A stretch of 64,000 bases of DNA, from positions 45,487,732 to 45,551,731 of the forward strand of contig NC_088865.1 in the NCBI RefSeq assembly GCF_032884065.1, read 5' to 3'. The notes beneath the pieces are model-generated. The model was not told the DNA's origin. It did no database searches and saw nothing but the letters and a program-made list of their open reading frames with translations. Position 1 is the stretch's first letter. Every line of letters starts with the position of its first letter. Positions 1-64,000 of the stretch are shown in pieces. Origin of the DNA: Artemia franciscana (taxonomy: Eukaryota > Arthropoda > Branchiopoda > Anostraca > Artemiidae). Made by a program: the position numbers and the translations under genes.

Positions 1-811
1 GAATATAGCATATGTGAACTCCAAATTGAAAAAACGGGGTTAAGGGAAATATTAAGCAAAAGAACTTGTTCTGAAAAGATATAACAAAGGCTTTTGAAAA
101 GAATTGCTTACCGATTGGGTTTACATAAAGTCAAAAAGTAATGTTGGGAGTGAAAAAAGATGTGTGCTCCAACTTGAAAAAGGGGATTAAGAGGAATATT
201 AAGAAAAGTGCTTGTTCTTAAATGGTACAAGAAAGCATTTTTTAAAGGCATTGCTTGGTGTTCGAGTATATATAAAGTTGAAAAGTAAGGTTGGGAGGGA
301 TAAAAAATAAGTGATTCAACCTGAGAAAACGGGTTTAGGAGGAATATCCAAAAAGTACATATTCTGAAATGATACAAAAATGCGATTTGAAAATTATAGC
401 TTGTTGGAAATGTGAGTTTGGGAGAAAAAAAAAATTATGTGCTCCAACTTGAAAAACGGGTTTAGCTTTTCAAAAAGTATTACTTTTTGTTAGGGCATGA
501 CTGAAAAAAAACCTTTACTCCAACTTGAAAAAACTGGTGTAGGAGGAATTTTAAGAAAAGAACTTATTCTGAAATGATACAATAAAGCCTTTTTAAAATG
601 AGTTGCTTGGTTGAGGTATGCCTAAAGTCAAAATGTAATATTGTGATTGAAAAGACATGTGTACTTCAACTTTAAACTTTAGGATAAATAAAAATTAAAT
701 TAAAAAAAACAAAAACAAAAGAACTTGTTCAGAAATGTTATAATAAGGCCTTTCGAAAATGTCGATTGGTCTTTGGGTTTGCATGAAGTCTAAAAGTAAT
801 GTTGGGAGTGA
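1..811 (-). repeat. ~150-bp satellite, inverted-orientation block
   Basis: About five degenerate monomers of the window's main satellite, read on the minus strand. Recurrent landmarks are GAACTTGTTCTGAAATGATA, TTAGGAGGAATATTAAG and a stretch equivalent to 'GACTTTATGCATACC'. Short ORFs here are shadows of the repeat. Orientation is opposite to the block that starts near 1,000, so the array contains an inversion or two arrays that meet head to head. No gene is seen. Confidence 0.85.
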
Positions 812-1000
812 TAACGCATTCGTTTTCAATCGTGAATGCTGGACGAATTTTGACTACCTCAAGTGCTGCCGCTGCCATATATTCGGCTTCAGTTATAAAT
901 GGAAGAATAATTGAACCTCAAGGTACGTCACATTGAGTTAACGGCTTTCAATTTAGATTCGTTTAGATTCATTTAGCGTGGCATCCTGCTTTTTTCAAGT
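812..1000 (-). mobile_element. Fossil scrap of a Ty1/copia-like LTR retrotransposon (RNase H end)
   Basis: This stretch is not satellite. Read on the minus strand it contains TEAEYMAAAA, the signature of the Ty1/copia RNase H region near the end of pol. No LTR, integrase or other parts are seen around it. It is a short, broken, old fragment lying where the satellite changes orientation. The assignment rests on one motif and short flanks, so it is moderate at best. Confidence 0.45.
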
Positions 1001-3190
1001 TGAAGTACACTTTTTTTTCACTCGTAACATTTTTCCCCCTTATGCAAGCCTCAAAAGTCAGAAATACTTTTCAAAAGACTTTATTATGTCATTTCAGAAT
1101 GAGTTCTTTTCTCAATTTTCCTCCTAAACCTTTTTTTTAAGTTCAAATGCACGTTTCTTTCACTCCCAACCTTACTTTTCGACTTAATGCATACCCCAAA
1201 ACCAAGCAATACTTTTCTGAAGGTTTTATTATATTATATAAGAACAATTTCTTTTCTTAATATTCCTCTTAAACATGTTTTTTTTCAAGATGGAGTAAAC
1301 ATCCTCTTTTCACTTTCAACATTGCTTTTCAACTTTTTACATACCCCAGCACCAGGCTTTACTTTTCAATAGGTTTTAATACATAATTTCAGAACAAGTT
1401 CTATTCTTAACATTTCTCCTAAATCCATTTTTTCAGGTCGGAGTGCACATTTTCTTTATCACTCCCAACCTTAATTTTCGACTTTATACATACCCCAAAA
1501 CCATGCAATACTTTTCAAAAGGCTTTAATGTATCCCTTGAGAAAACGTTGTTTTCTTAATATAAGTCATGAACCCGTTTTTTCAAGTTTGAGTGCACATC
1601 TTTTTTCAATCCCTAAATTACTTTTCGACTTTATGTAAGCCCAACAGCAAGCAATAATTTTCAGATGGCTTTACTCTATCATTTCAGAAGAAATTCTTTT
1701 CTTAATATTCCTCCTAAACCCGTTTTTTTTCAAGTTGGTGTACTCATCTTTTTTCACTCCCAGCATTACATATCGGCTTTATGCATACCCCCAAACCAAG
1801 CAATACTTTTGAAAAGGCTTCTTTATATCATGTCAGAACAAGTTCTTCTCTTATATTCCTCTTAAACATGTTTTTTTTCAAGTTGAGTACACATCCTTTT
1901 GTCACTCCTAACATAGCTTTTTGACTTTCTGCATACCCCAACACCAAGCACTACTTTTCAATACGCTTTATTGTATAATTTCAAAACAAGTTCTATTCTT
2001 AATATTCCTCCTAAACCCGTTTTTTCAGGTCGAAGCACACATTTTTCTAATAGCTCCCAACCTTACTCTTTGACTTAATATGTACCTCAACATCAAGTAA
2101 TACTTTTCCAAAGATTTTAATGCATCCTTTGAGATCAAGTAACTTTCTTAATATTCCTCTTCATCCCGCTTTTTCAATTAGTAGTACACGGCTTTTTTTC
2201 ACTCCCAACATTAAATTGCAACCTTATGTATACCTCAACATCAAGTGCTACTTTTCTAAAGGCTTTATTGTATCATTTTAGAACAAGTTCTTTTCTTAAT
2301 ATTCCTCCTAAACATGTTTTTTTTCGAGTTAGAGTACAAATATTTTGTTCACACCTGACTTTGCTTTTTGACTTTCTGCATACCCCAACAACAAGTTGTT
2401 TTCTTAATAGTCTACTTAAACCCATTTTTGCAAGTTGGAGTACACATTTTTTTACGCTTAACATTAAAATTTGACTTTATGCATGCCCCAAAGCCAATCA
2501 TTACTTTTTAATAGGCTTTTTTGTGTATTCTGAAAATGTACTTTTCTGAATATTCGTAATAAACGGGTTTTTTTCGACTAAGAGTGCAAATCTTTTGTTC
2601 ACACCTGACTTTGCTTTTTGGTTTTCTACACACCCCAACAACAAGTTGTTTTCTTAATATTCCTCCTAAACCTGTTTTCTTCTGGTCGGAGCACAGATTT
2701 TTTGTATAACTCCCAACCTTACTTTTCGACTTTATACAGACCTTAACACCAAGCAATACTTTCCAAAGGCTTTATTGTATCCTTTGAGAACAAGTTATCT
2801 ATTAAATATTCCTCTTGACCCCACTTTTTCAAGTTAGAGTAGTTTTCAGAAAGCTTTGCTATATCATCTCGGAACAAGTTTTCTTTTTAATATACCCCAT
2901 AAACCCATTTGCTCAAGTTGGAGTACACATCTATTTTTAACTCTCAATACTAATTTTGCCTTAATGAGCGCCCCATAACCAAGCAACTTCAAAAGGCCTT
3001 ATTGCATCATCTCATAATAAGTTGTTTTCTTACTACTCCTCCTAAATCCGTTTTTTTCACGTTAGAGTATACATCTTTTTTCACTCCCAACTTTAGTTCT
3101 TGACTTTATGCCTACCCAAAAACCAAGCAACATTTTTCAAAATATTTTATTGTATCATTTCAGATTAAGTTATTTTCTTTATATAAGACA
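1001..3190 (+). repeat. ~150-bp satellite, forward-orientation block
   Basis: About 14 monomers follow one another. The landmark TTCCTCCTAAAC or a variant recurs near 1,111, 1,263, 1,406, 1,701, 1,855, 2,002, 2,153, 2,299, 2,658, 2,805 and 3,034, giving a period near 150 bp. Each unit has the order CACTCCCAACATTACTTTT, GACTTTATGCATACCCCAA, GGCTTTATTGTATCATTTC, GAACAAGTTCTTTTCTTAAT. Monomers differ by many substitutions and small indels, so the array is old. ORFs of 60-80 codons inside it are chance openings. Confidence 0.9.
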
Positions 3191-3194
3191 GTTA

Positions 3195-4130
3195 TTTTCA
3201 TATCACGTTTTTAGAGCACTTGATATTAACCGAGTGACATATAGCGATCGCAAATTCTGTCCGTCGGTCTGTCTGTCTTTCTGTTTTTCCCGTATTTGCT
3301 AGTTTAGGCACTTCCAGATAAGCTAGGACGATGAAATTTGGCAGGGGAATCAGCGATCAGACCAAATTAAATTATAAATATTCTTTTTCCCGATTTGACT
3401 ATCTTGGGGGGGGGTTGGGGGGACGGTTAATTCAGAAAAATTAGAACAAATGAGGGATTTTCAGCTTACGAATTGGTGATCGGATCTTAATGAAATGTCA
3501 TGTTTAGAAGGATGTTTTGTCTCAAAATTCTTGTTTTCAATCCTAACCAGATTCAATTAATTTAGGGGGAGCTGGAGGGGGAAACCTAAAGTCTTGGAAA
3601 ATACTGAGAGTGGAAGGATCAGAATGAAACTTGTCGGAAAAACTAAGCATAAGTCCTAGATACGTGATTGACATAACCAAAATGGATGTGCTCTCTTTGG
3701 GGGAGTTGGGGAAAGGGTTAACTCTGAAATAAAAGGAAAACGAGGTATTTTTAACTTACGAAGGAGTGATCAGATCTTACTAAAATTTCATATTTAGAAG
3801 GACCTCATATCTCTTAAGTTAAATACTGACCAGATCCAGTGTCATTGGAGGGAGTTGGGGGGGGGGCTGGAAATCTTGGAAAAGGCTTAGAGTGGAGGGA
3901 TCGGGATCAAATTTGGAGGGGAAAATAAGCAGAAATCCTTTGTATGTGATTGGCATAATTGGAACGGATCCGCTCTTATTGCGGGAGTTAGGGGGAGGGT
4001 TAATTCTGAAAATTAGAAAAAATGAGGTATTTTTAACTTACGAAGGAGCGATCGGATCGGATTGGCCTTATAAATAAAGCCAGAAAGTAGGGTTGGGGGT
4101 GAAAATATGTTTGCTCCAATTTGAAAATAA
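3195..4130. repeat. ~287-bp tandem repeat, three copies
   Basis: Three successive units share 'GGTTAAnTCnGAAA', 'AACTTACGAAGGAGTGATC' and 'TTTAGAAGGA' landmarks at about 3,426, 3,715 and 3,997, so the period is near 287 bp. The block opens with a CT-rich tract (GTCTGTCTGTCTTTCTG) at 3,263 and includes runs of G. The third unit is cut short and is followed by a few bases resembling the ~150-bp satellite. A 61-codon ORF inside is not credible as a gene. Confidence 0.7.
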
Positions 4131-5547
4131 GAGCTAAGTCGCTCCTTGCTTGCAGTTATAAAAACATGAGTTTTTATTTAATTTCCAAACATTTTTGAAT
4201 TAATGCATGTTTTGATTTTGGTTCACCGCACATGAATGAATAAAGCCAAATTTGCATATGGCTTTTTCATAGTTTTGTTCGGGCCATTTTGATAAAAAAG
4301 GGTGGTGGAGGAGGCCTAGTTCTCCTCCAATTTTCGGTTATTTAAAAATGCTCCTAGATTATTATTTTTGCGAACTTTTTTGTTAGTAGTAAACATGCGT
4401 TCCACAAATTAACTTACGTAACGAGCTTTTATATTTGTGTATTTTTATTACGTATATGAGGGGGTTCGCCCCTTTGTCAAAACCTTGTTCTTGAACGAGC
4501 TTGAATTTTGTCCCAAATCTTTAAGAATGACCCCTGAATCACAAAGGCCGTAGAATAAATAGTTGAAATTACCAAAAGTATTTTAGCGTAGATAGTAAGG
4601 CCTTGTCGAGGAGACAAACCCCCTTATATACGTAGTCTTCATGTTCGTTTTAAGTCTTCTAGTTAAAAAAATAATTTTATTATCTCATTGTTTTTTTAAA
4701 TAATGCTAGAAAATCCTGCGCCCCTCTCATGCAAATTCTCTTCACTCATGAAAAACTCCTCCATGGAAAGTTCCTCCCATTTAAACCCACCCTCCCGACC
4801 CAATTCCAGCCCAACTCGAAAAAGTCCCCCTGAAAACGTCTGTACACCTCATAATAACCATTACTTTATGTAAATAATGGTCAAAGTATTTAACTTGCTG
4901 CCTCTCTCCTGGTGTCTTTGGGGGATAAAGTCCTCCCCAAAGAAATAGCTATTAGGTTTTTGACTAATTTCAACAGAATGGCTATCACAAAATTTAGATG
5001 CCGTAACTTATGGGTAAAATATGCGTGGGATGGGTTCTAGGTGCCCTCCAATTTTTCGATCACTTATAAAGTACACTAGAACTTTTAATTTCCGTTAGAA
5101 TACACCCTCTCGCGACATTCTAGGACCAATAGGTCGATACAATCACCCATGGGAAAAAAAAACAACAAACAAATAAACACGCATCTGTGATTTGTCTTCT
5201 GGCAAAAAATAAAAAATTACCATATTTCTTTAGATTAGGAGCTTACAACTTCTACAGTAGAGTTCCCTGATACGCTGAATCTAATGCTGTGATTTTCGTT
5301 AATATTCTATGGAAAATACGGGGCGTTTCACCTTATTTTCTAAAATAAGTCAAATTTTCTTAGGCTCATAACTTTTGATGGGTAAGACTAAACTTGATGA
5401 AGCTCATTTATTTAAAATCACATTAAAATGCATTTCTTTTGATGTAACTATTAGTGTCAAAATTATGTGTTTTAGAGTTTTGATTACTATTGAGCCGGGT
5501 CGCTCCTTACTACAGTTCGTTATCATGAACTGTTTGATTCTTCTTCA
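4131..5547 (-). mobile_element. Family A element, minus-strand copy
   Basis: Noncoding dispersed element in reverse orientation, inserted in the satellite. Its hairpin end lies at about 5,515-5,540 (CAGTTCGTTATCATGAACTG) next to GCCGGGTCGCTCCTTACTAC. The other end at 4,131 carries TCGCTCCTTGCTTGCAGTT, the inverted counterpart of the subterminal repeat. The body keeps the family's pyrimidine/purine tracts and CCCCTCGTCAATACC-like palindromes. Satellite resumes at once on the right. No protein is encoded. Confidence 0.75.
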
Positions 5548-7860
5548 CCCTGCTTTTTCAAGTTGGAGTACACATCTTTTTTCAATCCCAACATTACTTT
5601 TTGACTATATCTAAGCCCAAACAGCAAGCAATAATTTTCAGAAGGCTTTGCTATATGATTTCAGAACAAGTTCTTTTCTTAATACTCCTCCTAAACCCAT
5701 TTATTCAAGTTGGAATATCCTTTTTTTTCACGTTGGAATATACATCTTTTTCACTCCCAACATTAATTTTTGACTTTATGCATACCCCAACACCAAGCAA
5801 CACTTTTCAAAAGTCTTTTATCATTTCAGAACAAGTTCTTTTCTTAATATAAGACCGTTTTTTTCCTAACCCGTTTTTTCATCTTTTTTCACTCCCAATG
5901 CTACTTTTAAATTAAGGCATACCACAGCATCAAGCAATATTGTCAATGGGCTTGATTTGTATCATTTCAGAATAAGTATTTTTTTAACATTCCTCTTAAA
6001 CCCCTTTTTTCCATTTGGACTAAAACATCTTTTTTTCACTCGCAATATTAAATTATGACCTGCCTCAACACCATGCAAAACTTTTTAAAAGGCTTTATTA
6101 TATCATTTCAGTGCAAGTTTTTTCTTTATAGTCCTCCTATACATTTGTTTTCAATTTGGAGTGCACATCCTTTTTTCACTCCCAATATTAAATGACGATC
6201 TTATGCATACCTCAACACCATGCATTACCTTTCAAAAGGGTTTATTGTATCATCTGAAAACAAGTTCTATTCCAAATATTCCTCCTAAACTCGTTTTTCC
6301 AAGTTGGAGTACACATCTTTTTTCACTCCTAATATTACACTTCGACTTTATACATTCCCCAAAGCCAAACAATACTTTTCAATTGTGTTTCATATGTCAT
6401 TTCAGAACAAGTTCTTTTCCTAACATCCCTCCTAATTTTTTTTTTTCAAATTTGAGTATAAATTCTTTATATACATCCGGCATTTATTTTTTTATTTTCT
6501 GCATACTCAAACACTAATTACAACTTTTCAATAGTTTTTAATATATAATTTCAGAACAATTTCTCTTCTTAATATTCCTCCTAAATCCGTTTTTTCAGGT
6601 CTGAGTACATATTTAGTTTTATCACCCTCAGCCTTACTTTTTGACTTTATACACACCCAAAAACCAAGCAATACTTTTCCAAGAGCTTTATTGTATCCTT
6701 TCAGAGCATTACATTACAACATTATGCATACCTCAATACCATGCAACACTTTCCAAAAAGGTTTATTTGTATCATTTTGGAACAATTACTTTTCTTAAAA
6801 TTCCTCCTAAGCCCGTTTTTGCAAGGTGGAGTACACATCTTTTTCACTCCCAACATTACTTTTCAACTTTATGCATACATCATATATCTTTATGCATTCA
6901 TCAATACCATGCACTACTTTTCAAAAGGCTTTGTTATATCATTTCAGAAAAAGTTATTGTCTTAATACTCCTCCTAAACGTGTTTTTTTTTCGATTTGGA
7001 GTGCACATCCTTTTTGCACACAAATTACAACCTCATGCATACCCAAACACCATGAATTACTTTTCAAACAGGGTTGTTGTATCCTCTCAGAACCGGTTCT
7101 ACTCTTATTATTCATCCCCAACCCGTTTTTGTAAGTTAGAGCACACATCTTTTTTTGCTCCTATCAATACACTTCGACTTTATACATGCCCTAAAGCTAA
7201 GCAATACTTTTCAATGTTTTTTTTTTTTTTAATTTATTTCAGAACAAGTTTGTTTCTTAATGTTCCACCTAAACATTTTTTTTTTCAATTTGGAGTGCAC
7301 ATCCTTTTTTCTCCCATAATTAAATTATGACCGTATGCATACCCAACACCATGCAATACTTTTCAAAAGGGTTTATTGTATCATCCCAGAAAAAGTTCTA
7401 TTCCTAATATTCCTCCTAAGCTCATTTTTCAAGTTGAAGTACACATCTTTTCACTCCTAAAGTTATTTTTCGACTTCATGCATAACAACACTAAACAATA
7501 CTTTTCTAATGGCTTTATTGTGTCATTCCACTTTTTTTATTCCCAACATTACTTTTCGACTTTCTGCATACTCTGACACCAAGCAATATTTTTCATTTCA
7601 ACACTTTCTCTTCTTAATTTTCCTCCTAAGCCCATTTAAAAAGTTGGAGCACACATCTGTTTTCACTTGTAAAATTATTTTTCGACTTTTTCCATAACAA
7701 AACCTACCAATACTTTTCAAATGGCTTTATTGTGTCATTCCAAATCATTTCTTTTCTTAATATTCCTTCTAAACCTGTTGTTGAAGTTGTAACACACAAT
7801 TTTCTAACTCCCAACATTACAATTCAATTTTATACCTACCTCAACACCAAGCAGAAGAGA
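5548..7860 (+). repeat. ~150-bp satellite, forward block continuing into the palindrome arm
   Basis: Same satellite as at 1,001-3,190, with about 15 degenerate monomers. From 7,101 onward the monomers lie inside the left arm of the large inverted duplication and have a mirror copy at 21,905-22,664. Longer ORFs here (up to 229 codons at 6,641-7,330) run through several monomers and repeat the same peptide with variation (for example 'FLNIPPKxVF'). They are satellite readthrough, not genes. Confidence 0.85.
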
Positions 7861-8405
7861 GAAAGGTGAAGAGAAAGGTTTATTTAAAACAACTATCTTA
7901 GTTCAAATGGCTAACTTGATGTTCAAATACAAAACCATTATTATGCATATAACGACATAAAAAAGGGACAAAATACTTGTGGTAGCTGTTTGTCAGAGCA
8001 CGCTCAGGCAAGAATTTTAGCTAAGTTCTCGTACGGCTGACCGTCATTGCTTCTGGGGGTAAAATGTCACGGTGAGTAGAGTTAGACAGCAGTATTTTGT
8101 CAAACCTCAGGATAAGCTCATTCAAGCGTAGTTCCAAACTTTGAAGTTCAATGGTTGCTAGGGCATCGTGGTAGGAAATGTCTATTACTCAGGATGATCC
8201 TGGTTGTCTTCTTTTGGACTAACTCCAGTTCCTACATTAGATAGGCGGCTTTTAATACTGACGGGCCCCAAACAGGACAGGCGCATTTAAGTATGGGGTA
8301 AACGTATCACGGGAATTTCCGAAGAAGACTGTTGGCGTTTCACCCGAAGCGATGAATTTTGTAAGGTTTTGCAGAGATGCGTTAGCTTTACAGATCACAC
8401 TATTA
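7861..8405 (-). mobile_element. LINE 3' end, left-arm copy
   Basis: Mirror of the plus-strand copy at 21,355-21,900. On the minus strand it encodes the C-terminal part of a non-LTR retrotransposon reverse transcriptase, truncated at the 5' side and broken by a frameshift. The element ends in AAATAAACCTTTCTCTTCACC, a 3' UTR-like tail. It is inserted in satellite, since monomers lie on both sides. Confidence 0.65.
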
Positions 8406-8800
8406 ATATAGGTAGTAAGCAATATTTTTCATGAGGCTCTATTATATTATTTCAGGACAATTTTTTTGTCAGTATTCTTCTTAACCCCGTTTTATTTCAA
8501 GCTGGAGCACACATCTTTTTCACTCCCAACAATACTTTTCGACTAAATGCATATCCCAACGCCAAGCTATACTGTTCTTAAGGCTTTATTGTATCATTTC
8601 AGATCAAGTTGTTTTCTTAATATCCTCGTAAACTGTTTTTTTCTCAAGTTGGAGTTAACGTCTTTTCTTATTCCTTACGTTATATTTTGACTTTCTGCAT
8701 ACTCCAATACCAAGCAATACTTTTTAAATGGCTTTATTGTATCATTTCAGAATAACTTCTTTTCTGAATATTCCTCCTAAACAAATCTTTAAGTTGGAGT
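8406..8800 (+). repeat. ~150-bp satellite remnant beyond the LINE insertion, left arm
   Basis: Two to three monomers (TTTCAGATCAAGTTGTTTTC, CACTCCCAACAATACTTTT) continue the array on the far side of the LINE fragment. The mirror copy is at about 20,965-21,355. Beyond 8,800 the satellite ends and single-copy-looking AT-rich DNA begins. Confidence 0.75.
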
Positions 8801-9340
8801 TATTGGTTAAATATAGAGTTAACACGGGGTTAAAGCAATTTTCTCTTGCTACTCTTTTCTTTTCTGTGGTTAATTTAAAAACTTGCTCCACAAAGTAGGT
8901 CTTTCAGAGAAACCCAAAGGGCACCATTAAGCCATTAATGAGCAGAAATATATATATTAAATTTTCAAGCGTAAAACTGTCTCAATCACCATCAATAAAT
9001 AAATTGAACTCCAAACGGGCCAGAAGTTCAAAAAAATATCCGAGTATAAGTCAAAACAAGCAGAAATTAACACAAGCAGAGCTGACGACCCCTGTTCCAT
9101 TTTAAGATCCGAATATAATTTGCATTTTCTGAAAAAAAACAATTGAATGTACATTAATAGTTTGACATGCCTATTCTGATATTTTACTCCTTCAAGTTTA
9201 ATAGTTTTTTTGGTTTCTTGAAGTTAAAAAAATTGAAAATATTTGAAATGTATTTTGTATTCAGTAAAGTGAAAATTATGTTCCGGTCTGAAGAATTAAT
9301 GGAGGTGGTCAGCCCTAATCAAGTCAATTTCTGCTTTTTT
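8801..9340. other. Unannotated AT-rich segment, left arm
   Basis: No gene is supported. The 65-codon minus-strand ORF (8,957-9,154) has no recognisable motif and starts at a non-ATG or weak context. The mirror copy is 20,420-20,960. Confidence 0.5.
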
Positions 9341-9344
9341 TAGA

Positions 9345-9705
9345 TATTTTCTGGAGTAGTAGCAGTGTTTTGTTAGCAGTAGTAGTAACAGTTTTAGCAG
9401 CAGTATTTATAGCAATAGTAACAGATATATGGTGCCTTTTCTTTCAGTAGATCCTCCTCCTCATGATCCCTGGAAGTTTCATCTTATATTGTAAGCCGTT
9501 TCAAAATATTTCTGATATGCCTGTATCAGCAACCTGCATACATATTGCTTGTATTGAGTTATTTCAGTTTTTCCTTAAGCGCTTCCTTTGGTCTGTTCCA
9601 ATATCTTCAGCCATGGTAGTAATCACTACAGGAGTTCTAGTAGTAGTAATATTGCTAGTACTAATGGAAGTAGTTGCAGAAATGCTTTTGCTTATGTAGG
9701 CTGAC
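9345..9705. repeat. Trinucleotide-rich dispersed repeat (family T), left arm
   Basis: Blocks of AGTAGTAGTAA-like triplets flank a core with CCTGGAAGTTTCA and TTGTAAGCC. The same core with triplet blocks occurs at 24,500-25,480 and, inverted, at 26,340-26,740. ORFs here are rich in Val/Leu/Ile because of the triplets and are not genes. The mirror copy is 20,055-20,415. Confidence 0.6.
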
Positions 9706-9793
9706 GTAGTTATCCGTTTTTAAATTTTTAACTTATCCTTTACTTATACTTTTAGCCTGAATGTATAAAAAAATATTTACCTAACTGTTCAAG

Positions 9794-10012
9794 GAAGGGA
9801 GGAGTGTATTCGATTACCAATTAGCAGACCTCTTTATTTTAGACTGAAATTAACAACTCTGAAAAATGCATTTCCAGATGCAATTGGATTGAGATACAAA
9901 CAACAAGATTATTCCTTCAATGACGTTTATACGCTCATTGAACCAGCGGGTGATGAATTTTCTCTACCACAGGATTTGAGCTCATATACATTCTACTGTA
10001 TTTATGCCAAGG
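9794..10012 (+). CDS. Exon-like segment resembling the TDP-43 N-terminal domain (left arm)
   Basis: An open segment of 73 codons lies between a possible acceptor (TGTTCAAG before 9,794) and a good donor (GGTAAGAA at 10,012/10,013). It encodes ...CIRLPI, then TLKNAFPDAIGLRYK, then YTFYCIYAKG. In animal TDP-43 (TARDBP/TBPH) the N-terminal domain reads EPIE(I/L)P, then LLST(V/L)xAQFPGxCGL(R/K)YRN, then Y(F/V)xxFPK, in the same order and with nearly the same spacing. The fold mediates TDP-43 self-association. No RRM exon is seen within several kb, so this is an isolated exon, a captured fragment or a diverged paralogue. The mirror copy differs by one replacement and one silent change. Homology is inferred by eye. 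Confidence 0.5.
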
Positions 10013-12140
10013 GTAAGAACAACCTTTTAAAGTTTCTAGTTTTCGTGAGGAATTTGTCGAATTTTATTTAGTAGTAGTAATAACGCTACTTATGTAGTGG
10101 GGGGGAATACTTTATGAAGCTGCCATTTTGGATTTAAATTTTTGCTGCAGCTTGGTGATTGTTGTACCGAAGAAATGTCAAGGTATCTGAAAACAGTTAT
10201 GTCAGTTGCTAATGTGTTAGTCGCAAAAACTAATAATACAACTTAAATAGAGGCATGGTACTTCTGAGAATTCAGGGACAAAACCTTTGCAAGTTCCAAT
10301 GGATGTGGATTCCTGTTCATAATTTTTCTTACACTCTAATCAAGAATAATAATGTAAATCTATAATAGATTGACATTTATTTTTGTGTGGATATATTTCA
10401 GGTTGTTTCACCTATTCACTGGCAGATAATATCGTATCTTCTATTTTGTTTATTGGGTTTCAATATGCCCCAAAATTATAAAGCTATTACCTTCAATATA
10501 TACCTAAAGATCTCAGGTAAAGTAACCCATATTCATAATAGTATAGTATTATAGTATCTAAGAAGTGATTTTGTAAAAAAAAATCAAATTTCTCGACAAT
10601 ATTTACATAACAAGATTTTATTATTTTTTTATTTCAAATATAGAAAATTCTTCAAATTAAAAAAAATCTATTTATTTCAAGCAACTATCTTAAGAAATCT
10701 GCTGGATTTTCGAAAGAGGGGAAAACAACCCAGGCAAGACAAGTATTCCTACTGGAGATTTTACAATCAAATTCTGCACGTCTGATACTGTAACGATCTT
10801 GAGCTTCCATCGACAAAAAGGTTAACAAGTGCTGATTCTATTTTCGAAAGGTTGTTTTAAACAGCTCATTTGAACATAAACAAAAAGATTTAGTTTCCTT
10901 TTTAAAGAGTAAATAAGGTTTTGTGACTGGGAAGTGTGTGTCTTATGCTTTTTTGTCACCAAACTACTGTTTTGTTCCAAAAAGGATCAATTTGTGTCAA
11001 TTGAAAACTTAAAGATAAAGAATCAATTTAAATGTTAAAAAACCCGCAAACTGTGCTTTCCAGTTGTTGAGGAAATAATAGGCTACTCCATGATGGTGCA
11101 TTTATTAGTAGTATAGTAAATGTATGTTCTGGACAACTCGTCGAATTAATTAAATTTATCCCCTTTTTAATCGCATTTGCTCTATTTTAAACAAAAATTT
11201 CAAGCATTTTTACAATTTTCCATTCCAACCTTCAAAACGAAAAGAGGTGCTGGTAAAACAAATTTAATCTCAGTTTTGTTCTTTTTCTTAATGTAAACAC
11301 GGGCTCTTAACCCCAATTAGATCATCCCATCAATTTTTCCCATTTTCAAATGAAGTCACACCATTTTAAATTAAAGTTTATTGTATTTTTACAATTTTGG
11401 TCAAGTTTTAAAATTCAAGTTATAGTTCAAGTTCAAGATGATCAAAATTTTAAATTTGGATCAAAAAAATTTTAAATCACAGATTTCAAGTGCTAGAATT
11501 TATAATGCAGTGAAGAATAAAGTAAAAAGTTATTTTGATGATGAAATAGAAATCAATAAAAAGGAAAGTAATAAATAAAATTTTGATCGAGATTGACAAT
11601 TCATACGAGATATAAATGGTAAAGAGAGTGTTAAAAAAGAATGGAATATTGACATCTCGAATTTATTTATAAATAAGAAAAAATATGAGAAGTTCCAGAT
11701 ATCCCAGAGTAAATGTTTAAAAAAGAAGAAGACGATAATAATCCAAGTATTCAATGAATGAGATAAAATTTCCTTACAGTTAATATTTCAATGATTTCAA
11801 ATGGAACTGATTTCATACGTCTTTTTCAATTTACTGTTAGACGTTTAAAAAATAAACTAAAGGATAAAGATAGTTACAGAGACCAACTTACAACAGGTTT
11901 AATATTTTATTATCAGAAAGATAATGAAAAACTCAACCTTTTTATTATCATAGCTACTCCTGGATTTTTAATAAAAATAGTCATATCAAACAAAGCCATT
12001 TAAATAGTAACTAGAGGAATATACAAACATTAGTCATAAAGAATACATCCAGATAAGGCGTACAGTTTGAAAGAGTTAATGAAACTGATTATCGAATGAC
12101 AAGATTACCAAATTATTTGGGAGGTGCGTATGAAGAATTT
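10013..12140. other. AT-rich region without a supported gene, left arm
   Basis: I see no recognisable coding exon. A 70-codon plus ORF at 11,791-12,003 and a 74-codon minus ORF at 11,530-11,754 are compositionally AT-driven. A possible intron acceptor at about 10,402 (ATATTTCAG) would extend the preceding exon only by a short reading ending near 10,482. The mirror copy is 17,620-19,747. Confidence 0.5.
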
Positions 12141-12147
12141 AAAACGA

Positions 12148-12290
12148 ACAAAAATTACTCCGTGTATGGAAGGGGCTATTGCTTCCTCAACGTCCCGCTC
12201 TTTACGCAAAAGTTTGACTCTTTCTTTCAATTCTACTTTATAAAACAGTAAATAACTTTAGCGTAAAGAGCGGGACGTTGAGGAAGGAAT
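12148..12290. repeat. Family B foldback element, left arm
   Basis: An inverted repeat around a short loop: AACGTCCCGCTCTTTACGC (about 12,199) pairs with GCGTAAAGAGCGGGACGTT (about 12,260). It belongs to the window-wide foldback family linked to family A, but carries a private variant (GGGACGTTGAGGAAG). One end is truncated. The mirror is at 17,468-17,612 and a third near-identical piece abuts the right edge of the palindrome at 22,680. Confidence 0.8.
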
Positions 12291-12442
12291 ATAAAATTTT
12301 CAATTTTGCTCATATTAAAAGTGTTTAGTGTTTAGTTTGCTTACGATCTTTACCCTAAGTTCCCGAGGAGCCTCAACCTAGTCAATAGAAGCAATAATTC
12401 TTTACTCCACCTTTGAAATTATTTTTGAATAAGAAAATGGTG

Positions 12443-12901
12443 TTAGAAAACAGAATTGAAATTCCTTCGACAAAACTGCCTCTTGTTGACAACTAAGAGG
12501 TTTAGATGACGAATGCCTAGCAGCCCTACCCAGACAAAACGAGAACAAAAAATATCCGAATCCTGGAACTTATTAAACAGATGTCTGTTGGACCTACCAG
12601 CCAAACGAACCTTTGACAAATAGAAATCATGGTGGAAAGATCTAATGGCCATTTTCTTAATTTTCAGAAAAATGTCAGATGGAAGGTCGTTCCTAAAAAG
12701 GTTTTCGACAAAACTTAAGTCTTTGGACAACTTAAAACGTCTGTGTTTTTGCTCTGAAGTCACGTGACTTAAAGCCCTGAGGCTTAGTTTGTTTCTTAAT
12801 TTTGATTTATTTTCAATTACAAAATGGGTATTGATTCTAGATGATTTAGGAATCACTGATTTTTGTGTGCAACCTTTTAAGAGCATTTGTTGATTTAACA
12901 A
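12443..12901 (-). CDS. Uncharacterised 152-codon ORF, left arm
   Basis: Longest uninterrupted reading frame in the arms that is not satellite or a recognisable transposon domain. It opens at TTG; the first ATG is codon 6, giving about 147 residues. The product is basic (many Lys/Arg/His), with segments such as SKLRNKLSLRALSHVTSEQK and KKMAIRSFHHDFYLSKV, and has no signal peptide or membrane helix. It lies on the Helitron strand, downstream of the helicase remnant, but does not resemble Helitron C-terminal motifs. The right-arm copy is also open; of 8 base differences, 5 change an amino acid, which does not suggest strong constraint. I do not recognise the family. Confidence 0.35.
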   Translation of the reverse strand: MLNQQMLLKGCTQKSVIPKSSRINTHFVIENKSKLRNKLSLRALSHVTSEQKHRRFKLSKDLSFVENLFRNDLPSDIFLKIKKMAIRSFHHDFYLSKVRLAGRSNRHLFNKFQDSDIFCSRFVWVGLLGIRHLNLLVVNKRQFCRRNFNSVF

Positions 12902-13120
12902 ATTTTGATTTTAGATTTTTGTTGATTTTACATTGGAGGAGACTTTAATTATGTAAATTTTTTATTTGATTTCCATGTATTCGAATTTTAATGTGAAAAA
13001 GACCAAAGAAATTATTTGATACAAGACGTGATAATTGCTATTTTGGATATTGATGTCACTATGATGCTCGTTATCCTTGTAAGTGAATATTTGCTTTATT
13101 CTGGTTTTAGAATTGAATTT

Positions 13121-15241
13121 TTAAAAACAATTGTTTGGTTTGGCTGTAGAGACATCCTTCTCTCCTTTGTTGGCAAATCTTTTCATTGACTCTATTAAAA
13201 CCTGAATATAAAGCTTATACACAGTGATAGGTATTCGAATTTTCATTCGTCCTGAAATTGAGTCTACTGGGAGCCGTCCGTTTCCAATTACCAGCAATTC
13301 ATCTGAAAATATTTCACCAGAGTCATCGTTTTGCAATCAGACACACATATTTATAGGTAATATCAATGTCTTTACGTGTGCCCATAAATTAGAATTTTTC
13401 AGGCAAGCATTCATTTCATCTGCAGGGGTTGATCTAGGTATTATAGGTAACGTTTGCCTGAAATCTTCCGCAAGTAATATTAATGTGCTGCCAAGGGGTT
13501 TTGAATTTCCTCACAAATCTCGCAATGATTGCTCTAGAGCCTTGAGCGATTTTTTGTGTGCCATTGTGCACTCGTTCCAAATACTAAGTTTGCACTGCTG
13601 CAATACTTTACCCATCCCAGATGATTTGGAAATATTGCACGTGGGAGTTTCTGTAGAATGCAAATTCAGCGGCAATTTCAAAGCGGAATGAGCAGTTCTT
13701 CCACCAGGCAGCAACGTTGCGGCTATTCAGGACGAAGTAATTGCCAACACTATGTCATTTTTTGATCGAATTCATGCCAGAATCAGTTTTATCACAAACG
13801 TTTTACCAGTACCACCTGGTGCATCCAAAAAGAAGATTTCTCCAACGTTGTTATCGACACAATGGATTATCGTATCATAAACATCTTTTTGCTCAGACGT
13901 TAACTTAGAAATATTATTTTTTACATACCACAATAGATCACTCGTGTTATAACTTTGTTCACGATCCAATTCTACACATGTCGAAACAGCAGCGGTACGA
14001 TTAGGTGAGGGCATTCCCAACTCCTGAAGAGGTTTGTTTGCGATACATATGCACAAATCTTCAATAATAACTAAAGTGTATTTATAAATTTCGGATGTAA
14101 AATCAAAAGTCATATCTGACGTCTCTAACCATTTTCGATGGAGTATATCCTCGGCCATTTTCGATTTATATTTCTCCCATAACTCTGTAGGAGCTGAAGG
14201 AGAGCAAGTTGTTGGTATGATTCCAAACAATGCACGAATTTGACTTGGAGTTGACGTTTCGCACGGGTCATTGATGCAGTTATCCCAGTGTTGTTCATTC
14301 TCCAATAAATTCAGAGCTTGGCATGCACTACGGTAAGTGTCATGTATGGTACCGTTTACAGTTCTCAAATACTCAAAGGACGTGAGACCGGGTACATTCA
14401 CCAAAAGCAGGCGGAGAAAGAAGCATTCATGTTGATTGGGGTAAATGGTGTAGAGTCTTCCTATCGTGGTATCTTTGAAGATGGTAGGTTGGCCGTCGAC
14501 TGACTTACCCTGTTTTCAACGTTCGAATGATTTATTTTTAGCATACCACGTGTAATACGAAGGCACTTCAGTATACAGCAGTTTTTTTGCAAAAGAGTCA
14601 TTTTGGCATAACGAAAAGAAAGCAGTTAACGTTGTATCCAGTGGATTCAGGGCTCTTTGTTGCACGTTGGATTCCGAAAAATAAACACGTTGACCATTCT
14701 ATAAATGTACCGCTGGACAACAGCTGGTGAACTATAGCTGGACTTCGTTCATGTATCAGAAATGAAAGAATTCGCCAAAAAGCTTCATAACTGCTTATGT
14801 ATCTTCTAGCCTCATATTGTATGATTTCATCGATATCACTGATTTCGGACTCCAAGACAAAACCTGCCATGTCACTGCCTTTGTTGACGTATTTACATAT
14901 GTATTTGATTACCTTCACGGAGTTAAAGTATTCAACGTTTATGTGTGCATTAAATTTTTTGATAATAAAGGGGAGCATGGAACAACGCACTGGTTTTCTA
15001 CTTCGATGGTGGTACCGTTACGCTTTTTTATTATTGCTGTTTTACCACCATCTTCAGTAGATCTTCTTCTATATTGTAGGTTACCATCATTTCCAGTAAT
15101 TGTGTTGGGTACTAAAAGTCGAGGATATTCCTTTGTGCACCTTCCATTGGCCATGCATGGTGATTTTTCATTCAGCGCATCGCAAGGTCCATGTATCATA
15201 TTTTTTAACACAATACCAAATAAGCCCTTATCGACATTCAA
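13121..15241 (-). pseudogene. Helitron RepHel helicase remnant, left arm plus spacer
   Basis: Rolling-circle (Helitron) transposase remnant, read on the minus strand in several frames. In order: MIHGPC...CTKEYP...RRRSTEDGG (15,241-14,939); KYICKYVNKGSDMAGF and RRYISSYEAFWRILSF (14,990-14,598); VNVPGLTSFEYLRTVNG and a Walker A motif GGTGKTF (14,404-13,772); LLPGGRTAHSALKLP and NECTMAHKK, where the usual Walker B Asp is Asn (13,714-13,511); and a GNGRLPVD segment (13,336-13,121). Frameshifts separate the pieces. The HUH Rep nuclease and the C-terminal helicase motifs are absent, so the element is dead and truncated on both sides. The 5' side is cut by the palindrome junction. Confidence 0.9.
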
Positions 15242-15245
15242 ACCG
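14905..15245. other. Spacer of the palindrome (single-copy Helitron segment)
   Basis: The 341 bp between the arms have no inverted partner. They continue the minus-strand Helitron reading of the left arm: the peptide at 15,241-14,939 contains MIHGPC, CTKEYP and RRRSTEDGG, typical of the Helitron protein just upstream of its KYICKYVNKGSDM segment. The left edge of the duplication is therefore inside a Helitron. Both inner edges sit at the self-complementary octamer ACATATGT (14,895-14,902 and 15,248-15,255). Confidence 0.85.
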
Positions 15246-16625
15246 ATACATATGTAAATACGTCAACAAAGCCAGTGACATGGCAGTTTTTGTCTTGGAG
15301 TCCAAAATCAGTGATATCGATGAAATCATACAATATGAGGCTAGAAGATACATAAGCAGTTATGAAGCTTTTTGGCGAATTCTTTCATTTCTGATACATG
15401 AACGAACATGACACTTACCGTAGTGCATGCCAAGCTCTGAATTTATTGGAGAATGAACAACACTGGGATAACTGCATCAATGACCCGTGCAAAACGTCAA
15501 CTCCAAGTCAAATTCGTGCATTGTTTGGAATCATACCAACAAATTGCTCTCCTTCAGCTCCTACAGAGTTATGGGAGAAATATAAATCGAAAATGGCCGA
15601 AGATATACTCCATCGAAAATGGTTAGGGACCTCAGATATGACTTTTGATTTTACTTCAGAAATTTATAACTACACTTTAGTTATTATTGAAGATTTGTGC
15701 ATATGTATCGCAAACAAACCTCTTCAGGAGTTGGGAATGCCCTCACCTAATCGTACCGCTGCTGTTTCGACATGTGTAGAATTGGATCGTGAACAAAGTT
15801 ATAACACGAGTGATCTATTGTGGTATGTGCAAAATAATATTTCTAAGTTAACGTCTGAGCAAAAAGATGTTTATGATACGATAATCCATTGTGTCGATAA
15901 CAACGTTGGAGAAATCTTCTTTTTGGATGCACCAGGTGGTACTGGTAAAACGTTTGTGATAAAACTGATTCTGTCATGAATTCGATAAAAAAATGACATA
16001 GTGTTGGCAATTACTTCGTCCTGAATAGCCGCAACGTTGCTGCCTGGTGGAAGAACTGTTCATTCCGCTTTGAAATTGCCTCTGAATTTGCATTCTACAG
16101 AAACTCCCACGTGCAATATTTCCAAATCATCTGGGATGGGTAAAGTATTGCAGCAGTGCAAACTTAGTATTTGGAACGAGTGCACAATGGCACACAAAAA
16201 ATCGCTCAAGGCTCTAGAGCAATCATTGCGAGATTTGTGAGGAAATTCAAAACCCCTTGGCAGCACATTAATATTACTTGCGGGAGATTTCAGGCAAACG
16301 TTACCTATAATACCTAGATCAACCCCTGCAGATGAAATGAATGCTTGCCTGAAAAATTCTAATTTATGGGCACACGTAAAGACATTGATATTACCTATAA
16401 ATATGTGTGTCTGATTGCAAAACGATGACTCTGGTGAAATATTTTCAGATGAATTGCTGGCAATTGGAAAGGGACGGCTCCCAGTAGACTCAATTTCAGG
16501 ACGAATGAAAATTCGAATACCTATCACTGTGTATAGGCTTTATATTCAGGTTTTAATAGAGTCAATGAAAAGTCAATGAAATTTGCCAACAAAGGAGAGA
16601 AGGATGTCTCTATAGCCAAACCAAA
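15246..16625 (+). pseudogene. Helitron helicase remnant, right arm
   Basis: Inverted copy of the left-arm Helitron. It starts at YICKYVNKASDMAVF (15,254 on) and runs through RRYISSYEAFWRILSF to 15,405. It then jumps over 399 bp present on the left to HDTYRSACQALNLLEN (15,409 on), Walker A GGTGKTF (about 15,933) and LLPGGRTVHSALKLP (16,037 on). Like its partner it is frameshifted and lacks the Rep domain. The same Asn replaces the Walker B Asp, so that change predates the duplication. Confidence 0.9.
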
Positions 16626-16857
16626 CACCTGTTTTTAAAAATTCAATTCTAAAACCAAAATAAAGCAAATATTCATTTACAAGGATAACCAGCATCATAG
16701 TGACATCAATATCCAAAATAGCAATTATCACGTCTTGTATCAAATAATTTCTTTGGACTTTTTCACATTAAAATTCGAATACATGGAAATCACATAAAAA
16801 ATTTACATAATTAAAGTCTCCTCTAATGTAAAATCAACAAAAATCTAAAATCAAAAT

Positions 16858-17316
16858 TTGTTAAATCAACAAATGCTCTTAAAAGGTTGCACACAAGAAT
16901 CAGTGATTCCTAAATCATCTAGAATCAATACCCATTTTGTAATTGAAAATAAATCAAAATTAAGAAACAAATTAAGCCTCAGGGCTTTAAGTCACGTGAC
17001 TTCAGAGCAAAAACACAGACGTTTTAAGTTGTTCAAAGACTTAAGTTTTGTCGAAAACCTTTTTAGGAACGACCTTCCATCTGACATTTTTCTGAAAATT
17101 AAGAAAATGGCCATTAGATTTTTCCACCATGATTTCTATTTGTCAAAGGTTCATTTAGCTGGTAGGTCCAACAGACATCTATTTAATAAGTTCCAGGATT
17201 CGGATATTTTTTGTCCTCGTTTTGTCTGGGTAGGGCTGCTAGGCATTCGTCATCTAAACCTCTTAGTTGTCAACAAGAGGCAGTTTTGTCGAAGGAATTT
17301 CAATTCTGTTTTCTAA
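16858..17316 (+). CDS. Uncharacterised 152-codon ORF, right arm
   Basis: Mirror copy of the ORF at 12,443-12,901, fully open over the same length. Replacements relative to the left copy are Lys to Glu, two Ser to Phe, Arg to His and Ser to Pro. Three further base changes are silent. No homologous family is recognised. Persistence of the frame in both arms may just reflect the youth of the duplication. Confidence 0.35.
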   Translation: MLNQQMLLKGCTQESVIPKSSRINTHFVIENKSKLRNKLSLRALSHVTSEQKHRRFKLFKDLSFVENLFRNDLPSDIFLKIKKMAIRFFHHDFYLSKVHLAGRSNRHLFNKFQDSDIFCPRFVWVGLLGIRHLNLLVVNKRQFCRRNFNSVF

Positions 17317-17467
17317 CACCATTTTCTTATTCAAAAATAATTTCAAAGGTGGAGTAAAGAATTATTGCTTCTATTGACTAGGTTGAGGCTCCTCGGGAAC
17401 TTAGGGTAAAGATCCTAAGCAAACTAAACACTAAACACTTTTAATATGAGCAAAATTGAAAATTATA

Positions 17468-17612
17468 TATTCCTTCCTCAACGTCCCGCTCTTTACGCTA
17501 AAGTTATTTACTGTTTTATAAAGTAGAATTGAAAGAAAGAGTCAAACTTTTTCGTAAAGAGCGGGACGTTGAGGAAGCAATAGCCCCTTCCATACACGGA
17601 GTAATTTCTGTT
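17468..17612. repeat. Family B foldback element, right arm
   Basis: Mirror of 12,148-12,290, with the two arms around AACGTCCCGCTCTTTACGC and CGTAAAGAGCGGGACGTTG. One base change (TTTTTCG for TTTTGCG) distinguishes it from the left-arm copy. Confidence 0.8.
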
Positions 17613-19747
17613 CGTTTTAAATTCTTCATACGTACCTCCCACATAATTTGGTAATCTTGTCATTCGATAATCAGTTTCATCAACTCTTTCAAACTGTACG
17701 CCTTATCTGGATGTATTTTTTATGACTAATGTTTGTATATTCCTCTAGTTACTATTTAAATGGCTTTGTTTGATATGACTATTTTTATTAAAAATCCAGG
17801 AGTAGCTATGATAATAAAAAGGTTGAGTTTTTCATTATCTTTCTGATAATAAAATATTAAACCTGTTGTAAGTTGAACTCTGTAACTATCTCTATCCTTT
17901 AGTTTATTTTTTAAACGTCTAACAGTAAATTGAAAAAGACGTATGAAATCAGTTCCATTTGAAATCATTGAAATATTAACTGTAAGGAAATTTTATCTCA
18001 TTCATTGAATACTTGGATTATTATCGTCTTCTTCTTTTTTAAACATTTACTCTGGGATATCTGGAACTTCTCATATTTTTTCTCATTTATAAATAAATTC
18101 GAAATGTCAATATTCCATTCTTTTTTAACACTCTCTCTACCATTTATATCTCGTATGAATTGTCAATCTCGATCAAAATTTTATTTATTACTTTCCTTTT
18201 TATTGATTTCTATTTCATCATAAAAATAACTTTTTACTTTATTCTTCACTGCGTTATAAATTCTAGCACTTGAAATATGTGATTAAAAATTTTTTTTTAT
18301 CCAAATTTAAAATTTTGATGAACGTGAACTTGAACTATAACTTGAATTTTAAAACTTGACCAAAATTGTAAAAATACAAGAAACTTTAATTTAAAATGGT
18401 GTGACTTCATTTGAAAATGGGAAAAATTGATGGGATGATCTAATTGGGGTTAAGAGCCCGTGTTTACATTAAGAAAAAGAACAAAACTGAGATTAAATTT
18501 GTTTTACCAGCACCTCTTTTCGTTTTGAAGGTTGGAATGGAAAATTGTAAAAATGCTTGAAATTTTTGTTTAAAATAGAGCAAATGCGATTAAAAAGGGG
18601 ATAAATTTAATTAATTCGATGAGTTGTCCAGAACATACATTTACTATACTACTAATAAATGCACCATCATGGAGTAGCCTATTATTTCCTCAACAACTGG
18701 AAAGCACAGTTTGCGGGTTTTTTAACATTTAAATTGATTCTTTATCTTTAAGTTTTCAATTGACACAAATTGATCCTTTTTGGAACTAAACAGTAGTTTG
18801 GTGACAAAAAAAGCATAAGACACACACTTCCCAGTCACAAAACCTTATTTACTCTTTAAAAAGGAAACTAAATCTTTTTGTTTATGTTCAAATGAGCCGT
18901 TTAAAACAACCTTTCGAAAATAGAATCAACACTTGTTAACCTTTTTGTAGATGGAAGCCCAAGATCGTTACAGTATCAGACGTGCAGAATTTGATTGTAA
19001 AATTTCCAGTAGGAATACTTGTCTTGCCTGGGTTGTTTTCCCCTCTTTCGAAAATCCAGCAGATTTCTTAAGATAGTTGCTTGAAATAAATAGATTTTTT
19101 TAATTTGAAGAATTTTCTATATTTGAAATAAAAAAATAATAAAATCTTGTTATGTAAATATTGTTGAGAAATTTGATTTTTTTTTACAAAATCACTTCTT
19201 AGATACTATAATACTATACTATTATGAATATGGGTTACTTTACCTGAGATCTTTAGGTATATATTGAAGGTAATAGCTTTATAATTTTGGGGCATATTGA
19301 AAACCAATAAACAAAATAGAAGATACGACATTATCTGCCTGTGAATAGGTGAAACAGCCTGAAATATTTCCACACAAAAATAAATGTCAATCTATTATAG
19401 ATTTACATAATTATTCTTGATTAGAGTGTAAGAAAAATTATGAACAGGAATCCACATCCATTGGAATTTGCAAAGGTTTTGTCCCTGAATTCTCAGAAGT
19501 ACCTGGCCTCTATTTAAGTTGTATTATTAGTTTTTGCGACTAAAACATTAGCAACTGACATAACTGTTTTCAGATACCTTGACATTTCTTCGGCACAACA
19601 ATCACCAAGCTGCAGCAAAAATTTAAATCCAAAATGGCAGCTTCATAAAGTATTCCCCCCCACTACATAAGTAGCGTTATTACTACTACTAAATAAAATT
19701 CGACGAATTCCTCACGAAAACTAGAAACTTTAAAAGGTTGTTCTTAC
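17613..19747. other. AT-rich region without a supported gene, right arm
   Basis: Mirror of 10,013-12,140. It holds only short AT-driven ORFs (17,756-17,968 minus; 18,005-18,223 plus). No exon is recognised. Confidence 0.5.
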
Positions 19748-19966
19748 CCTTGGCATAAATACAGTAGAATGTATATGAGCTCAAATCCTGTGGTAGAGAA
19801 AATTCATCACCCGCTGGTTCAATGAGCGTATAAACGTCATTGAAGGAATAATCTTGTTGTTTGTATCTCAATCCAATTGCATCTGGAAATGCATTTTTCA
19901 GAGTTGTTAATTTCAGTCTAATATAAAGAGGTCTGCTAATTGGTAATCGAATACACTCCTCTCTTC
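19748..19966 (-). CDS. Exon-like segment resembling the TDP-43 N-terminal domain (right arm)
   Basis: Inverted copy of 9,794-10,012, still open, with the donor GGTAAGAA preserved. Within the exon the two copies differ by one silent change and one Phe/Ile replacement in the YFRLKL segment. The intron side shows further changes. The same caveats apply: no RRM exon nearby, and the assignment was made by eye from the FPDAIGLRYK core and its spacing to flanking motifs. Confidence 0.5.
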
Positions 19967-20054
19967 CTTGAACAGTTAGGTAAATATTTTTTTATACATT
20001 CAGACTAAAAGTATAAGTAAAGGATAAGTTAAAAATTTAAAAACGGATAACTAC

Positions 20055-20415
20055 GTCAGCCTACATAAGCAAAAGCATTTCTGCAACTACTTCCATTAGT
20101 ACTAGCAATATTACTACTACTAGAACTCCTGTAGTGATTACTACCATGGCTGAAGATATTGGAACAGACCAAAGGAAGCGCTGAAGGAAAAACTGAAATA
20201 ACTCAATACATGCAATATGTATGCAGGTTGCTGATACAGGCATATCAGAAATATTTTGAAACGGCTTACAATATAAGATGAAAGTTCCAGGGATCATGAG
20301 GAGGAGGATCTACTGAAAGAAAAGGCACCATATATCTGTTACTATTGCTATAAATACTGCTGCTAAAACTGTTACTACTACTGCTAACAAAACACTGCTA
20401 CTACTCCAAAAAATA
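20055..20415. repeat. Trinucleotide-rich dispersed repeat (family T), right arm
   Basis: Mirror of 9,345-9,705, with TACTACTACTGCTA-like blocks and the inverted GAAAGTTCCAGG core. No gene. Confidence 0.6.
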
Positions 20416-20419
20416 TCTA

Positions 20420-20964
20420 AAAAAAGCAGAAATTGACTTGATTAGGGCTGACCACCTCCATTAATTCTTCAGACCGGAACATAATTTTCACTTTACTGAA
20501 TACAAAATACATTTCAAATATTTTCAATTTTTTTAACTTCAAGAAATCAAAAAAACTATTAAACTTTAAGGAGTAAAATATCAGAATAGGCATGTCAAAC
20601 TATTAATGTACATTCAATTGTTTTTTTTTCAGAAAATGCAAATTATATTCGGATCTTAAAATGGAACAGGGGTCGTCAGCTCTGCTTGTGTTAATTTCTG
20701 CTTGTTTTGACTTATACTCGGATATTTTTTTGAACTTCTGGCCCGTTTGGAGTTCAATTTATTTATTGATGGTGATTGAGACAGTTTTACGCTTGAAAAT
20801 TTAATATATATATTTCTGCTCATTAATGGCTTAATGGTGCCCTTTGGGTTTCTCTGAAAGACCTACTTTGTGGAGCAAGTTTTTAAATCAACCACAGAAA
20901 AGAAAAGAGTAGCAAGAGAAAATTGCTTTAACCCCGTGTTAACTCTATATCTAACCAATAACTC
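20420..20964. other. Unannotated AT-rich segment, right arm
   Basis: Mirror of 8,801-9,340. Nothing recognisable as a gene or RNA. Confidence 0.5.
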
Positions 20965-21354
20965 CAACTTAAAAATTTGTTTAGGAGGAATATTCAGAAA
21001 AGAAGTTATTCTGAAATGATACAATAAAGCCATTTAAAAAGTGTTGCTTGGTATTAGAGTATGCAGAAAGTCAAAATGTAACGTAAGGAATAAGAAAAGA
21101 CGTTAACTCCAACTTGAGAAAAAAAAAACAGTTTACGAGGATATTAAGAAAACAACTTGATCTGAAATGATACAATAAAGCCTTAAGAACAGTATAGCTT
21201 GGCGTTGGGATATGCATTTAGTCGAAAAGTATTGTTGGGAGTGAAAAAGATGTGTGCTCCAGCTTGAAATAAAACGGGGTTAAGAAGAATACTAACAAAA
21301 AAATTGCTCTGAAATAATATAATAGAGCCTCATGAAAAATATTGCTTACTACCT
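20965..21354 (-). repeat. ~150-bp satellite remnant, right arm
   Basis: Mirror of 8,406-8,800, with TTTAGGAGGAATATT and GGAGTGAAAAAGATGTGTGC landmarks. Confidence 0.75.
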
Positions 21355-21900
21355 ATATTAATAGTGTTATCTGTAAAGCTAACGCATCTCTGCAAAACCT
21401 TTCAAAATTCATCGCTTCGGGTGAAACGCTCACAGTCTTCTTCGGATATTCCTGCGGTACGTTCGCCCCATACTTAAATGCGCCTGTCCCGTTTGGGTCC
21501 CGTCAGTATTAAAAGCCGCCTATCTAATGCAGGAACTGGAGTTAGTCCAAAAGAAGACAACCAGGATCATCCTGAGTAATAGACATTTCCTACCACGATG
21601 CCCTAGCAACCATTGAACTTCAAAGTTTGGAACTACGCTTGAATGAGCTTATCCTGAGGTTTGACAAAATACTGCTGTCTAACTCTACTCACCGTGACAT
21701 TTTACCCACAGAAGCAATGACGGTCAGCCGTACGAGAACTAAGCTAAAATTCTTGCCTGAGCGTGTTCTGACAAATAGCTACCGCAAGTATTTTTTCCCT
21801 GCTTTATGTCGTTATATGCATAATAACGGTTTTGTATTTGAACATCAAATTAGCCATTTGAACTAAGATAGTTGTTTTAAATAAACCTTTCTCTTCACCT
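21355..21900 (+). mobile_element. LINE 3' end (reverse transcriptase C-terminus), right arm
   Basis: Non-LTR retrotransposon fragment. One frame reads KCACPVWVPSVLKAAYL, then LELVQKKTTRIIL (about 21,475-21,610). This is the conserved 'L-x-YACPVW...VQKRAxRIIL' region near the end of CR1/Jockey-type reverse transcriptases. A shift to another frame continues as LQSLELRLNELILRFDKILL to a stop at about 21,864, then a short 3' UTR with AAATAAACC. It is 5'-truncated and frameshifted, so inactive. A satellite monomer follows directly at 21,905. Confidence 0.7.
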
Positions 21901-21904
21901 TTCT

Positions 21905-22664
21905 CTCTTCTGCTTGGTGTTGAGGTAGGTATAAAATCGAATTGTAATGTTGGGAGTTTTAAAATTGTGTGTTCCAACTTCAACAACAGGTTTAGAAGGA
22001 ATATTAAGAAAAGAAATGATTTGGAATGACACAATAAAGCCATTTGAAAAGTATTGGTAGGTTTTGTTATGGAAAAAGTCGAAAAATAATTTTAGGAGTG
22101 AAAACAGATGTGTGCTCCAACTTTTTAAATGGGCTTAGGAGGAAAATTAAGAAGAGAAAGTGTTGAAATGAAAAATATTGCTTGGTGTCAGAGTATGCAG
22201 AAAGTCGAAAAGTAATGTTGGGAATAAAAAAAAGTGGAATGACACAATAAAGCCATTAGAAAAGTATTGTTTAGTGTTGTTATGCATGAAGTCGAAAAAT
22301 AACTTTAGGAGTGAAAAGATGTGTAGTTCAACTTGAAAAATGGGCTTAGGAGGAATATTAGGAATAGAACTTTTCCTGGGATGATACAATAAACCCTTTT
22401 GAAAAGTATTGCATGGTGTTGGGGTATGCATACGGTCATAATTTAATTATGGGAGAAAAAAGGATATGCACTCAAAATTGAAAAAAAAAAATGTTTAAGC
22501 GGAATATTAAGAAACAAACTTGTTCTGAAATAAATTAAAAAAAAAAAACATTGAAAAGTATTGCTTAGCTTTAGGGCATGTATAAAGTCGAAGTGTATTG
22601 ATAGGAGCAAAAAAAGATGTGTGCTCTAACTTACAAAAACGGGTTGGGGATGAATAATAAGAGT
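21905..22664 (-). repeat. ~150-bp satellite, outer part of right arm
   Basis: Mirror of 7,101-7,860. Satellite stops exactly at the edge of the inverted duplication; in the left arm it continues outward without a break. The ORF at 22,147-22,431 is satellite readthrough. Confidence 0.85.
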
Positions 22665-22830
22665 TTTATAAAGAGTTTTACTGTTTTATAAAGTAGAATT
22701 GAAAGAAAGAGTCAAACTTTTGCGTAAAGAGCGGGACGTTGAGGAAGCAATAGCCCCTTCCATACAGTTTTAAGTTTTAATGTCGCTCCTTACTTTCAGT
22801 TAAAAAAACCTGTTTTTTTTTTATTTAATA
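22665..22830 (+). repeat. Family B half-element at the palindrome edge
   Basis: From 22,680 to about 22,768 the sequence matches the reverse complement of the left-arm foldback (about 12,164-12,252) with no difference that I can see, including the private GGGACGTTGAGGAAG variant. It continues into TTTTAATGTCGCTCCTTACT, the family's subterminal repeat. Only one arm is present, so no foldback can form here. Confidence 0.8.
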
Positions 22831-24490
22831 ATCAGGAAAGATTAAGGTTTTCAAATTTTCCAAGATGTTATAAGAGTTTCAAAAACTATAAAACTTGGAG
22901 GATTAAAAGGGGATGAGTAAAAGTTTGCTCTCTTGTCAACCTCAGTAAGTAAATCAACACCGTAACCTTCTTTAAACGGTCGGATAATGGTTTTTAGATC
23001 AGTGCTAAGTTGGGAATCCGCTCACTTGTGAACTATTTAAAATCAACCACTAAATTCTATAAACTAAGTATAATGCTGTGGTTTTGTGTTCCTAGTCCTA
23101 GAACCTTGCTGGAACCTTTATATGTATCTGAAGCTCCATATAGCTTCTGAAGCTGTTTTATTATAAAGCTTTATCTGAAGCTTGTGTTTTCAATTAAATA
23201 AAGATTGTTATATATTTGTTGGTATTGTTTTGCTAATATTATTTTTAAGTTTTTGATTATTTGCGTGTGCAAAGATAGTTCTTGCAAAGCCTTATAAAAG
23301 CTAATCTCATTGTCCCAAGAATCCAAATATTTTTAGTAATTCCAACCTGTTAAAATAGACCAAAATATCACGTCTTCTGCTTGAGAAAATTCAAATAGTT
23401 GTATGAGCTTTCAGATGAGTTTTGTTTTTTTTTGTCGAGAAAAATGCAGAGCAGGAACCGATTGAAACTGGACAGCGAAACGATCTTTCGAGGACTGGAA
23501 AAGGTATGATTACGTTAAATTTTGGCATACCGTTTGTTCCACGCTGTTACTAGATATTACCAATTTCCTTTTCAAATACTAGAATGTTCGTTTAGTAAAA
23601 AGAAGATACCGGTACTTTAGATGATAATACTCAAGAAGTACATATAACGGTCTTAGTGTGCACACCTCATATGTTTAAAAATGACAGTTTTTCAGGACAA
23701 GAAAGGAAACTCATTACGCTACTTCTTCTGTCGGTTTTAAATAAAATGGCACAAATATGGTGGTGCTTCTCAAAATACTTTTGAAAAACATTTGCTTAGA
23801 TAATTAATACATACAAGGAATAGGTCAATTAATTGCGTATTTTACAAGGTATGTGTACAAGACATCAGTCAAACTTCTCTTCATAAAACAAATGTGCAAT
23901 TTATTCCTTTTGAATAAGAAGGAATTACGTAAGTACCTGAAATAAGCCACTTACACCACTTGGAGGTTAGTTCTAGTGTAATAACTCAGGAATCAAAAGT
24001 AAAATACATCGCTTGCCTGAAACCATTTTGCCTGGTCTTTGAATTATAACTTCTGAGACAGGTTAGGCCTGGGCAAAGCGTTTTGAATCGCAAAATGCAA
24101 AACATCACTAAACTACCAGGAACTATACAAATGGTGAACGGAATGTGTTGACTAAATTTAAAACATGATCTCGTGTCAAACCTCCTACAGAATTCAGGTT
24201 TTGCAATTTTTGTTTTAATGCGTTTTTCAATTCAAATATAATTGATTTTATTGATAGAAAAAAAAAATACGGAGAAGCCGATATCTTTTGGTTTTTTTTT
24301 TCTTCTAAAAACACCTCAAGTCTAACGCCTAATATCTCATAATGTGGAGAACATGCGTCAAAGTTTTGTTTACTAAAAACTCATAGCTTTGTTTTATTTT
24401 TTAATTTCCTTGGCCTTCACGCAATTATGCAAAGTGTCTTGAGAGACTTGTCAAATCTGCCTAAGGGTTTGAATGTAAAATTTTCAGGAA
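22831..24490. other. Region without a supported gene
   Basis: AT-rich, apparently single-copy sequence. The 63-codon minus ORF (24,123-24,314) is low-complexity. Nothing else is supported. Confidence 0.5.
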
Positions 24491-24499
24491 ATGTTGAGG

Positions 24500-25480
24500 G
24501 TAGAAGGTGAACTGAATCACAACACATCGTCTACATGCAGTTTGTCTAAAGGAAGCATGAGCAATATCTTACGACAGGTTTGTTGTGTGAAATTTAAACT
24601 TAGAGGGCTCGTTGTGGGGGATATTGAACTAACCAAAAGACAATATTTACATTCTAATACTACTGCCTCTGCTCATACTACTTCTACTACTATTGTAAGT
24701 ACTATTACTACTGCTGCTACAGATACTATTATTAATTCTACTACTGCAACTGCTACTGCTGCTAATATTATTGTTGCTACTGTACTACTGCTAGTAAAGC
24801 TAAGCCAACCACTATTGATTCTACTGCTACTACTACTATTACTAATGTTGCTACTACTGTTGCTACTGGGGAAAAATTATTAAGGCCAATAAATCTGGGA
24901 AAACTGAAACAGTATTGAACTAAATCAAAACACACTATTCGCATACAAGTTGTCAAGAGGGTGTATCAGTAATGCTTCAGGAACGGTATATGTTTTTAAG
25001 CTGAAACTTTCAGCGTGTATTAAGGGGTATATTGAAGAAAAACAAAGGTGCTATGCGCATACTACTATTAATACTACTTTTGCTACTAAGACTAATGCTA
25101 CTACGCAAGCTAAGGGTAATAAGGAGAAGCCTGTAAGGAATATTTTGGCGGATCTTGAACTAAATCAAAACGATCTATAAGCATGTATATTGTCAGCAGA
25201 CTGACAGAAAAATATCTCAAGAACAGATTACATATTCAGTTGGACGTTTTGGGTAAACTGTGGAGGATTGTTAACTATCCAAAAGAAACTATGTATATAA
25301 TATTAAGGCTACTACTGCGATAGCTGTATCTAATGACGCTAAGGGTATTAAGGTGAAACTCTTAGGGAACGTCTAGGGATTGTTTCAAATTAAACGAATG
25401 AAACTATATGCATGAAGGTTTTCAAAAGGGTATGTATGCAATATCTTGGCCAGCGCAGCGCTATTATAGATGGCAATAAC
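24500..25480 (+). repeat. Family T tandem units with (CTA)n blocks
   Basis: Units start with GAACTAAATCAAAACAC-like sequence at about 24,503, 24,917, 25,156 and 25,383 (spacing 414, 239 and 227 bp). Each is followed by CATGnAnnTTGTCnnAAGGG and then a run of TACTACTGCTAC-like triplets; the first triplet block (about 24,655-24,870) is much the longest. A 130-codon ORF at 24,491-24,883 owes its Thr/Leu-rich tail to the triplets. I do not regard it as a gene. Confidence 0.65.
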
Positions 25481-25853
25481 TTTGAAACTTCTATAGGAAT
25501 TAGTCTAAAAGGTAAAATAAAGTTCCTGGGAGTCAACATTGATTGGAAGGTAGGCAGCCCTCTTTCCAACTCTATTTTTTAAACAAAACCTTTCAATATT
25601 TTGAGCTAGCCATTTTATTCAGCATAGCTAAATGGTTTAGTAACAATGTCTCTAAGGTTCTAAGTGTGTCAACCCCCCACAGTTATGCAATTCTTCCATT
25701 ATGCTTTAAAACTAAATTTTCTTTGAAAAATTAATTTTATGGCACTGTATGTATATATTTTCCAATAAGACAGAGAAATAGAGTTTGACTCGGTTATTTA
25801 TTGTAAGTCCTGTTCGTTTTTGGTTTCAATTATTTATTGTTGGTGGTCTGTCG

Positions 25854-25953
25854 NNNNNNNNNNNNNNNNNNNNNNNNNNNNNNNNNNNNNNNNNNNNNNN
25901 NNNNNNNNNNNNNNNNNNNNNNNNNNNNNNNNNNNNNNNNNNNNNNNNNNNNN
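25854..25953. other. Assembly gap of 100 N
   Basis: Exactly 100 unknown bases, the usual placeholder for a gap of unspecified size. Continuity and order across it are therefore scaffold inference. Confidence 0.99.
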
Positions 25954-26339
25954 TAGAAATTAAATAGACAATCAATGCAAACAAACATACAATAGATACT
26001 AATATAAATGAGTAAATAAATCTTAAAAGTATTGAAACTTAAATTCATTATGCAAATTAAGCTTGAAACAAACAAAATCAATACAAACAGGAGTTCGGGT
26101 ATCGCCTCCTTCTATCTCTGTAAAATTCTAAAACATATTGCGTCGTTGGAGCTGTACTGAAAACGAATGATAATACAAATATTTTCTTCTGTACTTAATA
26201 TTGAAAATAAACATTAAAATTACAGTAAAATTTTGAACTAATGAGCTTTAAGTTTGGCTAGTTCAAAATTCACCTCAACATGCCTTGAAAGTATCTTATT
26301 GACAATCTTAGCCTCAATAGTATAGGTCATAGTAGTTTT

Positions 26340-26740
26340 AGTTTAGTTTAAAATCCCCAAAATATTCCCTAAAGCTTTCACTCTAATACCCGTAGCTTCA
26401 ATAGACGTAGTCGTCTTAGCAGTAGCAATAGCAGAAACAGTGATAACATGCACACTGAATCCTTTTGGTAAGATCAAAATTCCCCTAAGCATGTCCTGGA
26501 AGTTTCGACTTAATACTCTAAGCCGACAACCTGTAAACATATATTTTGTTTTAATTTAGTGCAAACTTCCCTCTAAAAACTTCCTGAAACTTTAACCTTA
26601 ACGCTATTATCCTTAGTAGTGGCATTAGTATTGGTAGTAGTAATTTACACATGGTGCCTTTAATTAGTTCAAAATCCACCTCAACACTACCCTACAAGTT
26701 TCAACTTAATACTTTAAGCGTTACTGAGATTTTAAAGGTT
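26340..26740 (-). repeat. Family T repeat, inverted relative to 24.5-25.5 kb
   Basis: Two units in reverse orientation, with GAAGTTTCGACTTAATACT, TTTTGTTTTAATTTAGTGC and TAGTAGTAATTTAC landmarks. The 65-codon ORF at 26,343-26,540 is part of the repeat. Confidence 0.6.
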
Positions 26741-27020
26741 TTAGGCTATTTTTCCGCAGCTGCATAAATTTGTTTTCGAAATAACATTTTACGCTAAAAA
26801 CTTATTGAGACAATAGCTATCGGTCCTAAATGAAGTAGAAGTATATTTTTTTTCCACTGGCTAGTTTTTTTTTAATATTTCCTTCGAATAGACTTAATTT
26901 CAATCCTGCCATTAATTTTCACTCAAAGAGGTTTAGTATTCTAAGAAAAAAAAATGGCAACTGTTGGGTTAAGACAAGTCTAAAAAAGAAGACACCAATA
27001 TTCTTAAGAGCGGGAGGGTT
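26741..27020 (+). repeat. Diverged copy of module G
   Basis: It shares AGGTTTTAGGCTATTTTTC, CATTCAAAGAnGTTTnGTATTCTAAGA-like sequence, and GTTGGGTTnAGACAAGTCT through AAGAGCGGGAGGGT with 31,385-31,700 (same orientation) and 28,690-29,010 (inverted). It is more diverged than those two are from each other, so it is the oldest of the three copies. Confidence 0.75.
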
Positions 27021-27281
27021 TGCAAGCACTATCTCAGGAACTGTTTAGATTATTAAGTTATTCAGTTATTATAGCTGGTTAGATTAATATGTAATTTATG
27101 TTCGTTTTGGGATTTATTTATTTATTTATTTTATTGTCATTTTTAGTTGAAACTTTTCACTTTAATTGTTGGCAAAGAACTTCATTTTCATTCAGAATAT
27201 ATAACTGGTGATACGGCTTCCAAACAATATCTAACTTAATAAGGATTATTTGGTTTTTAGGTTGTTGCTAGCCCAATTTAC

Positions 27282-27421
27282 CTGCAGAGTAGCTTTGGCA
27301 GTTCTCATTGCACGGACTCTGCTAAGAAAATCAGAGACAGCTCGTACTGTGTTGGAAATGTGTGAATCAATGGTGGCAAGATGTTTTGTTTCATTAACAA
27401 GTCGGTTTTTTTGAATATATA
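27282..27421 (-). CDS. Possible exon of an unidentified protein
   Basis: The minus strand is open across this stretch and ends at a good donor (CTGCAG then GTAAATT). It would encode NRLVNETKHLATID, then SNTVRAVSDFLSRVRAMR, then TAKATLQ, a plausible amphipathic helical segment with balanced composition, unlike the surrounding AT-driven frames. The 5' edge is weak: the only nearby AG (27,423-27,422) lacks a pyrimidine tract. The plus strand is also open. I do not recognise the family; it could be a downstream exon of a minus-strand gene or chance. Confidence 0.3.
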
Positions 27422-28012
27422 CTTTTAAATAAATATACTAAATTTACTATCTAGTGTGAAATTAATCTTTGTTTGGTATATTTTGATTTTTGCATATAAA
27501 TGTTGTGTTCTTTTTCTCAATATAATTCATCTTCATTTTTAGTGATTTGTTTTCTCAGATATCTATTTGTGTTGATGAAAAAATTCTGACGCTATTGTTT
27601 TTACTTACTGGAAAACAAATTGAGTTTTTACTCTATTTCTATACTCTCATATAGGTCTTTTTTGTGTTCTTTTTTTTTTTGCAATTTCTCATTTTTTTAG
27701 AACTTTAATTTTCTCTATTTCTACACGTTATTTTTGTCTCAGGCTGTCCAAAATTGTCCCTATATAAAAGAAAGTTTGTCTCTAAACAAATACTTAAGCC
27801 AAATTTCAATCACTTGTTGATAAAATCGAATTGCTTATGACTACAGAGGCAATTCTGCATCATCTACGCAATATCAAAAGTTATTCTAACTTAAACATTA
27901 AAAAGTATTTTTTGTAAACCAACAAACCAGAGTGAAGATATAGAGCAGATTTTTTTTTTGTTAGGAATAGTGGATAGTTATTATTAGTGGATTTACTATT
28001 ATAGTTATTATT
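27422..28012. other. Region without a supported gene
   Basis: T-rich sequence, no exon or repeat landmark seen. Confidence 0.5.
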
Positions 28013-28145
28013 ATTATTGTTATATATTGTTATTATTATTATTGTTATATTATTATTATTATTTTTTTGTTATATTATTATTATTATTATTATTGTTATA
28101 TTATTGTTATATATTATTGTTATTATTATAGTTATTATTATTAGT
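28013..28145 (+). repeat. (TTA)n-type microsatellite
   Basis: Imperfect runs of TTATTATTATTATTG over about 130 bp. The 73-codon ORF across it is a repeat artefact. Confidence 0.95.
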
Positions 28146-28454
28146 GGATTGCTAGGGATAGTTAGGGATAGTGGCTATGTGTCGGCTACTGGCAGCTATG
28201 TGTCGGTCTTGCAGCTTACCAGGTCTTGCAGATTTTAGACTGATTTTAGTTACAGATTTCCAGTCTTCAGTCAATCACTGACTAAGCTCAAAGCTAGATG
28301 CTCTGGACAATTTTTGAATTGCAGCGTGATTGAGCTAAGGCTACGTTAATTTGCCCCTAAAACTAATACAGTTAAATTTTTTCTGATGTTTCTGATGGCT
28401 AGGATTCTATATGATGGTTAGGTTTCTATAACAATTCGATTCTATGTGCATCAC

Positions 28455-29593
28455 TGAGTGATTTCCCCAACAAAAAACTTACTGAACAGTTGCGAAACTA
28501 CCTACTCAACTGCAGCGTTTTGGATTTATAATCGTCGTGTAATCACATAGAGATGTCAAATTTCCCTACCATAAAATCAATTGGGAACAAGTAAAAGCTA
28601 GACAAAACAGCAGATTTAAGCTTGGAACAAAAATACATTTCACAGAGGTGCCATAGCATTCATTGAGTAATGTCGTTTAAAGTAGCTATTAGGGTACCCT
28701 CCCGCTCTTCAGAATATTGGTGTCTTTTTTCTTAGACTTGTCTCAACCCAACAGCTGCCATTTTTTCTTCTTAGAATACAAAACTTCTTTGAATGAAAAT
28801 CAATAGCAGGCTTGAATTCAAGTCTAACGGAAGGAAATTTTATAAAAAAAATAGTAGGTGGGAAAAAATCATAGCTGTACTTGATAAGCAAATGGTAGGT
28901 ATTTTCTCAATAGGTCTTTAGCGTAGAATGTTATTTCGAAAAGAAGTTTATGAGGCTGCAGAAAAATAGCCTAAAACCTTCAAAATTTTACGTCCCCTCC
29001 CTTCACTATATGAAGATTTCTTATGCAAAAGTGGAGTTTTTCTGTAAAAAAAAACTACATTTCATTTAAATATTTTGTTTAGCTAATTACAGATATATAA
29101 ATCTCCTTCCAAGTAAATCCTCCTTCCAAGTAATACAGCTCTTATTTTACTGCCTGTGCAAAAAAATAATTTTCCTTATTTTTCAAGCTAAAGGACTGTT
29201 TCCTTAATAGGTTTTTCTGCCCTGAGGACCTTAATGGTGTAGTTTTGTGTCAATCCAACGCAGTTTGTTTAAGGATTTCCGGCTATTTATTGAAATTTCC
29301 ACAAGTTTCTTTTAAAAATAACACATAGTAGAAAGGTTAACCAGGATATTACCATTGATGAATCAGCTACAAACGTCAATTTTTCTCACTAGCTAGACTT
29401 TCTTAAAACGTCTTTTTTAAATTTTGGTTACTATAGACTGAGGTTCATCCTTTAGTAGGTTGCAGCTTACGCTGCAACCATTGTAAACTTTTTTGTCTTA
29501 AACGTATATTATTTTCTCCTGAGACACTTTGTATCGAAGGGATAGTTGCAGAGACCTTGGAGGGTATTAATGCAATTAGACAGTGAAAATTCA
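28455..29593 (+). repeat. Left arm of a second inverted duplication (module G)
   Basis: Reverse complement of 30,768-31,930. Anchor pairs include AGTGATTTCCCCAACAAAAA (28,459) with its inverse near 31,925, the GGGTACCCTCCCGCTC segment (28,691) with 31,680, and GACACTTTGTATCGAAGG (29,523) with 30,835. The spacer is about 1.17 kb. No coding sequence is recognised; ORF 28,709-28,891 minus is a shadow. Confidence 0.9.
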
Positions 29594-30500
29594 ATTCTGA
29601 TTTCAAAAAGTTAAAACTGGTTTAAAAGCAGCCAGGCTCCTCCCCCGTTCTTTTATTATTCCCCCGCTGCAGAATCTTTAAAGACATTCTCCAAAAATTG
29701 TGAAGTAGCCACATTGTTTGAAACAGTCAAGAAGTTTGATAAACATGACTCCTGTAATGGCATTGCGCCAAGAAACCCAGAGGGAGGGTCATAGATAATT
29801 TGTTTTGTCAATTGCTTGTGCGCGGGTTTTATCATACGTAGCGCAATATTGATGACCAAGTGAAACTAAAGTAGACACAATGGTTATTTTTTTTTTTTTT
29901 TTTTACCAAGAGAAGTAGCGGTTGCAAAAACTTTGGAAAAGATTCAACCTATTTGAAATTAAAAGTTTTAGTGCCTTTTTCTACAGTTAGAAGGGACGGG
30001 AGGGCTAACAGTCCTCTTCCTTGCACCTTCCCCCCACCAAAGACATCCAGTCAAATTTTTGACACAGTCATCTGGTTCGGCATAGTTGAAAGGTTAAGTA
30101 ACCATCAATTCCCAAAACGTATCTAATCGAAATTTTGGGATAGCCATTTTGTTCAGTGTTGTTGAAAGGTCTAGTAATTATGTCTTTGACAACCCCCATA
30201 CTCTCTCAAGACGAGACCCTTATTTGCACCTAACTGAAAAAATGGCTATGGATTGTCAGTTTAGTATGCATATACTGATATATATCCCTTAAAGTTTTAA
30301 TAATATTTGATTTATTACAGATAAAAAGTGAAAATATTTTAAACGTATTTTGTTTACTTAAATCATACTATAAATAACCAATTCAGACTCAAAACGAGCA
30401 AAAATTCAAATGACTAGGGCTGACAACCCCCATGCTTTCTCAAGACCAGAATACAGTTTGCACTTTACTGAAAACACAACATATTAAAAAAAATTCACTT
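29330..30500 (+). repeat. Direct-repeat module H, copy 1
   Basis: Matches 32,370-33,590 in the same orientation, offset about 3,040-3,090 bp. Shared landmarks: GGTTGCAGCTTACGCTGCAACC (a hairpin), TTCTTTTATTATTCCCCCGC, a poly-T tract (18 T at 29,887-29,904 against 62 T in copy 2) and AGTAGCGGTTGCAnAAACTTTGG. ORF 29,656-29,859 minus lies in the repeat, with no recognised motif. Confidence 0.9.
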
Positions 30501-30830
30501 TGTTTTTAATAATTTTCACTGTCTAATTACAAGACCAGAACACAGTTTGCACTTTAGGCCTACTGAAAACACAACATATTAAAAAAAATTCACTTTGATT
30601 TTAATAATTTTCACTGTCTAATTACATGAACACCCTCCAAGGTCTCTGCAACTATCCTTTCGATACAAAGTGTATTGTATCGAAGAACACCTTTCTCAAG
30701 ACCAGAACACAGTTTGAACTTTACTGAAAACACAACATATTAAAAAAAATTCACTTTGTTTTTAATAATTTTCACTGTCTAATTACATGAACACCCTCCA
30801 AGGTCTCTGCAACTATCCCTTCGATACAAA
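30440..30830 (+). repeat. Local triplication, ~90-165 bp units
   Basis: CAAGACCAGAAnACAGTTTG followed by ACTGAAAACACAACATATTA and TTTTCACTGTCTAATTAC occurs three times (about 30,440, 30,531 and 30,696). The second and third units carry an added ATGAACACCCTCCAAGGTCT segment that also forms the inner edge of the inverted duplication. Confidence 0.85.
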
Positions 30831-31930
30831 GTGTCTCAGGAGAAAATAATATACGTTTAAGACAAAAAAGTTTACAATGCAACCATTGTAAACTTTTACA
30901 ATGGTTACAGCGTAAGCTGCAACCTACTAAAGGATGAACCTCAGTCTATAGTAACCAAAATTTAAAAAACACGTTTTAAGAAAGTCTAGCTAGTGAGAAA
31001 AATTGACGTTTGTAGCTGATTCATCAATGGTAATATCCTGGTTAACCTTTCTACTATGTGTTATTTTTAAAAGAAACTTGTGGAAATTTCGATAAATGGC
31101 CAGAAATCCTTAAACAAACTGCGTTGGATTGACACAAAACTACACCATTAAGGTCCTCAGGGCGAAAAACCCTATTAAGGAAACAGTCCTTTGGCTGGAA
31201 AATAAGGAAAATGACTTTTTTTGCACAGGTAAGAAAATAAAAGTTGTATTACTACTTGAAGGAGGATTTACTTGGAAGGAGATTTATATATCTGTAATTA
31301 GCTAAACAAAATATTTAAATGAAATGTAGTTTTTTCAGAAAAACTCCACTTTTGCATAAGAAATCCTGTTATAGTGAAGGAAGGGGAGGTAACATTTTAA
31401 AGGTTTTAGGCTATTTTTCTGCAGTCCCGTAAATTGCTTTTCGAAATAACATTATACTCTAAAGACCTATTGAGAAAATACCTACCATTCGCTTATCAAG
31501 TACAGCTATGATTTTTTCCCACCAACTAATTTTTTTTTAGAATATTTCCTTTCAATAGGCTTGAAGTCAAGCCTGCTATTGATTTTCATTCAAAGAAGTT
31601 TTGTATTCTAAGAAGAAAAAATGGCAGCTGTTGGGTTGAGACAAGTCTGAGAAAAAAGACACCAATATTCTGAAGAGCGGGAGGGTACCCTAATAGCTAC
31701 TTTAAAAGACATTACTCAATGAATGCTATGGAACCTCTGTGAAATATGTTTTTGTTCCAAGCTTAAATCTGCTGTTAGGTCTAGCTTTTATTTGTTCCCA
31801 ATTGATTTTATGGTAGGGAAATTTGACTTCTCCATGTGATTACAAGACGATTATAAATCCAAAACGCCACAGTCAAGTAGGGTAGTTTCGCAACTGTTCA
31901 GTAAGCTTTTTGTTGAGGAAATCACTTAGT
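30768..31930 (-). repeat. Right arm of the second inverted duplication
   Basis: Inverted partner of 28,455-29,593, highly similar by eye with small indels. Its outer edge meets a family A 5' fragment at 31,934. Contains a perfect-looking hairpin at about 30,872-30,925 (GCAACCATTGTAAAC with GTTACAGCGTAAGCTGCAAC nearby). Confidence 0.9.
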
Positions 31931-31933
31931 GAT

Positions 31934-32345
31934 CAAACAGTTCGTGGTAACAAACTGTAGTAAGGAGCGACCCGGCTCAATAGTAACCGAAACTCTAAAA
32001 AATGGAATTTTGATACCAATAGTTACATCAAAAGAATTGCATTTTAATGCTGATTTTAAATATATAAGTTTCATCTGGATCAGTTATACCCATCAAAAGT
32101 TACGAGCCTGAGAAAATTTGCCTCATTTTAGAAAATAGGGGGAAACACCCCCTAAAAGTCATATAATCTTAAGGAAAATCACACCATCAGATTCAGCGTA
32201 TCAGAGAATCCTATTATAGAAGTTTCAAGCTCCTATCTACAAAAATGTAGAATTTCGCATTTTTTGCCAGAAGACAGATCACAGATGCGTGTTTATTTGT
32301 TTTTTTTTGTTGTTGTTGTTTTTGTTTTTTTTTTCCCAGGGGTAG
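31934..32345 (+). mobile_element. Family A element, 5' fragment
   Basis: Begins AAACAGTTCGTGGTAAC, followed by AGTAAGGAGCGACCCGGCTC and the body as far as the T-rich tract before TTTTCCCAGGGG. The rest of the element is missing. It sits exactly between the inverted arm and direct-repeat copy 2 of module H. Confidence 0.9.
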
Positions 32346-32369
32346 AAAGATTAATTTTTTTTCCCACAT

Positions 32370-32925
32370 AGTAGAAATATTAACCAGAATATTACCAATA
32401 ATGAATCAGCAACAAACGTTAATTTTTCTCACTAGCTAGACTTTCTTAAAACGTTTTTTTTTTTTTAATTTTGGTTACTATAGACTGAGGTTCATCCTTT
32501 AGTAGGTTGCAGCTTACGCTGCAACCATTGTAATCTTTGTTGTCTTAAACGTATATTATTTTCTCCTGAGACACTTTGTATCGAAGGAATAGTTGCAGAG
32601 ACCTTGGAGGGTATTAATGCAATTAGACAGTGAAAATTCAATTCTCATTTCAAAAAGTTTAAAGTGGTTGAAAAGCAGCCAGTCTCCTCCCCCGTTCTTT
32701 TATTATTCCCCCGCTGCAGAATCTCTAAAGACATTTTCCAAAAATTGTGGGGTAGCCACATTGTTTGAAACAGTCAAGAAGTTCGATAAACATGCCTCCT
32801 GATAATGGCACTGCGCCAAGAAACCCAGAAGGAAGGTCATAGATAATTTGTTTTGTCAATTGCTTGTGCGCGGGCTTTATCATATGTAGCGCAATATTGA
32901 TGACCAAGTGAAACCGAAGTAGACA

Positions 32926-32992
<67 letters not shown>

Positions 32993-33590
32993 CAAGACAT
33001 TTCATAAAGAAGTAGCGGTTGCAGAAACTTTGGAAAAGATTCAACCTATTCGAAATTAAAAGTTTTAGTGCCATTTTCAACAGTTAGAAAGGACTGGAGG
33101 GCCAACAGTCCTCCTCCTTGTACCTACCCCCCACCAAATACATCCAATCATATTTTTGACACAGTCATCTGGTTCGGCATAGTTTAAGGTTTCAGTAGCC
33201 ATCAATTCCCAAACTAATCAAATTTTGGGATACCCATTTTGTCCAGTGTTGTTGAAAGGTCTAGTAATTATGTCTTTGACAACCCCCATACCCTCTCAAG
33301 ACGAGACCCTTATTTGCACCTAACTGAAAAAATGGCTATGGATTGTCAGTTTAGTATACATATACTGATATATATTCCTTAAAGTTTTAATAATATTTCT
33401 GTTATTGAAGTTAAAAAGTGAAAATCCTTTAAACGTATTTTGTTTACTTAAATCATACAATAAATAACCAATTCAGACTCAAAACGAGCAAAAATTCAAA
33501 TGAGTAGGGCTGACAACCCCCATGCATTCTCAAGACCAGAACACAGTTTGCATTTTACTGAAAACAAAACATATTAAAAAATTTTCACTT
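32370..33590 (+). repeat. Direct-repeat module H, copy 2
   Basis: Second copy of 29,330-30,500, with the same order of landmarks. ORFs at 32,593-32,802, 32,725-32,928 and 32,880-33,080 are readings of the repeat or of its poly-T tract. Confidence 0.9.
32929..32990 (+). repeat. Poly-T tract, 62 bases
   Basis: Uninterrupted run of T. The equivalent site in module H copy 1 has only 18 T, so the tract has expanded or is poorly resolved. Confidence 0.98.
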
Positions 33591-34444
33591 TGTTTTACTT
33601 TTTGTAAATGTTCTTACTAGATTTATCAAGGGAGAAGTTTTCCCCCTTGTACTCCAATTACAGCGCGAATGTCTGATGCCCCTTTAAGAGTAACAACAGA
33701 TTGAAGGCAAGAAGCCCTTCTCTCAAACCCAATCATTTTCCAAGCGCATCCAGTCAAAAAAAAAAAGACAACCATTTTGTCCAGCACAGTAAAACGGTCC
33801 AGCAACTATATCTTTAGGGATGTCAGCCCTCACAACTATGCAATTGGCCCATTATACTTTAAAACCAAATATTATTCTAAAAGTAGATCAAAACACATTT
33901 TGTTAAATGGTTGCCAATAGACACCTCACCCATATATAAAAACGACTGGGGTTATTAAGTTGAAACTTTTGGGAATACTACTATTACTACTTCTGTTCTC
34001 AATGTGTCCCCTGGAAAGGTTAGACGATCGCACGTTCTTACGATTCAGGTAAATAAAAAGTGCATAAATATATCCAGGTTGTCAGAGAGCATAGATGAAA
34101 TCCTTTGGGAATGGCATTAAATTTTATTTCTCACATCAACTTTAGAAGCTATAAAATCAAATTAAAAAATAGTATTTGTGTCATGATTAAAAATTGTTCA
34201 AAAAGTTTCTCCAACATGCAAATAGCAACCCATCTAACCAGGCGGTTCTAATGTAATACTTCTTATTTTGATCTGACGCTATTCTTAGGAAATATGGGCT
34301 ATTGTATTTCTTAGTATTAGATGTGATGTCTCTTACCAGAATGCAAGCTACCACTGCAGTCCGGATATACAACTATATCTACATACTTTTTATAATGTTA
34401 AAAGTCCTATTTTGATCATCGTTTGCAAGATGATTTGCTATTAC
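33591..34444. other. Region without a supported gene
   Basis: Contains one short family T echo (ACTACTATTACTACTTCTG at about 33,977) and otherwise no recognised feature. The 61-codon ORF at 34,187-34,372 has no motif. Confidence 0.5.
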
Positions 34445-35113
34445 GTAATATTTTATGTTCGTTGTAAGTTTTAATGCTACTCATTACTTCCAATTGAAAA
34501 AAAATATTTATTTTCTCATTGTTTTTTTTTTTTTTAACAGAATGGTTATCTCAAAGTTTTGATTCACTGCCTTTTGGGAGAAAGTGTGCGTGGGAGAGGG
34601 CCTAGGTGCCCTCCGATTTTTAATCACTTAAAAACGGCATTAGAGCTTTCAATTTCCGTCAAAATGGACCCTCTTGGGATATTCTAGGACAACTGGGTCG
34701 ATACGATCACCTCTGGAAAGAAAACAAAAAAAAACAAACAGAAAAAGCAAATAAACATCTGTGATCTGTTTTCTGACAAAAAAAATAAAAAGTTCCACAT
34801 TTATGCTGATAAGCTTGAAACTTTTACAATAGGGTTCTCTGATACGCTTAATTCGATGGTGTGATTTTCGTCAGTATTCTACGACTTTTAGGGGATTTTT
34901 ATCCCTATTTTCTAAAATAAGAAAAAATTTTCTCAGGCTCTTAACTTTTGTTGGGTATGACTAAACTTCATGAAACTTATATATTTAAAATCAGCATTAA
35001 AATGCAATTCTTTTCATGTAACTATTGGTATCAAAACTTTGTTTTTAGAGTTTCGGTTACTATTGAGCCAGGTTGCTCCTTACTACACTTCGTTACCACG
35101 AACTGTTTGATAG
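34445..35113 (-). mobile_element. Family A element, internally deleted minus-strand copy
   Basis: Left end has GTTTTAATGCTACTCATTACT, the subterminal end. The right end has the hairpin CTTCGTTACCACGAACTG at 35,089-35,106. Much of the middle is absent compared with the copy at 57,978-59,718. Confidence 0.85.
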
Positions 35114-35329
35114 AGAAAAATATAATATATTAGTGTGAATAGGTATTTCATATTGAAATAATGTCATGTACATTATCAGAAAGTATTAATATTGTAATGA
35201 AAAATAGTTACACTTTCTACTAGATATACCTTTCTCTTACAATCATACGCTTGTAGAATACTCGTTAAGTCATTTGATTTCTTGCTCCATTCATCTTATT
35301 TTTTTTTTAATATTCAGTTGTTGTTTTTT

Positions 35330-35505
35330 TTTAAGTAGAGTTGTGAGAAAGAGTCAAGCTTTAGCGTAAAGAGCAAGGCATTGAGTAGAAAACAACCCCT
35401 TTCATACATGGAATTATTTCTGCATTATTTCTGTTATTAATAATGGAATTAATAAGTTTTAATGTCGCTCCTTACTTGCAGTTAAAAAATTTGTTTATTT
35501 TTTCA
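35330..35505 (+). repeat. Family B half-foldback
   Basis: Shows the arm TTTAGCGTAAAGAGCAAGG, AACCCCTTTCATACATGGAA, then TTTTAATGTCGCTCCTTACT. The opposite arm is missing. Confidence 0.8.
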
Positions 35506-35625
35506 TTTAATCATGCGAAGGGACAAACCATGATTAAAAAAAAAAAAATCCAAGCTGGAATCGCATGATAATCTAAGTTGAAGTCCAGCAATGTACTAAT
35601 TGAGCCAAACCTCTAATAATGTAAT
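35506..35625 (-). mobile_element. Possible tRNA-derived SINE head
   Basis: On the minus strand TGGCTCAATTAGTACATTGC resembles a tRNA D-arm/A-box, followed by TGGACTTCAACTTAGAT and ATGCGATTCCAGC, close to a B-box/T-arm. It ends in TGGATTTTTTTTTTTT. A cloverleaf acceptor stem is not convincing, so I do not call a functional tRNA. A second segment with the same TGGATTTTTTT ending is at 53,455. Confidence 0.3.
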
Positions 35626-35689
35626 TAAATATATTGGTGTTTGTATGAATTTAACTACGTAGCTTATTAAGGAGGCCTGGAGGAGGATC

Positions 35690-36260
35690 ATATATAAAGT
35701 TTCTTGCACACCACCATTTAAGGATTTTGGACCATAATTTTTACAATGATACCGTTTTATTTTTCCAAGATTTTCCACTTAAGAAGTGGTACCAAAAGTT
35801 GTTACTTTCAGTATTATATCTCACTTAAGAATAGTAAAATTGATAAGAAGCATGTAGATATTGACAAAAGTTTTCAAGAGAGCCATTAAACATCACTCTA
35901 AAAAGTTTTGGTAGCCCACTAGCCCCAGCTTTTCAACCTGAGACATGGCACTAAAATTGCTGTTTTTAGTCCCATTTGAAATTTTTAGATGGTAGAATTT
36001 ATAGAAAGAACGTAGATATGAACAATATTTTTATATTATCGGTCAAAAATCTATCCAAGACGTTCTGGTAGCCCGCTAGCCCCACCCCTTAAGATATGGC
36101 ATAAAAAGTGCCTTTTTCTTCCCGTATGACACTTGAAGATGGCAAAATTTATATAAGCCTCGTATATATGAGAAATAAGTTTTGAATGAGCTCTTAAAGA
36201 TTTCTGTATGATGTTCTAGTAATTCCACTAGGCGTGGAGAAAAGAAGAAATAAAAAGACC
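35690..36260 (+). repeat. ~150-170-bp tandem units, about three copies
   Basis: Units share GGTAGCCCnCTAGCCCCA, GACATGGCAnTAAAA, TTnGAAGATGGnAnAATTTA and GTAGATATGA landmarks at about 35,690, 35,850 and 36,010-36,160. A related unit occurs at 37,370-37,440. No gene. Confidence 0.65.
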
Positions 36261-36599
36261 ATTTTAACGTTTTTCAACTTTTAGTTACTACAGGCTTTCT
36301 TCCGCTCTTCCTTTACTAGGCATTTTTAATTCCTTTTTCTTGCCTAATTTTTCTCTCGCTCGTTACTTTTCGTGGCTAATTTTGAAAAATTTATTAATTT
36401 TATTTATTTGTAATCGCGCTAAAAAGGATATTCTTTTGACATGTTTATTGTTAACACAATTTTGTTTTAAACCAAATTTCGGTTACCATAAACACAAGTC
36501 ATTCTGGCTACGACTCTGACGAAACTTTTGGTGAGTATCACGTAAACGGACACAAGATACAACCAAAAAAACGTCAAATGAAATACAGAATCAGTATCT

Positions 36600-37110
36600 T
36601 TATTTTTATGCCCTAGGTCAGCCATAACATAAGAGAAAAGAAGGGACGCAAAACGGATTGATTTTATAACAGATATGGTAAAATTTTGTAAATGCATAAA
36701 TTAACAGCTGGCTAGTAAAAGGAAACGAGTTAAAAAAAATATTATGAAAAAAATATATTATTATCCAAATATGAAAAATTACAATCTTAAAAAATATATA
36801 AAAAAATATTATCCAACCCATATTATGTTCCTCGTTTTCACTTACATTTACAGATTCTCGAGAAAAAGAAAATAATCTACTTTTTAGTCCTTTCTGTAAG
36901 GTAGTTTAAAAACTATGTTTATAATTTTTCACTTTTTGGTCATCTTTCAGACGAAAATATCTTTAGTATTTGGTAAGATTAAATGAAAAAACGAAATCTT
37001 TTTCACTTAAAGCAAGGAGCAACATTAAAACTCAAAACGAACAGAAATTATTCCGTAAATAAAGGGTTGCCCCCTCCTAAATACCTTACTCTTTACGCTA
37101 AGGGTGTCAG
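36600..37110 (+). repeat. Dispersed repeat E, copy 1 (ends in a family B half)
   Basis: It shares AGAAGGGACGCAAAACGGA, GGAAACGAGTTA and TCGTTTTCACTTACATTTAC, then AGATTCTCGAGAAAAA, with 51,415-51,800. Both copies run into GCAAGGAnnAACATTAAAAC, a family B-type arm. ORFs at 36,467-36,821 minus are AT-driven. Confidence 0.75.
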
Positions 37111-37445
37111 CACTTTAAAAAAAGCTCCTTATTCTAATTAAACGGCTCCTGTGTTTCAGTTGCAATTCTTAAAAAAAAAAGGTTTTTTGTTGAAAAGTGT
37201 TTGGTTAGTAATTTGTTTTCGCAATGATCTTTAACTTTTAAGATGAATAGACGATTTATGAAACCTGTGAAGAGGGTCTGGGAGGGGCATATACCTGGGG
37301 GGCTCTTAAAATCCTCCAGTTTTTAAGGGCTTTTGACCATAATTTTTGCAAAGGGACCATTTTCTATTTCTAAACTCTTCAAATTGGGAAATGGCACCAA
37401 AAGTGCTGTTTTTAGTACTTTATGGCACTTATGGATGGTAAAATC
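37111..37445. other. Short region without a gene
   Basis: Contains only echoes of the 35.7-36.3 kb tandem unit (GGGAAATGGCACCAAAAGTG at about 37,384). Confidence 0.5.
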
Positions 37446-37777
37446 AAACAGTTCGTGGTAACGAACTGTAGTAAGGAGTGACCCGGCTCAGTAGCAAAAG
37501 AAACTCTAAAAAATAGAATTTTGATACCAATAGTAACTTCAAAAGAATTGCATTTTTATGCTGATTTTAAATATATAAGTTTCATCAAGATTAGTTTTAC
37601 CCATCAAAAGTTACGAGCCTGAGAAAATTTGCCTCATTTATGAAAATAGGGGGAAAACACCCCCTAAACGTCATACGATCTTAACGAAAATCACACCATC
37701 AGATTCAGCGTATCAGAGAACCGTATTCTAGAAGTTTCAAGTCTCTATCTACAAAAATGTGGAATTTCTGGTTTTTC
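37446..37777 (+). mobile_element. Family A 5' fragment, tandem to the next copy
   Basis: Hairpin CAGTTCGTGGTAACGAACTG (from 37,449) and about 330 bp of body, ending where a second family A copy starts with the same hairpin. The two are head-to-tail and closely similar over the shared 5' part. Confidence 0.9.
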
Positions 37778-39408
37778 AAACAGTTCGTGGTAACGAACTG
37801 TAGTAAGGAGCGACCCGGCTCAATAGTAACCAAAACTCTAAAGAATTGAATTTTGATATCAATAGCTACATCAAAAGAATCGCATTTTAATGCTGATTTT
37901 AAATATATAAGTTTCATCAAGTTTAGTCCTACCCATCAAAAGTTACGAGCCTGAGAAAATTTGCCTTATTTATGAAAATAGGGGGAAACACCCCCTAAAA
38001 GTCGTAGGATCTTAACGAAAATGACACCATCAGATTCAGCGTATCAGAGAACCCTACTGTAGAAGTTTCAAGCTCCTATCTACAAAAATGTGGAATTTTG
38101 TATTTTTTGCCAGAAGACAAATCACGGGTGCGTGTTTATTTGTTTGTTTTTTTGTTTTTTTTTTTTTTTTTTTCCCAGGGGTCATCGTATCGACAAAGTG
38201 GTCCTACAATGTCGCAAGAGGGCTCATTCTAACGGAAATGAAAAGTTCTAGTGCCCTTTTTAAGTGACCAAAAAATTTGGAGGGCATCTAGGCCCCCTCC
38301 CACGCTCATTTTTTTCCCAAAGTCAACGGATCAAAATTTTGAGATAGCCATTTTGTTCAGCATAGTCGAAAACCATAATAACTATGTCTTTGGGGATGAC
38401 TTACTCCCCCACAATCCCTGGGGGAGGGGCTGCAAGTTACAAACTTTGACCAGTGTTTACATATAGTAATGGTTATTGGGAAGTGTACAGACGTTTTCAG
38501 GGGGATTTTATTTTATTTGGGGGTGGGGCCGAGGAGAGGGGGCTATGTTGGAGGATCTTTCCTTGGAGGAATCTGTCATGGGGGAAGAAAAATTCAATGA
38601 AAAGGGCGCAGGATTCTCTAGCATTACTATAAGAAAACAATGAAAAATAAACATGAAAACGTTTTTTCAAATGAAAGGAAGAAGTAGCATTGAAACTTAA
38701 AACGAACAGAGATTATTACGCATATGAGGGGTTCTAAAAATACTTTAGCATAAAGAGCGAGGTATTTAGGAGGAGATAAGTACCTTGCTCTTTATGCTAA
38801 AGTATTTTTAGTAATTTCAACTATTTATTCTACGGTCTTTCTGATTCAGGGGTCATTCTTAAAGAATTGGGACAAAACTTACGATTTAGTGTAAAGAGCG
38901 AGGTATTAACGAGGGTACAAACCCCCTCGTATACATAATAAAAAAATAAGGTTATGAAAGTTTGTTACGTAAGTTAATTCTTAAGTTACGCATATTTTTT
39001 ACTAATAAAAACGTTCGTTAAAATTAAAAGTTCTAGTTGCCTTTTTAAGTAACCGAAAATTACAGGGCAACTAGGCCTCCTTCCTCACCCCTTATTTCTC
39101 AAAATCATCTGATCAAAACTAAGAGAAAGCCATTTAGCCAAAGAAGGAATTAATATGCAAATTTCATTTTAATAATTTATGTGCGGAGAGCCAAAACCAA
39201 ACATGCATTAATTCAAAAACGTCCAGAAATTAAATAAAAAAAAACTAATTTTTTTAGCTGAAAGTAAGGAGCGACATTAAAACTTAAAACGAACAGAAAT
39301 TACTCCGTATATGAAATGGGTTGTCCCCTCCACAATCCCTCGCTCTTTACGCTAAAGTTTGACTTTTTGCCACAATTCTACTTTTTAAAACAATTAAAAG
39401 CTTTATCA
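37778..39408 (+). mobile_element. Family A element, near-complete copy
   Basis: Hairpin at 37,781-37,800, body with CCCAGGGGTCATCGTATCGA (38,174) and a second internal hairpin at 38,736-38,809 whose 30-base arms flank AGGAGGAGAT. It ends with one arm of the family B foldback (39,233-39,408). Compared with 57,978-59,718 it lacks the other foldback arm. No ORF above 71 codons. Confidence 0.9.
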
Positions 39409-39974
39409 GTAAAGACATCAGGAGGGCCTCTTCATCCAAGGCCTTCTTTGCCTCATTCTTAGTTTATTCATGGAATTAATAAATGAAGGGAAATGCATAT
39501 GGTTTAATTCATAGCTTCTTTTGTTATATATAGTACTCAGTGTTTGGTTGCTGTGCTTATTTTTTTGCACTTATGGACACTTTTATTTACTTTACAAGTG
39601 AGATATTAGATTTCCAATTTAGTTAAAAAAAAGGATATGCCTATCCATCCATTTGGCTACTTCTAAATAACATTTTTTTTTTCGTAGACCAACCCGAGTT
39701 TTCTCTTTTAAGCTTCCCTTACTATTTGTTTGTTTTAGACGGAGTATTAATCTCAGCGGAGCTCCTCTCCGTGGAGGGGCCTCCAAAGTTAAGCCCAATT
39801 TCTACCTTATTCTTATTTGCTTCAGACAAGATAATCCAATATTTATTCAGCCCTCTTAAGGGATCTCAGTATTGACGCCATCATTCTTTATAGCGTTGTC
39901 TCGTTGACAGAACTTTGTAAACATTACCAAGTGAAGCGAACCTAGAATTTCGGCCTCATTAACTTACTACTTAC
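39409..39974. other. Intronic region downstream of the RhoGEF exon
   Basis: No further RhoGEF exon is seen on the minus strand here. The sequence up to the donor at 39,974 looks single-copy. Confidence 0.5.
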
Positions 39975-40160
39975 CCTTCTAAGAAAACATTGACTAATCA
40001 TTTGGGGATCTTCTATGAAATGTTCCAAATCGGGTAAGAAGATATTGCTATGGAAATCATGTATTTGCTCCAAGTTCCCGAATAAAACTTCCTCTTTTCC
40101 TAACAACGTTAGAGGAATTTTTTGCTGATTTTCTAGGCTGATCAGTTCGTCCTTGTATCC
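39975..40160 (-). CDS. RhoGEF (Dbl-homology domain), second exon in window
   Basis: A 186-bp exon of 62 codons, phase 0 at both ends, with acceptor TTCTTTTTAG before 40,160 and donor GGGTAAGTA after 39,975. It encodes GYKDELISLENQ, IPLTLLGKEEVLFGNLEQIH, FHSNIFLPDLEHF, ending ISQCFLRR. This is the classic continuation of a Dbl-homology domain (LFGN-x-EEIYEFHNxxFLxxLE...CFLxR), the catalytic module that loads Rho-family GTPases with GTP at membranes and the actin cortex. The remaining DH helices and the PH domain are not in the window or not recognised. Confidence 0.9.
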
Positions 40161-40299
40161 CTAAAAAGAATTCAGTTACCTTTCAAACATTATTAACTAA
40201 TTTCGGAGACCACACTGCTTACGTATGACGAAACGAGAAAACGAAGAAAATCACAGGTATATTTAGAAACAAAAAAGAAAACAGTAATGACTATCATTA

Positions 40300-40640
40300 A
40301 ATCTTTACAGTAAGATTCTCTGGTATACTGAATCTGATGGTGCAATTTTCATTAAGATTCCATGGTTTTTCGGGGGTATCTCTCCCTTTTTCAAAAATCG
40401 CTCAAATTTTTTCAGGCAATCTGCTTTTGACGAGTTTTAAGCTTAATGGATTTTAAGTTTAATTCATTAAGCTTAATCAATTTTGTGTATTTAGAATCAG
40501 CATAACTAGAAAACTCTTTTGATGTATCTTTTGAAAAACTCTTTTGATGGAATTTTTTTCAAAATTTCATTGTTAAGAGCTTTGGTTACTATTGGGCCAA
40601 GACGTTCCCCACTTACAGTTCATTACCATGAACTGTTGGA
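40300..40640 (-). mobile_element. Family A hairpin-end fragment in the RhoGEF intron
   Basis: Reverse-oriented 5' part of family A, diverged, with hairpin CAGTTCATTACCATGAACTG at 40,612-40,631. Confidence 0.8.
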
Positions 40641-40984
40641 TATTGGTTAGTTATGTACCCATAATCCCATTAAGCAAATACATCCTGTGCCAGTGTCCCC
40701 AAACGATGATAAAAATAGCTTACTTAGAGAGTTGTTAACATAACTCACTTTATTCTAGAGTCCAAAGAGGATCCTCGTTAACGTTAATGTACTTCCACAT
40801 TTGTACAAATAGGATAGAATCTCTGGAGGATGCTTGTAACTTCAGTCCTGTAGATTGGATGATTACTTTGACCATTTAAAAGGATATTATAGAGTATATA
40901 GACAACAGGGCATTACAAGAAGTCATTGTCTTAAGACTGGTTTAACGGAAAAATCAGCCAAGCTTTGAATTTGAGGGAAATTAT

Positions 40985-41235
40985 ACTTCCCTGAGTTTAT
41001 TAAATAAAAAAAACAAGTTTTTTTTACTGAAAGCAAGGAGCGACATTAAAACTTAAAACGAACAGAAGTTATTCCATATGAAAGGGACTGTCCCCTCCTC
41101 AACGCCCCGCTCTTTAGGCTGTAGTTTTTTCTTATTTCAAAAATTAGAGTTTTGAGAAAGAGTCAAAATTTAGTGGAAAGAGCGGGGCGTTGAGGAGGGC
41201 ACGGTCCCTTTCATATAAGGAATAATTTAAATTTG
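40985..41235. repeat. Family B foldback in the RhoGEF intron
   Basis: Two arms with GGGACTGTCCCCTCCTCAAC and CGCCCCGCTCTTTA pairing with TGGAAAGAGCGGGGCGTTG and AGGGCACGGTCCC. The outer part of the second arm is truncated. Confidence 0.85.
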
Positions 41236-41544
41236 CTTATAATTAAATTTAGCTAATAATGATTTAAATTTGTATTTCAAAATTGCCTTGACTGAGTAGG
41301 ATCTAAGACTGAAACGAAAACAAAACAGCGTAAAAAATAGTACAATTCAAAATTTTTTTGTTGTTAAATGGCTTAGTAATTATTACCAAAGAACCAATCA
41401 GGCCGTATATAGGCGGAGTTATTTGTTTTACCAGAAACCACATTTCCAGCTTGAGTATAGATCTTGTCGTTCAACATTAGCTAATTTTTAAAAACGGTAT
41501 GAGTATTTTTCTCTCCAGGAATAAAAATACTGTGATTACTACTA

Positions 41545-41745
41545 CTAATACTACTAATAATTTAACACAACATTAATCTGGCTGAACCAAACACAGCCAC
41601 ATATACTTCTCTTCCATCCCAATCTTTTCCAAACTTCATTCTCTACCACCTCCCATGCAGTCCAGCTTGTTTTTCAATAATTTCTTACAACCTCATTCCA
41701 CTATATTTTGAGACAATCTACTTTTCCTTGGGCCCCGAATGGATG
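41545..41745 (-). mobile_element. Possible LINE 3' end with a (TAG)n tail
   Basis: The minus strand reads CMGG-like and WEVVENEVWKRLGWKR in one frame before an (ATTAGTAGT)n tail at about 41,535-41,565. A Trp/Glu-rich segment just before a simple-repeat tail is common at the 3' end of RTE-like LINEs, but the match is short. Confidence 0.25.
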
Positions 41746-41859
41746 ACTAAAGAGCAAAATCTGTGACAGTTTATTATTATCCATAAATGCGGCCTAGCCA
41801 CCTTATCATTTCTCCTATTATAGGTCTAAAAAGCAGGTGTAAGATTACTTTTTGATATA

Positions 41860-42035
41860 TAAGGCTACTGTTTTTATAGGGAAAAGAAGATTGCTTAAAA
41901 TATTGTTGTATGTATGCAAGTTTTTGTTTTCTATTTTATTTTGTTTGTGCTGCTGAACTATTGTTACAAGCAGTGTTTTGTCTGTTGCCACAACCTGTGG
42001 ATTTTTTTGCAATAAATATCTATCTATCTATGCGT
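41860..42035 (+). mobile_element. Possible retroelement 3' tail ending in (TATC)n
   Basis: Sequence ends with GCAATAAATATCTATCTATC: a polyadenylation-like AATAAA running straight into a TATC microsatellite, a common 3' terminus of some LINEs. No coding part accompanies it. Confidence 0.25.
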
Positions 42036-42077
42036 TCAGTAAAAAAAGCATTACTCTAATTTTGAATAATAAATTAC

Positions 42078-42389
42078 CCTCAAGATGACTCCAATTTCAG
42101 AAACATAAATTCTTTCAGTTTCGAGAAGTTCTGTCAGTATATGACCTCGTTTCACTTTCAAGGCTTCAGTATCGGTGTTTGTTAAAGAGTCAACAGAGCT
42201 GGTCATTTCTTGACGTGATGCACTTCGCAGTCGGGGTCGTATTAGTTCTTGAGGTTTGACAGCATTTACAGGAACTGCAGGCTCTGGTGTTACAGGTTGA
42301 ATAGGTTTAGGAGGTCGTGAAATTATTTTCTTAAGGGAGGATCGTCTTCGAGAGCACATGACTTGGACATCTTCGACTCGCTTTAAAAC
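42078..42389 (-). CDS. RhoGEF of the MCF2/DBS type, exon with start of the DH domain
   Basis: A 312-bp exon of 104 codons, phase 0 at both ends: acceptor TTCTCTTTAG before 42,389, donor GGGTAATTT after 42,078. It reads VLKRVEDVQVMCSRRRSSLKK, then a Pro-rich linker (RPPKPIQPVTPEPAVP), a Ser/Thr-rich stretch, and GHILTELLETERIYVSEIG, the first helix of the Dbl-homology domain. It joins in frame to GYKDEL in the exon at 40,160. The order RRSSLKK - PVQPVxP linker - DH start is typical of MCF2/MCF2L(DBS)-like exchange factors, which carry spectrin-like repeats upstream. The internal ATG is not the likely start. The intron between the exons is 1,917 bp. Confidence 0.9.
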
Positions 42390-42925
42390 CTAAAGAGAAC
42401 CCCAAAATTAAAACTTCGTAAAAAAGATAAAAATAAAACACAAAAACTCATGCTCTAATAATCAAGGGTACTTAATAGTCATAGGCCTACCAACAAATTG
42501 TTGTTGAGGAATATCAAGTTCAAACTCGTAAATATGGAGATCTTTCGACCCTTCTTACTTCTAAAGATTCAATTGCCAAAATTTTCTTGTGTTAATCATA
42601 CAATTTATCATATTTTATATATTTTCCTGAATTTGTCCCTGCCCCTTGCAGGGTCATTTCTGCATGTTTCATGAGTTTTAATCTAGTTGGCTGTTGACCA
42701 AAATAAGCAAGAGATTCATATCCAAGCTGTTGGGTTAAGGCTTCTAATTGGTGTCTTACAAAATTTACTGGTCATGATAGGCAACTCCAAACTTTGAAGA
42801 AATTCTACGAAACTTGACCTCAGTAATAGTAATCACGATTACTGAAGGACAAAATAAATGACGAAAATTCTAATTATAGTAGTAATATAATAGTTTAGTA
42901 ACTAGATATAGCATTGCTATAATCA
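42390..42925. other. Intronic region upstream of the RhoGEF exon
   Basis: No exon or repeat landmark recognised on either strand. Confidence 0.5.
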
Positions 42926-42929
42926 ATAA

Positions 42930-44510
42930 ACTTTGGTAATTTTCCAGTAACAAAATAGAATGGGATAGTGCTTTACCAAAAGATTCTATCTTCGGTAAAA
43001 AGGTGATAATCTTGCATTTTTATGGTTTATTTGTTTAGTCTTAGTTAATATTTAGGGCCATTGGGTAATTTTTGAAAAAATTTTTGGATTATTCCTTGGG
43101 TAATCAGCTGGGGTAATTTTCAAACGGTAAAATATAGTGGGCTGGTGAATTTCTAAAGATGTTGTCTTGCGTAAAGACGTGGGAATTATGAAGGCATGCA
43201 GTTAATTTTGTTCGGTTTTGGGTAGTTTTTGTGACAATTGGCATCTGTTTGGTTATTTTCTTAGGTAATTCCTTGGGTTATCAACTTGGGTAATTTCTCA
43301 ACAATAAAATAAAACGAGCTAGTGTTTTCTCAAAAGATATTAGTTTTACCAAATATGCAGAAATAATGAAATCCTATGATTTATGCTATCCCGTCTATGG
43401 GAGTCTTTAGAATAATTGGGTAGTTTTTGGTAATTTCCTTGTGTAATGTATTGGAATTTCAGCTTGTGTAATTTTTTGACAATGGAATAGAGCGTGCAAT
43501 TATTTTCCCAAATGATACTACCTTTGGTATAGATACAAGAATCACGAAGTCATACGATTTACTTTATCCTGTCTTGGATAAACTTTAGGGTGTTTGGATA
43601 ATTTTTTGCAGTTTCTTGGGTAATAAACTTTGGCAGCTTTCCAACAACAAAATAAAATGGGCTAGCATTTTTCCAAAAGATGTTTTTTTTAGTAAAATGT
43701 AGAAATTAAGAATTTATATGATTTATTTATGTATGATTTATTTTTATGTATCGCAGTCAACTTAGACAATTTTTCAAAAATAAAACAAAATGGGCCAGGG
43801 TTTTTCCAAAATATCCTATCTTTAGTTAATGTGCCATAATTTTGAAGTCATAGGATTTAATTTGTCAGATTTTTGCTGGTTTTCAGGACTATTGGGTTGT
43901 GTAATTTCCTTTGGTAATTGCCTGGGTAATCAACTTGGGTTATTTCCTAACAATGAAATAAATAGGCTATTGGTTTGTCAAGAGATAGTATCTTTAGTAA
44001 AGATACAGGAATCCTGAAGCGATGTGATTTACTGTATTCGGTTTTGGGTGGTTCTTCTGACAATTGTGTAGTCTTGGGTAATGTCCTTAGGTTTTTTTTC
44101 GGTAATCAAATTCGGTAATTTTTCAACAATGCAATAGATTATGCAAATTTTTTTTAAAGATGATATATTTGGTAAAGATGTGGGAATCATACGGCTTGTT
44201 TTATCCGTTCTTGGGTAGTCCTTAGGATAATTGGCTAATTTCGATAATTTTCTTGGGTAGTCAACTTGAGCAGTTTTCCAACAATGAAATATGAAAAATA
44301 ATGTGCTATTTTTTTCCGAAGAGATGATACCTTTCGTGAAGATACGAGAATAGCAAAGTCATAAGATTTATTTATCCGGTCTTAGGTAGTTTTTAGGATA
44401 ATCGTAAAATTTTTGACAATGCTCTTGGGTAATTTCTTGGGTAATCAACTTAGGTAATTTTACATGAACGAGACATAACGGGCTATTGCTTATCCTAAAG
44501 ATACCATATC
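42930..44510. repeat. ~172-bp minisatellite, nine to ten copies
   Basis: Units recur at about 42,981, 43,155, 43,331, 43,509, 43,675, 43,808, 43,979, 44,155, 44,319 and 44,490 (spacing 133-178, mostly 164-178). Each has the order GGTAATTTTTCAACAATGAAATA, GGGCTA, CCAAAAGATGATACCTTTGG (a 20-base landmark), GATACGAGAATC, GATTTATTTTATCC, TTGGGTAGTTnTTAGGATAAT. The array is cut on the right by a family A insertion at 44,511 and does not resume within the window. Confidence 0.9.
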
Positions 44511-46165
44511 AAACAGTTCGTGATAACGAACTGTAGTAAGCAGCGACCCGGCTCAATAGTAACCGAAACTCTAAAAATGGAATTTTGATACAAATAGTTA
44601 CATCAAAAGAATTGCATTTTAATGTTGATTTTAAAAATATAAGTTTCATCAAGTTTAATCTTACCCATCAAAAGTTGAGAGCCTGAGAAATTTTGTCTTA
44701 TTTTAGAAAATAAAAGGAAAGACCCCCTAAAAGTCAAAAAATCTTAACGAAAATCACACCATGAGATTTAGCGTATCAGAAAACCCTACTGTAGAAGTTT
44801 CAAGCTCCTATCTACAAAAATGTGGAATTTTGTATTTTTTGCCAGAAGACAGATCACGGATGCGTTTTTATTTGTTTTTGTTTTTTCTTTTCCCCAGGGG
44901 TGATTGTATCGAACCAGTGGTCCTAGAATGTCATAAGAGGTCTCATTCTAACGCAAATTAAATGTTCTAATGCCCTTTTTAATTGACCAAAAAATTGGGG
45001 GCACTTAAGCCCCCTCCCACGCTAATTTTTTCCCAAAGTTACTGAATCAAAATTTTGAGATAGCCATTTTGTCCAGCAAGGTCGAAAAACCTAATAATTA
45101 TGTCTTTGGAGACGACTGTCTCCCTTACGGTCCCCAGGGGAGGGACTGCAAGTCACAAGCTTTGGCCATACTTTGGCCATTCAAGTAATTTTTATTGGGA
45201 CATGCACATACGATTTAAGGGGGACTTTTTCACGTTAAAAGGGGGTTGGGAGAGGCGGTTACATGGGAGGATTGTTCCATGGAGGAATTTATCATGAGGG
45301 AAGGAAATTTACATGAAGGGGCCGCAGGATTTTCTAGCATTATTAAAAGAACAATGAGAAAATAAATAAAAAAAGAATTTGTGGTGGAAGTAAGGATCAG
45401 CATTAAAACCTAAAACGAACAGAAATTATTTACAGTATTTTTAGTAATTTCGACTATTTATTCTACGGCGTTTGTGATTCAGGGGTAATTCTTAAAGAAT
45501 TGAGACCAAGTTGAATCTTAAGTTTAAAGAGCGAGGTATTGATGAGGGGGAGAACCCCCTCATATACGTAATAAAAATATACAATCATAGAATTTCGTTA
45601 CGTAAATTAATTCGTAAGTTACGTATATTTATTACTAATAAAAACCTTAGCAAAAAAATGAAAAGTTCTAGTTGTCTTTTTAAGTAGCCTAAAATTGGAG
45701 TGCAAATAGGCCTCCTCCCCCACTTTTTTTTTACCAAAATCATCCGATCAAAACTATGAAAAAGCCATTTAGCCAAAAGAATAAAAATAATGTGCAAATT
45801 TCGTTTTAATTATTCATGTGCGGTGAGCCAAAATCAAAACACGCATTAATTCAAAAACTTTCAGAAATTAAATGAAAAAAACACGTTTTTTAACTGCAAG
45901 TAAGGAGCAAAATTAAAACTTAAAACGAACAGAAATTATTCCGTCTATGAAAGGGGTTGTCCCCTCCTCAACGCCTCTCTCTTTACGCTAAAGTTTTTTA
46001 ATTTAAAAAAAGTAGAGTTATGAGAACGAGTCAAACTTTAGCGTAAAGAGCAAGGCATTGAGGAGGGAACAACCCCTTTCATAAATGGAATAATTTCTGT
46101 TCGTTTTAAGTTTTAATTTTGCTCCTTACTTGCAGTTAAAAAACGTGTTTTTTTTCATTTAATTT
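44511..46165 (+). mobile_element. Family A element, near-complete copy with 3' foldback
   Basis: Starts AAACAGTTCGTGATAACGAAC and ends with a full family B foldback (45,868-46,165). The middle has a small deletion around 45,440 relative to 57,978-59,718. It is inserted in the last minisatellite unit. ORFs of 60-70 codons are chance. Confidence 0.9.
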
Positions 46166-47400
46166 TTGCCAGAAGACAAATCACGGATGTTTGTTTGTTT
46201 GTTTTTGTTGTTGTTTTTTTCCCAGGGGTGATCGTATCGACTCAGTGGTCCTAGAATGTTGCAAAAAGTTCTATTATAACGGAAATTAAAAGTTTTAGTG
46301 CCCTTCTTAAGTGACCAAAATTGGAGGGCACCTAGGCCCCCTCCCACGCTCATTTTTTCCCAAAGTCACCAGATCAAAATTCTGAGATAGCCATTTTATT
46401 CACCATAGTCGAAAAATCTAATAACTATGTCTTTTTATAACTATGCCTAATAACTACGACTTACTCCCCCGCAGTCCCGGTGGGAGGGGCTGCAAGTTAT
46501 AAACTTTGACCTGTGTTTACATATAGTAATGGTTACTGGGAGGTGTTCAGACGCTTATAGGGGGATTTTTTTGGGGGGAGGGGTATTTAGGAGGTTCTTT
46601 CCACGGAGGAACTTCTCATGGGGAAGAGACTTTCAATGGAGGGGGCGCAGGATCTTCTAGCATCATTTAAAAAAACAATGAAATGATAAATATGAAAAGT
46701 TTTTTCTACTGAAAGTGAGGAGCAGCATTAAAACTTAAAACAAACAGAAATTATTATGCATATGAGGGGGTTACCTCCTCTTGATACCTAGCTCTTTACG
46801 CTAAAATATTTTTAGTAATTTCAACTATTTATTCTTCGACCTTTGTGATTCAGGGGTCATTCTTAAGGAATTGGGACAAAATTTAAGCTTTAGTGTAAAG
46901 AGCGAGGTATCGACGAGGGGTGAGCCCCCTCATATACGCAATAAAAACATACGAATATAGAAGCTCGCTACGTAAGTTAATTTGTAAGTTACGTATATTT
47001 TTTACTTATGAAAACGTTTGTAAAAAATTAAAAGTTATAGTTGCCTTTTTAAGAAATCAAAAATTTAGAGGGCAACTAGGCCTCCTCTCTCGCTCCTTTT
47101 TTCTCAAAATCTTCCGATTAAAACTATGAAAAAGCCATTTAGCCAAAAAAATTAATATGCAAATATCGTTTTAATTATTTATGTGCGGAGAGCCAAGATC
47201 AAAACATGCATTAATTCAAAAGCATCCAGAAATTAAACAAGATAAAACAAGTTTTTTAATTGAAAGTAAGGAGCGACATTAAAACTTAAAACGAACAGAA
47301 ATTACTCCGTATATGAAAGGGGTTTTTTTTTCCTCAGCGCCCCGCTCTATACGCTAAAGTTTTTTACTGTTTTAAAATGTGGAGTTAACAGAAGGAGTCA
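46166..47400 (+). mobile_element. Family A element, copy lacking the hairpin end
   Basis: Begins directly at TTTTTGCCAGAAGACAAATC, about 330 bp into the element, and runs through the body to one family B arm (47,236-47,400). The junction with the preceding foldback at 46,165 has no extra bases, suggesting nested insertion or recombination between copies. Confidence 0.85.
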
Positions 47401-48240
47401 AACTATGTATAACTACTTTTACATAAAGGACATAAAGGAGTTAACAGAAGGAGTCAAACTATGTGTAGTATAACTACTTTTATCTATCCAGTAGATAATT
47501 GATAATGTAATATATATTGGTGCATTTATCTATCAGTAAAACTTAAAATTTTCCTATAAGAAAATTGCTAAGGATACACTTTTGAGATGTAAGATTTTTA
47601 ACTCTAATCTGGGGCATATCCAGGATTTTCTTCTTTTTTTCTCCTTGTGTTTTACGAAAAAGATCTTTAGAAAACACATCACAATTTATTATATTATATA
47701 ATTTCTTAGTTTTTCTCAGGTCGGACAAAAATTTTGGGGGAAGGGGGATCAAACCCAATACCATCCTCCTAGTTACGGCCTTAAATCAATTGCTAATTTT
47801 TTCTTTCAAATATAATTATTTGTTAAATAGAAGCACCATAAGTGTATAAAGAGGGAAAGTCAGACTTAGACCAGTTATTCTAATTTTCAAATTAATCGCA
47901 CAAAACTAATTTTGCCGTCCAAAGGTTGTTCAATAGAGCCAAATAAATATATTCATTCTATAAATAATTGGAATTAATTACAATATGCTGCATAGAAAGT
48001 AGGATTTGTCTATCCTTGTCAGGAGATGCACGTTAATAAGATGATATATAGCTAAACTTGGAAATACTGAACACGGTTCTTCACCAAAACAGAATAGAAA
48101 ATATACAAATTTTAAAAGCTCATTAGAAATACAGATATGGAACAAGAATATGCCAGGCAGTCCATTTGTTGTTGCTATGACACCACTGCTCGCAGAATAT
48201 ATTAAGGTTTGATTTGACATAATCTATGGTGTATTGAAGC
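47401..48240. other. Region without a supported gene
   Basis: A short tandem duplication (GGAGTTAACAGAAGGAGTCA at about 47,390 and 47,436) lies at its left edge. ORFs 47,543-47,764 and 47,978-48,220 minus show no motif. The last part may serve as the upstream region of the reductase exon. Confidence 0.5.
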
Positions 48241-48401
48241 AGTGACGTACGACCCGCTGGGTAGAAATGTTAGAATCAAGTATCAAAATTCGTTATACTT
48301 TTCGGCAAAGGTGATTTACCTTATAACTTCAAGGATTTACCTTACAACTACAAAAATTCTATGTTTTAGAAAACAGTAATAAAATAAGCTTGAAAGAGAA
48401 C

Positions 48402-48593
48402 ATGGCATCTGAAATTGTCAATTTTTATCGTGATCGATCTGTTTTTATTACTGGAGGTACTGGATTTTTTGGAAAGATTTTGATTGAAAAACTACTTCGG
48501 AGCTGTCCAGGACTGAAAAATATATATGTTTTGATACGCCCGAAAGCAGGACAAGACCCTAAGAATAGATTACAGGATTTATTGTCAGCAGTA
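48402..48593 (+). CDS. Fatty acyl-CoA reductase, first coding exon
   Basis: Exon of 64 codons from ATG (context GAGAACATGG) to a strong donor (GTAGTAAGTA, cut after 48,593, phase 0). It encodes the N-terminus of an NAD(P)H-dependent fatty acyl-CoA reductase: [20 protein letters not shown] is the dinucleotide-binding GxxGxxG Rossmann motif, followed by [18 protein letters not shown], the family's conserved second strand and helix. These enzymes reduce fatty acyl-CoA to fatty alcohols at the ER or peroxisome for waxes, ether lipids, cuticle lipids or pheromones, and are greatly expanded in arthropods. No later exon is recognised in the next 15 kb of repeats, so the first intron is long or the gene is broken. 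An in-frame TTG 12 bp upstream is not a likely start. Confidence 0.9.
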
Positions 48594-48717
48594 GTAAGTA
48601 CTTGCTAACCTTTATCGGCTAAGGTGATTCAAAAGGCGATATATTACATACGCATAATATTTGCCCCAGAAGATTGGAATAACTGAACATTTTTTCACTG
48701 TAACTAAGGACAAGTTC

Positions 48718-48719
<2 letters not shown>

Positions 48720-48797
<78 letters not shown>
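48720..48797. repeat. (TA)n microsatellite
   Basis: About 38 uninterrupted TA units, 127 bp into the reductase's first intron. ORF readings across it are artefacts. Confidence 0.98.
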
Positions 48798-48802
<5 letters not shown>

Positions 48803-49870
48803 CTCTTTTAGCCATTACATCTAAGATACGCTAAAAATAACTCGACACCAAAGGCCCAGTTTCTCAAATATTTCCCAGGTTGAGAAAACAATATAAAATA
48901 TTAAAGAAATACTTCTATATAGCACGATAGTCAAATAAGGCAAAAAATAACAGACTCTACCGATCGATAACCTCTGCTTAGTTTGAGGCTCTTGACCACA
49001 CATTCATTTCAGATATTGCCAAACTGTGGCGCATGTCTAGAACATGGTATATTGGATGATTACCTGTGTTGCAGGGCATCCTTACCTACCTGCGCATCAG
49101 GGACGTAAGTAAGGGGGGGTTCGTTGACCCATCCTCCTCAAAATGCTAAATTTTAATGAATTTATATGCTCGTTTTTCAAAATTAGCAAATATTTCATTT
49201 TTGTTGTCCCCCCCCCTAAAAATATTCTTGTGTACATACCAGTTCTCTATTGATCCTCATTTAGTTTGAGGTAATTAATAGGTACTGTAGTCTACCCATC
49301 GCAAATGTATAATACTAAATAAACATTACGGCGAAAGTGAATTAATAGCAGAGGGGTTATTCACTCAACAAAGCAGGATCACTGCTATTGCACATAGCGA
49401 GAATAATTAGTAGGTTTTGTGATAAGGTTTGAACCTATACTGTGTTGAATAAAAAAAAAGGTGTTATTTTTAGAGACAAGCTTAAGTTGAAAAGGAGCAG
49501 ACATCATTCTGTATATAAGGGAGATGGTGTCCACTCCTCATTAACCCTCCATTTTTAGGCTATTATTTGACTTTTTTTGCCAATGCCTTAAGAATGAATG
49601 ATCAAACGTTTTCCGTGGAGTAGTTTCCCCCGGGTGATTTCACTAGGGTAGAATTTCTTGCGGGGGAAATTTTTCAAATACTTTAAAATTTGAAATACGG
49701 TCCATATTAAAACGCGAGAGGGACATTTCCGCAGAGGGAGGGTACTATTCTCCGGGGAGTGGGGCTTATGGAGGGAATTTTTGATGGAGGAATTTTACAG
49801 AGGATAATTTTAATTGAATTTACTTTCTTTTGAGATAACAGCAACCCATGACGTTAATTAGAAGGTAGCT

Positions 49871-49922
<52 letters not shown>

Positions 49923-50935
49923 CAGAAAAAAGTCACCTGGCCATAGCAACAAAGAAAATATTAAAAAAAAGTATAAATTTATAAACATCTTATTACAAAG
50001 AATAGATTTTTATAAAAACTATCCTACAGTGTCCTGTAATTTTCAGTGTGTCCCGAAATTATACTGATTAGTCTCTCCAGCTGCTTAACAGAATCGTACA
50101 AACTTAATGCCTACCTCGCACTGAAAATAGTTTTTGCATTATTAAGAGATCCAAACTCCCTTTTGTGTCCACGTCGCACGTTGAGTCGGAATATATTATT
50201 ATAAAAGAAGGGATATCGGAGGTTCAATTCCCACCCAACAGCGATAGGAAGGACCTCTCACAAAAAGTTGTAAAATACCTTCCACCCTCTCCCAATGGCT
50301 GGTGTGCATTATGTATTATGTATAACCATTAGTAATACTGTATATAGTGTCTACATACTAGTCCTTCAGTTTATGTGGACTGTGTAAGCGTTTGAAATTG
50401 AATGTGGCAACGTATGCAATACGCCCACTGAATCCAGAAATGATTTTATTTGTTTTCAATAGTCCCATGTTGATTTGCTATCTCACAATTTTTGCTTGTT
50501 CTGGCTAAATCTTCTGCTTTGCGACACTAAATTCCTGAAGTCAGAACTTTGCCTTGGTTAAATCTGAAATTTTTAGCTTAATTATATACCTTGTCATTAA
50601 TTGTAAACTGACAGCTAATCTTGAAATTTTCACTTGATAGCATTTTGTCCCTTTACGCCAAGACTGAGCCCTTTTCCAATATTCTATTGCCACCACTTTA
50701 TTTTGATCATTCATGAGAAAACAAAGACAAACAAAGGAATACCCACCATTAAGTTTTTAAGAAAAAACGATAATTTTTGTGTCTTCGCAAAGAGGAGCTT
50801 GTAATTGACGTAAATAAGCCCTTAAACATGCATAGTATTATGCTACAATTTTCTTCAAGGATGGGTTTTAGGGTTTTAGGATGTGTTTTATACCTTTCTC
50901 TTGTCTAATTTTTCACTTACTCGTTCCTTTTCGTG
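48798..50935. other. Intron-like region without a supported gene
   Basis: Includes a diverged family B-like arm at about 49,455-49,575 (GACATCATTCTGTATATAAG) and a 50-base poly-T at 49,873-49,922. The plus strand has a B-box-like GGTTCAATTCC at about 50,221 without a convincing A-box. No exon seen. Confidence 0.5.
49873..49922 (+). repeat. Poly-T tract, 50 bases
   Basis: Uninterrupted T run following GAAGGTAGCTAG. Confidence 0.98.
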
Positions 50936-51165
50936 GATTAAATAAAAAAAACAAGTTTTTTTTTAAATGCAAGTAAGGAGCGGCATTAAAACTTAAAACG
51001 AACAGAAATTATTCCGTATATAAAAAGGGTTGACTTCTCCTCAACGCCCCGCTCTTTGCGCTAAAGTTTGACTCTTTTTCACAACTCTACTTCTTAAAAC
51101 AATAAAAAAAAACTTTAGCCTAAACAGCGAGGCGTTGAGGAGGGGTCAACCCCTTTTAAACAATA
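50936..51165. repeat. Family B foldback element
   Basis: First arm GTAAGGAGCGGCATTAAAAC to AACGCCCCGCTCTTTGCGCT, second arm AGCGAGGCGTTGAGGAGGGG, then AACCCCTTTTAAAC, where the rest of the second arm is lost. Confidence 0.85.
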
Positions 51166-51414
51166 AAATTAAACAATAAAAGAAAGCAGAGAGAGCGATA
51201 GTAGGCGCAAGGTGTCCAGACATTGATGCATGGTGTGTGAAATGATGGCAACTCCTGATCTAAGCCTCATGAATAATGTAATATTACACATTTCAAATTA
51301 CTTAGTTAAACTCGGTGTGGCACCAGAACAACATCTAATAAATGTACAATTTTTTCAGCTTGTGTTCACAATGGACAAAAAAGTAGAAATTTTTTTCTAG
51401 AAAATCTGTGAATA

Positions 51415-52060
51415 TAAGTGAAAAGAAGGGACGCAAAACGGAATGGTTATGCATAACATGAAACAACAGGGATATCAAATTTTTGTAAATGCAAAAAAAA
51501 AAAAAAAAAAAAAAAAAAGCCAGCTAGTCAAAGGAAACGAGTTATAAAGATCAAGTTATGGAAAGTCCAACCCATTTTATACTCCTCGTTTTCACTTACA
51601 TTTACAGATTCTCGAGAAAAACAAATTTAATTTTCAGTACTTTTTGAAAGATAGTTAATTTTCCATGTTTGTAATTTTTGACTTTCCAGTCTTCTCTAAC
51701 ACGAAAAAATCTTTATTCTTCTGTAAGATTGAGTAAGAAAAGCAGGGTTTTTTTCACTTAAAGCAAGGACGAACATTAAAACTCAAAACAAGTAGAAACT
51801 ATTCCGTAATGAAGGGTTGCTCCCTTCTAAATACCTTACTTTTTACACTAAAGCTGTTAGTACTTTTAAAAAAGCTTCTTATTGTAATTAAACAGTCCCT
51901 GTATTTAAGTTGCGGTTTTTATATAAATTGCGACTAACAGTAAAACCTTAGCGTAAAGAGTTAGGTATTAAGGAGGGGGCAAACCTTCATATACAGAATA
52001 ATTTCTGTTAGTTTTGAGTTTTAATGTTGGTCCTTACTATTAATAAAAAGAAAAACTTGT
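51415..52060 (+). repeat. Dispersed repeat E, copy 2, with a family B foldback
   Basis: The 51,415-51,730 part matches 36,630-36,960, including TCACTTACATTTACAGATTC. It carries a 36-base poly-A (51,493-51,528) not present in copy 1. It is followed by arms CCTTCTAAATACCTTACTTT (51,832) and GTAAAGAGTTAGGTATTAAG (51,953), a diverged family B foldback. Confidence 0.75.
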
Positions 52061-53160
52061 TTTGGTATTCAATTTCTGATCGTTTTTTAAAGAATGCATA
52101 TAAATCTGCCTCACCTTCCATGAAATATAGCCCCTCCCTCTCAAGAGAAATTCCTTGGATATTTTATCCAACATAAAGTAAATTCCCTCCATACAGTTGC
52201 ATCCCCGCTGAAATTTCCCCCTCTCTGTATTTTTGTGCAGACGATTCAGCCAGAAAATTCACGTGACCATACTTTCATTTGAAAAAGACAATAAACTCTA
52301 ATCGGTGTCTCGATCACTCCGGAAATGCCCCTTTCGTGGAATTTTCTTGCCGGAAATCAAAACACGTGGAAAACTGCCCCGAATATCTCCTCTGGAACAT
52401 CTCTACGCGCAGAATTGAGTTCCCTATTGGAATTCCCTATTGAATCCCTCTTATGCATAAATTCCCCCCCCACGAAATATGATTTTATAATTCCCCAAAA
52501 AAATATTATACATAAACAACGGGCGGCCTTTATAGCTTGCAGGCCTCTCCCCAAGGACTTTTGGGGGTCATTTTACTCCTAAAATCATGGATTTTTAATA
52601 TTTCATCTATAATTAATAAAAATTACTATTTCAAAATTTTTATCAGATAACTTTGGGAAAAATGGGCGGGGGAGGGGGGCCAGTTACCTTCCAATATTTT
52701 TTGTCACTTAAAAAGAGTGCTAGAACTTTTAATTTTCGTTCAAGTGTACCCTATCACAATCTTCTAGGACCCTTAAATATGATCACCCCTAGGGGAAAAA
52801 AACAAAACAAAGATAAGTAAACACGCATACAATCTTTAGTAAAAACAGCAAAATTCCACATTTTTGTATATGGACACGTAAGCTTCTACAGTATGGTTCC
52901 CTTGTACAATAGATCTGATGGTTTGATTTGCATTAAGATTCCTTGAATTTTAGGGGGCATTTCCCCCTATTTTGAAAATCTGGCAATTTTTTCAGGCTCG
53001 TAACTTTTGATATGTAACACTAAACTTAATGTATCTATATTTGGAATCAGCATAATAAGCTGAGGTATTTCTTGATATCAAAATTCGGTTTTTTAGAGTT
53101 TCGGTTACTATTGAACCGAGTCGCTTCTTACTTACAGTTCGTTACCAAGAAACTATTGAC
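52061..53160 (-). mobile_element. Family A element, diverged minus-strand copy
   Basis: Body in reverse orientation ending in ACTATTGAACCGAGTCGCTT and a decayed hairpin CAGTTCGTTACCAAGAAACT at 53,132-53,151. More diverged than other copies. ORFs at 52,325-52,582 and 52,357-52,554 are chance readings. Confidence 0.75.
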
Positions 53161-53454
53161 AAAAATCTGATAAAACTTTCACACCTGAGCTGCTACGGCC
53201 AAAGGCAAGCCTTCCTACCGCTGTACTATCAAGTATTCTATAAGAGTTATTATTAATTGAGGGGAGGGGGTATGTTCCATTATTCCCCCTTCTTCGCAAA
53301 TGCACACAGATACAATTAGCGATACAATTCTAACTGTTACAATTGTAACAAACTGATGTCATATACCCAATTTATGATGTGGTACTTAATCACTCTTAGT
53401 ATTAATCAAGAAAGAGAAAATGATACACAAACCTGTTTCAATTTTTGTATTTAA

Positions 53455-53545
53455 AAAAAATCCAGTTTGGCTTGAACCGCAGGTCGTGGCATAATAACAC
53501 CCGGGACTTCAGCTGGATTCTACTAATGTCCGAGTCAAACTAGAC
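53455..53545 (-). mobile_element. Possible tRNA-derived SINE segment
   Basis: The minus strand has GACCTGCGGTTCAAGCC, which contains a B-box-like GGTTCAAGCC, followed by AAACTGGATTTTTTTT. The ending matches the candidate at 35,506. The A-box region (CGGACATTAGTAGAATCC) is only weakly tRNA-like. Confidence 0.25.
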
Positions 53546-53729
53546 ATATAAGGCATCTTCTGCCGGCTATCTTTGATAGCCATCAACACCATCGTTAGCT
53601 GACAGAATTGTTCCTTTTTTTGATCCCATATGTCCTCGTATGATGGATTTATTGAGACGAGTTTGCAAAAAACAATAGCTTTTTAATGAACCATTAAGTT
53701 TATCTCTATAATCCTGCAATAGCCTGTTA

Positions 53730-54430
53730 GTCCTGGCGGAAAAAAGAGAGATGCATCTTCAAACAAAAAAAAGCAATGTTTCCTGTTTTTCAAGATAGGG
53801 GCTCAAAACTTCTGGTTTTGGAATCTTGACTATGGAAAATTAACTGGATATCTTGGAATTCGCGTGTACCGTCAATTTGGCCCTTTTCGAGGCCGAATGT
53901 TTTGTGGCACAAAACGATAGAAAATGAGACTTTGCTCTGACGCAATCTCTTTTGTTTCTATAAATGGATCTAGATAATGTGATATGGTTAAAGCAAGTCC
54001 TGTCCCAATATCGTACGGGCACTGGCTAGGTGCGATCATCCTTAGGAAAAATGAGAAAACGAGAGACACATCAGGGCTTTCAATACAAAAAATCGTAGTT
54101 TCCCTGTTTTTCAAAGGCTGAAAACTTTTGGTTTCAGGGTTTTATACTATGGAAATTACGAATGGTTATGTTATGTCCGGGTAATTTGGCTCAGATGGGG
54201 CAAAAACTGAAGTTTTGTAGCGAAACATGGATGAAATAAGTACTTTGCTCTAATGCGATCTCTTTTGTTTCTTTAAAAGTGTTCTAGATATTGTGATTTC
54301 TATTTAAATGAGCCCTGCTCTTATGTTCTACGACCACTGATTTGATGTGATATCCTCTGATGAAAAAAAAACGGATAAAAGGAGGTACGTCACAGCCCTC
54401 CATGCAAAAAAATGTTGTTTGTTTGCGGTC
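53730..54430. repeat. ~312-bp tandem repeat, about 2.3 copies
   Basis: TTTGCTCTGACGCAATCTCT (53,934) recurs as TTTGCTCTAATGCGATCTCT (54,243). The TTTCAATACAAAAAATCGTAG landmark at 54,080 has partners at about 53,765 and 54,398. ORFs here (53,840-54,499 minus) are unrecognised readings of the repeat. Confidence 0.75.
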
Positions 54431-54689
54431 CAAGGTGAGGTTTCGATGGTGGTAATAAAATGGCACACAATTCTTTTCTGTCGTCATTCCTGAGGTCATT
54501 TCTGAGATCTGTCATCATTGCTTCGAAACTACTTTATCTAAAATCCTAGAGTTTTTGCTTTATGTTTTTTCCGGTTTGTTAAACCTGTAGTACGAATACT
54601 TATAAAGTTAATTTTTTTTATAAAGTTACATAACCTATATAAATATTTTCGTCACCTTTAGATATAAAGTTTTTCTCAACAGACAATTT

Positions 54690-55120
54690 TTAGACGTGTT
54701 TTCAAACTTTTCGTTACTATGGCCTGGAGTTCACTCTTTACTACGTTAAAACTCGTTATAACCATAACGAGTAGAGAGGCTACCATAACCATAACGATGG
54801 TTACAGCTATTGCTGCAACCATCGTTATGAAATCAGTTAAGTGAGAGAGTGAGTACGAGAGGGAGGGGCGAAGAGGGGGAATAATATAGAGAGGGAAAAT
54901 AGTTCGAATATTAATGACGTATGAATAATTTTGTCAAAAAACATGTCAAAGTTTAATCGAAAATTATATGTCCGCTTGAATCTTTCATATACAAAATATA
55001 GAATGCATGTAGAGAGGCCACCATAACGATGGTACCATAACCATAACAAGTAGAGAGGCTACCATAACCATAACGATGGTTACAACTATTGCTGCAATCA
55101 TCGTTATTAAATCACGCTTG
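54690..55120. repeat. Duplicated hairpin block (ATAACGATGGTT family)
   Basis: A hairpin at 54,791-54,828 has arms ATAACGATGGTTACAGC and GCTGCAACCATCGTTAT around TATT (one mismatch in 17 pairs). It recurs at 55,070-55,107, again preceded by AGAGAGGCTACCATAACC. The sequence just upstream (CGTTACTATGGCCTGGAGTT, then CTTTACTACG) parallels the ends of families A and H. Confidence 0.75.
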
Positions 55121-55934
55121 GTAGTTGAATATAAACCAGCTAATCAAATTGGGCGTGGGATTTCAATACTGGCACTATCGTGTGCAATTTTGTTTCATTG
55201 GCTGGTTCAACTTGTTTGGCTGTGGTTTAAGCCAAATTCCAGTTTTCGTCGAGTCATGTCTATGCTATTGAAAAGTCGGTGACCTAAAGAGGAAGAGGTG
55301 GCGATTGGGGTTTGAAATCTCCTTCCTGGACTTTGAATAGGTGTCACTAATTTTTATTTCTGAGCTCACCAACTTTCTAGGATAGTCGCAAAATTCTAGA
55401 CTAGAGTTTTATCTACATTACCTCTATGAATAAAACTTTCCAAAGCCCGGAAAGGTGATTTCAAATATTCATCCCCACGACTTCCTTCCTATGTTACTAA
55501 CTCTTCAGTAGTTTGGAAATGTTTATACAAAAAATTAAATTTGGCTCTTCCCTGAGCAGTTGAAAAGGGAGACCCTTTGAAACCCTTTGAAAAGGGAGAG
55601 CTTGGTTACCCTTGAATTACTTTCGACCCTTAAAGGGACACTAAAACTTTCAATTTCGATTTGAACTAACTCCCTTCCAAATTTCTACAACTAATCCTCC
55701 ACACAAAGTGGCTAGAGAATTTTTTGCTGTTTGTCAGGCCCAGTTTCTGGAAGAGAAATATTTCTTATATTTTTCTTCTGCATTGTGGTCCCTTTAGGCC
55801 CATTTCTAGATATCCTACCCACTCATATTTTTTTTTACCCAGAAAACGTTCCCTGAAAGTTTCCATCTAATCGCACGCTCAACATCTAACAAGCTCCTCG
55901 TTTTTCTTTATCGAACCTATTTGTATTGAATGCT
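55121..55934. other. Region without a supported gene
   Basis: No recognised exon. Short tandem GACCCTTTGAAA at about 55,570. Weak resemblance in phrasing to 60,400-60,900 suggests an old dispersed repeat. Confidence 0.5.
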
Positions 55935-56815
55935 TTTAAGTTTTTTCAACTGAAAATAAGGAGCAATATTGAAACTTAGAACGGATGCTAATTATTAAGA
56001 ATATGAGGGGGTTCACTCCCTCGTCAATACCTCTCTTTCTGAACTAAAGTTCGATTTTTGTTCCAATTCTTTAAAAGTGACCCCTGGATCACTGAGGCCG
56101 TCTAGTTAGAATAAATAACTTTTTTGAAAGTACTAAAAGAAAATTAGTGTAAAGAGGGAGGCATTGACGAAGGAACGAACCCCCTCATATACGTATTAAT
56201 TTCCGTTTGTTTTAAGTTTTAATGTGGTTCCTTACTTTAAGTTGAAAAAAATATTTTTATTTTTAATTTAATTTCTGATCGTTTTTTTAATAATGCTGAG
56301 ATCCGGCACCTCTTCATGGAAATGTTTTTTTCCTATTAAAAAAATTCTACCATGAAAAGGTTCTCACGCGCAACCCCCTCCCCCACCCCACCAGAAAAAA
56401 ACCCTTAAAACATTTTTATACTTCCCAATAGCCAATACTATATGTAAGTAAAGGGTGAAGTTCATAAAATGCCAGCCCTTTCCCTGGGACTATGGGGGAT
56501 TAAGTCATCTTCAAAGACATATTTATTAGATTTTTCGACTATGCCAAAGAAAATAGTTATCTCAAAATTTTTATCGGATGGCTTTGAGAAAAAAAAGTGT
56601 GGTAGGGGGCCTAGTTGCCCTCCAGTTTTCTGGTCACTTAGAAAGGGCACTACAACTTTTTTTGTTCAAATGAGCCCTCTCAAAATATTCTAGGGCCACT
56701 GGGTCAATACGATCACCCCTGGGGAATAACCAACAGAATAACAATACAAAACAAACCAATAAACACATGCATCCGTGATCGTTCTTCTGGAAAAAATACG
56801 ATATTCAACCTTTTC
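55935..56815 (-). mobile_element. Family A element, internal minus-strand fragment
   Basis: Reverse-oriented body from the AATAAGGAGCAATATTGAAAC foldback region (55,950) to the GTGATCGTTCTTCTGG segment (56,775). The hairpin end is missing. It abuts the next, oppositely oriented copy at 56,816. Confidence 0.8.
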
Positions 56816-57650
56816 AAACAGTTCGTGGTAACGAACTGTAGTAAGGAGCGATCCGGCTCAATAGTAACCAAAACTCTAAAAAATTGAATTTTGATATCAA
56901 TAGCTACATCAAAAGAATCGCATTTTAATGCTGATTTTAAATATATAAGTTTCATCAAGTTTAGTCTTAGCCATCAAAAGTTACGAGCCTGAGAAAATTT
57001 GCCTTATTTAGGAAAATAGAAGGAAACACCCCCTAAAAGTCGTAGGATTTTAACAAAAATGACACTATCAGATTCAGCGTATCAGAGAACCCTACTGTAG
57101 AATTTTCAAGCTCCTATCTACAAAAATGTGGAATTTTGCATTTTTTGCCAGAAGTCAAATCACGGGTGCGTGTTTATTTGTTTGTTTTTTTTTGTTTTTT
57201 TTTCCCAGGGGTCATCGCATCGACCAAGTGGTCCTAGAATGTCGCAAGAGGGCTCATTCTAACGGAAATGAAAAGTTCTAGTGCCCTTTTTAAGTGACCA
57301 AAAAAATTGGAGGGTATCTAGGCCCCCTCCCACGCACATTGTTTTCCCAAAGTCAACAAATCAAAATTTTGAGATAGCCATTTTGTTTAGCATAGTCGAA
57401 AATCATAATAACTATGTTTTTGGGGATGACTTACTCCCCCACAGTCCCTGGGGGAGGGGTTGCAAGTTACAAACTTCAACCAGTGTTTACATATAATAAT
57501 GGTTATTGGGAAGTGTACAGACGTTTTCAGGGGGATTTTTTTGGTTTTGGGGGTAGGGTTGAGGGAGGGGGCTATGTGGGAGGATCTTTCCTTGGAGAAA
57601 TATGCCATGGGAGAAAAAAATTCAATGAAAAGGGCGCAGGACGAATCTGG
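56816..57650 (+). mobile_element. Family A element, 5' half
   Basis: Hairpin CAGTTCGTGGTAACGAACTG at 56,819-56,838, then the body up to AAAAGGGCGCAGGA, where unrelated sequence takes over. Very similar to 37,778-38,615. The overlapping ORFs are shadows. Confidence 0.9.
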
Positions 57651-57977
57651 TCACGTTAGAAAAAAACGTCAAATTAAGAGCTTAATATACAATGCTGGGT
57701 GTTCGGAGCCTCTCTATTATGGAGTATAAATTGAAAATAACACAACTATAAGATCGATAAAACATATATACCACAACCATAACTCAACTAACGAAAGAAC
57801 TGCTAAGAGATAACACAACTATAAAGCAAAAACAGGTGAAAACTAACGGGAAAATAAACGAACTAAGAGGTGGAAGGGGCCCAGAGAAAAAATATAATCC
57901 TTTTTCAATTTTGAGCCTAACTTCCGCAAAGGAGTAATAATGTCAGAAGCCCGGAAATACCGAATTATTTTCTTTTC
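57651..57977. other. Short segment between family A copies
   Basis: A-rich, no gene or known repeat seen. Confidence 0.5.
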
Positions 57978-59718
57978 AAACAGTTCGTGGTAAGGAACTG
58001 TAGTAAGGGGCGACCCGGCTCAATAGTAAACGAAACTCTAAAAAACGGAATTTTGATGCTAAAAGATACATCGAAAGAATCGAATTTTTACGCTGATTCT
58101 AAATATATAAGTTTCAATTAATTTAGTCTTTGTCATCAAAAGTTACGAGCCTGAAAATTTTGCCCTATTTTGGAAAAAAGGAGGAAACATCCCCTAAAAG
58201 TCATAGAATCTTAACGAAAATCACACTATCGCATTCGGTATATCAGAGAACTCTATAGCAAAAATTTCAAGCTCCTATCTAAAAAATGTGGAATTTTGTA
58301 TTTTTTGCCAGAAGACAAATCACGGGTGCGTGTTTATTTGTTTGTTTGTTTGTTTTTTTTCCCAGGGGTCATCTTATCGACCAAGTGGTCCTAGAATGTC
58401 GCGAGAGGGCTCATTCTAACGGAAATGGAAAGTTCTAGTGCTCTTTTTAAGTGACCAAAAAAATTGGAGGGCAAATAGGCCCCCTCCCATGCTCATTTTT
58501 TTCCAAAAGTCAACAGATTAAAATTTTAAGATAGCCATTTTGTTCAGCATAGTCGAAAACCATAATAACTATGTCTTTGGAAATGACTTACTCCCCCACA
58601 ATCCCTGAGGGAGGAGCTGCAAGTTACAAATTTTGACCAGTGTTTACATATAGTAATGGTTATTGGGAAGTGTACAGACGTTTTCATGGGGATTTTTTGG
58701 TTTGGGGGGTGGGGTTGATGGGAGAGGGCTTTGTGGGAGGATCTTTCCTTTGAGGAATATGTCATGGGGGAAGAAAAATTCAATAAAAAGGGCGCAGGAT
58801 TTTCTAGCATTACTATAAAAAAAAACAATGAAAAAATAAACATGAAAACGCTTTTTCAAACGAAAGTAAGAAATAGCATTGAAATTTAAAACGAACAGAG
58901 ATTATTACGCATATGAGGGGTTCTAAAAATACTTTAGCATAAAGAGTGAGGTATTTAGGAGGAGATAAATACCTCGCTCTTTATGCTAAAATATTTTTAG
59001 TGATTTCAACTATTTATTCTACTGCCTTTTTGATTCAGGGGTCATTCTTAAAGAATTGGGACAAAACTTACGATTTAGTGTAAAGAGCGAGGTATTAACG
59101 AGGGTACAAACCCCCTCGTACACATAATAAAAATATTAGAATATAAAAGTTTGTTACGTAAGTTAATTCTTAAGTTACGTATATTTTTTACTAATAAAAA
59201 CGTTCGTTGAATATTAAAAGTTCTAGTAGCCTTTTTAAGTAACCGAAAAATTGGAGGGCAGCTAGGCCTCCTTCCCCACCCCTTATTTCTCAAAATCGTC
59301 TGGTCAAAACTAAGAGAAAGCCATTTAGCCAAAAAAAAAATTACTATACTAATTTCATTTCAATAATTTATGTGCGGAGAGCCAAAATCAAACATGCATT
59401 AATTCAAAAACGTTCAGAAATTAAATAAAAAAAACTAGTTTTTTTAGCTGAAAGTAAGGAGCGACATTAAAACTTAAAATGAACAGAAATTACTCCGTAT
59501 ATGAAATGGGTTGTCCCTTCCGCAGTCCCACGCTCTTTACGCTAAAGTTTTTAATTGTTTTAAAAAGTAGAATTGTGGCAAAGAGTCAAACTTTAGCGTA
59601 AAGAGAGAGGGACTGCGGAGGGGACAACCCATTTCATATACGGAGTAATTTCTGTTCGTTTTAAGTTTTAATGTCGCTCCTTACTTTCAGTTAAAAAAAC
59701 TAGTTTTTTTTATTTAAT
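57978..59718 (+). mobile_element. Family A element, complete-looking reference copy (1.74 kb)
   Basis: All parts in order: hairpin (CAGTTCGTGGTAAGGAACTG, one mismatch in the stem) and GTAGTAAGGGGCGACCCGGC; body; second hairpin 58,925-58,998; ACATTAAAACTTAAAATGAA; and a full foldback 59,421-59,718 ending TTTTAATGTCGCTCCTTACT then TTCAGTTAAAAAAAC. The first and last parts share an imperfect inverted repeat, AACTGTAGTAAGGAGCGAC against AACTGAAAGTAAGGAGCGAC. No ORF above 100 codons, so it is non-autonomous. No target-site duplication is obvious. Confidence 0.85.
59421..59718. repeat. Family B foldback, best copy
   Basis: Near-perfect inverted repeat, arms about 135 bases: TAGTTTTTTTAGCTGAAAGT...CGCTCTTTACGCTAAAGTTT pairs with AAACTTTAGCGTAAAGAGAG...ACTTTCAGTTAAAAAAACTA. 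The loop is about 30 bases. A transcript would fold into a long hairpin. Confidence 0.95.
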
Positions 59719-59724
59719 TACAGA

Positions 59725-60014
59725 TAGGAACAGGGTTCTTTGACACGCTGAATCTGATGTTGTGATTTTCATTAAGAATCTGTGAATTTAAGGGGTTGTT
59801 TCCCCCTTTGTTGAAAATAAGGTAAATTTTCTCATGCTCGTAACTTTTGATGAGTAAGACTGAATTCGATGAAACTTAGAAGCTTAGATATGTTTGAAAT
59901 CAGCATAAAAATATTATTCTTTTGACGTATCTATATTCCGTTTTTTAGAGTTTCAGCTACTATGGAGCCAGATCACTCATATTCTTACAGCTCGTTACCA
60001 CGAACTGTTTGATA
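59725..60014 (-). mobile_element. Family A hairpin-end fragment
   Basis: Inverted 5' part directly after the complete copy, ending in CAGCTCGTTACCACGAACTG (59,991-60,010). Thus 57,978-60,014 is bounded by the family hairpin on both sides in opposite orientation. Confidence 0.85.
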
Positions 60015-60215
60015 CAGGCTGGAAATCTGATAATTTTTTTCAGGCTTGTAGCTCATTGGCGGGCAACTTTAAACTGAATGGCTTTATATATTTACCAATC
60101 ACCATAAAATGGTAATTCGTTTTACGTATATTTGTTATTAAAACTCTTTTTTGGAGTTTTGGTTACTATTAGCAAGAGCTGCTCCTTAATTACGTTACCA
60201 CGAACTGCTTGGTGT
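60015..60215 (-). mobile_element. Family A hairpin-end fragment, diverged
   Basis: Another reversed end: TTTTGGTTACTATTAGCAAG, then GCTGCTCCTTAATTACGTTACC and ACGAACTGCTT at about 60,195-60,210. Confidence 0.7.
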
Positions 60216-62028
60216 TATATCATAACACCATTGGTATGATGTGACATAAATATGGATATGACGCTAATCGGTGCCTTGTCTTTAAAATGTCAATGGCTAC
60301 CGGGAGGCATACTCATTAGACCATGTGAAAATTTCAAACAAAATAATTATCTGAAAATGTTGATCAATTATCAAAGTGGTTCCAGGGTGAGTGGGGGAAG
60401 ACAGTAGAAGAGGATGCGAGCGAGAGATTTATAGCCCTTAAGTCACTTTTGGTCCTTAAAAAGGGCATTCAACCTTTCAAGTTCCAATGGAATGAGCCCC
60501 TTTACGATTTTTACAGACACACTTTCCATAAAAATTAGCCGGGACAATAAGTTGTTTAGCCTTTTCTGGCTGCTTATGGCTACTTTATTGTAGAAGTAAC
60601 TGCTTTGACAAAAAAGTATTTAATGACAAAACGTCTTGACAAGAAGACCGTGATGAAAAAATGCATTGACAGAAAAAGGCCTTGAAGAGAAAGAGAATTG
60701 ACAAAAAAAGTCTAGACCTTAAGATCCTTAAAAAGGGCAATAGAACTTTCAACCGAATTCCTGTGGCCACCCCTTCCATAAAAAGTGGACATGGGAAAGT
60801 TTTGTTGCATTTTTATACCCTTTCTTGTGTGCTGTTTCGAGAGAATCCATAGTTTTTTCTATTCTGCGATCCCCTTGGTCCAAATAAGGATATGACTTCC
60901 GGACCGATCTAAAAAAAATTTGGGTCCCATTTTTAGAGGGAGTGCCTTTGATCCGTTTTTGTGTACATCAAGTTCCTTTTAGCTCAAATACTAAAAGGTT
61001 TAATTTTCAAACTGATCTGGGACAATTTTTGTTTTGCCCAAATCAAGGCCATGAGTGCTGGCTGTCAAAAATAGGACGGGGAGGTGAGGCTTTTCTAACT
61101 AAAAAATTGAAGTTTTTTCTTCAACTTCAAAAGACAATTCAGCCATCCACAATCAAAATTCAAAAAAATGAATAAATTCAAACTCTTGAAGGGGTCAACA
61201 ATCTAGCAGGCAACCACCTTTTCTCTTAACCCCGCTCTCTATTGGCACCCTCAATTCAAGCCCCCCGCCCAACCCTCTCTCCCACAACAGAATTTTAACC
61301 TTTCTGACCCAGAGACCATTTTTTGTCAGTTTTGTTGCCGATCCCACAGCCAAGGTCAAATCAGCCCCCCTTTTTCTATTATAAAACTTATTTCTAAACA
61401 ATTGGTCACTTCCATTACTTGCCACCCCTGCTCTAAGCGCTGTTGGGATTATGCAATGCCCAGAGGTATTGCATTATTTTTAGACTTTCCAACTATTTTG
61501 AACAAGATAGTTATCTTAAAATTTTGATCAGAAGTCTTGGGAGGCTACAGGAGCCAGGTAGCAAACAGGTTAGCTGGAAGGTGGTTTGTTGCTCTCAAGT
61601 CCCATTACTTGCGATTTTTTTTTACCTTTCTTTACATGTTAATAGGCTTGGAAAAAACAACAACAAACAAATAAATGACTCTGATTGATTTTGTGGTATC
61701 AAAACACCAGTGATTAGCATAGTTGTCACTGAAAACAAGTTTAACTCGTGTCTGGCTTATATTCGCGGAAGTTGGTTATTTATGTTTGCCGTGACAACTC
61801 TTTCGTCCTTATTGCGTAAACATCTGGAAAGATTTTGCATAAGATTCCTTAGAGCTACTTTTGTGTGCATTGACATTTTGCTGCAAAAAGTGGAGTTGCA
61901 AGAAATCTACCTCGTGGCGAGATGTGACAAAGCAACGCTCTAATGTTGCCTTGGTAGAGAGTCAAAAACCTTCAAGATCGTATTTTTCATTTATTTTTAC
62001 TCCTAGCCACTCTGTGCGGAAGAAAGGA
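60216..62028. other. Region without a supported gene
   Basis: Includes a degenerate ~20-bp minisatellite at about 60,600-60,720 (TTGACAAAAAAG, TTGACAAGAAGA, TTGACAGAAAAA). ORFs at 60,942-62,052 show no family motif or exon signal that I can defend. Confidence 0.5.
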
Positions 62029-63600
62029 GTAAGGAGCGACCCGGCTCAATAGTAGCCAAAACTCTAAAAAATGGAATTTTAATGCCAATAGTTAAATCAA
62101 AAGAATCGCATTTTAATGCTGATTTTAAATACAAAAGTTTCATCAAGATCGGTTATACCCATCAAAAGTTAAGATCCTGACAAAATTTGCCTCATTTTAG
62201 AAAATAGGGGGGAACACCCCTAAAAGTCATACAAAAGTCAATGAAATTCCGCATTTTCTGCCAGAAGACAGATCACGGATGTGTATTTATTTATTTGTTT
62301 GTTTGTTTGTTTTTCCCAGGGGTGATCGTATCGACTGAGTGGTCCTAAAATGCCGTGAGAGGGCTCATTCTAACGGAAATTAAAAGTTCTAGAGCCCTTT
62401 TTAAGTGACCAAAAAATTGGAGGGCACCTAGGCTCCTTCCTACGCTCATTTTTTCCCAAAAGTCACCGGATCAAAATTCTGAGATAGCCATTTCATTCAC
62501 TATAATCGAAAAACCTAATAACTGTGTCTCAAGGGACGACTTACTCCCCCGCAGTCCCCGTGGGAGGGGCTGCAAGTTACAAACTTTGACCTGTGTTTAC
62601 ATATAGTAATGGTTACTGGGAAGCGTACAGACGTTTTCAGGGGGATTTCTTTTGATTTAGGGGGGGGGGAGATTTGAGGGGGGGGGGGGGTGTTATGTGG
62701 GGGGATATTTCCATGGAAGGACTTCTCATGGGAGAAGAATTTCAATGAAGGGGGCGCAGAATTTTCTAGTATTATCTGAAAAACAATGAAATAATAAATA
62801 TGAAAAGTTTTTTCCACTGAAAGTAAGGAGCAGCATCAAAACTTAAAATGAACAAAAATTATTACGCATATTAGGGGTTTACCTCCTCGTTATACCTCGC
62901 TCTTTACGCTTAAGTATTTTTAAGTAATTTCAACTATTTATTCTACGGCCTTTGTAATTCAGAGATCATTCTTAAGGAATTGGGACAAAATTTAAGTTTT
63001 AATGTAAAGAGCGAGGTATCGACGAGGGTTGAGCCCTCTCATATACGCAATAAAAACATACGAATATAGAGGTTCGTTATGTAAGTTAATTCGTAAGTTA
63101 CGTATATTTTTTACCAATGAAAACGCTTGTAAAAAATTAAAAGTTCTAGTTGCCTTTTTAAGTGATCAAAAAATTGGAGGGCAACTAGGCCTCCTCCCTC
63201 GCTCCCTTTTTCTCAAAATCTTCCGATTAATTGCAATTAATTAATATGCACGTTTCGTTTTAATTAGTTATGTGCGGAGAGCCAAGATCAAAACATACAT
63301 TAATTCAAAAACGTCCAGAAATTAAATAAAAAAAAAAGTTTTTTTAAATGAAAGTAAGGAGCAACATTAAAACTTAAAACGAACAGAAATTACTCCGTAT
63401 ATGAAAGGGGCTTTTCCTCCTCAATGCCCCGCTTACTGTTTTAATAAGCAGACTTAAGAGTCAAACTTTAGCGTAAAGAGCGAGGCGTCGAGGAGGAAAA
63501 GCCCCTTTCATATACAGAGTAATTTCTGTTCGTTTTAAGTTTTAATGTTGCTCCTTACTTTCATTTAAAAAAAAACTTGTTTTTTTTTAAATCTGAGACT
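62029..63600 (+). mobile_element. Family A element lacking the terminal hairpin
   Basis: Starts at AGTAAGGAGCGACCCGGCTC without the hairpin and runs through the body to a family B foldback (about 63,320-63,590). It contains runs of G around 62,655-62,690. Confidence 0.85.
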
Positions 63601-63626
63601 AAATAGAGGTAAATTAATGGAAATTA

Positions 63627-64000
63627 AAAGTTTTTTCTTAACTGCAAGTAAGGAGCGACATTAAAACGAACAGATATTATGCCGTATATGAAAGGGGTTG
63701 TCCCCTCCAGAAACACCCCGCTCTTTACGCTAAAGTTTGACTTTTTGTCACAACTCTACTTTTTAAAACAATAAAAAAACTTTAGCGTGAAGAGCGAGGC
63801 GTTGCGGAAAGGACAACCCCTTTCATATACGGAATAATATCTGTTCGTTTTAAGTTTTAATGTCGCTCCATACTTGCAGTTAAAAAAAGTTATGTTTTTC
63901 ATTTAATTTCTGAACGTTTTAGAATAATGCATGTTTTGATTTTGGCTCGCCGCGCGTGAATAATTAAAACCAAATTTACATATTTATTTTTTTTGCTAAA
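63627..64000 (-). mobile_element. Start of a minus-strand family A copy (foldback end first)
   Basis: A family B foldback (63,627-63,905: GTAAGGAGCGACATTAAAAC ... TTTTAATGTCGCTCCATACT) followed by TAATGCATGTTTTGATTTTG, the reversed body seen after the foldback end at 4,131. The element runs off the window. Confidence 0.8.

What the first reader, a model, noticed from the sequence alone, without database searches (positions are those of the whole stretch)
7101..22664. A 15.6-kb palindrome with arms over 7.4 kb
Reading both strands shows 7,101-14,904 is the reverse complement of 15,246-22,664 with only a 341-bp spacer. Over 12,443-12,901 I counted 8 substitutions in 459 bp and no indels, so the duplication is recent on the scale of the surrounding repeats. 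Perfect or near-perfect palindromes of this size are unstable and are usually removed, gene-converted or sex-linked in animals.
Basis: seen in the sequence. Interest (0 to 1): 0.75.

Follow-up and report, generated by a model that had tools for sequence, protein, structure and literature searches.

The report
Recent inverted copy beside its original
An animal genome carries a 7.4-kb stretch of DNA next to a mirror-image copy of itself, most likely made by a DNA-repair or copying accident inside a cluster of duplicated genes; it looks real and fairly recent but is of an already known kind.

Summary
The palindrome is in the sequence as described: arm A 7101-14904, arm B 15246-22664, spacer 341 bp; 136 substitutions in 7402 aligned sites, 98.2% identity. 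In genome searches the arms are each other's closest listed copies; other relatives are 83% or less for 7.1-12.1 kb and 91-93% further in. The inner end lies in a decayed, high-copy Helitron: 39 other scored copies run through the spacer to 15168-15238 and none continues into arm B; five copies read there differ, and the window has a 7-bp filler. B's outer end carries a scar of short pieces matching the arm's own repeat. Polarised differences fall on both arms: 28 on A, 22 on B. I read it as a recent inverted duplication made by fold-back or template-switch repair, inside an expanded gene family with a TDP-43_N-like exon. No sign of arm-to-arm gene conversion; sex linkage untestable here. An assembly join of two alleles is unlikely but not excluded without reads. 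Known kind; modest interest.

The parts
7101..14904 (+). Arm A of the palindrome
15246..22664 (-). Arm B, inverted copy of arm A (98.2% over aligned sites), lacking 399 bp
14905..15238 (-). Spacer: unduplicated Helitron coding DNA, continuous with arm A in 39 of 39 other scored genome copies up to at least 15168 (15 of 39 up to 15238); its ORF matches Helraiser residues 629-704
15239..15245 (.). 7-bp filler at the inner junction, not present at that point in five Helitron copies read there
14346..14744 (.). About 399 bp of Helitron present in arm A and missing from arm B; spanned by the 39 other Helitron matches, so read as a deletion in B
13260..15238 (-). Decayed Helitron fragment in arm A (RepHel; PIF1 helicase pieces in separate ORFs), mirrored in arm B; its outer limit was not determined exactly
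12136..12291 (+). Piece of an abundant interspersed repeat inside arm A; likely source of the 90-bp piece at the outer junction
9769..10012 (+). Exon-like ORF with a TDP-43_N-like domain (25.6 bits, below the 27.1 cut-off), ending at a GGTAAGAAC donor-like site; both arms lack the ATG seen in four paralogs
7101..8800 (+). Parts of a 147/148-bp minisatellite plus a dispersed repeat (7856-8418); the minisatellite continues left of the arm
22665..22676 (.). 12-bp insert at the outer junction; with its flank it holds GTTTTATAAAG, also found (reverse complement) at 12236 in the arm's repeat
22677..22766 (-). 90 bp identical (90/90) to arm A 12163-12252, 89/90 to arm B; nine other copies aligned from the window match it at 53-71 of 83-90
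22767..22829 (-). 63-bp end piece of the same repeat family, joined with 17 bp missing relative to the other copies
22830..25853 (+). Right flank: gene-family sequence that lies downstream of arm-type sequence, same orientation, at three of four paralogous loci examined

Best explanation
A genuine, fairly recent local inverted duplication. A break or stalled fork inside a decayed Helitron (just past 15238) was repaired by copying back along the same locus in the opposite direction (fold-back or template switch). This left the Helitron stretch 14905-15238 as an unduplicated loop plus 7 bp of filler, and made arm B out of arm A. Copying ran about 7.8 kb to 7101, then jumped through short pieces of the arm's own repeat into a related repeat end (22767-22829) and so into the right flank. 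The rest of the Helitron was lost here. The arms have since diverged by 1.8% without visible gene conversion. Shown: arms, spacer continuous with arm A only, filler, outer junction pieces, no other listed copy with this inner junction, absence nearby of the next 155-164 bp of Helitron. Inferred: the break, the direction of copying and the order of events.
For: Arms are each other's closest listed copies (100 and 97-98%; next 83% or less for 7.1-12.1 kb). 39 of 39 other scored Helitron copies match from about 13260 to 15168-15238 in one piece, including spacer and the 399 bp missing from B; none continues into arm B. Five of five copies read at the junction continue differently; the next 155-164 bp of four of them has no match in the window, 20 kb left or 10 kb right. 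Outer junction: 90/90 identity to the arm's repeat against 53-71 of 83-90 for nine other window copies. Right flank lies downstream of arm-type sequence in the same orientation at three of four paralogous loci. Differences fall on both arms: 17 A, 13 B, 1 unresolved of 31; 11 A, 9 B of 20.
Against: No reads, depth or second individual. The inner junction shows filler, not the inverted microhomology typical of fold-back; the 10-bp palindrome TACATATGTA at the arm ends is not in the five Helitron copies at the spacer's far end. At C10 and C11, the closest listed relatives of 12290-13250 and of the right flank, that block lies in arm-B orientation relative to the flank, so which arm is original with respect to the right flank is not settled. 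The fourth paralogous locus (C1) shows no right flank in the 40 kb fetched. Repeat copies outside the window reach 86.7% over 150 bp, so a young subfamily could explain the 90-bp identity. Beyond the N gap only repeats matched the four loci among the longest hits shown.
Confidence: 0.74

Rival explanations
1. Assembly join: the two arms are the two alleles of one locus, put end to end in opposite orientation by the assembler or by a chimaeric molecule, with 1.8% being heterozygosity.
For: The divergence fits allelic diversity in some invertebrates (recalled, from no call); only the two arms, no third copy, are listed above 83% for 7101-9100; a gap lies 3.2 kb beyond arm B; [quoted passage not shown] Equal ageing of both arms fits alleles as well.
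Against: Outer flanks do not look allelic: 22830-25853 has no match in the 27 kb to the left, and no other copy above 93% is listed in the assembly. The flank is gene-family sequence found downstream of arm-type sequence elsewhere. Both junctions carry filler or local pieces. A same-molecule fold-back read would give near-identical arms and mirror-image flanks.
Confidence: 0.18
2. Two independent insertions of a Helitron carrying captured flanking DNA, head to head.
For: Helitrons are abundant here and can carry 3' flanking DNA along (PMC4778049, passages).
Against: Both arms break inside the Helitron within 341 bp of each other; arms are 98% alike while other copies are 91-93%; no place listed for the Helitron coincides with a place listed for the outer arm sequence, and helicase peptides gave only one 16-residue match in the four paralogous loci.
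Confidence: 0.03
3. Same kind of event, but arm B is the original beside the right flank and arm A is the inverted copy.
For: At C10:2060126-2061092 and C11:36888545-36889511 the 12290-13250 block (92.8%) stands in arm-B orientation to the right flank (92.7-92.9%).
Against: Arm A is continuous with the spacer and holds the 399 bp, as the other Helitron copies do; arm A runs on into minisatellite on the left, as arm-type sequence on C7 does; arm-type sequence and right flank share orientation at C7 twice and at C179.
Confidence: 0.2

Closest known systems
Fold-back inverted duplications with unduplicated spacer (human, PMC3907307)
   Same: Inverted arms around a short spacer present once and continuous with one arm; loss of sequence beyond the break; insertions at 5 of 21 sequenced junctions there (passages)
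   Different: Spacer 341 bp, shorter than their 766-70,466 bp; arms 7.4 kb rather than large chromosome segments; filler instead of inverted microhomology; no terminal deletion of a chromosome seen
Yeast inverted duplications after a double-strand break (PMC10622511)
   Same: Primary fold-back event followed by a secondary rearrangement at repeat elements (passages), like the repeat pieces at 22665-22829
   Different: No dicentric step can be seen; the junction lacks a matching short inverted repeat
Palindromes reported in Folsomia candida and Adineta vaga (PMC5490193, PMC7953838)
   Same: Inverted duplications inside an animal genome assembly (passages)
   Different: Those are gene synteny blocks; here 7.4 kb with one damaged exon and transposons
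Sex-chromosome palindromes kept by gene conversion (as described in PMC7953838, passages)
   Same: Large inverted repeats with a small spacer
   Different: Arms here are 1.8% apart with no conversion signal

Membership tests
Fold-back inverted duplication | Inverted copies separated by a short unduplicated spacer that is continuous with one copy | tested here: met
Fold-back inverted duplication | Short inverted homology at the spacer-duplication junction | tested here: not met
   7-bp filler; five Helitron copies show no such match. PMC3907307 reports insertions instead at 5 of 21 junctions
Fold-back inverted duplication | Loss of sequence beyond the break | tested here: met
   next 155-164 bp of four Helitron copies has no match in window, 20 kb left, 10 kb right
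Gene-converted palindrome | Arms near identical or with long identical tracts | tested here: not met
   1.84% divergence, chi2 p=0.07, longest identical run 320 bp against about 267 expected
Sex-linked palindrome | Location on a sex chromosome | not testable with these tools
   contigs are unnamed; no data by sex
Helitron (sequence at the centre) | RepHel protein with PIF1-type helicase | tested here: met
   PF05970 pieces over cut-off; Helraiser 7lcc E=5.6e-23, 1.9e-12, 1.3e-13
Helitron (sequence at the centre) | 5' TC, 3' hairpin and CTRR ends | not tested
   the 5' part is missing here; the 3' end was not sought
TDP-43 N-terminal domain family (arm exon) | Pfam PF18694 over gathering score | tested here: inconclusive
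   Window exon 25.6 bits, below 27.1; its C179 paralog 30.5 bits, above

The most novel reading that the evidence does not exclude
The palindrome is one product of an ongoing process: an expanded family of genes with TDP-43_N-like exons spreading and reshuffling by repeated local inverted duplication, helped by an abundant fold-back-type repeat, so that paralogs often stand in opposite orientations.
Probability: 0.25. Interest if true: 0.5.

Novelty: new member of a known kind. Interest (0 to 1): 0.35.

Why it matters
If real, it is a fairly young inverted duplication with both junctions readable at base level: an inner junction with filler that no other listed copy has, and an outer junction with pieces matching the arm's own repeat. 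Such scars tell how large palindromes start in animal genomes, and this one suggests that an arm pair can last long enough to diverge by 1.8% without visible gene conversion.

Tried and rejected
Rfam at gathering thresholds: no match in the window. PDB search with the arm exon: one chance-level hit, E=0.87; with the 155-aa ORF 12446-12910: none up to E=1. Viral contigs with the helicase piece: no relative. Pfam scan of 96 of the 107 ORFs listed (11 left out: 3 near the centre, 8 in 1-990): PIF1 in 3, TDP-43_N in 1, L1R_F9L in 1; the last is a PIF1 helicase fragment at 24 bits, below that family's cut-off of 27. The 138 ORFs listed for 25954-64000 were not scanned as a set. Papers: none with TDP-43, N-terminal domain, transposon and Helitron together; for an expansion of this family, nothing relevant among the 8 listed of 17. 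Inner-junction microhomology: I first took the 10-bp palindrome TACATATGTA (2.0% of window positions lie within 6 bp of such a centre) as a fold-back site; the Helitron copies showed a 7-bp filler at the spacer's end instead, so I dropped it. Same-molecule fold-back read: rejected, since outer flanks differ and the arms are 1.8% apart. The organism was not identified.
Full report
OBSERVATION. The palindrome exists at the stated coordinates. Arm A 7101-14904 and arm B 15246-22664 align as reverse complements over 7402 sites with 136 substitutions (78 transitions, 58 transversions) and 11 gaps: nine of 1-3 bp in runs of one base, one of 8 bp, one of 399 bp. The 399-bp difference was missed. Five first-order Markov shuffles gave no inverted hit longer than 42 bp.

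WHAT THE ARMS HOLD. From the outside in: minisatellite of about 148 bp and a dispersed repeat; an exon-like ORF with a TDP-43_N-like domain, below Pfam's cut-off; a dispersed repeat at about 11.47-12.13 kb and a piece of an abundant repeat at 12136-12291; a block 12290-13250 with close relatives on C10 and C11; and at the centre a decayed Helitron reading outwards in both arms: PIF1 helicase pieces in order, similarity to Helraiser (7lcc) with E=5.6e-23 for a 247-aa piece, and the spacer ORF matching Helraiser residues 629-704.

GENOME CONTEXT. The genome holds 1.27 Gb in 6468 contigs; the window is C3:45487732-45551731. For 7101-9100 and 9000-12130 the two arms are the closest listed copies; the others are 83% or less, the longest on C7 (two places, opposite strands), C1 and C179. 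These searches score only the best 40 candidates, and skip very common words, so counts are lower bounds and absence is not proved. On these lists the palindrome as a whole is not a dispersed unit.

INNER JUNCTION. With 13260-15420 as query, 39 other Helitron copies (91-93%) of the 40 scored match in one piece from the start of the query (one from its fourth base) to 15168-15238: 15 of 39 reach 15238, the other 24 end at 15168-15175. They span both the spacer's greater part and the 399 bp that arm B lacks; none runs on into arm B (one search is the same answer). Five copies were read at the junction: all five continue otherwise after CGACATT, where the window has CAAACCG and then arm B. Hence A plus spacer is ordinary Helitron, B is the derived copy there, and the 399 bp was lost in B. 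The next 155-164 bp of four of these copies has no match in the window, 20 kb to the left or 10 kb to the right (the fifth copy was left out because it runs into N).

OUTER JUNCTION. Arm B ends at 22664; then 12 bp, then 90 bp identical to arm A's repeat 12163-12252 (90/90; 89/90 to B), then a 63-bp end piece of this repeat family with 17 bp missing at the joint. Nine other copies aligned from the window match those 90 bp at only 53-71 of 83-90; local BLAST matches reach 88% over 50 bp, and copies at other loci reach 86.7% over 150 bp. I read the identity as copying from the arm during the rearrangement; a young subfamily not among the copies compared remains possible. From 22829/22830 on, the flank matches C7 (two loci) and C179 and C10 and C11.

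FLANKS AND ORIENTATION. At C7:32593871-32626000 (+), C7:32784007-32752002 (-) and C179:60815-48328 (-) arm-type sequence is followed in the same orientation by right-flank sequence, 19 kb, 23 kb and 0.4 kb apart; the fourth locus, C1, shows no right flank within the 40 kb fetched, which hold 100 N. Against this, at C10 and C11, the nearest listed relatives of both 12290-13250 (92.8%) and the flank (92.7-92.9%), that block has arm-B orientation. Both arrangements thus exist in the family; I leave open which arm is original with respect to the right flank, leaning to A. Beyond the N gap the longest hits to the four loci were repeats only, so the order past the gap is not confirmed.

AGE AND CONVERSION. 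K2P distance 0.0186; counts per 250 bp are only mildly uneven (p=0.07); ten adjacent double substitutions against 2.5 expected suggest multi-base mutations. Polarised against paralogs, 17 changes fall on A, 13 on B and 1 is unresolved (of 31); against C10, 11 on A and 9 on B (of 20). Both arms have aged alike, which two alleles would also show.

REAL OR ARTEFACT. I cannot see reads. An allele-to-allele join should leave allelic outer flanks; the right flank has no match in the 27 kb to the left, and no other copy above 93% is listed in the assembly. A same-molecule chimaera would give near-identical arms and mirror-image flanks. Filler and pieces matching the arm itself suit repair. I keep 18% for an assembly join.

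GENE FAMILY. The exon ORF is open in the relatives on C7 (two), C1 and C179; the gaps that I see inside the exon in that alignment are multiples of three, and the GGTAAGAAC donor-like site is shared; four of four paralogs have ATG where both arms do not, so the copy was probably damaged before it was duplicated. That this ATG is the start codon is inference. PF18694 gives 28 matches in this genome, all over the cut-off, including the C179 relative of the arm exon (30.5 bits); the arm exon itself is not among the 28.

LITERATURE SEEN. Passages only: PMC3907307, PMC7953838, PMC7492417, PMC4778049, PMC5490193, PMC10622511, PMC1855051. Other papers were seen in search listings only.

Noticed in passing
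window 9769-10012; G000 genome-wide: TDP-43_N-like exons are numerous: 28 matches over Pfam's cut-off, many clustered (for example on C1010 and C4); paralogs of the arm exon differ by in-frame gaps.
   Followed up: partly
28450-33596: A second rearranged cluster: 28450-29591 inverted at 30767-31933 (91.9%), and 29322-29904 and 29911-30506 repeated directly at 32365-32952 and 33008-33596 (93.5%, 92.3%), a duplication-inversion-duplication pattern.
   Followed up: partly
G000 C7:32.59-32.63 Mb and 32.75-32.79 Mb; C10:1.99 and 2.06 Mb; C11:36.89 Mb: Gene-family loci stand as inverted pairs on C7 and C10; the C10 and C11 pieces fetched are 99.7% identical over 2459 bp, so very recent or an assembly duplicate.
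   Followed up: no
37773-39415 and relatives: Abundant repeat of about 1.65 kb or more, up to 95.6% identical between loci; its ends occur as inverted pairs at several loci and a piece of it lies at 22677-22829.
   Followed up: partly
15246-15260: Arm B starts at the codons aligned to Helraiser's catalytic tyrosines Y727 and Y731 (alignment; residues from PMC4778049 passages); probably coincidence.
   Followed up: no
48327-48608 (+), 42051-42389 (-): Likely host exons: NAD_binding_4 (56 bits) and a sub-threshold DBS-like spectrin match.
   Followed up: no
990-2395 and about 5547-8800: Minisatellite of 147-148 bp with units about 70-78% alike, also beside arm-type sequence on C7.
   Followed up: partly
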